Below are positions 1-37,792 of a stretch of 37,792 nt of DNA, piece after piece (the stretch's first letter is position 1; the number at the start of each line of letters is the position of its first letter). The DNA comes from Nitrospirales bacterium (lineage in GTDB: Bacteria > Nitrospirota > Nitrospiria > Nitrospirales > UBA8639). Under the pieces are notes generated by a model. That model saw nothing but the letters and a program-made list of their open reading frames with translations, ran no database searches and had not been told where the DNA came from. The stretch spans positions 1-37,792 of the forward strand of contig JAJDZI010000008.1 in assembly GCA_022824735.1 (NCBI GenBank), read 5' to 3'. A program made the position numbers and the translations under genes.

Positions 1-133
1 TCTTCACGTGACCCTTGCCGGTTCGTTCAATCACGGCCACGTTCAGACCGTGCTTTCTCGCGAATCGGGCGCAAGTAGACCCTGCGGGTCCACCACCGAT
101 AATCAACACGTCATGTTCGCGTCGTGAATCCAT
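1..133 (-). CDS. FAD-dependent oxidoreductase, geranylgeranyl-reductase/monooxygenase type (5' end only)
   Basis: Only the first 44 codons are in the window; the gene runs off the left edge. The start is an ATG at 131-133. Residues 8-19 read DVLIIGGGPAGS, a GxGxxG dinucleotide-binding fold, followed by a second strand ending in the acidic residue (VAVIER) that binds the FAD ribose. Class A flavin monooxygenases and geranylgeranyl reductases both begin this way. It is divergent from the GPP34-P450 gene and has a good sigma70-type promoter in the shared spacer. Because it sits beside a sterol locus it could be a side-chain reductase or an epoxidase, but the visible part cannot decide this. I am sure of the FAD fold and unsure of the substrate. 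Confidence 0.75.
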   Translation of the reverse strand, partial: MDSRREHDVLIIGGGPAGSTCARFARKHGLNVAVIERTGKGHVK

Positions 134-168
134 GAATGCCAAATTATTCCTTTCCGAAGACCTATAGT

Positions 169-196
169 ATTTTAGTGCAATCCATGATACAGTCAA
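169..196 (-). promoter_or_regulatory. Predicted sigma70 promoter of the leftward flavoprotein gene
   Basis: On the minus strand TTGACT (191-196) and TAAAAT (169-174) are separated by 16 bases; each hexamer matches the consensus at 5 of 6 positions. It lies about 36 bases upstream of the ATG at 133. The spacer contains the AGTGCAATCCAT motif described separately. Confidence 0.5.
174..185 (+). promoter_or_regulatory. Candidate operator, site 1 (AGTGCAATCCAT)
   Basis: This 12-mer lies within the leftward promoter. Near-identical 12-mers occur at 12866-12877 (plus strand) and 12736-12747 (minus strand), both in the other divergent promoter region of the sterol locus. That a regulator binds here is an inference from the recurrence and placement. 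Confidence 0.35.
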
Positions 197-205
197 GACT
201 TTAAA

Positions 206-234
206 TTGCCTCGTCCAAGCCAAAGGGATATACT
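206..234 (+). promoter_or_regulatory. Predicted sigma70 promoter of the GPP34-P450 operon
   Basis: TTGCCT (206-211) and TATACT (229-234) are separated by 17 bases. The -10 matches at 5 of 6 positions and the -35 at 4 of 6. Transcription would begin near 241, leaving a leader of about 60 bases before the ATG at 303. Confidence 0.45.
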
Positions 235-302
235 TAGTTTTTTGTCCTCAAGAAGGGGATATTTTCTTGTGATATCGAGAAAATGCAGCAAGGGCAAAGC
301 TG

Positions 303-2339
303 ATGACGCCTACTAAAAAAGCCGAAGAAAACCCGACGACGCAACCGCTCAGTTTGCCCGAAGAGTTCATCCTGATGCTTCTCAATGAGGAGACCGGGTA
401 TTTTCATCAAGTACCCGGATGGAACTTGGACTGTGCCGTCATCGGGGCAGTGCTGGCAGAACTCTCCCTCATGTTGCGCATCGACACGGACTTGGAATCC
501 CTGTACCTTGTAGACGAGACCGAAACGGGTGACCCCGCCCTGGACCCCATTCTGAAGGAGATTGCAAACGAACCAAGACAACGGAGCACTCGGTTCTGGA
601 TTGAACGGCTTGCCCCCCGGGCGGAGGCCGTCATTGATTTGACTCTGGATCGCTTGGTTAACCTGAAGATCCTGGAATACCACAACGGCGAATTTTGGAC
701 GCTGAATCAGATTGTCTGGCAGACGGACCTGTTCAGCAACTCCCGGGAAAGCTCTGCAGGTCAGTTCATCAAGACGCGGATCAGCAAGACTATCTTCATG
801 AACGAAATTCCCGATCCGAGAGACATCATCGTCATTTGCCTCGTCAATACGTGTGACGTCTTTCGTTTCATCTTCCAACTCGACGAGGAGTCGGAAGCGC
901 GCATCCAACTCATCTGCAAGATGGACGTGATCGGCCGTTCCATCGCCGATGCGGTCGTCTACAATCTCGCCGGTCCAATGCTTCGACATTCGGCCATGAC
1001 CAAGAAGATTCCGGCTGTCTCGGTGTTAAAAACACTGCTCAATCCGCATGTTCGCACGGGCAACATTCCCGCGCTCTTTGCCGACCTTGCGCAAGAATAC
1101 GGACCGGTATTTGAGATCCGCCTGCCGTTTGCCAAGCCCATGATTTTTCTGGCCGGCCCCCAGACCAATCGCTGGGCGCATAAGCGGGGGCGCATATACC
1201 TGAGAGCCAAGGACTATTTTGCCGACTTCGAGAAAGTCTACGGCGCGTCCGGAGTCATGCCTTCCTTGGATGGGGGCGATCATTTCCGGCTTCGCAGGGC
1301 CATGTCGCCGGCGTATTCCCGCCGAAGACTCGAAGGACAGTTGGACCAACTCTATCATTATGCCAGAAATCACATGACGCATTGGACGGTTGGAGACACC
1401 TATCCTGCGACGACCATGTGCCGATTTATGATCAACGCGCAACTCTCACCGCTCTTTATCAGCACTGATTCTCAGGACATCTTTGACGATCTGTCGAAGT
1501 ACAAGGAACAAGCGCTCAAAGTTCACATCTTGAAGATCCTCCCCAAATTCATGCTCAAAACCCCGGCAATGAAACGCCGTGCAAAAGCCATAGACACGTT
1601 GCTGGGACGGATCCAGAGTATCTATACGCCCGCACAGCGGGCTGGCTGCCCGCGGACCCTTGCGGATGACTGGTTGAACCTGCACGCAAGCGATCCGCAG
1701 TTCGTGCCGGAGACGACGCTACGCTTCCAGCTTACAGCAGCACTGATCGCCAGCGTGTACTTGGGCGACGCGTTCAGCTTCTCGTTGTACGCGATGGCGT
1801 CCCAGCCGGAGTTGTATGCGAAAATCCGGAGTGAAGCCGATGCCCTGTTCGACAGCGGCGACCCGAATAGCGAGGACTTCACCCCATCCGCACTTGACGT
1901 CACGCACCGCTTCCTCATGGAGTGTTTGCGGATGTACCCGATCGTCCCGATGTCTATTCGAACCATGATGAATGCGTGCATGGTCGAGGGCTACGAACTG
2001 CCGGTCGGAACAAACATCTACATTGCCCAAACTGCCGCGCATTACATGAAAGACGTCTTTCCTGATCCGTTCACGTTTGACATCGACCGGTATCTGCCTC
2101 CGCGCGACGCGCACCGCAGCCCCGGGTACGCCCCGTTCGGGCTGGGGCCCCACACGTGCCTCGGCTCTCGGTGGCTGGAACTGCAATTGGCCGTCAACGT
2201 GCTGATGGTCGCGCATTACTTCACGATCGAGGTATCCCCTGCGAACTACAAGCTCCGGTACGATCCCCTTCCGTCGCTGAAGCCCAACAAAAAACTGAAG
2301 TTCCACATCGCCGAGCAGAGACGCGAACTGCCCGTTTAA
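303..2339 (+). CDS. GPP34 domain-cytochrome P450 fusion protein
   Basis: This 678-residue protein has two parts. Residues about 15-130 resemble the GPP34/GOLPH3 family: LSLPEEFILMLLNEETG, an alternating hydrophobic helix, then TGDPALDPILKEI. Residues about 225-678 are a cytochrome P450, with ExxR at E540-R543, a PERF-like FDIDRY stretch, and the heme loop FGLGPHTCLG with ligand C619. The I-helix is odd: the usual acid-alcohol pair is not recognisable (ALIASVYLGDAFSFS). In eukaryotes GPP34 binds phosphatidylinositol-4-phosphate at the Golgi; here it may tether the P450 to membrane, which is an inference. The gene is first in a rightward set, 6 bases before the FAD protein gene. The substrate is unknown; a late sterol oxidation is plausible from context. 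Confidence 0.85.
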   Translation: MTPTKKAEENPTTQPLSLPEEFILMLLNEETGYFHQVPGWNLDCAVIGAVLAELSLMLRIDTDLESLYLVDETETGDPALDPILKEIANEPRQRSTRFWIERLAPRAEAVIDLTLDRLVNLKILEYHNGEFWTLNQIVWQTDLFSNSRESSAGQFIKTRISKTIFMNEIPDPRDIIVICLVNTCDVFRFIFQLDEESEARIQLICKMDVIGRSIADAVVYNLAGPMLRHSAMTKKIPAVSVLKTLLNPHVRTGNIPALFADLAQEYGPVFEIRLPFAKPMIFLAGPQTNRWAHKRGRIYLRAKDYFADFEKVYGASGVMPSLDGGDHFRLRRAMSPAYSRRRLEGQLDQLYHYARNHMTHWTVGDTYPATTMCRFMINAQLSPLFISTDSQDIFDDLSKYKEQALKVHILKILPKFMLKTPAMKRRAKAIDTLLGRIQSIYTPAQRAGCPRTLADDWLNLHASDPQFVPETTLRFQLTAALIASVYLGDAFSFSLYAMASQPELYAKIRSEADALFDSGDPNSEDFTPSALDVTHRFLMECLRMYPIVPMSIRTMMNACMVEGYELPVGTNIYIAQTAAHYMKDVFPDPFTFDIDRYLPPRDAHRSPGYAPFGLGPHTCLGSRWLELQLAVNVLMVAHYFTIEVSPANYKLRYDPLPSLKPNKKLKFHIAEQRRELPV

Positions 2340-2345
2340 CGCGCC

Positions 2346-3737
2346 ATGGCCGATAAAACCGAGACACGGACCATGCCGCGACGCATAGCCATCGTCGGCG
2401 GAGGCATATCCGGGCTGGGGGCTGCATGGGGACTGCATCACCACCCGGACCGATTCGACTTCCGACTGTTCGAAGCGCAGGACCGGATCGGTGGGAATGC
2501 CGTGACGGCCGATATGCCGCAGGATGACGGCAGCACCATTCCCTTCGACGTCTCCGTTACCGCTTGCATTCCATCGATCTACCACCACGTCCTGTTGCTG
2601 CTGAAGAAGTTCGGCATCGAGTTACTCGAAACCAGGTTCAGTTACAGCGTGAAGTACCGTGGCCAGGTCTATGCCCATGATTTCGACTCCGGCATCAGAG
2701 AGCAGCTTCAACCCGAAATTGCGAAGTTTCAACGACTCCTGAGACGACTGCATAGGTTCGGCTGGTTGAGCCGTTGCCAGTCGAAATTTCTGAACGCCCT
2801 CAATCCGTTCAATTACATCAGCATGCGGACGGTCCTGAACCTGGGCGGCTTTTCCGGCGACTTCAGATACAAGGTGCTGAAGCCCATGTTCGTCAACTTC
2901 CTGATGGCGACCAACGTGTTCGACATGCCGGCGGCGCTCTTTACGAGATACCTGGAATTCTTTGACATCGAAGCCGCCACGCCCATGCAGACGTGGGATC
3001 AGGGCACACGCCGCATCTATGAAAACCTCTCCGCCGATTTCCGGGACAAAATCTACCTCAACCGGCCCGTCAGGAAAGTACACCGCCAGTCGTCGGAAGT
3101 CGTGGTCGAGGACGAGGACGGCGTCAAGGAAACGTTCGATGAAGTGATCTTTGCATGCAATGCCAACCAGACAATGATGATGCTCGACAAACCCACGATG
3201 CTGGAGCGCTACATCCTCTCATCGATACGTTACGAGAGCGAACTCCACAACCATACGATCATCCACTCCGACTCCTCGGTTCTGCCGGATAACGACGTGA
3301 AGCCCCTGACCACGCGGAGCAACCACATCGAACAATACGGCGCCAGGCCGGACAATTATGAAATCACGTACATCATGCATAACCAGCAGCCGTGGGCCAA
3401 CCGGTCTGATAAGCCTTGCCTGGTGACCTACAACCCGATCAGCCGAATCGATGAAAAAAAGATTATCGGAAAGTGGTGGTTTCAGCACATCGTCCACGAC
3501 GTGCGCCACGTGGCCCTGCTCGTGCCTTTATTCCGCTTCATACAGGGCAAGAAACGGACGTGGCACTGCGGCGCCCACGTGCTGATCAACAGCCAGGAAA
3601 CCTGCTTTGTCAGCGGACTCGCCGCGGCAACGCAAATCGGTGCGGAGTATCCCTTCGACGACCCCGTGGCAAGGCGGTCCTTCAACTATTACGGGAGTAT
3701 CCTGTATGGTTGGGGATTCAAAAAAGCGAAGGGCTGA
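2346..3737 (+). CDS. COG2907-type FAD/NAD(P)-binding oxidoreductase (amine-oxidase fold)
   Basis: The 463-residue protein starts with a Rossmann FAD site (IAIVGGGISGLGAAWGL) near residue 14, followed by FEAQDRIGGNAVT, the GG doublet typical of amine oxidase/phytoene desaturase-like flavoproteins. The rest looks like the predicted NAD/FAD-binding protein family COG2907, whose members are often next to cyclopropane-fatty-acid or lipid genes. ATG 2346 was taken as the start; ATG 2373 (MPRRIAIVGGG) is an alternative, and neither has a strong Shine-Dalgarno. It sits between the GPP34-P450 and an unknown membrane protein and is probably cotranscribed. A desaturase, isomerase or saturase acting on a lipid or sterol is possible; no substrate can be read from sequence. 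Confidence 0.8.
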   Translation: MADKTETRTMPRRIAIVGGGISGLGAAWGLHHHPDRFDFRLFEAQDRIGGNAVTADMPQDDGSTIPFDVSVTACIPSIYHHVLLLLKKFGIELLETRFSYSVKYRGQVYAHDFDSGIREQLQPEIAKFQRLLRRLHRFGWLSRCQSKFLNALNPFNYISMRTVLNLGGFSGDFRYKVLKPMFVNFLMATNVFDMPAALFTRYLEFFDIEAATPMQTWDQGTRRIYENLSADFRDKIYLNRPVRKVHRQSSEVVVEDEDGVKETFDEVIFACNANQTMMMLDKPTMLERYILSSIRYESELHNHTIIHSDSSVLPDNDVKPLTTRSNHIEQYGARPDNYEITYIMHNQQPWANRSDKPCLVTYNPISRIDEKKIIGKWWFQHIVHDVRHVALLVPLFRFIQGKKRTWHCGAHVLINSQETCFVSGLAAATQIGAEYPFDDPVARRSFNYYGSILYGWGFKKAKG

Positions 3738-3760
3738 ACTGTCCGTCAGGATCAGAAGAT

Positions 3761-4495
3761 ATGCCTGAATCCGGTGCTGATCGAGCGCTTCGCGAACAGG
3801 ACGCAGACCAGGCCAGCCTGAGGGTGCCGGTGGGACTGTTCGTGGCACTGATCGTCTCGGCCCTTGCCATGCTCGGCATCGGCACACGCTACTGCGTCCA
3901 CGGGGACCTGAACGCCATCCATGCCGTTTTGAGCCTGTTTTTCTCGATCAACCTGCTGATCTGCTATTGGGAGATATGCCTGTTCCTTCGACCGGACTAT
4001 ATCAGGACGCGCACCGAATATTGGCATGCACGGTGCCGTGAAACCGGCCGGACTCCAGCCTTCGAGTTCTTTATCTCAAAGAAGGTCCCCTTGACACAGG
4101 CCTTGTCGCCGACGCTCTGGGCCGACGTCTGGGCGGCCTACTCCCAGTACGATGACTCCTACGCGGACCGCCTGACGTTCGGCTACAATGCGGATATTGC
4201 CAACGGCTTTGTAACCCCGGTTCCATCAATGGTCCTGTACGCGGCGTATACAGTCGATGTCCTGCCTGCTGTCTTTGCAGGCATTCTCGGAGTCATGGTG
4301 TTCTGGCAATGGACCTATGTGACGTCTGTTTACTGGGTCAGCTTCTTCGTCGCCAAACGGCAAACCCGCATCAGCCGGCGCGAGTTGTACACCTACATCC
4401 TTGCGATCAATGCTTTTTGGGTGCTATGCGCGCTGCTGGGCTTGTACGTCTCGATCCGCCTGATTATGGACGGCAATTACAGCATCCTCGGATAG
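3761..4495 (+). CDS. Polytopic membrane protein of unknown function
   Basis: I do not recognise this family. The 244-residue product starts at ATG 3761, 23 bases after the FAD gene; longer upstream starts would overlap that gene heavily. About five hydrophobic segments are visible, near residues 20-43, 48-72, 145-168, 170-195 and 210-232. A conserved-looking patch (NADIANGFVTPVPS) precedes the third, and the loop after the second helix carries charged and aromatic residues (YIRTRTEYWHARCRETGR). Position suggests a partner of the P450 and FAD protein, perhaps in sterol or lipid modification. A four-to-five-helix sterol isomerase such as EBP was considered, but I cannot place its catalytic residues. 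The stop codon lies inside a short tandem repeat. Confidence 0.75.
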   Translation: MPESGADRALREQDADQASLRVPVGLFVALIVSALAMLGIGTRYCVHGDLNAIHAVLSLFFSINLLICYWEICLFLRPDYIRTRTEYWHARCRETGRTPAFEFFISKKVPLTQALSPTLWADVWAAYSQYDDSYADRLTFGYNADIANGFVTPVPSMVLYAAYTVDVLPAVFAGILGVMVFWQWTYVTSVYWVSFFVAKRQTRISRRELYTYILAINAFWVLCALLGLYVSIRLIMDGNYSILG

Positions 4496-4516
4496 GAAAG
4501 GATAGGAACGGATAGG
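4490..4516. repeat. Decanucleotide tandem repeat at a convergent gene junction
   Basis: GGATAGGAAA and GGATAGGAAC are followed by a partial third copy, GGATAGG. The repeat spans the stop codon of the membrane protein gene and almost the whole 24-base gap to the stop of the epoxidase-cyclase gene. No hairpin terminator is visible in this gap. Confidence 0.7.
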
Positions 4517-4519
4517 CTT

Positions 4520-7500
4520 TCAGGAACCTGACAGATCCAGCCTGGCCCGGCGCCGCTGCTCGTAGAGACCGAGCGCGTGCAGGGGAAAATACTGCCGATA
4601 CAGGACGTAATCCAACAGCGCCGTACGGAAAAAGATCCCGGCCATATCCTGCCTCGGCCATGCCCCATCGGCATCCTGCATGTCGAGCAAAAACCTGGCA
4701 CCCTGCGAAATCGCCGCCCAGTTCGAATGACCCGCCTCAAGGAGCGCCATCAACGCCCATGCGGTTTGGATGACCTGGCTTTCGTCATGCGCAACGTACC
4801 GGCCGGTCAAACAACCGCTGTGGTGTTCACCCCATCCCCCGTCCACGTGCTGGCGGTCCAGCAGCCATTGGCAGGCCAACCGTAGCGCCGAATCACCCGG
4901 ACGGGCCCCGGCGGCAATCAGCCCCCTGATACCGAATAAGGTGCCGTAGATGAATTGAACGCCCCAGACGCCGCGCCATGACCCATCGCTTGCCTGAGTC
5001 CGGCGAAGCCAGACGTCAGCTCTCGACATAGCGTCCTGCACTCCCCGATTCGTGATATGCGGAAAGGACTCCTTGCAGGCGGCGAGCGCCGCGAGGCAAG
5101 ACGCGGTGCACTCGACATAGGAATGCTCAGTCATCGAGTCGCCAAACATTTCAGCCGGATTCAGCCACTCAAGACCAACCGCGGAGCGCCGCGCCTCATA
5201 GCTGCCAAAACCGCCATCGCGGTTCTGACTACGCAGCATGAATTGAACCGCATCGCTGAGCGCCGTCTCGCTGATGGCCTTGGGGTCGGCGGCAAGAATC
5301 CCCAGCACCGCTTCCGCAGTGCAGTCACTCACCGGCCAGCCGTGCCATCCCCCGGGAAAACACCAGCCGCCTTGAGGATCGGCCCGATATGCCTCGCGAA
5401 ACCCTTCGAAACTGGTGCCGATCTGTTCCCGGCACAGGAAGCCGGCTCCTTGCCGAAGAGCCTGTTGCACCCCGTCGAACTCGGGCACCGTGGCCAGGGC
5501 TTGCAGGGCGAAACCGGTGTCCCATGAACTGCTTCTCGCGCCGGTGACTCGCGCGCCCCGCTCTTCATCCTCCCAGATCCAGCCATCCAACTGCGCGAGC
5601 GCCTGACGACAGTCGGCGTCGTTCGGATCACGCAGCCATAAGGCCAGGATGTTGAGGAACCCGCTGACCGGAGAGATGCTCGTATGGTTGGTGGTTTGCA
5701 GTTCCCATTGTATCTGCCGGATGAGCGCGTCCACGCAGTGGGTGCGCAGACGTGTGTCGTGGAACCGTTCAAATACCCGCGCACACTCGTATCCGGTCCG
5801 GAGCCACGCGCTGGGGCGTGCGTAGAGGTCGGCGTCTCGCAAGCGATGACGGCCCGCGGAAAAATCGACGTTGGCAAACCCCTGGGGGAACAGTTCTTCT
5901 CGTAACGAGGCAATCGTGGACGTGACGGGCGTTTGAAACCGATGCGTGTAAATGACCGCCATCGCCATATAGATCAGCCGGGTATGGCAGTACCAATTTG
6001 AGGGATGTAACGGTATCCGGCGCGGCAAGCTCCACAACTCAGGCAAGACGGCGTTGACCCCGCGCCAGTCGTAGAGATTGAGGAGCGCCAGCCAGAATTT
6101 CCCCCAGCTCGGGATCCCGAGCACCCCTTCGGCTTGCAGGAACCGGCCGGCCGGCTCGATCAACGGATCATCCCGTTCAACACCGAGCAATCTCGCCGCG
6201 ACGTACACCAGGGTGGTGACAAACAGGTTGGGCGGCGGGTGCTCGTGCAGACTCCATAAGCCTCCTTCGAGACGGGTACATTCAAAGGAGCGCAACACAC
6301 GACGGCGCCGGCCGGGGTCGAGCGGCCGCCCCATCACGTGGTGCAGCAGCACGTATTGTGCGGTGAGCATGGGACACCAAACCATCTCGCCTTCCCAAGC
6401 GCCATCCTCACCCTGGAGCTTCAACAGCCCCGCACTTGCGCTCCTCAACGCCGGCCCCGCGTCGGGTGACGCACTCACCCTCGGGCGGATGGGCTGGGAG
6501 TTGTCCGCACTCGATGGCATGGAAACCAGAAGCGCACGGGACAAGGTATCTCGAATGTGTTCGTTTTTTTCTCCGCCCCCGCCTCTCGCCTTGCGCAATT
6601 GCATGACGCCACGCAGGAGCCACACGAGACGACCGAAGAGTGCATAAACCATCTCGAAGGCCCGACGCCAAGCAAACTGGTCGTAGGATCGCGGAATCGC
6701 CCCGGCAACCGTCCGGACCACCACCGCGCCGCCCGCGAAACTCATACGGACTATCGATATATCTTCACAAGCGAGTAACGACATGGTCCGGTTGCGGAAC
6801 GCGGAACTTGACCGCCAACGCCGGTAGATCTCGTGTCTGACCGCCACCGCCTCGGGCCGGTGGTCGGCGAAGACCTCGTAGAGCTCTATGGCGAGCAACT
6901 CGGGAGTGTGGGTCGCCTGGAAACGCTTCATGGTGAAGTCGTGGAAGTCCTTGCCCTCGGCCAGCGCCAGCGCATCGCCGAAACCGAGGGTCATTCCCAC
7001 CGCCGTCATGGGATGGTAGTGCCCGGCTGCATCACCAATCAGCACTCGATGTGGGCTTCCGTACGTGATGCGCGGGCTCAGTTCATTGGCCGCAGCCTGG
7101 TATTGCCCCGCTCGTAGCGTTTCGACAAATGCAGGCCTGAGTGTTTCCGGCAACGCATCGGCACAGGAGTCCGACAGGAAGCCAATCCAGTCCCCGTGTG
7201 CCCAATTGTCCGATGGAACATCGACGATGACCCGGACGCAATCTTCTCCCAGACGGAACATGAGCATTGGACCTGGTCCACCGCATAACACGTGCCCATA
7301 ACCCTCCAGCGGCAAACTCACCCCCCTTAACGTCACACCCACCATCCGCGAGCAGGTCTTCGGCTTTATCGATAAGCCCAACGATCGACGCACGATTGAG
7401 GCCCGGCCGTCGGCGCCGACAATTCGCGCGGCGGAGAGCGATTGCTCAGTGCCGTTACAGGAAAACGTGACCCGCGTGTTTTCCACCGAACGGACCCGCG

Positions 7501-7882
7501 CATGGGTTATGAAGTCGACACCCGGCTCATTCTTGATCGCCTCGCGCAGGTTCGAGACGATCTCCGCATGCTCGCACGCCACACCGTGAAGTCCTTCCGG
7601 ATAGGGAAGCGCGATCGGCTCCGATCCGTCTTCAGGGAACACGGCAAATCCTTTACCGATAGTGCTGCGAGGCTGCGTATCGAACCTGATGCCGACTTCG
7701 CGCAACATCCGCACGGCAGGCGGATGCAGCCATTCTCCCGCCATCCGTTTGGACACGTTGGGATTGGCTTCGAGCAGGGCGACCCGAGCGCCTTTCCTTG
7801 CGTGAGCAAGCGCGCAAAAGCTACCGACCGGGCCTGCGCCGACGATGACGACGTCGTAGCGCCCAACAGTGGCGTTGCTCAT
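4520..7882 (-). CDS. Squalene epoxidase-like flavoprotein fused to oxidosqualene cyclase
   Basis: One uninterrupted frame encodes two successive sterol enzymes. Residues 1 to about 440 are a class A flavin monooxygenase: FAD motif G15AGPVG20, a central DG motif (GADGRAS), and GD motif D284 within GDAAGHYHPMTAVGMT, which resembles the HPLTGGGMT of squalene monooxygenase. After a polar linker (about 450-490), residues about 500-1120 form a terpene cyclase. It has repeated QW motifs (DGAWEG, DGGFGS, DGSWRG, DGGWGE) and the oxidosqualene cyclase acid motif VSDCTAE with D853; squalene-hopene cyclase would show DxDD. The predicted steps are squalene to 2,3-oxidosqualene to a tetracyclic sterol. The start chosen is ATG 7882, which overlaps the CYP51 stop as ATGA; an ATG at 7927 would add 15 residues. 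H847 and V851 suggest a lanosterol/parkeol-type product, an inference. Confidence 0.92.
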   Translation of the reverse strand: MSNATVGRYDVVIVGAGPVGSFCALAHARKGARVALLEANPNVSKRMAGEWLHPPAVRMLREVGIRFDTQPRSTIGKGFAVFPEDGSEPIALPYPEGLHGVACEHAEIVSNLREAIKNEPGVDFITHARVRSVENTRVTFSCNGTEQSLSAARIVGADGRASIVRRSLGLSIKPKTCSRMVGVTLRGVSLPLEGYGHVLCGGPGPMLMFRLGEDCVRVIVDVPSDNWAHGDWIGFLSDSCADALPETLRPAFVETLRAGQYQAAANELSPRITYGSPHRVLIGDAAGHYHPMTAVGMTLGFGDALALAEGKDFHDFTMKRFQATHTPELLAIELYEVFADHRPEAVAVRHEIYRRWRSSSAFRNRTMSLLACEDISIVRMSFAGGAVVVRTVAGAIPRSYDQFAWRRAFEMVYALFGRLVWLLRGVMQLRKARGGGGEKNEHIRDTLSRALLVSMPSSADNSQPIRPRVSASPDAGPALRSASAGLLKLQGEDGAWEGEMVWCPMLTAQYVLLHHVMGRPLDPGRRRRVLRSFECTRLEGGLWSLHEHPPPNLFVTTLVYVAARLLGVERDDPLIEPAGRFLQAEGVLGIPSWGKFWLALLNLYDWRGVNAVLPELWSLPRRIPLHPSNWYCHTRLIYMAMAVIYTHRFQTPVTSTIASLREELFPQGFANVDFSAGRHRLRDADLYARPSAWLRTGYECARVFERFHDTRLRTHCVDALIRQIQWELQTTNHTSISPVSGFLNILALWLRDPNDADCRQALAQLDGWIWEDEERGARVTGARSSSWDTGFALQALATVPEFDGVQQALRQGAGFLCREQIGTSFEGFREAYRADPQGGWCFPGGWHGWPVSDCTAEAVLGILAADPKAISETALSDAVQFMLRSQNRDGGFGSYEARRSAVGLEWLNPAEMFGDSMTEHSYVECTASCLAALAACKESFPHITNRGVQDAMSRADVWLRRTQASDGSWRGVWGVQFIYGTLFGIRGLIAAGARPGDSALRLACQWLLDRQHVDGGWGEHHSGCLTGRYVAHDESQVIQTAWALMALLEAGHSNWAAISQGARFLLDMQDADGAWPRQDMAGIFFRTALLDYVLYRQYFPLHALGLYEQRRRARLDLSGS

Positions 7883-9288
7883 CGGAGCATGCTCGCGTGC
7901 GAACGGCGGCGGTAGCGAACACGACATGGTGCCTTGGGCCCCGTCACCCAGCTACTGTAATTCGGGGCAGGGAACGCCGTGTCGAGAGAAAAGTCGAAGC
8001 GATCGAGCAGCACGGTCCAGATCGCCTTGATTTGCAGGTACGCAAAATGTTCGCCCATGCATCGGTGTTTGCCGCCGCCAAAACCGATCAGGGCGTAGTG
8101 GTGTTGTTTGTGTTCATATGCAGGAGAGGCAAAACGCTCGGGAGCGAACCGCTCCGGGTCGGCGAACACGTGGGACAACCGGTGAGCAACTGCCGGTGAT
8201 ACCACGGCCAGGGTGCCGGCAGGCACGATATGATCCCTGTAACGCAAGGGTTTGAGCACCTTGCGGACCAGAAGGATCAACGGCGGGTGCAGCCGCTCGT
8301 TCTCACGTACGGCGTTTTCCAGCACGACTTGTCTCTTGAGACCTTCGAGGCTCACGATTCCCGTCTCGCGGTAGACGTCCTGCATCTCGTCTCTTATCTT
8401 TGCCAGGTAGGAGGGCGCCCTGAACAGTTCCAGACCGGTCCACGTTGCGAGCACCGCGCTGGTGTGTTGCCCCGCGAACAATGCCGTCAGCAGGATCCCG
8501 GTTATCTCGTCATCACTCAAAGCGCGACCGTCCTTGTAGCGGGCATGCATGAGCGCCTGCAAGAAATCGTCGGGCGCAGCCCCGGAAAGCCTGCGCGCCT
8601 CCATGATCCGGCTGAAGATCTCGGCCACTTTGCGCCGTGCCCGGTCTCGACTCCGATGCGCTGCGATAGGCAGTCTGGGGAGAAAAAAACCGATGACGTT
8701 GATGCCGTTCTGCAGGTCGTGATACGCCTCGGCAAAACCCGAGTCCACTTGCTCCCGGACTTCCTCTCCAATAAGACAGCGACTGGCTATTTTGACGGTC
8801 AGTTCGTTCAGTGCGTGGGGCAGATCGATGACGCCATCCTCGCCAAGCGCGTCGACCAACTGCATTGTCTCCTCGAACATGACGCGGGCATACCTGCGCA
8901 TCGCGGCGTCACGCAGGGCCGGAAACAGAAACCCGAGTTGCTCGTCCATGATCTCGGGGGAGGCGTCGTAAGCCACGCCACGACCGAAGATGGGAACCGT
9001 GAACTGGTACACGGCTTTGGCGCTGAGCTGATCCTCCGGTGCCCTGAAGTAACAGTCGTGAGCTTCAGGTCCGGTGAAGAGCGCAAACTCGCGGGGACCG
9101 AGCCGGAAGCGGACAAGTTCACCCTGCTCGCGCCAACCGCGGTCCAACATGGAGACCGGATTCTTCAGAAAATCCGGCAGATGGCCGATCAGCGGCCACC
9201 CACCCATGAGTTCGGGAATGGTTGTCGCCCCATTCGGCGACGGCTCTGCCGAACGCACGGTTGCTACACCGTGAGAACGAGGTTCCAC
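7879..9288 (-). CDS. CYP51-type sterol 14-alpha-demethylase (cytochrome P450)
   Basis: The enzyme removes the 14-alpha-methyl of lanosterol-type sterols in three P450 oxidations. CYP51 hallmarks are present: the B'-helix/BC-loop signature beginning at Y94 (YQFTVPIFGRGVAYD), and the I-helix GQHTS at 273-277, whose histidine replaces the usual acid. ExxR occurs as ENER, and the heme loop is FGGGKHRCMG with C410. A GTG at 9288 was chosen because AGGAGG lies six bases upstream (9295-9300); an ATG at 9354 would overlap the reductase gene. The resulting 469 residues are normal for CYP51. The N-terminus lacks a clear membrane anchor. The next gene starts in the ATGA of its stop. A dedicated reductase or ferredoxin is not in the window. 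Confidence 0.93.
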   Translation of the reverse strand: MEPRSHGVATVRSAEPSPNGATTIPELMGGWPLIGHLPDFLKNPVSMLDRGWREQGELVRFRLGPREFALFTGPEAHDCYFRAPEDQLSAKAVYQFTVPIFGRGVAYDASPEIMDEQLGFLFPALRDAAMRRYARVMFEETMQLVDALGEDGVIDLPHALNELTVKIASRCLIGEEVREQVDSGFAEAYHDLQNGINVIGFFLPRLPIAAHRSRDRARRKVAEIFSRIMEARRLSGAAPDDFLQALMHARYKDGRALSDDEITGILLTALFAGQHTSAVLATWTGLELFRAPSYLAKIRDEMQDVYRETGIVSLEGLKRQVVLENAVRENERLHPPLILLVRKVLKPLRYRDHIVPAGTLAVVSPAVAHRLSHVFADPERFAPERFASPAYEHKQHHYALIGFGGGKHRCMGEHFAYLQIKAIWTVLLDRFDFSLDTAFPAPNYSSWVTGPKAPCRVRYRRRSHASMLR

Positions 9289-9299
9289 CTTTGCCCTCC

Positions 9300-10403
9300 T
9301 CAATAGACAAACGGCAGCATCGAAAACCGCACACGCTGCGTATAACGGCCCCACAGCTCCCCATACTTGGCGTGGCAGCGACGCTCATCACGTCTCGAGC
9401 GGTGCCACAACAGGCTCGCCAGCCACGCGGGTAACAGGTAGGGCACCCAAGATGCAAACCCGGTGGTCAGGGTGAACGCGAGGTAGATGCAGATTTCACC
9501 GGTATAGTTGAGATGCCGTCCAATGCCCCAGAATCCGGAGACCAGCAGGCGCCCATCCAGAGATTGGGCGGGTTGTCCCCAAATCCTGATACCCGGGTCA
9601 CGCTTGAACCGGTGCTTCTGTTCATTGGCGCCGCGGAAGAGCCAGAAGCCGAGGACGAACAACGTGACGATCGCGGCCACGGCGATAGGAGACAGCGGTT
9701 CCGATGGATGGATCAACCACCAGCCGGCGATGCAGTAGAAAAAAGGCACCAGCACGTAGTCTCCCCAGATCAACATCCATCCGAAACGCTCACTGACCAG
9801 GTCCCAGGTGTAGATCATTCCGTGTTCGAACTGGAAGTAGTTGAGCACGTACAGGAAGGTGAAGACCTGGTAGAGCGTCATCGCCAAGGTCAGTTCGCCG
9901 TAGGTTTCGTACTGCGCGACGGCGAACGATGCGTTGAATAGCACCAAGCCGATCAGAGAAGGACGGTAGCTGAACAACTTCAAATCCACCCCGAACCAGG
10001 CGGGATTCAGGTCCACGCCAAAGAAGAAACCCTTCCACGATCCCGGCGATACATCCCGGGGCCTGGCTCCTTGGAAATACAGCCAGCCGGACAAGGCGAA
10101 TGCGAAGACGTTGGTTGCCACGAACAACGCGGCAAAGTGGGTATGCAGCACGGACAGAGAAAACCAGCCGGAGACCTGGGCGAGACCCGCCACGACCGCG
10201 GTCGCCAGGAACAAGGCAAGGCCGTTCAGTTTGTAGGTGGTGGATTGTCCTTCGACCTCCGGTCCCACCACCCGTTTTCCGGGCAGAAGCATCGAACCCA
10301 GAAACAGCACGCCGATAAACCCCGACACCATGGCCGCCGCCTCAAGCAGGGCGCCGCCCGACAGCGCGGAGGACCATGGGAGGTGGAGATCAGATCCCGG
10401 CAT
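9300..10403 (-). CDS. ERG4/ERG24-family sterol reductase, probably sterol C14 reductase
   Basis: This 367-residue polytopic membrane protein carries the family's C-terminal signature, LLWHRSRRDERRCHAKYG, followed by WGRYTQRV and a C-terminal PFVY. It also has an NADPH/sterol-pocket stretch, GIGRHLNYTGEI, and a degenerate first signature, GVDLNPAWFGVDLKLF. ERG24/TM7SF2 reduce the delta-14 double bond left by CYP51; ERG4 and DHCR7 reduce delta-24(28) and delta-7. Its place directly between the CYP51 and C4-demethylation genes favours the C14 reductase role. It starts at ATG 10401-10403, inside the last codons of the Rieske gene (14-base overlap), with GGAG about eight bases upstream. Confidence 0.9.
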   Translation of the reverse strand: MPGSDLHLPWSSALSGGALLEAAAMVSGFIGVLFLGSMLLPGKRVVGPEVEGQSTTYKLNGLALFLATAVVAGLAQVSGWFSLSVLHTHFAALFVATNVFAFALSGWLYFQGARPRDVSPGSWKGFFFGVDLNPAWFGVDLKLFSYRPSLIGLVLFNASFAVAQYETYGELTLAMTLYQVFTFLYVLNYFQFEHGMIYTWDLVSERFGWMLIWGDYVLVPFFYCIAGWWLIHPSEPLSPIAVAAIVTLFVLGFWLFRGANEQKHRFKRDPGIRIWGQPAQSLDGRLLVSGFWGIGRHLNYTGEICIYLAFTLTTGFASWVPYLLPAWLASLLWHRSRRDERRCHAKYGELWGRYTQRVRFSMLPFVY

Positions 10404-11493
10404 CGCCGTTCTCCGCCCCGCGCGCCATATACTCCCGCCACTTGCGCACGGTCACGTTTTGAAAAGCCCGTACCGCCGGGTTGTACTCGATGGGAGGCGC
10501 GTCCCAATGTCTCTCGTACCCCTGCTGCTCCGCTTCGACCGCAACGCCGTCCTGGGCGAGTAACGGACCGATGAGTACACGGTTCGAGATCTTCAGGACC
10601 GCGTTCATGGCGAAACGGGGAATACGTACCGGCAGCAAGGGCAACTTCAGCGACTTGAAATAGAACAGGAAGAACGCCCGGGTGGTCCGCTCATCGATCG
10701 GCAGGACAAAAAGCCAGTGTTTAATCGCGTCATCGGTGTTCGACCACTGGTAGGGGTATTGATAGCAAAGATCCATATACGTGGTGTCGACGCTGCCGTG
10801 ATCGACAAACAATCCCGAAATACGCCCGCGTCCGACCTTTGTATTGTAGGCCACGTGCACGTTGTCGCCGACGGTCTCACAACGAGTGAGGACGGCGCCT
10901 TCTTCAAACGGACGATATTGACGGTGCAGGTGGGCGTGGGTGAAATCACTCACGTTGTCGATCACCATCGAGTGGTGAGCCGCCCAAGTGAACACCAGCG
11001 GCTCGCAGGCCCATCGCTCGGGTCCCTCAAGTTCGGGGATGTCCGGGATACGGCGCAGCTCCGCTTGCTCCGGGTCTCCGGGGAACAACCAGACCAGACC
11101 GTAACGCACCTTCACGGGATAGGTTCTGAGCGGAAGCGTTGGAAGACCACGTCCGTAGCGGTCGTGGGGGATCGAGACACAGCGTCCGTTTTCATCGTAC
11201 TGCCAGCCGTGGTACGCGCACGTGAGCCGGCAGCCTTGCACCTCGCCCATGGAGAGTTTGAGTTGGCGATGCGCACAGCGATTTTCAACGGCGTGAAACG
11301 AGCCGTCCTTTCCCCGGAACAGCGCAATGGAACGTTTCCAGAACATGACCTCGACCACCGCCCCCGGTTTGACGCGGTGCACTTCCTCAACCGCGTACCA
11401 ATAATTCGGGTCCATACCCGCAGCACGCGCTTGCTGACGCAGGTTGCGGGCTTCCTTGAAGTCAGGTGGGGTACTCATCAGCGCCGGGCTCAT
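10390..11493 (-). CDS. sdmA: Rieske non-heme iron oxygenase, SdmA-like sterol C4 demethylase
   Basis: The 367-residue product has a complete Rieske [2Fe-2S] site: C73-x-H75 and C92-x2-H95, the latter in CAYHGWQYDENG. A mononuclear iron site follows around NVSDFTHAHLHRQY. In Methylococcus capsulatus, SdmA is a Rieske oxygenase that oxidises one C4 methyl of 4,4-dimethylsterols and works with the SDR SdmB. The same pair is adjacent here inside a sterol operon, which supports this role over other Rieske oxygenases. ATG 11493 overlaps the SDR stop as ATGA; an ATG at 11586 would overlap that gene by about 100 bases. The sdmA name is assigned by family and context. Confidence 0.82.
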   Translation of the reverse strand: MSPALMSTPPDFKEARNLRQQARAAGMDPNYWYAVEEVHRVKPGAVVEVMFWKRSIALFRGKDGSFHAVENRCAHRQLKLSMGEVQGCRLTCAYHGWQYDENGRCVSIPHDRYGRGLPTLPLRTYPVKVRYGLVWLFPGDPEQAELRRIPDIPELEGPERWACEPLVFTWAAHHSMVIDNVSDFTHAHLHRQYRPFEEGAVLTRCETVGDNVHVAYNTKVGRGRISGLFVDHGSVDTTYMDLCYQYPYQWSNTDDAIKHWLFVLPIDERTTRAFFLFYFKSLKLPLLPVRIPRFAMNAVLKISNRVLIGPLLAQDGVAVEAEQQGYERHWDAPPIEYNPAVRAFQNVTVRKWREYMARGAENGDAGI

Positions 11494-12680
11494 ACCGGGC
11501 CTCCGTCGGGGGTAATCCGTATACCTTGGTTCAGCATAAGACTGTCCTCTTGTCTTATCGCGTTTTGCCTCGTGACGTTCGCGCACGGACGTTTCGCCAG
11601 TGGGTTCGTGATTGCGTTGCGGTGGTAGTAAAAAGCGTAGGCCTCATGAACCGCGGCGCGGATACTGGTTGGCTGATAGCCGAGATCCCGTCTCGCTTTA
11701 CCGACGTCGGCGTGCAAGCGTTTACGCAACAGGCGAATGGCGCCCGGGGTGAAACGCTGCGGGAAGCTCGGGTGAAACCGGCTCAGATAAAAACTCGCCA
11801 TTTCCGAAAAAACGAGCATCATGTTGGCTGGAATACGCCGGCACGGCCGCGGAACGCCCGAGACCTCTTCGAACAGGTCCAGAATTTCGGAAATGGTTTT
11901 GTATTCGCTACTGAAAATGTACTTTTCGCCGGAGCGTCCATGACGCATACACAACAGGTGTCCTTCGACAATGTCCCGGGACGCGACGAACTCGAACCCG
12001 CCGTCAACGTACGCATGGAGCTTGCGGTTGCTGTAGTCACACAACGCTCTTCCCAATCGCGAGGGGAAAAAATCGGCGGGCCCGATCACGGCGCAGCACG
12101 TTGCCACCACGACGTCCTGTCCTTTCACCGCGGCGCGCCAGCATTCATGCTCGACGAGCGACTTGCTGCGCTCGTAGGGCATCGTGCGCTCCATGGGATA
12201 GAATTGCATCGTCTCGTTGGCGGGCGCGGACGGATTATCCAAATCGTACCCGACTGCACTGAAAGAGCCCGTCACCACCACCCGGCCGGCTTCCACCTCC
12301 CGCGCCGCTTGCAGCACGTTGCGGGTGCCGACGACGTTGCAGTCGAATATTTCCCGGCGATGAGCGCGATTGCCTTCGATGGTCGAGATTTTGGCCGCGA
12401 CGTGGTAGACGCCCTGACAGCCATCAAGCGCGCGCCTGGTGGCATCCAAATCCCGGATGTCGCCAAACCGGCGTTCAACGTCAAGACCTTCCAAGCCTTC
12501 GTTGTTGTCTTCGTGTCTCAGCAGGACACGGACCCGCACGCCGTCGTCCACCAGCCGGCGCACGAGATTGGCGCCTACGTGTCCGGCCGCGCCGGTCACG
12601 AAGACCGGCGGCGAAGAGTCGGCAGATGTATGCAAAAAGGGTTGTTCCACAAGACGTTCTATCGAGGTGGGCCTGAGCAC
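11490..12680 (-). CDS. sdmB: Extended SDR, 3-beta-hydroxysteroid dehydrogenase/decarboxylase, SdmB-like
   Basis: This 396-residue extended short-chain dehydrogenase has a TGAAGHVG nucleotide-binding motif (residues 29-36), a serine-containing strand (VTGSFSAVG, about 136-144) and the catalytic Y169-x3-K173. The family includes 3-beta-HSD and the eukaryotic sterol C4-decarboxylase NSDHL. SdmB of M. capsulatus oxidises the 3-hydroxyl and decarboxylates C4 after SdmA has acted. This is the first gene of the leftward operon. It starts with GTG at 12680; AGGTAA lies about eight bases upstream. The C-terminal 40 residues beyond the SDR core are polar and are unlike anything I recognise. Confidence 0.82.
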   Translation of the reverse strand: MLRPTSIERLVEQPFLHTSADSSPPVFVTGAAGHVGANLVRRLVDDGVRVRVLLRHEDNNEGLEGLDVERRFGDIRDLDATRRALDGCQGVYHVAAKISTIEGNRAHRREIFDCNVVGTRNVLQAAREVEAGRVVVTGSFSAVGYDLDNPSAPANETMQFYPMERTMPYERSKSLVEHECWRAAVKGQDVVVATCCAVIGPADFFPSRLGRALCDYSNRKLHAYVDGGFEFVASRDIVEGHLLCMRHGRSGEKYIFSSEYKTISEILDLFEEVSGVPRPCRRIPANMMLVFSEMASFYLSRFHPSFPQRFTPGAIRLLRKRLHADVGKARRDLGYQPTSIRAAVHEAYAFYYHRNAITNPLAKRPCANVTRQNAIRQEDSLMLNQGIRITPDGGPV

Positions 12681-12735
12681 TCAAGTTACCTGACAGGCAG
12701 CAACCTATCACATTCATTCCAATTCTTCTAGTAGT

Positions 12736-12747
12736 ATTTATTGCACT
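12736..12747 (-). promoter_or_regulatory. Candidate operator, site 3 (AGTGCAATAAAT)
   Basis: On the minus strand this 12-mer differs from site 2 (12866-12877) at one position and from site 1 (174-185) at two. It overlaps the possible -10 element of the leftward sterol operon. Confidence 0.35.
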
Positions 12748-12767
12748 ATTTAATCTATGCATGTAAA
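12740..12767 (-). promoter_or_regulatory. Possible promoter of the sterol biosynthesis operon
   Basis: In an AT-rich island, minus-strand TTTACA (12762-12767) lies 16 bases from TGCAAT (12740-12745), a 5/6 and a 4/6 match. Transcription would begin roughly 50 bases before the GTG at 12680. The -10 is weak, so another start in the same island is possible. Confidence 0.3.
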
Positions 12768-12865
12768 GTAGGCCCGTCGTTCTGATCGGCACGGATGTCA
12801 CTGACGGGTCGGCAACTTGCGACCTCGTTGCGATGCGAGATACCGGAGAACTCAGGCTTTCCTTG

Positions 12866-12882
12866 AGTGCAATACATGCACT
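12866..12882. promoter_or_regulatory. Palindromic candidate operator, site 2
   Basis: AGTGCA-ATACA-TGCACT is a perfect 6-base inverted repeat with a 5-base centre. Its left half contains the AGTGCAATMMAT motif, and it touches the -35 of the rightward transporter promoter. Confidence 0.4.
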
Positions 12883-12910
12883 GGCATCTATTGTTGTACT
12901 GGTCTATAAT
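12881..12910 (+). promoter_or_regulatory. Predicted sigma70 promoter of the transporter-TPR operon
   Basis: A perfect TATAAT (12905-12910) lies 18 bases after CTGGCA (12881-12886, 4/6 match). The leader to ATG 13060 would be about 140 bases. The remaining spacer (12911-13059) holds no open frame I can support. Confidence 0.45.
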
Positions 12911-13059
12911 CTGCCCCGGAATTCCAGAAAGTGTAGCCCAAACGTCACGGCTCCGCCCTACGGAGGCCACGTGTCGGTGATCAGGGTGCTCATCCAGCAA
13001 GCACTCGCCAATGGAACCAGCGGGGTCGTCCCGGCTACAGGGCAGCGGAAAACAACGCC

Positions 13060-15351
13060 ATGAACTCCCTGCTACTGGACCGCTACACAACATTCATATT
13101 GCGCTACCGGTGGCTGGTCCTCGCCTTGGCCATGGCGGTGATGGCGGGTCTGGCAGCCGGACTCCAATTCATCAACATCTCCAACGACTGGCGTGACATG
13201 TTGGACGAGGACAATCCTCAACTCGTCGCATTCGACGCCTTGGAGGATACCTACACGGCAACCAATGGGGCGCTGGTCGCAGTCGCGCCCAAGAGAGGGT
13301 CGATATTTACCCGCGAGGCGCTCGGTGCCATTGAGGAGTTGACCGAGGCCGCATGGCGCGTTCCCTCGTCCACCCGTGTGGACTCTCTTACCAACTATAA
13401 CCACACCGAGTCAGTCGAGGATGACCTGAATGTCGAACAACTCGTTGACGACGCGGGATCGCTGAGCGATGACGACCTCGCCCAGATCAAGAAAATTGCG
13501 TTAAACGAGCCCAGTATCGTGGGCCGGCTCGTCTCCCACGACGGGCGCGTCGCCGGACTGGTCATCAGTTTCGCCTTGCCCGAGCATTCGGACACCGCGG
13601 AGATCCGGATACTCAACTATCTCCGCGACCTCCTAGAAGAGGCCAGGGCGGCGCACCCGGATATCGCCTATCACGTAACAGGCAATGTCTTCGTGAACCG
13701 AGTTCTGACGAAGGCGGCCCAAGACGATATGGGAATTCTCGCCCCTGCCGCGTTCCTCGTCATCGTATGCGTTGCCGCTGTCCTCCTGCGCTCCCTGTTC
13801 GGCACGCTGTCCCTCGTCGTGGTGCTCCTTTTCGCCGTCGGGTCGACCATGGGCGTCATCGGCTGGACCGGCTTGGGACTCAACGCCGCCAACTCCGGCG
13901 TTCCCCTCATCATCATGACGCTTGCTATCGCACACTCGGTCCACGTCGTCGAGAAGATCTTTTCCGGTATGAGCCGGAGTCTGGACAGGGACACTGCAAT
14001 CGTTGAATCGCTACGCGACAATGCCTGGCCCGTCTTCCTGACAACGGCCACAACGATGATCGGGTTCCTCAGCATGAATGCCTCGGACTCTCCGCCTTTC
14101 CGGGTTCTCGGCAACCTCGTGGCAGTCGGCATGTTCTTCGCCTACGTGTATTCCATGACGTTTCTGCCGGCACTGCTGTCGGTCCTGCCGCTACGTGCAA
14201 GTCCCGTACGTGCCGGGCATTCCAATTTCTTCGATCGCCTCGGCGCCTTCGTCGTCGCGCGCCGCACGCTCCTGCTCTGGTCCATGGCCGCTGTGGCGGT
14301 CGCCCTGATAGCCGGCGCGCCCCGCATCGAGCTGACGGACAACTGGACGACGCATTTGGATGAACGTTACGAGTTTCGGCGCGACACGGACTTCGTCATT
14401 GAGAACCTGTCCGGCGTAGAAACTCTGGAATACAGCCTGAGAGCTGGACGCGAAGGCGGCATCACCGATCCCGACTACCTGCGAAAGATCGACGCGTTCG
14501 CCGAATGGTACCGCGCCCAGCCGGAAGTGGCACACGTCCAAGTGTTTTCAGACATCATGAAACGCCTCAACAAGAACATGCACAGCGACGACCCGGCCTT
14601 TTACCGGCTACCCGAAGACTCCGAGCTTGCCGCGCAGTACCTGCTGCTCTACGAACATTCGGTTCCCTTCTGCATGGACCTCAACAACCGCATGGACATC
14701 GGCAAAACCTCGACGCGGATGACCGTCACGCTCCACAGACTGAAGTCCGAGGAGATGCGCAGGCTCGAAGCGCGTGGGCAGGATTGGCTCCGCGCCAACG
14801 CGCCGGACCTCGCGACGGAGGCATCGGGGTACAGCCTCATCTTCGCCCATCTGGCCATACAGAACACCAAGAGCATGTTGTGGGGCACGATCACGGGCAT
14901 GATCCTCATTTCGCTGATCCTGATCGGGATTTTCAGAAGCGTGAGCCTCGGCCTCGTCAGCCTCGTGCCCAACCTCATCCCCTCGTTTATGGCTTTCGGC
15001 GTCTGGGGCTATCTGTACACCGAGGTGGGGCCCGCCGGATCTCTCGTGACCGCGATCGCCTTCGGTACCGTCGTCGATGACACCATTCACCTCATGAGCA
15101 AGTACCTGCAAGCGCGCCGCGAGGGCTTTCCCGCGCCCGAGGCGGTGTGCTACGCCTTTCGTTCCGTCGGCCAGGCGTTGTTCACCACGACGATGATGCT
15201 GATGCTGGGGTTTCTGGTGTTCGCTTCGTCGGGGTTCGCAATCAGTTGGATGCTCGGCCTCCTAGTTGCGCTCACGATCGGCTTTGCGCTGATCTGCGAT
15301 TTCCTGCTCCTCCCCCCCCTGCTGATCGCCATCGACCGAAAGACACGATGA
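13060..15351 (+). CDS. RND/MMPL-family transporter, BstA-like candidate sterol exporter
   Basis: The 763-residue inner-membrane protein shows the duplicated RND layout. There is one helix near residues 17-37, a large periplasmic loop (about 40-220), a bundle of about five helices (about 225-380), a second lone helix (about 405-425), a second periplasmic loop and a second bundle (about 610-755). The length and single-gene arrangement match the MMPL/HpnN-like branch rather than tripartite AcrB pumps. It diverges from the sterol operon and is followed by a TPR protein. In M. capsulatus BstA is an RND protein and BstC a TPR protein that bind C4-methylated sterols; the analogy rests on context. 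HpnN-type hopanoid transport is the main alternative, but no hopanoid gene is in the window. Confidence 0.85.
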   Translation: MNSLLLDRYTTFILRYRWLVLALAMAVMAGLAAGLQFINISNDWRDMLDEDNPQLVAFDALEDTYTATNGALVAVAPKRGSIFTREALGAIEELTEAAWRVPSSTRVDSLTNYNHTESVEDDLNVEQLVDDAGSLSDDDLAQIKKIALNEPSIVGRLVSHDGRVAGLVISFALPEHSDTAEIRILNYLRDLLEEARAAHPDIAYHVTGNVFVNRVLTKAAQDDMGILAPAAFLVIVCVAAVLLRSLFGTLSLVVVLLFAVGSTMGVIGWTGLGLNAANSGVPLIIMTLAIAHSVHVVEKIFSGMSRSLDRDTAIVESLRDNAWPVFLTTATTMIGFLSMNASDSPPFRVLGNLVAVGMFFAYVYSMTFLPALLSVLPLRASPVRAGHSNFFDRLGAFVVARRTLLLWSMAAVAVALIAGAPRIELTDNWTTHLDERYEFRRDTDFVIENLSGVETLEYSLRAGREGGITDPDYLRKIDAFAEWYRAQPEVAHVQVFSDIMKRLNKNMHSDDPAFYRLPEDSELAAQYLLLYEHSVPFCMDLNNRMDIGKTSTRMTVTLHRLKSEEMRRLEARGQDWLRANAPDLATEASGYSLIFAHLAIQNTKSMLWGTITGMILISLILIGIFRSVSLGLVSLVPNLIPSFMAFGVWGYLYTEVGPAGSLVTAIAFGTVVDDTIHLMSKYLQARREGFPAPEAVCYAFRSVGQALFTTTMMLMLGFLVFASSGFAISWMLGLLVALTIGFALICDFLLLPPLLIAIDRKTR

Positions 15352-16118
15352 TGCCTGCTCACCTTGCCCGTTCAGGATCAACGAACCAGTCCCTATCCCT
15401 TATCTTTTTCATAATGGTGTGCATGTGCGTGCCGGCAGGAACCACCGGCGCACAGTCGATTGAAGAGGCGCGAACCCTCTATACCGAGGGTCGCTTCGCG
15501 GAGGCCGCCGATCTTGCGCCGAGTCTCGACACATCCGAAGGGTACGCATTGGCGGCCAATTCACTGGTGATTTACAGCTACCACATGGCACCGGACGGCG
15601 AAAAGGAAAGCTTGCTCCGGCGGGCCATAGAACTCGCGCGAAAGGCGATCCGGCTCGACAACTCCAACCCTGAAGCCCATCTCCAATTGGCCCATGCCAC
15701 GGGGCGTCTCGCGCAAGTGACCGGCACGTGGGAGGCGTTGAATGAAGGGTACGCAGGGCAAGTGCGTGAGGCCATTGAAGAGGCACTTCGGCTGGCCCCG
15801 AACATGGCAGCCGCCCATTTGAGCCTCGCCACCTGGCATGCGGGAGTTGTTGTCGCCGGATTCATGGCCGGCGTGCTCTATGATGCCAGCGAAGAGGACG
15901 CTCTCGCTCATTTCGAGCGGTCGCTTGAATTGGCACCTCATGAGAAGATCGTGCTTCTCGAATATGCGCTTGGCCTTCTGGCCCTTGATGCCGATGACAA
16001 CCGCGCGAAAGCGCGCGACCTGCTCGAACGCGCGATCACGTTCCCTGCAAAAGACGCCTACGACCGGATTCTACACCAAAAGGCGGTTGAGCAACTGGCG
16101 GCTCTCGACGGCGGATAA
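15348..16118 (+). CDS. Secreted TPR-repeat protein, BstC-like candidate
   Basis: The 256-residue protein starts at ATG 15348, which overlaps the transporter stop (ATGATG), so the two are translationally coupled. Residues about 15-37 form a signal peptide (SLSLIFFIMVCMC), with likely cleavage near TTGAQS. The rest is helical tetratricopeptide-like sequence: ALELARKAIRLDNSNPEAHLQL-type repeats near 100-135, EAIEEALRLAPNMAAAHLSL near 150, and EDALAHFERSLELAPHEK near 190. TPR proteins bind partners or, in BstC of M. capsulatus, sterols. A role as periplasmic or outer-membrane-facing partner of the RND protein is inferred from coupling. No BstB-like periplasmic binding protein accompanies them. 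Confidence 0.82.
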   Translation: MMPAHLARSGSTNQSLSLIFFIMVCMCVPAGTTGAQSIEEARTLYTEGRFAEAADLAPSLDTSEGYALAANSLVIYSYHMAPDGEKESLLRRAIELARKAIRLDNSNPEAHLQLAHATGRLAQVTGTWEALNEGYAGQVREAIEEALRLAPNMAAAHLSLATWHAGVVVAGFMAGVLYDASEEDALAHFERSLELAPHEKIVLLEYALGLLALDADDNRAKARDLLERAITFPAKDAYDRILHQKAVEQLAALDGG

Positions 16119-16319
16119 CCAGACCGGATCGAGGGTGACAGAAGAAGCGTTTCCTCCTTGCCTATCTGACCCATTCCGTTCTGGTCCTTTCGCTGGATAA
16201 GACTGGGGCTTTCGATTGATTGCGTCAAACCGTCGGTTCGCTCTAAGATGGTCCGTTCAAATTCCGAATAGAGGAGCCTCTGGTGCTCTTACGCAACTTT
16301 GAAAATATAGGAGGAACCC

Positions 16320-18554
16320 ATGTCAGCAGAACCGGATATCATTTATACCAAGGTCGACGAAGCGCCTGAATTGGCGAGCGGATCATTTTTGCCGATCATT
16401 CAGGCCTTTGCGAAAACCGCAGGCGTCAACGTCGGCAGAAAAGATATTTCGTTGGCCGGTCGAATTATTTCGCAATTTCCCGACGCCTTGAATCCGGAAC
16501 AACGGCAGCCCGATGATCTTGCCCTGTTAGGCGAAATGGTGGAAACGCCGGACGCCAACGTCATCAAACTCCCGAATATCAGCGCATCGATTCCCCAAAT
16601 CAAGGGGGCCGTGGCCGAATTGCAATCCCAGGGCTATGCCATTCCCGACTACCCGGAAGATCCCAAGACCGATGCGGAAAAGGACATCAAGGCAAAATTC
16701 GACAAGGTGAAGGGCAGCGCGGTCAACCCGGTGTTGCGACAGGGCAATTCGGACCGTCGCGCGTCAACCTCCGTGAAACAATATGCCCAGAAGAATCCGC
16801 ACAAGATGGGGGCCTGGGCCAAGGATTCGAAGACGCACGTGGCCCACATGCCGGGTGAGGATTTCTTTGCCAATGAAAAATCGGCCACGATTACCGAGCA
16901 GACGGCCGGGAAAGGCCGCATCGAATTCGTCGGCGCCGACGGCAGCAGCACCGTGTTGAAGGACAACGTGACCCTGGACAAGGGCGCCGTGGTCGATGCC
17001 ACGAAGATGAGCGCCCGGGCGTTGCGTCAATTCTTCACGGAACAGATCGACGACGCCAAGAAAACCGGCATCCTGTTGTCGCTTCACATGAAGGCTACCA
17101 TGATGAAGGTCTCGGACCCTATTATCTTCGGGCATTGCGTATCCGTGTATTTCGAAGACGTTTTCAAAAAACATGGAGCGGTCTTTGCCGAACTCGGCGT
17201 TGATCCCAATAACGGCTTGGGCGACGTCTATGCGAAAATCGGCGCCTTGCCGGCCGCGCAGCAGGAAGCGATCAAGGCCGATCTTCAGGCGGCTATGCAA
17301 AGCGGTCCGGATCTCGCCATGGTGGACTCCGACCGGGGCATCACCAACCTGCACGTACCGAGTGACATCATCATCGACGCGTCCATGGCCGCGGCGTTGC
17401 GCGTCGGCGGGAAGATGTGGGGACCGGACGGCAAGGAACACGACACGAAGGCCATGATCCCGGACCGCAGTTACGCAGGCATTTACCAGGCGGTGGTTGA
17501 TTTCTGCCGGGAAAACGGGGCCTTCAATCCCGCAACCATGGGCAGCGTGCCCAACGTGGGGCTCATGGCCCAAAAAGCGCAGGAATATGGTTCGCACGAC
17601 AAAACCTTCGAAGCTCCGGGAAACGGCAGCATCCGTTTGATCGACGGGGCAGGGAACGTGCTGCATGAACAGCCGGTGGAAAAAGACGATATTTTCCGCG
17701 CGTGCATCGTCAAAGACGTTCCGGTTCAGGATTGGGTGAAGCTGGCTGTGAATCGATCCAGGGCATCGGGAATGCCCGTGGTGTTCTGGTTGAACAAAAA
17801 CAGGCCGCACGACGCGCAACTCATCGAAAAATTGAACCGCTATTTGAAAGACCACGATACGACGGGCCTGGACGTTCAAATCATGGCCCCGGTGGACGCC
17901 ATGAAGCATTCGCTCAAACGAGCCAAGGAGGGGCAGAGCACCATTGCCGCCACCGGCAACGTGCTGCGGGATTATCTCACGGACCTGTTCCCGATCCTGG
18001 AACTGGGCACCAGCGCCAAGATGCTCTCCATTGTTCCGCTCATCAAGGGCGGCGGCTTGTTCGAGACCGGCGCCGGCGGATCAGCGCCGAAACACGTGCA
18101 GCAGTTTATGAAAGAAGGGCACTTGCGGTGGGATTCTCTCGGGGAATTTCTCGCCCTGGCGGAATCCTTTGCCCATTTGGCTCGAACCCGCGACAATAAG
18201 AAAGCGCAAGTCCTGGCCGATACCCTGGACCGGGCCACGGGTAAACTCATGGAAAACCGCAATTCACCAGGCCGGGTGCTGGGGGAGCTGGACAACATCG
18301 GCAGCCACCTGTATGAAGCCCTGTATTGGGCACAGGAACTCACCGCGCAAAATGACGATCCGGCATTAAAGGAAAAATTTTCGTCCGTTGCGAAAGAACT
18401 CGAGGCCAATATCGAAAAAATCCTCGAAGAAGTGAAGGCCGCAAAGGGCAAGGCCATGGACGTCGGCGGCTATTACCATCCCGACCCGGTAAAAGTCGAA
18501 GCAGCCATGCGCCCGAGCACCACGTTCAACAACATCCTGGCCACCTTGGGCTGA
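16320..18554 (+). CDS. icd: Monomeric NADP-dependent isocitrate dehydrogenase
   Basis: The 744-residue length and the N-terminus ([19 protein letters not shown]) are those of the monomeric isocitrate dehydrogenase family (about 740 residues), which is unrelated in length to the 400-residue dimeric enzyme. Conserved segments such as [11 protein letters not shown] and [20 protein letters not shown] (substrate and metal region) are present. The enzyme interconverts isocitrate and 2-oxoglutarate with NADP. With the ferredoxin-dependent oxidoreductase at 26630-30924 it would fit reductive TCA cycling. A strong Shine-Dalgarno (AGGAGGAA) lies five bases before ATG 16320. It is unlinked in function to the sterol genes upstream, so the locus boundary is about 16119-16319. 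Confidence 0.96.
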
Positions 18555-18567
18555 CCTGATACGACGA

Positions 18568-18600
18568 TTGTAGGGCACAACGATCCGTTGTGCCCTACAA
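18568..18600. repeat. Perfect 15-bp inverted repeat between convergent genes
   Basis: TTGTAGGGCACAACG (18568-18582) pairs with its exact complement at 18586-18600 around a 3-base loop. It sits just after icd and six bases before the stop of the DUF427 gene, so it could end transcription from both sides. There is no T-tract. The sequence also resembles the dispersed GTAGGG-type palindromes found in many genomes, so it may be a REP-like insertion. Confidence 0.75.
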
Positions 18601-18605
18601 CTCCT

Positions 18606-18974
18606 TCATCCACTTCGTGTTTCTTCACTCACCTCAAGTTTCTCCACGTAAAAACTCAGGCAATCCTTGATCTGCGCCACGGAATCGATGGGGGTTTCAT
18701 AGGTCCAGACGGCGTTGTCGGCTGTTTGGTCATTGACGCAAACGGAAAAATATGACGCATCGCCTTTGAACGGACAGTGGGTGGAGTGATCCGTCCGCTG
18801 CAAATAGGACATCTGCACGTCGCTCCGCGGGATGTAATTCGCCGGCGGCAGCGGTCCTTCCTTCAGGACCAAAGCCCTGGTGGTATCGGCAATGACGATT
18901 CCGTTAAACGAGACTTTGACGCGATTGGGATTTTGCTCGATGGTAATTGCATGGGGGTGGCTTGGGCTACTCAT
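18606..18974 (-). CDS. DUF427 domain protein
   Basis: This 122-residue protein matches the small DUF427 family. The family pattern is visible: a VKVSFNGIVIADTTRALVLKEG opening, YIPRSDV, the segment HSTHCPFKGDASYFSV (about 63-78), then VWTYETP. Members are beta-rich single-domain proteins of unknown biochemical role, sometimes fused to nucleotidyltransferase-like regions. The start ATG 18974 follows AGGAG at good spacing. It is convergent with icd and upstream, in the same direction, of a secreted FGE-like gene. No function is claimed. Confidence 0.88.
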   Translation of the reverse strand: MSSPSHPHAITIEQNPNRVKVSFNGIVIADTTRALVLKEGPLPPANYIPRSDVQMSYLQRTDHSTHCPFKGDASYFSVCVNDQTADNAVWTYETPIDSVAQIKDCLSFYVEKLEVSEETRSG

Positions 18975-19010
18975 ACGGTTTCTCCTTTAGGTTCCTTTCT
19001 TCGTCACGGG

Positions 19011-20153
19011 TCACGGTGCCCCGACGAGACGAAACCCGACGTCGTCACGCAGGAAGGCGGACAAATTCCAGTAGCGATTCGAAGAACGCAGGTATCTCGG
19101 GTAGCTGGTCCAAGCACCGCCACGCAACATGTGTCGCGCGCAATTCCTGCTCTTCCACGCGCTCCCATCGGCCTGGGGACCCGCAAACGTCTTGTTCCAA
19201 CAATCCTCCACCCACTCCCAGACGTTCCCGCTCATGTCGTACAGGCCCAACCCGTTGGGTTGTTTTTGTCCGGTCCGATGGGCCCGGTTCCCGCTATTTT
19301 TGTCATACCAGGCGACCGAATCCAGGTCGTCGCTCCCGACGTAGAGGTGCGCCTGACTCTTTTCCCCGCCCCTGGCGGCATACTCCCATTCCGCGTCAGT
19401 CGGCAACCGGTAGTGTTCGCCCGTCAGGGCATTCAATTTCTTGAGAAATAACTTGGCGTCATCCCAGCCCACGTTTTCTACGGGACATCGAGGGCAGTTC
19501 CGGAACTTGCTCGGATTCTTGCCCATCACCGCCTCCCACAGATCCTGCGTCACCTCATACTTGCTAATCGTGAAATTGTTCACCTGTACCTGCCGGACCG
19601 GCGTTTCATCATCGTCGCAACTGCTCTGCTCCTCCGTACACCCCATCGTGAACGTGCCGCCCTGAACGGCCACCATCTGCTCTTTGAGGCTTTTCAACAA
19701 CGACGGCAGCAAGTCCTTGAGCGTGGCGGCTCGTTGCTGCGCCTCCGCTTGGCGTTTGGCTTCCTCCGTTTGCAGTTGCTCGGCTTGTTCGATTGTTTTT
19801 CCTGCGACGGAAAGCAGTTCCAGGGTCGGCCTGTAATATTCGGAATTCTTTTCGATATTGATGACAAATTGCTTGAGCGAAGCCTGCCCCTGGCGAACGT
19901 CGTCCACTTTCGTTCCATGTTCAACCAGCAATTTGCCGAAAAAGAAGTAGAACTCCAACGGGGGTTCGGTATCCAAGGCTTCGATTTTCTCGAAAGCCCG
20001 TCTCGCGGTTTGCGGCTCGCCATTTTTCAGTGCCTTCTTCGCTTCCAACAGGTATTGATCCGCCAGGATATCATCGGGCAGGTCCTGGGACACCGCCATC
20101 CCGCAATAGCACAGACTCAGGATGACACAAGCCAGGGTCAACGTTGTTCTCAT
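19011..20153 (-). CDS. Secreted formylglycine-generating-enzyme-like (SUMF1 fold) protein
   Basis: The 380-residue product begins with a signal peptide (MRTTLTLACVILSL, cleavage near AVSQ). Residues about 25-150 are helical and end in a Glu/Gln/Ala-rich coiled coil (EQAEQLQTEEAKRQAEAQQR). Residues about 160-380 are the FGE/SUMF1 fold, with GGTFTMG, EVTQDLWEAVMG, RLPTDAEWEYAARGG, GLYDMSGNVWEWVEDCW and a GFRLV end. The copper-binding/catalytic cysteine region reads YLRSSNRYW where true FGEs have RCAARS, so the protein is probably not a formylglycine-generating enzyme but a binding or structural relative. ATG 20153 was chosen over 20216 for its GGAGGAG and the signal peptide. Confidence 0.85.
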   Translation of the reverse strand: MRTTLTLACVILSLCYCGMAVSQDLPDDILADQYLLEAKKALKNGEPQTARRAFEKIEALDTEPPLEFYFFFGKLLVEHGTKVDDVRQGQASLKQFVINIEKNSEYYRPTLELLSVAGKTIEQAEQLQTEEAKRQAEAQQRAATLKDLLPSLLKSLKEQMVAVQGGTFTMGCTEEQSSCDDDETPVRQVQVNNFTISKYEVTQDLWEAVMGKNPSKFRNCPRCPVENVGWDDAKLFLKKLNALTGEHYRLPTDAEWEYAARGGEKSQAHLYVGSDDLDSVAWYDKNSGNRAHRTGQKQPNGLGLYDMSGNVWEWVEDCWNKTFAGPQADGSAWKSRNCARHMLRGGAWTSYPRYLRSSNRYWNLSAFLRDDVGFRLVGAP

Positions 20154-20272
20154 CTTCGCGCTCCTCCAGCCGTAGGCGAACAGTGAATGTAAAAGACGTG
20201 ATCGACCGAATCGCATTGGCAGGGGATATTAGTAGAGCACCGTCGAAGCGTCAAGGAAGAGGAAAGAGACTG

Positions 20273-20866
20273 CTACGGCAGGTTTCTCGGAACAATGCGG
20301 GATCGAAGCGTGAACGTCCGGTAGCCTTCGTTCTCGGGATATTGGCCGTCAGCGTGAGCGGCTCGAGCCGTGATCCGCACGTCAACGGCCCGGATGCTCG
20401 GCGCGTGCGTCGTGGGACGTCCCAGGGCGTCGCGATAGGAAACGGTAAAGGACTCGATATGTTCAGCCACGGGTTGTCGCCCACCCATTCCCACTTTGCG
20501 TCGCAACGTGGATGTCGCGTCGTCATACAAATAGACAATGGATTCCTTCGAGTCGGTGGGCACGCCGTTTCCATCCAAATCGGCTCGAATATGCAATTCC
20601 GTGGGATGATAAACAAGCCCATGAAAATCATTCGATGAAACGGAATCCAGGTTGACCCCCATGGGATCATAGCCGGCCATCCGAATCTCCCCGGCCATCA
20701 TGTCCATAGCGGCACGAGCCGTTTGTTGCATGGCCAACACGTCCTCCTGAACGATCTGCTTTTTGACCTGGTTCAGGTGGACGCCGTAGACCGCGCCAAC
20801 GGTGAACAGCCCCAAGGCCAAAGCAATCAACAGTTCCGTTAAGGTGACGCCTCTTTGGTTGGTCAT
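20273..20866 (-). CDS. Type IV pilus minor pilin, PilW-like
   Basis: The N-terminus reads MTNQRGVTLTELLIALAL: a short basic leader, prepilin cleavage after G6, then the hydrophobic helix with E5 of the mature protein. The remainder (to 197 residues) contains the PilW-type run AARAAMDMMAGEIRMAGYDP. Minor pilins such as PilW and PilV prime pilus assembly. It starts at ATG 20866, 20 bases after the PilV-like stop; a longer frame to 20941 would overlap that gene without adding a leader. It is the last gene of a four-gene pilin/peptidase group. No pilX or pilY1 follows. Confidence 0.83.
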   Translation of the reverse strand: MTNQRGVTLTELLIALALGLFTVGAVYGVHLNQVKKQIVQEDVLAMQQTARAAMDMMAGEIRMAGYDPMGVNLDSVSSNDFHGLVYHPTELHIRADLDGNGVPTDSKESIVYLYDDATSTLRRKVGMGGRQPVAEHIESFTVSYRDALGRPTTHAPSIRAVDVRITARAAHADGQYPENEGYRTFTLRSRIVPRNLP

Positions 20867-20886
20867 GGACGTGAGCCCCTTGACAG

Positions 20887-21264
20887 TTACGGCGCAAGAA
20901 TCGTGGAGACGGTCACGGAATGCCGGTCGTCCGACCACCACACCATGACCGTTGCCGTTTGCAATCCGGGAACAGGACGTCCGGTTTCCATCCGGACGAT
21001 CCGTTGATACAGGTCAAAGCCGGGGATGGCGCCATAGGCTTCCGTGGTTTCAGGCGCGGCAGCCGGGTCGTAGCCGGCGCTCCTTATCTGTTCCATTTTG
21101 TCCTGGGCCAGGGCCGTGGCCGTCGTTAGATGTTTGCTCGCGGCTGCGCCCTTACTCGCCGTGACCGCCACTCCCGCGAAGGCCAGGACCGCGACAAAAA
21201 AGAGCGCCATGGCAATGACCGCTTCCAGGAGGGTCAGGCCATCATGGTTTGCCACGTGACTCAT
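20887..21264 (-). CDS. Type IV pilus minor pilin, PilV-like
   Basis: This short pseudopilin has a prepilin leader and cleavage site (HDG|LTLLEAVIAMALFFVAV), with the mature E5 conserved. A PilV-like segment (ATALAQDKMEQIRSAGYD) follows. ATG 21264 gives 125 residues; a TTG at 21276, overlapping the previous stop as TTGA, would give 129. It lies between the FimT/GspH-like gene and the PilW-like gene, as in many minor pilin operons. Confidence 0.82.
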   Translation of the reverse strand: MSHVANHDGLTLLEAVIAMALFFVAVLAFAGVAVTASKGAAASKHLTTATALAQDKMEQIRSAGYDPAAAPETTEAYGAIPGFDLYQRIVRMETGRPVPGLQTATVMVWWSDDRHSVTVSTILAP

Positions 21265-21272
21265 GCGGACAT

Positions 21273-21758
21273 TCAAGGGGTGCCCACTTTCACGCGACCC
21301 GTTATGCCGATTGTAATCTTTTTCTCGCCGGAGACATTGAAAACCCTGATCGTGGCAAGACTGGAAGCCGTGCCTCTCGGATAAAAGATCGGATTATTGT
21401 TGGACTCGATCGTCACGCCGGCAAACTCCTCCAGGATTGACCTGGTTTCGATGGCTTCACCCGGATCGGCTCTTCCATTATTGTTGACGTCGTTCAAAAT
21501 ATCATACTGCTGCGGGTCCGTAAAAAAGACGCGAACTTCATGGCCCTGCTTCACGGCTTGTGCTCTTGCCGACAAGAGGTCCGCGCGTATTTGCCGGACC
21601 ACCCCATTCAGACGATAGGACGGCAGTTGGGAGGAAAGCCAGATGCCGCCTAATCCCAACACGACCCCCAGGATGCCGAGGACCATCATCAGTTCCGTCA
21701 ACGTATATCCTGAAGGCTCAACGACCCCTCTGCCCTCAGTACAAAAACACCGACTCAT
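21273..21758 (-). CDS. GspH/FimT-type pseudopilin
   Basis: The 161-residue product has a 17-residue leader and cleavage site EPSG|YTLTELMMVLGILGVVLGL, with mature E5. The middle matches the FimT/GspH pattern (LRADLLSARAQAVKQGHEV-like, here IRADLLSARAQAVKQ), and it ends ITIGITGRVKVGTP. FimT proteins are minor pilins and some bind DNA during uptake. It starts within the last codons of the prepilin peptidase gene (23-base overlap) and is followed by PilV- and PilW-like genes. Confidence 0.85.
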   Translation of the reverse strand: MSRCFCTEGRGVVEPSGYTLTELMMVLGILGVVLGLGGIWLSSQLPSYRLNGVVRQIRADLLSARAQAVKQGHEVRVFFTDPQQYDILNDVNNNGRADPGEAIETRSILEEFAGVTIESNNNPIFYPRGTASSLATIRVFNVSGEKKITIGITGRVKVGTP

Positions 21759-22512
21759 ACAGACCCAACAGTTCCTGGTAAAAAAAGAGTGATGCCGCCG
21801 CCCCTGCCGTCAGGAACGGGGCAAAAGGCAGGTACTGCCCACGCTCCACGTTGCGAAAGACCATGAGACCGATGCCGACCATGGCCCCCGCACATGACGC
21901 GAGAAACAAGGTCATACTCACGTGCTGCCAGCCAAGGAACGCGCCGATCATGGCCAGGAATTTGACGTCGCCACCACCCATCCCCTCTTTTCCAAACAGG
22001 TACGGACTGACGGCCGCGAGCATCCACAGGATCCCTCCTCCTAATGCAATCCCCAGCAAGGAACCGGCCCAGCCCACGGGCAAGATGAATGTCGCGGCGA
22101 AAAAACCCATGGCCAGACCCGGAAGAGTGATGACGTCGGGGATGATGAGATGATCGAGATCGATCATCATCACGACCAATAACAGCGAAAGAAACAGCGC
22201 GTACACGAGGGCGCTACGGGTCCATCCGAACTTGCAGACGATCCCGAGATAGCCGGCTCCGTTCAGACATTCCACCAAAGGATAGCGCCATGAAATCTTT
22301 CCTCCGCACCATCGGCACTGTGCTCTCAACCGGATAAAACTCAAGAGTGGAACGTTGTCGAACCAGAAAATGGGTGTCTTGCATTGCGGGCAACGGGAAC
22401 CAGGCCGAATGATGGATTCACCGCAGGGGATTCGCAGAATGCAGACGTTGAGGAAACTTCCTATGACCAATCCCACCACAAACAACAAAATATAGGAACC
22501 TGAAACATCCAT
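21736..22512 (-). CDS. pilD: Prepilin peptidase / N-methyltransferase
   Basis: The 258-residue membrane protein shows the bifunctional type: the N-terminal methyltransferase domain carries two CxxC pairs (C41/C44 and C66/C69) and P-L-V-E, and the aspartyl protease core has the IDLDHLIIPD motif around D118-D126 and the second aspartate in GGGDVKFL. It would cleave and methylate the three pseudopilins encoded just downstream. It is divergent from a LuxR-type regulator. The start at ATG 22512 precedes the first helix (YILLFVVGLVIGSFLN) directly. Confidence 0.93.
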   Translation of the reverse strand: MDVSGSYILLFVVGLVIGSFLNVCILRIPCGESIIRPGSRCPQCKTPIFWFDNVPLLSFIRLRAQCRWCGGKISWRYPLVECLNGAGYLGIVCKFGWTRSALVYALFLSLLLVVMMIDLDHLIIPDVITLPGLAMGFFAATFILPVGWAGSLLGIALGGGILWMLAAVSPYLFGKEGMGGGDVKFLAMIGAFLGWQHVSMTLFLASCAGAMVGIGLMVFRNVERGQYLPFAPFLTAGAAASLFFYQELLGLYESVFLY

Positions 22513-22558
22513 TACGCTATATGTCGTGACTCAGAAAAAATTTTCTTTTTTTCTTACC

Positions 22559-22574
22559 TGGAACACTTGTTCCA
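22559..22574. promoter_or_regulatory. Palindrome in the pilD-luxR divergent spacer
   Basis: TGGAACA-CT-TGTTCCA is a perfect 7-base inverted repeat with a 2-base centre, placed 47 bases upstream of pilD and just before a possible rightward promoter. Its size and position are those of a dimeric regulator site, possibly for the adjacent LuxR-type protein; this is inference. Confidence 0.4.
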
Positions 22575-22575
22575 C

Positions 22576-22605
22576 TTTACTTTTTAATGGATGCCCTGCT
22601 AGTAT
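22576..22605 (+). promoter_or_regulatory. Possible promoter of the LuxR-type gene
   Basis: TTTACT (22576-22581) and TAGTAT (22600-22605) are 18 bases apart, each matching the consensus at 4 of 6 positions. The surrounding DNA is AT-rich. Confidence 0.3.
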
Positions 22606-22644
22606 TACCTACATAATTCATCTTGTGAAATATTTTGGTGACCG

Positions 22645-22908
22645 ATGGCCGTTCAAACAAGAGCAAACAAAAAGAGAGACCTGCTTCCCCTGCGACGGAA
22701 ACGCCCCGAATCGCTCACCGAACGGGAACAGGAAATTCTTCAATTGATCTGGTCCGGCCTCAAGAATAAAGAGATCGCCGAACGTCTTGGCATCAGCGTC
22801 AAAACCGTCGAAGCGCATCGTGCCAACATGATGAAAAAGGTACGCGTCTCGAATGCCGCGCAACTCTTGAACGCGGCTATTCAAGAAGGCTTGATCCAAG
22901 TCCGGTAA
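22645..22908 (+). CDS. Short LuxR/GerE-type DNA-binding regulator
   Basis: The 87-residue protein is little more than a LuxR-type helix-turn-helix. LTEREQEILQLIWSGLKNKEIA starts the domain near residue 24, and GISVKTVEAHRANMMKKVRV forms the recognition part. There is no receiver or ligand domain, only a basic 20-residue N-terminal arm. Such stand-alone GerE proteins occur as orphan regulators. It is divergent from pilD and the shared spacer contains a palindrome. Confidence 0.88.
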   Translation: MAVQTRANKKRDLLPLRRKRPESLTEREQEILQLIWSGLKNKEIAERLGISVKTVEAHRANMMKKVRVSNAAQLLNAAIQEGLIQVR

Positions 22909-22946
22909 GACGTTCGCTTGTTCCTTCCGTTGACGACCCCATCCGG

Positions 22947-23825
22947 TTACATCCGCTGACGAACCGCTTCATAGGCAACCACCGCAACGCTTGCCGAAAC
23001 GTTGAGCGAGTTCACTTCCCCGTGCATGGGAATGCGGGCGTGGACGTGACATCGTTCGACAATCCTCGACCTGAGTCCTCGCCCCTCTCCTCCAAACACC
23101 AATAAGACGGGTCCCGTGAAATTCAACTCGGTATACAGCTTCGGAGAGCGAGGCTCCAACGCCACGGTGGTCACCCCGCGGTCCTGCAAACGATCGATCA
23201 GTTTGGCGATATTCGCGCACCGGGCCACCCGGACGTGTTCGACGGCGCCGGCAGAGGCTTTGGCCACACTCGCCGTCAATCCAACGGACCGGCGGTCGGG
23301 AATAAACACCCCATGAATCCCAGCCGTGGCAGCCGTTCTGAGAACGGCCCCGAAATTCTGCGGATCCTCCACCCCATCCAAGGCCAGGAAAAACCCCGGC
23401 TCCTGTTGTTGCGCGGCATACTCCAGGATCTCATCCTCCGAGGCATAGGCTTTGGCCGCGACCAGCGCCACCACGCCCTGATGGTTGGCAGCGGGAACCA
23501 GCCGGTCGAGCCGTTCACGCGGTTGAACCTGTAAGGGCACGCCCTGGACTTTGGCGAAACGAATGATCTGGGCAAATTGACGTTGTCGATGCGACAGGAA
23601 GATTTTTATGAACGTTCGTGAGCCCGACCGCAGCGCCTCCGTGACCGCCTGAACCCCGAACAGGAAATCGCCGGTCTTATCGCTTCCACCTGGTGCCCCC
23701 GTCCGGCCGGTCCTCGAGAAGGATTCCTTTGGCCGCCAGGGCTTCCCGAATGTGGTCGGCGGCGGCGAAATCTTTCCGCGCCCGCGCTTCGGCCCTTTGT
23801 CGAATCTGTTCTTGAATCCACTCAT
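22947..23825 (-). CDS. rlmB: TrmH/SpoU-family 23S rRNA 2'-O-methyltransferase
   Basis: The 292-residue protein has a basic, disordered N-terminal arm (residues 1-50), the RNA-binding L30e-like domain (FGVQAVTEALRSG) and the SPOUT knot domain with motifs LALDGVEDPQNFGAVLRTA, FGGEGRGLR and SLNVSASVAVVAYEAVRQR. RlmB methylates G2251 of 23S rRNA. The start at ATG 23825 has AGGAG at seven bases. It lies inside cysS, giving a 149-base overlap in a different frame; the arm is therefore encoded within cysS. No in-frame ATG or GTG start occurs between the end of cysS and the L30e-like domain. Confidence 0.88.
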   Translation of the reverse strand: MSGFKNRFDKGPKRGRGKISPPPTTFGKPWRPKESFSRTGRTGAPGGSDKTGDFLFGVQAVTEALRSGSRTFIKIFLSHRQRQFAQIIRFAKVQGVPLQVQPRERLDRLVPAANHQGVVALVAAKAYASEDEILEYAAQQQEPGFFLALDGVEDPQNFGAVLRTAATAGIHGVFIPDRRSVGLTASVAKASAGAVEHVRVARCANIAKLIDRLQDRGVTTVALEPRSPKLYTELNFTGPVLLVFGGEGRGLRSRIVERCHVHARIPMHGEVNSLNVSASVAVVAYEAVRQRM

Positions 23826-25137
23826 CGGTGTACTCCTGCTCGATGCCCGTCCGGCACGGCTCGATGCCGAACTCCAACTCGCGAAACACCCACTCTCTTT
23901 CATTGAGCTGAAACAAACCCAACGGCGCGCCGCATTGCCGAAAGATTGCGAGAACCTCCTGCCGATCCTGCTCGGACAGCCCTCCTCGAAAAACGTGATT
24001 CACCTCGGCTCGAAGCTGTTGAAACGCCGCCAACGCCTTGGGGGTATTCAGGTCATCGTCCATGGCCTCTTCAAATGCCTGACGAAACTTGGTCAAAACG
24101 GGGCTGAAGCCCTTCCCGCAATCCTGACCGGGTCCGGGCGTTTCGGAGAGACGGATGAAGAGGTCATACACGTTATCCAATGCGGATTTGGCTTCCGCCA
24201 CGGCCAGGTTGGAAAAATTCAGGTCTCCACGATAGTGGGTCGAAAGGAGAAAATAGCGTATCGCCTCGGCCGTCACGGGTTCAGGGCAATTCGATTGATC
24301 AAAAATCTCCCTGACGGTAAAAAAATTTCCCAGCGACTTTGACATCTTTTCTTCATCAATGGTGACGAAGCCGTTATGCACCCAATACCGGGCAAACCCC
24401 TGCCCCGTTGCGGCGCAGGATTGCGCAATTTCATTTTCGTGGTGAGGAAATGCCAAATCCTTGCCGCCGCCGTGAATGTCGAAGGTTGCACCCAAATGGC
24501 GTACGGACATGGCCGAACATTCGATGTGCCAGCCCGGCCGGCCCGGGCCCCAGGGACTTTCCCAAGCCGGCTCCCCGGGTTTTGCCGCCTTCCACAAGGC
24601 GAAGTCCATGGGGTCCTGTTTTCGTTCATCCACTTCGACCCTCGCCCCGGCTTGCATGTCGTCGAGGTGCCGTTTGCTCAATTGTCCATACTCCGGAAAA
24701 GCCGACACACGATAATAGACGTCGCCGTCCACCTGATAGGCGAAGCCTTTGTCCAGGATCGCGCGGATCATCTCCAGAATCTCCGGCATGTGTTCCGTAG
24801 CCCGCGGTTCAACGTCAGGAGTGACAACGCCCAACCGTTTCATGTCACGGGCGTATGCCTGCATGTATTTCTCGACGACTTTCTCCCACGAGACGTCTTC
24901 CTCCGCGGCCCGCTTGATGATCTTGTCATCCACGTCGGTAAAGTTTTTCACGTAGGTTACGTCGTAACCCCGGTGACCGAGATACCGCCGAAGCACGTCA
25001 AAAACAATCGCGCTGCGCGCATGGCCCAAATGACATTCATCGTACACGGTGACTCCGCAGACGTAGAGACCCACGCGGGGCGGCGCAATGGGGGCAAACG
25101 GTTCCTTCTGATTCGTCAGGGTGTTGAAAATTTTCAC
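23677..25137 (-). CDS. cysS: Cysteinyl-tRNA synthetase
   Basis: This 486-residue class I aminoacyl-tRNA synthetase has the HIGH-type motif HLGHA at 36-40, the KMSKS motif at 264-268, and the zinc ligands of the family (C27 near the start, C and H residues in WHIECSAMS and FPHHENE). It charges tRNA-Cys. It is third in the likely operon surE-dedA-cysS-rlmB, seven bases after the DedA-family gene. Its last 149 bases double as the 5' end of rlmB. Confidence 0.97.
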   Translation of the reverse strand: MKIFNTLTNQKEPFAPIAPPRVGLYVCGVTVYDECHLGHARSAIVFDVLRRYLGHRGYDVTYVKNFTDVDDKIIKRAAEEDVSWEKVVEKYMQAYARDMKRLGVVTPDVEPRATEHMPEILEMIRAILDKGFAYQVDGDVYYRVSAFPEYGQLSKRHLDDMQAGARVEVDERKQDPMDFALWKAAKPGEPAWESPWGPGRPGWHIECSAMSVRHLGATFDIHGGGKDLAFPHHENEIAQSCAATGQGFARYWVHNGFVTIDEEKMSKSLGNFFTVREIFDQSNCPEPVTAEAIRYFLLSTHYRGDLNFSNLAVAEAKSALDNVYDLFIRLSETPGPGQDCGKGFSPVLTKFRQAFEEAMDDDLNTPKALAAFQQLRAEVNHVFRGGLSEQDRQEVLAIFRQCGAPLGLFQLNEREWVFRELEFGIEPCRTGIEQEYTDEWIQEQIRQRAEARARKDFAAADHIREALAAKGILLEDRPDGGTRWKR

Positions 25138-25144
25138 GAAGCGG

Positions 25145-25753
25145 TCATTCAGCGGTTGGCGAAGCGGAAGGGCTTAAAGCCTTTTTCGTTTGCCGTTTGA
25201 CGATCCAATATCCCAGAACAATGCACGCCACCAGGGCGATGGTGAACAGGTTGAAGTATTGCTCCATGACGTCTTTGACCCACGGACCCAACAGTTGCAA
25301 CGTCCCGGCGACCAGAAAAAATCTGGCGCCCCGGCTGATCACCGACGCCAGAACGAAGACGCGAAAATTAACATAAAACGCGCCGGCTCCGATTGTAAAT
25401 ACTTTATACGGAACGGGCGTCAGGCCCGCAATCAGGATTGCCCACCCTTCATAACGTTCAAACGTGTCATGGACTTTAGAGACACGATCCTGCCCGATCA
25501 ACCGCAGCAGAAGCGGCTTCCCGCCCCACCACCCGATGAGATAGCCGAACATGCCGCCCAGCACGGAGCCGACGGTGGTGATCGCTGCATAATACAGGCC
25601 CCACGAGGGATTCCCCAGGGTCAGCGCCATCAATAACACGTCGGGGGGAAGAGGAAAGACGGAGGACTCGGCAAACGCCAACACAAACAATGCGGAATCC
25701 GCGTCAGGCGATTCCGACCACGAGACCATCCACTGATAGAGCTCCTGGAACAT
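25145..25753 (-). CDS. DedA/VTT-family membrane protein
   Basis: The 202-residue protein shows the VTT (SNARE-associated) pattern: FAESSVFPLPPDVLLMALTLGNP near 29-50, GSVLGGMFGYLIGWWGG near 63-79, and the conserved VPYKVFTIGAGAFYVNFRVFVLASVISRGARFF stretch near 114-146. Four to five membrane helices are predicted. Recent work links DedA proteins to undecaprenyl-phosphate and phospholipid flipping; the YqaA branch seen here is less well characterised. It is between surE and cysS in a tight operon. Confidence 0.87.
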   Translation of the reverse strand: MFQELYQWMVSWSESPDADSALFVLAFAESSVFPLPPDVLLMALTLGNPSWGLYYAAITTVGSVLGGMFGYLIGWWGGKPLLLRLIGQDRVSKVHDTFERYEGWAILIAGLTPVPYKVFTIGAGAFYVNFRVFVLASVISRGARFFLVAGTLQLLGPWVKDVMEQYFNLFTIALVACIVLGYWIVKRQTKKALSPSASPTAE

Positions 25754-25772
25754 GGCGTCCGGCCGCCGTCTC

Positions 25773-26543
25773 TCAGGATGACCGCGTTCGCTTTGACAAC
25801 GCGGATTCCCAGGCCGCCAACTTTTTCATGGCGGCGTACTGCGTCATGTCAAAATGCAGCGGCGTCAGGGAAACCTTTTTGGCGGCAATGGCATCCACGT
25901 CGGAATTCTTTCTTCGGTTCCACGTCACCTGTTCTCCCGCGATCCAATAATATGCGCTCCCCCGCGGATCAATCTTCTCGACAACGGAATTGCGATATTG
26001 CCGCCGGCTTAGCGACGTGACCTGGATTCCCGTCACAGCTTCGGCTGACGCGTCGGGCACATTGACGTTCAACAGGGTATCAGTCGGCAAACCATCCTTC
26101 AGGATCAGGGCGGCCACCTCGACCGCGACCCGGGCCGCCGCAGTGAAACGAAATCGTTTGAACCCCTCCAGTGAAACGGCCATCGAGGGAATTCCGCGGA
26201 TTGCGCCCTCAAGCGCCGCAGCCACGGTTCCCGAATTGGTGACGTCGTCACCGAGATTCAATCCCTTGTTGATTCCCGCGACCAGCAAATGGATCGGGCG
26301 GTCGCAGAGAACCCGGCCCGCGGCCACGATGACGCAATCCGACGGCGTGCCGTTCACCGAGAAGACCTGCCGGCCGAGTTGCTTCAATCGGAGGGGCTTA
26401 TGCAGGGTAATGGCCCGGCCCATGGCGTTTTGTGGGCGTTCGGGAGCCACGACCCAGACGTTGCCGAGCTTCTTCAGGTGTTTCGCAAGGATGCGGACCC
26501 CGGAAGATTCGACGCCGTCGTCATTGGTAACCAAAATGTTCAT
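25773..26543 (-). CDS. surE: 5'/3'-nucleotidase SurE
   Basis: The 256-residue protein begins MNILVTNDDGVESSGV, the SurE metal-binding NDDG signature, and contains VNGTPSDCV, GINKGLNLGDDVTNSGTVAAA and LNVNVPD, all diagnostic. SurE is a metal-dependent nucleoside monophosphatase with exopolyphosphatase activity. It is the first gene of the operon running to rlmB. Its upstream side abuts the terminator of the oxoacid oxidoreductase operon. Confidence 0.96.
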   Translation of the reverse strand: MNILVTNDDGVESSGVRILAKHLKKLGNVWVVAPERPQNAMGRAITLHKPLRLKQLGRQVFSVNGTPSDCVIVAAGRVLCDRPIHLLVAGINKGLNLGDDVTNSGTVAAALEGAIRGIPSMAVSLEGFKRFRFTAAARVAVEVAALILKDGLPTDTLLNVNVPDASAEAVTGIQVTSLSRRQYRNSVVEKIDPRGSAYYWIAGEQVTWNRRKNSDVDAIAAKKVSLTPLHFDMTQYAAMKKLAAWESALSKRTRSS

Positions 26544-26570
26544 CCCGGACCATGATACGCGGATGTCATA

Positions 26571-26607
26571 AAAAAGCCTACCTCAACGGAATTGAGGTAG
26601 GCTTTTT
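26571..26607 (-). terminator. Intrinsic terminator of the oxoacid oxidoreductase operon
   Basis: AAAAAGCCTACCTCAA and TTGAGGTAGGCTTTTT form a 16-bp stem around a CGGAA loop. Read leftward, the stem is followed by a run of T, directly after the alpha subunit gene. The A/T ends make it potentially bidirectional. Confidence 0.9.
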
Positions 26608-26629
26608 CGGAAAACCCGCAATGGCGCGT

Positions 26630-27976
26630 TCAGATATTTTGCATGAAGTGCGCAACCGCTTCCTGGTCCACGGCACCCATGATGGCGGAAGAAGGAACCG
26701 TCGCCGACTTTTTCCCCGTCAGTCCGCATTCAATCTCGTCAAAAATCATTTCCACCGGCATGGACATGCCGCCGTAGACGTGAGGGCCTGCCACGATTTT
26801 GGCTTTCGAGTAGCCGTAAATGGCCGTGGCCACGTCTTTGGCTAACCACCCGACGTAATTGAATTCCGGCACGACAATGAGTTTGGCCTTGGCGCACAGT
26901 TTCCGCAATTCCCTCGTGGGGAACGGGCGAAGCGACTTGACCTTGATCAACCCCGCGTGAATACCCTTATCCTTGCACATCCGGATGGCCTCCCGCGACT
27001 GGGCCGCGGCGCTTCCCGACGCAATCAACAGCACGTCGGCATCCTCCACGTCCTTCGTCTCGATCAGGCCGCCCATGTACTGGTCGATATATTTTCGTGA
27101 CCGTTCCACGGCCGCCCAGACCTCTTGTTGCCACACGGCGTGAATGTTGTACGCCATGAAATTCGATTTTTGGACGGGCGCGTCCCGCGACAACCTGGCC
27201 GGCGGATTTTCCGCATCCAGGACCGGAACCGCACCTCTCCATGAATCCCGCTCCGGCAATTTGAGTCCCCGGTCCTGCATGGAGCAATACCCCCGGGCAT
27301 GGGTTACGAAAAAACCGTCGCAGCACACCCCGACCGGCAACGTCACGTCGTTCTTTTCACTGATAATGAAGCCCTTCATGATGTAGTCGAACAAGTCCTG
27401 CTGATTCTCGGCGTGAAAGACGATCATGCCGCAATTCAACAGGTACGAGACTTCAATGTTGTCGGGCTGAATGGCTAACGGAGCATTGACCACCCTGCAG
27501 GTAAACATGGCCACGGCGGGAAGGCGATGCCCCGGCCATGAGGCAATCGGTTCAAGCCCTCTTAACGTGCCCGGTCCGGCCGTCGCGGTAAAACACCGCA
27601 CGCCGGCGCGGGAGCCACCGGCAATCGCCGACATGACGCCGTATTCTTCTTCGCCCCGATAATATTCCTTGACGTAGCCTTCTCCGTACAACACCCCGAT
27701 CAACTGCATGGTTTCACTTTGCGGCGTAATCGGATAGGCGATGGAGAGATCGACGTTGGAGCGGCGAACGGCTTCTTTGGCGGCTTCACTGCCCGTGATG
27801 AATTCCCGTTCACGAGGCGCTTCGAAAAACATATGCTCCGGAGAAACCACCTGTTGCCGTTTGGCCTCAGCATGGGGATCTTTTTTCCCTGCTTGACTGG
27901 ATGGCGGCGGCGCGGCACTCGTAATCGGGTCACCTTGCGGATTGGTTTTTGTTTCCGTCTCTAATGCTTCACTCAT
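26630..27976 (-). CDS. 2-oxoacid:ferredoxin oxidoreductase, alpha subunit
   Basis: The 448-residue product matches the alpha subunit of pyruvate/2-oxoglutarate:ferredoxin oxidoreductases: a pyrimidine-binding domain (SIAYPITPQSETMQLIG, EYGVMSAIAGGSRAGVRCFTATAGPGT) and a transketolase C-terminal domain (LIASGSAAAQSREAI, LIKVKSLRPFP). The first 40 residues are a polar extension. ATG 27976 has a strong GGAGGGGGG upstream; an ATG at 28003 lies before that site. It is the last gene of the five-gene operon. The complex reductively carboxylates acetyl-CoA or succinyl-CoA in the reductive TCA cycle, or runs oxidatively. Pyruvate versus 2-oxoglutarate specificity cannot be read from sequence. Confidence 0.93.
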   Translation of the reverse strand: MSEALETETKTNPQGDPITSAAPPPSSQAGKKDPHAEAKRQQVVSPEHMFFEAPREREFITGSEAAKEAVRRSNVDLSIAYPITPQSETMQLIGVLYGEGYVKEYYRGEEEYGVMSAIAGGSRAGVRCFTATAGPGTLRGLEPIASWPGHRLPAVAMFTCRVVNAPLAIQPDNIEVSYLLNCGMIVFHAENQQDLFDYIMKGFIISEKNDVTLPVGVCCDGFFVTHARGYCSMQDRGLKLPERDSWRGAVPVLDAENPPARLSRDAPVQKSNFMAYNIHAVWQQEVWAAVERSRKYIDQYMGGLIETKDVEDADVLLIASGSAAAQSREAIRMCKDKGIHAGLIKVKSLRPFPTRELRKLCAKAKLIVVPEFNYVGWLAKDVATAIYGYSKAKIVAGPHVYGGMSMPVEMIFDEIECGLTGKKSATVPSSAIMGAVDQEAVAHFMQNI

Positions 27977-28048
27977 GGCTTCCCCCCTCCAGGGTGGCGA
28001 CAATCCCGGTTCAACCGTCCCGGAATTGCGTAATCGATCATAATAGGC

Positions 28049-28804
28049 CTAGCCTTCGCGCTGCATATCTTCGGCTTTATGCCCGAATGCCGCGGCACTT
28101 GCCGTCCCTTCTTCTCCTAACTGAATGTCCATGGGGTTTGTATGGGTCTTGCCGTCATGCACCCGGGACTGTAACCCCGTAAAACGCACGCTCTCTCCGC
28201 TATCCGGCAATGAAATCCCCATTTCCTCGCGAACACGTTTGAACACCTGTGCCGTCTTTCGAATCTTGGCTGCATCCGAATCCCGGATCGTAAACATGGC
28301 ATCTTCGTGGCCCTGCTCGGCGCAGATCGCCGAGGTCCAGCAATTCGTGCCGGCCCGGATCATTTTCAGCGTCAGGTTGGCGTAATGACAATGCACCCCG
28401 ATGAAGATGCAGGCTTCGATCTTGTTGCCCCAAATCGTCAGATTGGGATGATTGGGGTTGATGACTTCTTCAGGCTCGATTTTCGGGTATTTCGGACGAT
28501 AGTCGGGCATCGGGATGATGAGAACTTCGGGGATTTGGGCCGCAAGCTCCAGGACGGCCCTGGCCTTGTCGGACGCGTGGTCGTTCCAATTCCACAACAC
28601 CAGGGGACCGGGAAAAATCGTCGCATTTTTTCTCGTGAACATGGCCTTGGCCATTTCTTCCATCGCCTTTTCTTCCGGCACCTCATGACCGAACGTCAGA
28701 CCACGCTCCGGTAAGGGGGGAAGAACACCCAATTCGGCCGCGGAGGGCGGATGAAATCCCGCCGGACCCGGTTCAACTATTCTTTCCAACTCTGTCCCTG
28801 CCAC
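28049..28804 (-). CDS. 2-oxoacid:ferredoxin oxidoreductase, fifth (epsilon-type) subunit
   Basis: This 251-residue protein is the less familiar member of the five-subunit enzyme known from Hydrogenobacter thermophilus and Nitrospira. It has no thiamine or Fe-S motif; visible are a conserved core with VLWNWNDHASDKARAVLEL, IIPMPDYRPKYPKIEPEE, and HCHYANLTLKMIRAG. Its role in the complex is not established to my knowledge. It starts with GTG 28804, preceded by GGAGG at seven bases. It sits between the ferredoxin-like and alpha subunit genes. Confidence 0.8.
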   Translation of the reverse strand: MAGTELERIVEPGPAGFHPPSAAELGVLPPLPERGLTFGHEVPEEKAMEEMAKAMFTRKNATIFPGPLVLWNWNDHASDKARAVLELAAQIPEVLIIPMPDYRPKYPKIEPEEVINPNHPNLTIWGNKIEACIFIGVHCHYANLTLKMIRAGTNCWTSAICAEQGHEDAMFTIRDSDAAKIRKTAQVFKRVREEMGISLPDSGESVRFTGLQSRVHDGKTHTNPMDIQLGEEGTASAAAFGHKAEDMQREG

Positions 28805-28902
28805 CTCTATCCTCCACTCTGTCTCTGGGAACCTCCAATTAAATCAGAGGTTCCTTGATCCGGTTGAGACGAATACCGTCCTTGCCGTTCAAACAACGTC
28901 CC

Positions 28903-29232
28903 TCAACCTTGCCCTCGAACAGGATTGGCCAAGACTGCTGAACTCGTTTTTTCACCATAGGTGACGTTTTCCGTTAGGGCGGTATCACCGATTTGATCAA
29001 TCATTTCCATTTTAATGGCATTATGCTTGGCCATATTGTCGCACACCCAGACACATTGAGCGCACCCTTTACACCGGTCCACGGCGACGTAGGCGGCTCC
29101 ATATTTGAACCCTTTATCCTGGCCGGCCTCGTTGTCGTACAGAATGGTATTGGCCTCAGGACAATATTGCGTGCACAACTTGCAACTCGTGGCAGCACAT
29201 ATTTCCGTTTCGATATTTGCAACTAAATACAT
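28903..29232 (-). CDS. 2-oxoacid:ferredoxin oxidoreductase, delta subunit (2x[4Fe-4S])
   Basis: The 109-residue ferredoxin-like protein has two cluster motifs: C12, C17, C20, C24, and C54, C57, C60, C64 (RCKGCAQCVWVC). It would pass electrons between the thiamine site and external ferredoxin. The spacing of the first motif (C-x4-C-x2-C-x3-C) is slightly unusual. A C-terminal tail of about 30 residues lacks cysteine. It follows the gamma gene by 26 bases. Confidence 0.9.
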   Translation of the reverse strand: MYLVANIETEICAATSCKLCTQYCPEANTILYDNEAGQDKGFKYGAAYVAVDRCKGCAQCVWVCDNMAKHNAIKMEMIDQIGDTALTENVTYGEKTSSAVLANPVRGQG

Positions 29233-29258
29233 ATTGAATCCCCTCGTCGGTTAAAGCA

Positions 29259-29963
29259 TTAAGCCATGGCCGGCGCGGTGGACGCCCCTTTCGCCTGGGC
29301 CCAATTGTTTTCAACGGCAAACTCCCACGCCGCTTGGACCACTGCCAGATTCTTCTCGATCAATTCCTGTTTCTTCTTGAACTTTCGCTCGACTACGCTG
29401 TCCAAAGCCGCAGTCCCACCGGACACCACGAAGCCTTTGCCCAAGAACCGGTCTTTCACCGCTTGCGCCAGGGCCTCCATGTTCGAGAGACCCGTAATGG
29501 CACCGATGGCGCCTACCATGGCCATATTCGTGGCCAAGTCGATTCCGGCTACCTCCAGCGACAATTTGGTGGCAGGCAGATAGAACAGCTTGGCGTTCAA
29601 TTCCTCCAGTTCACGTTCCTGGTCCGGCTCGAGTTTCATGGGACCATCATTGTTGATCAAAGCGACCCCGTCCTTTTTCAACCCGAAATAAAACGGATTC
29701 GTGTAGCTTTTCCCATGGGTAATCACCTGTGGGTGAAAGATCATGATAATGTGAGGGAACGTAATTTCGCCGATTTCGTAAATCGGCTCATCGGAAACCC
29801 TCACGTAACTCTCCACCGGCGCCATTCGCTTTTCGGATCCATAGAACGGCACGATGGTGCTTTCCCCACCGGCATTGATTACCCCTGTACTGAAGATATG
29901 AGAAGCCGTCACGACCCCTTGGCCGCCGACTCCCGCCATACGAATGTTATAACGAACCGCCAT
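29259..29963 (-). CDS. 2-oxoacid:ferredoxin oxidoreductase, gamma subunit
   Basis: The 234-residue product begins YNIRMAGVGGQGVVTASHIF, the gamma-subunit signature thought to bind coenzyme A. GSEKRMAPVESYVRVSDEPI and AGIDLATNMAMVGAIGAI follow as in other gamma subunits. A charged C-terminal extension (KFKKKQELIEKN and onward) ends the protein. It lies between the beta and delta genes in the operon. Confidence 0.93.
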   Translation of the reverse strand: MAVRYNIRMAGVGGQGVVTASHIFSTGVINAGGESTIVPFYGSEKRMAPVESYVRVSDEPIYEIGEITFPHIIMIFHPQVITHGKSYTNPFYFGLKKDGVALINNDGPMKLEPDQERELEELNAKLFYLPATKLSLEVAGIDLATNMAMVGAIGAITGLSNMEALAQAVKDRFLGKGFVVSGGTAALDSVVERKFKKKQELIEKNLAVVQAAWEFAVENNWAQAKGASTAPAMA

Positions 29964-30033
29964 GATCTGCGCCCTCCTCTCTCGTCACGTACACGTCTAT
30001 CTTCTGCGCTCAATCTCGCTCAATCGACCGCCC

Positions 30034-30924
30034 TTATTGCTTTTCCACGGCAGCGGCAGGCTTCGGCAGATATTCTTTGTATCCGTACAACTGGGACAAA
30101 TATTCCTTGGCTTCATCCGTAATATATTCCGTGAATTTGTAGCGGTCGGTTTCCACGGTTTTGGCGTCTTCCATCACCTTGTCCGTCGGGATCGCATATT
30201 CGATATTACAGGACGTGTACGCTTGAATATAGCTGGGACCGATTTCCCTCGCGACCAACACGGCCTTCTTAATTACGCTTTCCACCCGTCGCGGGTTGTT
30301 GGGGACCACCGTGGCCACGTACGCGCACCCGGAAACCTTGGCCATACCCAACATATCCATTTTCTCGAACTTTTTCCCGAGCGGCGCCATTTTCAGGACC
30401 TGATTCCGGTTCGTCATGCCGCTTTCCTGACCGCCGGTGTTTCCATAGACCTCATTGTCCAGCATGATGGTGGTGAACTTTTCCTTGCGGAACCAGGAAT
30501 GCAAGGTTTGAGCAAATCCGATATCAGCCATGCCGCCGTCTCCGGCCATCACGACAACGTCTTTGGGCCTATCTCCAAACCGCAGACGAAGGCCACGGGT
30601 CAACCCGCTGGCAACCCCGTTCTGGTCGCCGTAATTGCCATACACGAAGGGGACGGCGGCTTGCGAAATGGCCAACCGGCCGCAACCGGCCGTCCCGACC
30701 GTGATGGTATCTTCCGGATTCGGGAATGCCACCATGGCCAGCCGGATGAACAGGGTCATGGCACAGCCTGCACACATCGGGTGCTCTTCCAAAATCTCCT
30801 TGAAGGTACCGACTTGGGATACCGAGACTTTTTTCCCAAACGGACCATGCTCCACCATGTCCCGATATTCTTTCGGCATGAACTTTCCGAATCCTGGTGT
30901 AAACTTGACGTAATCGAGGCTCAT
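30034..30924 (-). CDS. 2-oxoacid:ferredoxin oxidoreductase, beta subunit (thiamine-binding)
   Basis: The 296-residue protein carries the thiamine diphosphate motif GDGG at 128-131 through DNEVYGNTGGQ at 156-166. Cysteines C51 and C54 (HPMCAGCAM), C81 (GTAGCGR) and a later one in YTSCNIEY match the [4Fe-4S] ligands of POR beta subunits. It is the first gene of the operon, starting at ATG 30924 after AAGGGGGAT. The last ten residues are Ala/Pro/Lys rich. Confidence 0.95.
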   Translation of the reverse strand: MSLDYVKFTPGFGKFMPKEYRDMVEHGPFGKKVSVSQVGTFKEILEEHPMCAGCAMTLFIRLAMVAFPNPEDTITVGTAGCGRLAISQAAVPFVYGNYGDQNGVASGLTRGLRLRFGDRPKDVVVMAGDGGMADIGFAQTLHSWFRKEKFTTIMLDNEVYGNTGGQESGMTNRNQVLKMAPLGKKFEKMDMLGMAKVSGCAYVATVVPNNPRRVESVIKKAVLVAREIGPSYIQAYTSCNIEYAIPTDKVMEDAKTVETDRYKFTEYITDEAKEYLSQLYGYKEYLPKPAAAVEKQ

Positions 30925-31286
30925 TGCGGATCCCCCTTGTATTTGAGACTTAGCCCATCGGCAGTGGACAACCTATCATTGACAGGTGCTCCCTGCTCAT
31001 TTGATCGAAGCACTTCTCGTCTATTTCAGCAACCTTAACGTAGATGAGGTACTCTAGTAAAGACCTCTCATGACTCAAGGAACCTCTCACGCGTCCATCC
31101 TAAAACCGAACCACGGAGAAGGCAACATAAAAGAAGGCCCAACTCTTTAAAAAGAAGCCCTATACGGGAATTTTGAAGCTAGGCCTTTGGCCCCATGGCC
31201 TGGTTTCAACATATGCGGGAACAACGCGCCCGGTTTGAGGTTTTTTTGTGAAGAGAAGACTGGAGACAGATCAACGCGTAACTGCG
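30925..31286. other. Intergenic control region of the oxoacid oxidoreductase operon
   Basis: No supportable gene lies here. It holds a near-perfect inverted repeat at 30971-30987, a direct repeat of ACCTCTCA at 31063-31070 and 31082-31089 (19-base period), and an AT-rich patch near 31125-31175. No promoter hexamer pair stands out clearly. I found no T-tracted terminator for the M23 peptidase gene that ends at 31287. Confidence 0.6.
30971..30987. promoter_or_regulatory. Inverted repeat upstream of the oxoacid oxidoreductase operon
   Basis: ACCTATCA-T-TGACAGGT is an 8-base inverted repeat with one mismatch and a 1-base centre, 47-63 bases upstream of the beta subunit ATG. It could be an operator. 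Related half-sites occur at 12690-12710. Confidence 0.35.
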
Positions 31287-32276
31287 CTAATCCAAAATAT
31301 ACTGGAGAGGATCAACCACTTTGTCGTTGACGGCCACTTGGTAATGAAGATGGGGCCCGGTCGAAAACCGCCCCGTACTGCCGACCTGGCCCACCAGATC
31401 GCCCCTTTTCACTTCCTGGCCATAGCGAACGAGAATTTTGGACAGGTGGCCGTAGGTCGTTTCAATTCCATGTCGATGGTTGATTCGCACGTACTTTCCC
31501 ATCCTGGAATCATAAGCTGCCACAACGACTTTGCCTTTGGCTGGTGCGCGAACCTCTTCCCCCGTAGGAGCAACAATGTCCACACCCGCATGGAACGCCT
31601 TCTTTCCGGTAAACGGCGATATGCGTGGCCCAAACTTTGATGAAACGGGTCCCTTGACGGGCCAAATTGACGGTGTCGCAGCCCAAAGGCCAACCCGTTC
31701 TCCCGCTGCTTCTTCCAACCGGGTCAAGACGCGAAGTTGCCGGACAGTCTGCTGATCAAGCCAGGTCAGGCCGTTCTTAATGTCAGTGGCCATCATGATC
31801 CCGGGATCGTCCGGATTCTCGCTCTCGCCAACCTCCGTGAGATAGTCGAAATTCAGAATCCCGGTTCTGCCATCAAGGGTCGCCTCATACGGAACCTCTT
31901 CGCCGCCCTGTCCATTGACAACAGCGGCGTCCTCCTGCTCGGGTTCAAGCCCGAACATGACCTGCAACTTTTTGTTGATCGATTGGATAGTCAGGACACG
32001 CTGCTGCATTTCGTCGACGGCTGCAGAAAACTCAACCACTTGTCCTTTGGACTGGCTGAGTTCCTCCTTCAATCCTTCGAGTTCGGCAACCTGATCGCTG
32101 ACTTGACCTGTCTGCACCACGTAATGCGCAAGCACCCCCACCTGCACGACCGACAATAGCGCAGCCGCGAGCAGCACTCGTTTAAACGTTCTCTTGGGCA
32201 GAGAAATCTTCCAGGGCTCCCGGCTCATGCCCCGAAAAAGCAGAATGGCCCATCTGTCGTCAGGGGGGTGGTTCAC
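31287..32276 (-). CDS. M23-family metallopeptidase with membrane anchor and coiled coil
   Basis: The 329-residue protein has a conserved-looking cytoplasmic start (DDRWAILLFRG), one membrane helix at about 33-54, a coiled coil at about 60-106, and a C-terminal LytM/M23 domain with the zinc ligands H229 and D233 (HAGVDIVAP), then H277, and H309-x-H311 (HLHYQV). Intact zinc residues suggest an active peptidoglycan endopeptidase. GTG 32276 was kept as start because the DDRWAILLFRG segment recurs in such proteins; ATG 32228 is an alternative. Confidence 0.88.
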   Translation of the reverse strand: MNHPPDDRWAILLFRGMSREPWKISLPKRTFKRVLLAAALLSVVQVGVLAHYVVQTGQVSDQVAELEGLKEELSQSKGQVVEFSAAVDEMQQRVLTIQSINKKLQVMFGLEPEQEDAAVVNGQGGEEVPYEATLDGRTGILNFDYLTEVGESENPDDPGIMMATDIKNGLTWLDQQTVRQLRVLTRLEEAAGERVGLWAATPSIWPVKGPVSSKFGPRISPFTGKKAFHAGVDIVAPTGEEVRAPAKGKVVVAAYDSRMGKYVRINHRHGIETTYGHLSKILVRYGQEVKRGDLVGQVGSTGRFSTGPHLHYQVAVNDKVVDPLQYILD

Positions 32277-32472
32277 GGCACCAGCTTGGATCTTCGGATC
32301 AACCCGAAGGACTTGGAGTGAGATGCATTGGTGAATATGGGCGCTGGAGAACCTACTCTAAGGAACAAAATACCGCGTGGTCAATTGGGTGGAATACTAA
32401 TACTGCTTTTTACTCTTTTACGCTTGGCCTGACTTCCATCATCCACAAAATGAGTCAGGGGGGGCAGGACAA

Positions 32473-32808
32473 CTAATCAGGGACATGGGTGCCGGCCCTG
32501 ACCCATGCGAGGTATTCGCTTAAACCCGTCATCACCGATAAGGCGATAATTTCAGGCACCTCGTAGCTGTGGAGCGCTTTCACTTCGGATTCCAGGGCAT
32601 CGTAGACGTCGGCATGGGATTTCATGACCAGCAGCCATTCACGTTCTTCGCAGACTGTGCCTTCCCATTGGAAAATGGACGTCACATTGGGCACGACCGT
32701 GACACATGCCGCCAGCTTCTTTTGCACGACGCAACGCCCGATCAGGAGCGCTTCTTCCTGGCTCGAGGCCGTTACCAGGACAACCCGTACTCCCTGATCG
32801 ACACCCAC
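32473..32808 (-). CDS. cutA: CutA-type divalent ion tolerance protein
   Basis: CutA1 trimers are about 105-110 residues long. This one shows VRVVLVTASSQEEALLIGRCVVQKKLAACVTVVP, then TSIFQWEG and LHSYEVPEIIALSV, which together are diagnostic. GTG 32808 follows GAGAGGG and yields 111 residues; a TTG at 32838 would add ten. The protein binds metal ions in vitro, but its cellular function is uncertain. It lies just after a lipoprotein gene on the same strand. Confidence 0.9.
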   Translation of the reverse strand: MGVDQGVRVVLVTASSQEEALLIGRCVVQKKLAACVTVVPNVTSIFQWEGTVCEEREWLLVMKSHADVYDALESEVKALHSYEVPEIIALSVMTGLSEYLAWVRAGTHVPD

Positions 32809-32856
32809 CTGACAAACCCTCTCGACAGCCCCTCTCAAAACAAAACCACGACCGGC

Positions 32857-33600
32857 TCAGGGCTTGAGACGCGACGGAGCTTTTTCTATCAAATCTTCAA
32901 TGGCGAGCCGCAGCCCTTCCTGCAGGCCTCTCGGGTAATTCGTGACGGAATCCTCCAATCCTCGATAGAGGCTATCAGTCTCCTTGGCCTCGAATTCCAT
33001 GGCAAAGCCCCACAACACGTTGTCCGGCTCCCCTGCCCGGGCTATTTGCGCGAACATTTCCACGTCGGTCTCGGTGGTACCCAACGGCAAACCGACCGCC
33101 CACAACACCGTCCCGGCGGGACCCAGCAGATACGTGGAAATATTCCGCTCCCATCGCGTCGAATAGAGTCGCCCCTGCAAAACAAAATCACTGGGAGGCA
33201 AGGGTTGATCTTTGTCGACAAACGTCACGGAAGTAAAAATGTTCGTCTTTCGAATTTCCTCGGCCAAGGCACGCGCAAAATCACGTGACGGGGAAAAGAG
33301 CACTTCATCGACGGGACTGGGGGACGAAATCGTTTCAGGCCGGTCATAGACCGCGGTGGCATGGGTGGTGAAGGGAATCGCGGCTGCCCAATATTGTTCA
33401 CGCGCCTCCGTGCCCCGCTTATCATCCAGCGGAACAACCACCAGGCTGCCGTCAACCTTCTGGTCAGCCGTGACGTCCAAATACGCGTTTTCCGGAGGAG
33501 GCGGATAATTCCAATCTCGCGAGCCCAGGCAGCCCGTTATCGTCAATGACACAATCAGCAGAACACCACACGCCTTATGCGCAACAGACAGGCGACGCAT
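32857..33600 (-). CDS. Lipoprotein of unknown function
   Basis: Start ATG 33600 has AGGAGG at six bases. The first 24 residues are a lipoprotein signal, with lipobox LTITGC and the acylated cysteine at about residue 24. The mature part (about 224 residues) has short beta-like segments (GSLVVVPLDDKRG, SDFVLQGRLYSTRWERNI) and a helix-turn pair with GTVLWAVGLPLGTT. The arrangement resembles small outer-membrane lipoproteins of the DUF799/LPS-assembly-like type, but I cannot name the family. It precedes cutA on the same strand by 48 bases. Confidence 0.78.
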   Translation of the reverse strand: MRRLSVAHKACGVLLIVSLTITGCLGSRDWNYPPPPENAYLDVTADQKVDGSLVVVPLDDKRGTEAREQYWAAAIPFTTHATAVYDRPETISSPSPVDEVLFSPSRDFARALAEEIRKTNIFTSVTFVDKDQPLPPSDFVLQGRLYSTRWERNISTYLLGPAGTVLWAVGLPLGTTETDVEMFAQIARAGEPDNVLWGFAMEFEAKETDSLYRGLEDSVTNYPRGLQEGLRLAIEDLIEKAPSRLKP

Positions 33601-33710
33601 ATCTTGCCTCCTTTGGCAGGCAACAGTTTCCAACCGTTGCAATGATGGGTAATCCATGGACGACTTCGCCTTTTATGAAACCGTCACGTTGAACGGCCGT
33701 CAATGCTCAC

Positions 33711-34331
33711 TCAATGACTGAACCCTCCGGCACTTGCGAAACGTTCCATCAACTCGGGGTACGAGCGGGTAACCGGAAATTGAGGATATTCGGAACAGAT
33801 CGAATCCGGTGGGCGGAAGAAGAACCCGGCATCGGCTTCCTGCAACATCGACAGATCATTATAGGAATCTCCCGCCGCCAACACGTGGAAGTTCAGGCTC
33901 TTGACTGCGGCCACCACGTGCCGTTTCTGGTCTTGCTGCCGGAGCGCGTAATTCCGAATGTAGCCTTTCTCGTCAATCTCCAGGGTGTGGCAAAATATGG
34001 AAGGATAATGCAGTTGCTTCATCAGGGGACTGACCAGATCATAGTAACTGTCCGATAAGATAATAACCTGACAACGCTCTCGCAACCACGTCAGAAATTC
34101 CACGGCGCCATCCAGGGGTTTCAGCCCCGCCACCACGCCGGTAATGTCCGACAGCTTGAGATCAAATTTAGCCAGGATGGCCAAGCGCAGCTTCATGAGT
34201 TCGTCATAGTCGGGAATGTCCCGCGTGGTGACGTTCAAGTCGGTAATCCCCGTTTTTTCGGCCAAAGCCAGCCAGATCTCCGGAGTCAGGACTCCCTCCA
34301 TATCCAAACACGTCACCACGGGTGATTTCAT
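33711..34331 (-). CDS. thrH: ThrH-type phosphoserine phosphatase / homoserine phosphotransferase
   Basis: The 206-residue HAD protein closely follows Pseudomonas ThrH: CLDMEGVLTPEIWLALAEKTGI at the start (nucleophile D10; the usual second aspartate is E12, as in ThrH), TTRDIPDYDELMKLRL, ILSDSYYDLVSPLMKQL, and AAGDSYNDLSML near 155-167. ThrH dephosphorylates phosphoserine and can transfer phosphate to homoserine. ATG 34331 has GAGGGG close upstream; the ATG at 34352 would add seven residues. Confidence 0.92.
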   Translation of the reverse strand: MKSPVVTCLDMEGVLTPEIWLALAEKTGITDLNVTTRDIPDYDELMKLRLAILAKFDLKLSDITGVVAGLKPLDGAVEFLTWLRERCQVIILSDSYYDLVSPLMKQLHYPSIFCHTLEIDEKGYIRNYALRQQDQKRHVVAAVKSLNFHVLAAGDSYNDLSMLQEADAGFFFRPPDSICSEYPQFPVTRSYPELMERFASAGGFSH

Positions 34332-34470
34332 ACGCCCCTCAAAAACATGCAAGTTTCGGATGAAAAATAAAAGGGAAACACGGCAAGAATGATAGAAAGA
34401 TGACCATTGTATAAGAATCGGAACGAGACTACAAACTTTTTATCCAACATCCGCGATCTTGCGCCTCCTC

Positions 34471-35475
34471 TTATCCAAAGGCAATGAGCAAGCCGAACGC
34501 CAGATAGCACAAGCCGTTGAAAATCAGATGATAGGGCCTCAAGGCATGGGACCGTAAACGAAGTTTCAGGTACCCCGCGGCAAGGAACGTCAAGCCGATG
34601 CCCCACAGCGCTTCTTTTCGCGGAACCCACGGCGTCAACAAGACTCCCAAGGCCGGAAGCAAGCTGCCTTGAAACACCATCGCCCCGGTGATGTTGCCGA
34701 AGGCCAAGGTGTCCCGGCCACGCCGCACCCAAATAATACTATTCACTTTTTCCGGCAGTTCAGTGGCCACCGGGATGATCAACAACGACAAAGCCAGGGT
34801 GGAAAGCCCAAGCCAGGCGGCCAAATGCTCCACACCGTACACGAAGCCCTTGGCTCCTCCGATGATCAGCCCGAACCCGATCAGCAATTGCAGGAGGATC
34901 GTGGCAAGATTCCCGGGGATCCGTAACCGGCTCAAAAACAGGGGGTGATCCGCCTCGGTGCCATGACCTTGCTCAACCAGCTTCCCGGATGCGCGAATGG
35001 TCAAGAGCAAATAGACGAAGTAACTCAGGACCAGGATCAACGCCAGCGACACACGAGCCCATTGCCATTCCGAAGGCACGAAGATTGTGAGGGTCGCCAA
35101 TGCAAAGGCAAAGAGAAACCAGTTCAGGTCCCGGTGCGCACCGGTAAGCTCAGGACGAAGGGCTTGCGTCCAACCACGATGCTGGGCGGCAAACATCCCC
35201 ATCAAGAACAACGTAATGGTCGATAGCATCAGCGGCGCGCCCAAAATGGCTCCCACCCCGACGTCCTGGCGAACCGATAAATCCCCGGAGGCAGCCAACA
35301 CCGCCACCACCGGAATCATCGCCTCGGGCAAAGCCGTTCCCACGGCCGCAAACACCGACCCCGTGACCCCCTCGGAAATATGCAGCCGTTCTCCGAAATG
35401 TTCGAGCGCGTTGGTAAACGTTTCCGCGCCGACCAGGATCACGACCAACGAAACCAACAGAATCCACAATTCCAT
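34471..35475 (-). CDS. Na+/Ca2+ exchanger-family membrane antiporter
   Basis: The 334-residue polytopic protein has two inverted alpha-repeats: ISEGVTGSVFAAVGTALPEAMIP near 33-55 (the GTSLPE motif written GTALPE) and LALSLLIIPVATELPEKVNS near 220-245 (ATELPE). About ten membrane helices are visible. This is the CaCA superfamily; the ion specificity cannot be set from these motifs because both acidic residues are present but flanking serines are replaced. The gene stands alone. Confidence 0.87.
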   Translation of the reverse strand: MELWILLVSLVVILVGAETFTNALEHFGERLHISEGVTGSVFAAVGTALPEAMIPVVAVLAASGDLSVRQDVGVGAILGAPLMLSTITLFLMGMFAAQHRGWTQALRPELTGAHRDLNWFLFAFALATLTIFVPSEWQWARVSLALILVLSYFVYLLLTIRASGKLVEQGHGTEADHPLFLSRLRIPGNLATILLQLLIGFGLIIGGAKGFVYGVEHLAAWLGLSTLALSLLIIPVATELPEKVNSIIWVRRGRDTLAFGNITGAMVFQGSLLPALGVLLTPWVPRKEALWGIGLTFLAAGYLKLRLRSHALRPYHLIFNGLCYLAFGLLIAFG

Positions 35476-35556
35476 AGAAAGAGGTTTCCCTTGGCGAGCC
35501 GCCGTCCGTTACGTGGTCCGGTGAACCTTGCTCACGACGTGCGGGTGCACTAGACT

Positions 35557-35715
35557 ATGGGCATGAGTGATGAGATGGGAATCATCCTGGGTTGCCTGGC
35601 CGGATTGCTGGCCTGCCGATTCGGCATCCAATGGTGGCGCCGTCGCAAGGCGGCCAAACAAGCCGACGCACTTCTCTCCAACATCGTGAGAGGCAAAGAC
35701 GCCTTTCGCCGGTGA
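35557..35715 (+). CDS. Predicted 52-residue single-span membrane protein
   Basis: The frame encodes a short acidic start, one hydrophobic helix (GIILGCLAGLLACRFGI), then WWRRRKAAKQADALLS, a positive-inside flank. The layout is that of a real small membrane protein, and the frame fills the gap between two leftward genes. There is no strong Shine-Dalgarno; ATG 35563 is an alternative start. No known family is recognised. Confidence 0.4.
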   Translation: MGMSDEMGIILGCLAGLLACRFGIQWWRRRKAAKQADALLSNIVRGKDAFRR

Positions 35716-35720
35716 TACTA

Positions 35721-36248
35721 TCAAAACTGAAACGCCAGTTGAATAGAGCCGCCCTGCTTGCTGCTCCCCCTCCCGCCAGGAGAGAGTTGCTCGTTCCACT
35801 TCCCGCTCCCTCTCCCCCTGGGAGAAGGTTGGGGTGAGGGTTGAAGTGTATGGTAAATCGCGATTCCCAAGCCGTCGCCGTTCATCAGGGCCATGATCCT
35901 CCGAAATTCCCGCCCGTGCGATGGACACCATTTCTTTACGTCGAACTGCCACTGATGAATCATCTCGTGGGCCAAGGTGCCCCGGATCTCTTCAAAGGGT
36001 TGTCCGGAAAGAAGCGGAACCGATAAACGAATTACGCGCCCCTTGCCATGCCGTTCCTCCGGGTCCACCCAGGAAGTACGCGGGCCCGTCCGGCTGCGAA
36101 AGAGGCCGGCGGACGCCTTCAGACGATTGCTCCATTGAATCTCGATGTCCGGCAACCGGTTCTGAAAATACGAACCATTCAACTCACGCCAGATCGACTG
36201 CAGGTGCTCGACTGAAAGGGGAACGTTGATTGGAGTGCGACGAGCCAT
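35721..36248 (-). CDS. SprT-like zinc metalloprotein with repeat-derived C-terminus
   Basis: The 175-residue protein starts at ATG 36248 (GAGGGAC upstream). SprT-like features are the zinc motif H94EMIH98 and H111 of CPSHGREFRRIM. Residues about 134-166 (QPSPQPSPRGRGSGK and onward) are Pro/Gly/Arg-rich and come from a dispersed DNA repeat, so the natural C-terminus was probably replaced or extended. SprT proteins are putative zinc proteases related to the DNA-protein crosslink protease Spartan; the bacterial role is unclear. Confidence 0.83.
   Translation of the reverse strand: MARRTPINVPLSVEHLQSIWRELNGSYFQNRLPDIEIQWSNRLKASAGLFRSRTGPRTSWVDPEERHGKGRVIRLSVPLLSGQPFEEIRGTLAHEMIHQWQFDVKKWCPSHGREFRRIMALMNGDGLGIAIYHTLQPSPQPSPRGRGSGKWNEQLSPGGRGSSKQGGSIQLAFQF
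35764..35845. repeat. Dispersed repeat of the CCCTCACCCCAACC type
   Basis: Read leftward this begins TTCAACCCTCACCCCAACCT and continues with CTCCCAGGGGGAGAGGGAG, then a second related arm with CTCTCCTGGCGGGAGGGGGAG. This sequence class recurs in many bacterial genomes as a small imperfect palindrome. Here it lies inside the SprT-like reading frame. Confidence 0.75.
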
Positions 36249-36324
36249 GTCCCTCAACACGGATCTCCATGGAGTCCAGAGTCACGCTATGCTACCATGA
36301 TTGCAACACAAACCAAAGCGCCGG

Positions 36325-36358
36325 ATGTCGGGTTCGCCTGAGGCTCATCCGACCTACG
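36325..36358. repeat. REP-like palindrome
   Basis: ATGTCGGGTTCGCCTGAGGC continues with TCATCCGACCTACG; the outer GTCGGGT and ATCCGAC arms pair with one G-T. It resembles widespread GTCGGGTT...ACCCGACCTACG repeats. It forms the left part of a repeat cluster between the SprT-like gene and tadA. Confidence 0.6.
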
Positions 36359-36362
36359 GACG

Positions 36363-36468
36363 CTGTCATCCTCGACATTTTTAATCGAGGATCCAGTGTC
36401 TTTTCTTATGCCTCCATTTGCAAGGATCACAACACTGGATTCCCGCTAAAAACGTGCGGGAATGACAG
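36363..36468. repeat. Pair of inverted 36-base repeat units (BIME-like)
   Basis: Unit 1 (36363-36398) begins CTGTCATCCTCGACATTTTT and ends GGATCCAGTG. Unit 2 (36433-36468) is the same element inverted; its complement begins CTGTCATTCCCGCACGTTTT and ends GGAATCCAGTG. Each unit also folds on itself (CCTCGA/TCGAGG and TCCCGC/GCGGGA). A 34-base spacer separates them. The rest of the 36249-36538 gap holds no gene. Confidence 0.75.
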
Positions 36469-36538
36469 AAAGAGAGGGGGAGTAGGTCAGGTCAAGTTAG
36501 CGTAACGTAACCCAACGCTCCCTTTTTACAGAAACAAC

Positions 36539-37042
36539 ATGATCCACGAACCAGCAATACAGCATAATCTCCCTGCCGACGAAGCCTTCATGCGCGAAGC
36601 ACTACGGCAAGCGGAGCAAGCCGCCTCCGAAGGCGAGGTCCCCGTGGGGGCGATCCTCGTGCATGAGAATACCATCGTGGCCAGGGGGCGAAACACCAGG
36701 GAACGCCAACAGGACCCGACGGCTCACGCGGAACTCATCGTGATCCGGGAAGCCGCCGAACAGTTGCAATCCTGGCGATTAACTGGCACAACCCTATACG
36801 TGACGCTGGAACCCTGCCTTATGTGTGCCGGCGCCATGCTGCAAGCGCGGATTCCTCGCGTGGTCTTCGGCACGTGGGACCTCAAAGCCGGGGCATGCGG
36901 GTCTCTGTATGTACTGCATGAGGACCACCGATTGAATCACCAAATCGCCGTCACGCACGGCATATTGGAAAATGAGAGCCGCGCCCTGCTGCAACGCTTC
37001 TTTCAACAACTCAGACAGAATCAGCCCCTCACCATGAATTGA
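36539..37042 (+). CDS. tadA: tRNA-specific adenosine deaminase
   Basis: The 167-residue cytidine-deaminase-fold protein has the catalytic HAE (H63, E65) and zinc cysteines C93 and C96 in EPCLMCAGAM, with VPVGAILV and the TadA-specific GACGSLY-like loop (KAGACGSLYVL). TadA converts A34 of tRNA-Arg(ACG) to inosine. The ATG at 36539 has no clear Shine-Dalgarno but gives the usual N-terminal length. It ends 16 bases before the tRNA-Ser gene. Confidence 0.95.
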   Translation: MIHEPAIQHNLPADEAFMREALRQAEQAASEGEVPVGAILVHENTIVARGRNTRERQQDPTAHAELIVIREAAEQLQSWRLTGTTLYVTLEPCLMCAGAMLQARIPRVVFGTWDLKAGACGSLYVLHEDHRLNHQIAVTHGILENESRALLQRFFQQLRQNQPLTMN

Positions 37043-37058
37043 AAGCTTACCGATATAC

Positions 37059-37146
37059 GGAGAGGTGCGAGAGTGGCCGAATCGGGCGGTCTCGAAAACC
37101 GTTGACCGGCAACGGTCCGTGGGTTCGAATCCCACCCTCTCCGCCA
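37059..37146 (+). tRNA. tRNA-Ser(CGA)
   Basis: A class II tRNA with a seven-base acceptor stem (GGAGAGG/CCTCTCC), anticodon arm GCGGT-CTCGAAA-ACCGT giving anticodon CGA, a long variable arm (TGACCGGCAACGGTC region), T-loop GGTTCGAATCC, and encoded discriminator G and CCA (37143-37146). It reads UCG serine codons. An integrase gene follows, so its 3' end is a likely integration site. Confidence 0.95.
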
Positions 37147-37292
37147 TTTACACAGTCTCACGTAGTCTGCCTTGATCCACGATGGCCCCACCTGTTCCAT
37201 CCTAACACCTTGATGTCATTGACGTTTTCTGGAATTATTCCCCATGTACACTACCAGGGAACAGGGGGATGGCATCACCACCACACCAGGCC

Positions 37293-37306
37293 TGTTCTTG
37301 GGAACA
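37293..37306. promoter_or_regulatory. Inverted repeat upstream of the integrase
   Basis: TGTTC-TTGG-GAACA is a 5-base inverted repeat 33 bases upstream of the integrase ATG. It may be an operator or integrase arm site; evidence is limited to symmetry and location. Confidence 0.25.
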
Positions 37307-37338
37307 AACTTGGAAACACCTGGCTGCAGGGAGGTACG

Positions 37339-37792
37339 ATGAACGGCCTCACGGACACCAAAATCAAAACCCTGAATGCGCCGGGTCGCTATGGGGATCG
37401 CATCCCCACCCTGTATCTGCTTGTCAAGTCCGCTACGCGAAAGACCTGGGTGCAGCGCTTGACGATCCAAAAAACCCAACACGATTTAGGCTTGGGACCC
37501 TGGCCGGTGGTCACCGTCGAAGAGGCGCGCCGGAAAGCGATGGATAATCGCCGCAAGCGGTATCACGGCGAGAAGCTCATTCATGGGACACGCCAAGCGA
37601 TCGGTATCACGTTCCAAGAAGCGGCGGACACCGTGATCGCCTTACACGCGCCCACGTGGAAAAATGGCGGAAAGTCCGCGAAGCTCTGGCGGGCGACCCT
37701 GCGGAATTATGCCTTTCCCATCATCGGCCAGAAGCCGGTCGCCGAGATCACGCCGTCGGACGTGATGAGGATTCTCGATCCCATTTGGACGA
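37339..37792 (+). CDS. P4-type tyrosine integrase (5' part)
   Basis: The frame is open to the window's right edge (about 151 codons). It starts at ATG 37339, eight bases after an AGGGAGG. Residues 1-70 resemble the arm-binding DUF4102 domain: LTDTKIKTLNAPGRYGD, LYLLVKSATRKTWVQRL and LGLGPWPVVTVEEARRKA. A SAM-like core-binding domain follows (TFQEAADTVIALHAPTWKN, then YAFPIIGQKPVAEITPSDVM). The catalytic R-H-R-Y domain lies beyond the window. Its position right after tRNA-Ser marks the integrase end of a tRNA-inserted island. Confidence 0.9.
   Translation, partial: MNGLTDTKIKTLNAPGRYGDRIPTLYLLVKSATRKTWVQRLTIQKTQHDLGLGPWPVVTVEEARRKAMDNRRKRYHGEKLIHGTRQAIGITFQEAADTVIALHAPTWKNGGKSAKLWRATLRNYAFPIIGQKPVAEITPSDVMRILDPIWT

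Follow-up and report, generated by a model that had tools for sequence, protein, structure and literature searches.

A single reading frame for squalene epoxidase and oxidosqualene cyclase in a Nitrospirota genome: a further member of the MsbE kind

Introduction

Can one bacterial gene encode both of the enzymes that lead from squalene to a sterol skeleton, and is such a gene new? The question is raised by a locus on the minus strand of a 37,792-nucleotide stretch of DNA from a Nitrospirales genome (hereafter the window, meaning the whole stretch that was analysed). The initial annotation had read a squalene epoxidase (squalene monooxygenase, SMO) and an oxidosqualene cyclase (OSC) in one polypeptide here, and had known of no described example. 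The gene very probably encodes, judging from its sequence, a bifunctional enzyme; the claim of novelty has to be given up, as a fused SMO-OSC, MsbE of a Melophlus sponge symbiont, was described in 2020 (PMC7074536) and 'fused SMO/OSC homologs' are named in the methods of PMC10070321, going by the accessible text of both papers. A natural fusion of this kind provides a direct test case for the hand-over of oxidosqualene from one committed sterol enzyme to the next, and could serve engineers as a tool made of a single gene. Here, we describe the fused gene, its neighbourhood, its distribution and its inheritance, and compare it with the systems already in print.

The fused reading frame and its domains

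The ORF list of the window holds an uninterrupted minus-strand frame at 4520-7927 (1135 amino acids). Within it, the ATG at 7882 is the likelier start on sequence grounds, since it overlaps the stop codon with which the preceding P450 gene ends (ORF end 7879) and since the same position is ATG in eight and GTG in one of the nine full-length copies of the genus, window included. Counted from this ATG, the coding frame occupies 4523-7882 (4520-7882 with the stop) and specifies 1120 amino acids. The features of the fusion and of the genes beside it are as follows.

4520..6448, minus strand: OSC half and stop, residues 479-1120, with catalytic VSDCTAE at 851-857
6449..6577, minus strand: linker, residues 436-478 (about 43 residues), with a predicted helix at 438-448
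6578..7882, minus strand: SMO (squalene epoxidase) half, approximately residues 1-435; PF08491, and PDB 6c6n by sequence and fold
7879..9354, minus strand: CYP51-type sterol 14-alpha demethylase, its stop overlapping the start of the fusion; PDB matches
9300..10403, minus strand: ERG24-type sterol C-14 reductase; PF01222, 3.7e-72
10390..11586, minus strand: SdmA-like Rieske 4-methylsterol oxygenase; NF052579, 2.2e-121; start uncertain
11490..12680, minus strand: SdmB-like NAD-dependent epimerase/3-beta-HSD-type reductase; PF01370, 1.3e-32, and PF01073, 1.2e-18; start uncertain

The N-terminal half passes the Pfam squalene epoxidase model (SE, PF08491; 5.1e-23, residues 154-371) with 82 bits against a gathering score of 20.1, and also matches FAD_binding_3 (2e-22); together the FAD-binding and SE models cover residues 9-371. 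The C-terminal half is matched over residues 480-1108 by SQHop_cyclase_N (PF13249, 4e-50) and SQHop_cyclase_C (PF13243, 1.3e-51), and exceeds the cut-off of the NCBIfam squalene/oxidosqualene cyclase model TIGR01787 (493.3 bits against 322.7). Its top-scoring family is the 2,3-oxidosqualene cyclase model TIGR03463, yet the score of 719.6 bits lies below the curated cut-off of 851, so the fusion is not filed under that NCBI model. The nearest PDB entries by sequence are human squalene monooxygenase (6c6n, 3.1e-23) for the SMO half and human lanosterol synthase (3e-127, its residues 85-722 of 732) for the OSC half. Other assignments were rejected: as a UbiH/FAD hydroxylase the N-terminal half scores 79 bits with TIGR01988, far below the cut-off of 224.65, and models of geranylgeranyl-reductase-type monooxygenases also fall far below theirs; as a squalene-hopene cyclase the C-terminal half is below the cut-off of TIGR01507, and the genome has a second cyclase, 28% identical, on another contig (C31), which is presumably hopene-type.

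The SMO half contains the FAD motif GAGPVG, the DG motif GADGRAS and the GD motif GDAAGHYHP, in which D284 lies, while the OSC half carries D853 in VSDCTAE, both aspartates being where the initial annotation had put them. The latter motif is of the VxDCTAE type that in oxidosqualene cyclases replaces the DxDD of squalene-hopene cyclases, and D853 presumably corresponds to human D455, which protonates the epoxide. Every one of 84 fused proteins (L086 was left out of this count) keeps G283/D284, H290/P291, D853/C854, H633, C925 and a tyrosine, the last three of which align with H232, C533 and Y503 of human lanosterol synthase. The GD motif is present in all 84 and the aspartate of the DG motif in 82.

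An AlphaFold2 model of the fusion, built from 75 of the 85 relative sequences on hand (L058, L086, L096, L098, L107, L118, L142 and L147-L149 were left out of the alignment), reached a pLDDT of 83.3 and a pTM of 0.81. Its fold matches human lanosterol synthase (TMt 0.82) and human squalene epoxidase 6c6n (TMt 0.80); the relatives matched by both halves are monotopic membrane enzymes. The cyclase is weakly predicted (pLDDT below 50) at 617-620, 843-845 and 1086-1090, and the linker at 460-469, beyond its helix. A linker does join the two domains, as had been proposed, although the first estimate of its position (near 450-490) takes in a little of the cyclase; the linker length varies from 34 to 50 amino acids across the 84 proteins.

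The gene neighbourhood

The fusion is the last gene of a minus-strand row that reads SdmB-like, SdmA-like, ERG24, CYP51 and SMO-OSC, and each of the five longest ORFs of the row overlaps the next one. Against the PDB, each of the 18 best matches of the CYP51 gene bears the name CYP51 or that of a lanosterol/sterol/obtusifoliol 14-alpha demethylase (top E-value 1.1e-102). The SdmA-like protein scores 405 bits with NF052579, under the cut-off of 600, and the name SdmB is applied to the first gene by analogy. Elsewhere in the genome there are two squalene-synthase-family genes, and with the fusion as query the sole match resembling a second SMO is a weak FAD match (1.3e-4). The reading of SMO and OSC in one polypeptide is thus borne out by the single open frame, the Pfam, NCBIfam and PDB matches in sequence and fold, the catalytic motifs and this neighbourhood.

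Distribution within the genus and the phylum

Homologues were sought in the genome of the window and 58 relatives, 13 of which belong to the same genus. Full-length fusions with 81-91% identity occur in eight of the 13; a ninth genome (G004) has a copy that is cut by a contig end and whose cyclase half is interrupted by one TAG in frame, its linker being without a stop. The gene is absent from the remaining four of the 13, two of which are single-contig assemblies. A frameshift or stop in the linker was looked for and none was found, the linker frame being open in all 10 genus copies (the window, the eight full-length copies and G004). The other 45 relatives gave no near match, the best being a cyclase-only protein (5.9e-57, 30%), and among 395 genomes drawn evenly from the phylum, genus included, carriers were found only in the genus (next best a cyclase-only match, 1.1e-59, 28%).

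Within the genus the fusion is under purifying selection, the median dN/dS being lowest in the OSC half (0.17), higher in the SMO half (0.26) and highest in the linker (0.42; 36 of 36 pairs for each; L012 was left out of the count).

Distribution across phyla

Species genomes were scanned with two short peptides of the OSC half, which yielded 206 stretches and 155 relatives, the best 80 of which were kept; this set includes eight same-genus copies that have been counted above. In 79 of the best 80 both halves lie in one frame, and the two-domain architecture that the initial annotation had proposed to search for is thereby found well beyond the genus; the peptides stem from the fused clade, and the figure says nothing on the frequency of unfused genes. 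In L086 the halves lie in different, overlapping frames. No internal stop is present in 77 of the 80, as far as the contigs reach, and L058 and L118 have a stop within the cyclase half. Some fused loci are placed on megabase contigs, such as L067 on one of 1.59 Mb and L101 on one of 3.1 Mb.

NCBI labels, which are those of metagenome bins, assign 74 of the best 80 loci to nine phyla and leave six without a phylum. The occurrence of the same fused gene in bins from nine labelled phyla is relevant to the identity of sponge-sterol makers and to sterane biomarkers, and it suggests that the epoxidase goes unnoticed where such a gene is annotated as 'lanosterol synthase' only. Sponge sources are named in the titles of some scan records (Porisulfidus, Spongia_Bin9, lac_sponge), and the bacterium of the window is likely of sponge origin. 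More distant fused copies came from samples drawn around other genomes: G447 (53% identity) in a class sample around G410, where six of 321 genomes matched at E ≤ 1e-65, centre included, and G858 (47% identity) in a phylum sample around G411 (three of 297, centre included). A phylum sample around G412 returned only its own centre (one of 296).

The ordered row SdmB-SdmA-ERG24-CYP51-fusion recurs in 50 of the best 80 scan loci, and 17 of the 80 have less than 5.5 kb upstream of the fusion. Where 5.5 kb or more is available, eleven loci show the fusion and no homologues of CYP51, ERG24 or SdmAB in the stretch; five of them are labelled Actinomycetota and two Gemmatimonadota. At two of these eleven, L084 and L112, none of nine neighbouring ORFs scanned is a known sterol gene. 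In G593 the OSC has its own upstream stop and the SMO runs to the contig end, which may be a case of separation of the halves. With regard to vehicles of spread, a viral route was rejected, as no relative is encoded on any of the 61 viral stretches that matched two short peptides. Among plasmids, 39 records matched at E ≤ 1e-20; in one of them the match extends over 80% of the query, with the genes annotated separately.

Inheritance and origin of the fusion

Trees of the two halves for 81 fused sequences share 23 strongly supported splits (of 33 strong splits for OSC and 43 for SMO), compared with a mean of 0.08 and a maximum of 1 in 200 label shuffles, and their patristic distances correlate at r = 0.90. 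Dropped beforehand were the SMO halves of L058, L096 and L098 (contig ends), together with L143-L146 and L086. Strong conflicts amount to six pairings that involve four OSC and five SMO splits. The common splits and the correlation suggest that the halves have mostly travelled together. In an 88-row OSC tree the phyla are interleaved, the nine groups showing 11 label changes when 8 would have sufficed (such counts are no proof), and two Binatota rows sit among Nitrospirota. This pattern is in line with horizontal transfer as described in the available text of PMC9531527, with the reservation that bin labels are imperfect.

Known sterol producers had been said to keep the two enzymes as separate proteins. 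This applies to the four unfused relatives read (L145, L146, L150 and L151), in which SMO and OSC are separate genes. OSC precedes SMO in L145, L146 and the Streptomyces L151, and the two genes lie on opposite strands in Planktothrix; if an unfused order is ancestral, the fusion would have needed a rearrangement beyond the loss of a stop codon. Trees of hand-picked representatives bear on the number of origins. With 30 rows, the OSC tree separates unfused Planktothrix from all fused rows (support 85), and the SMO tree places it without resolution. With 19 rows (16 fused and three unfused), it stands next to the deepest fused rows in the OSC tree (90/81); the data do not reject a single clade of fused rows (p-AU 0.308), and its support in the SMO tree is 60/20.

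Proposed function and alternative explanations

The two activities are inferred, as are the product and any benefit of fusing the enzymes; a biochemical test of a fused protein was looked for in the openly licensed PMC literature, and none showed among the papers listed. In squalene epoxidases, squalene is epoxidised by a flavin hydroperoxide. The N-terminal FAD domain would use O2 and NAD(P)H to turn squalene into 2,3-oxidosqualene; D853 of the C-terminal cyclase would then protonate the epoxide, and folding would give a protosterol, lanosterol being the most likely one. The 14-methyl group would be removed by CYP51, the C-14 double bond reduced by ERG24 and C-4 demethylated by the SdmA/B-like proteins. 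Since both halves match monotopic membrane enzymes, the fusion would help most simply by placing them on one membrane patch, and our first guess would be a fixed 1:1 stoichiometry with membrane-facing active sites side by side, as opposed to a sealed tunnel. Channelling of the epoxide to the cyclase is possible; a tunnel is supported by nothing in the analysis. A broader and rather doubtful proposal is that a two-step catalyst hands over the epoxide within one membrane patch, that one gene thereby starts sterols, and that it has spread across phyla inside sponges as a portable unit, which in Acidimicrobiia and Gemmatimonadota, among other possible lineages, would have moved independently of the demethylation genes.

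An artefact of assembly or binning, by which a base error in a metagenome joined two adjacent genes, might be suspected of a window that comes from a 151-contig assembly, and L086 does have its halves in different frames. The chance of this is negligible: copies in other genomes rule it out, given the one frame in 79 of the best 80 scan loci (some on megabase contigs) and in copies down to 53% and 47% identity, and the open linker throughout the genus. It is quite improbable, too, that one half has a structural or other role, for example that the monooxygenase is regulatory or acts on another substrate. The SMO half does evolve faster than the OSC half (dN/dS 0.26 against 0.17; SMO/OSC patristic ratio about 1.4) and is only 22% identical to human squalene epoxidase, but the FAD and GD/HP motifs are kept, and that same human enzyme is the best match of the N-terminal half by sequence and fold.

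The identity of the product leaves more room. A triterpenol other than lanosterol, of the cycloartenol, parkeol or arborane type, is unlikely, though less so than the preceding alternatives. It is favoured by the sub-threshold TIGR03463 score, by the 11 loci that have the fusion in a stretch devoid of CYP51, ERG24 and SdmAB homologues, and by H847, nearly invariantly histidine in the aligned fused proteins, at a site that we take to be histidine in plant cycloartenol synthases. Against it stand the CYP51 and ERG24 genes in the same row here and the invariance of V851 (84 of 84), which we take to be the key valine by which MsbE was annotated as a lanosterol cyclase in the text available of PMC7074536. 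Lanosterol, parkeol and cycloartenol cannot be told apart from such residues, lanosterol remaining the most likely product of the bifunctional enzyme.

Comparison with known systems

Separate homologous genes are found on plasmid p2 of Planktothrix agardhii (OSC 56% and SMO 44% identical to the halves of the fusion), in Streptomyces L151 (41% and 34%) and in L145 and L146 (OSC 45% and 34%). Among fused systems, the msb cluster as presented in the accessible text of PMC7074536 comprises msbA (oxidoreductase), msbB (Rieske), msbC (sterol reductase) and msbD (14-demethylase), in an order that we take from the lettering, and the corresponding oxidoreductase, Rieske, ERG24 and CYP51 genes are likewise clustered with the fusion here. 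The msb cluster also includes a sterol methyltransferase, msbF, for which there was no Pfam match among the window ORFs scanned, and it is gammaproteobacterial, whereas the present one is from Nitrospirota. Both proteins, MsbE (MT026193) and the present one, have SMO at the N-terminus and OSC at the C-terminus of a single frame, and the fusions are likened by this architecture and by gene content. The homologs named in PMC10070321, where they were trimmed for a tree, share the same architecture as far as that text goes.

The 'clusters of steroid genes' of Ircinia in PMC9531527 have ERG24-CYP51-LSS on one strand in 115 of 537 MAGs from ten phyla, Nitrospirota included; the available text describes this sponge-symbiont cluster as mobile by horizontal transfer and under purifying selection, and calls the gene lanosterol synthase. 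The mean length of ERG24-CYP51-LSS is given there as 5910 bp, compared with 5884 bp here (4520-10403), and we infer that this 'LSS' includes the SMO half, since only then do the cluster length and an LSS alignment of 3765 positions fit. In the main text of that paper 'fused' or 'fusion' has no occurrence and 'squalene' one; neither 'fused' nor 'fusion' occurs in the accessible text of PMC4919349, and that of PMC10202945 mentions demethylation genes in 'nitrospirea'. The fusion of the window is a further member of the MsbE kind, a kind already in print, here in a Nitrospirota genome.

Continuity of the fused reading frame

Among the best 80 of 155 relatives, a single locus, L086 (9780-10060), has its squalene monooxygenase (SMO) and oxidosqualene cyclase (OSC) in different frames. 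The two frames overlap and each passes through the linker; the difference therefore stems from an erroneous base or from a split that occurs in nature. Three further copies (L012, L058 and L118) hold an in-frame stop in the cyclase half and are open elsewhere, reflecting either decay or sequencing error.

Genes surrounding the fusion

The window contains the following genes in addition to the fusion and the sterol demethylation genes:

303-2339, plus strand: GPP34 (Golgi phosphoprotein 3-like) domain and cytochrome P450 in one protein, from domain matches
2346-3737, plus strand: amine-oxidase-like flavoprotein, from a domain match, adjoining the fusion
3473-4495, plus strand: ORF adjoining the fusion
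13060-15351, plus strand: RND/MMPL transporter that matches Patched and sterol-sensing domains, adjacent to the sterol genes
26630-29963, minus strand: pyruvate/oxoacid:ferredoxin oxidoreductase subunits, including a CO_dh-type (PF02552) subunit

GPP34 and P450 share a single frame in 13 of the 14 loci that have a GPP34 match close to the SMO-OSC fusion; under a stricter count of GPP34 loci (n = 13), the labels are Nitrospirota, Pseudomonadota and Binatota, with one locus unlabelled. Relatives of the flavoprotein, and of positions 3719-4495 of the ORF that follows it, lie close to the fusion in several loci. The RND/MMPL protein is a candidate sterol transporter, and the oxidoreductase subunits perhaps make up the multi-subunit oxoacid oxidoreductase with which Nitrospira runs the reductive TCA cycle.

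At L084, L112 and other loci of Acidimicrobiia and Gemmatimonadota, the fusion is present and homologues of CYP51, ERG24 and SdmAB are absent within the stretch of sequence available, and at L084 and L112 no known sterol genes were found among the neighbouring ORFs scanned.

Comparison with a plasmid-borne cluster

Plasmid p2 of Planktothrix agardhii (L150) carries a triterpenoid cluster that adjoins transposase genes and includes three P450 genes, squalene synthase and an SdmB-like SDR (48% identity). Its OSC and SMO (56% and 44% identity to the corresponding halves) are unfused, whereas in the window they form one protein.
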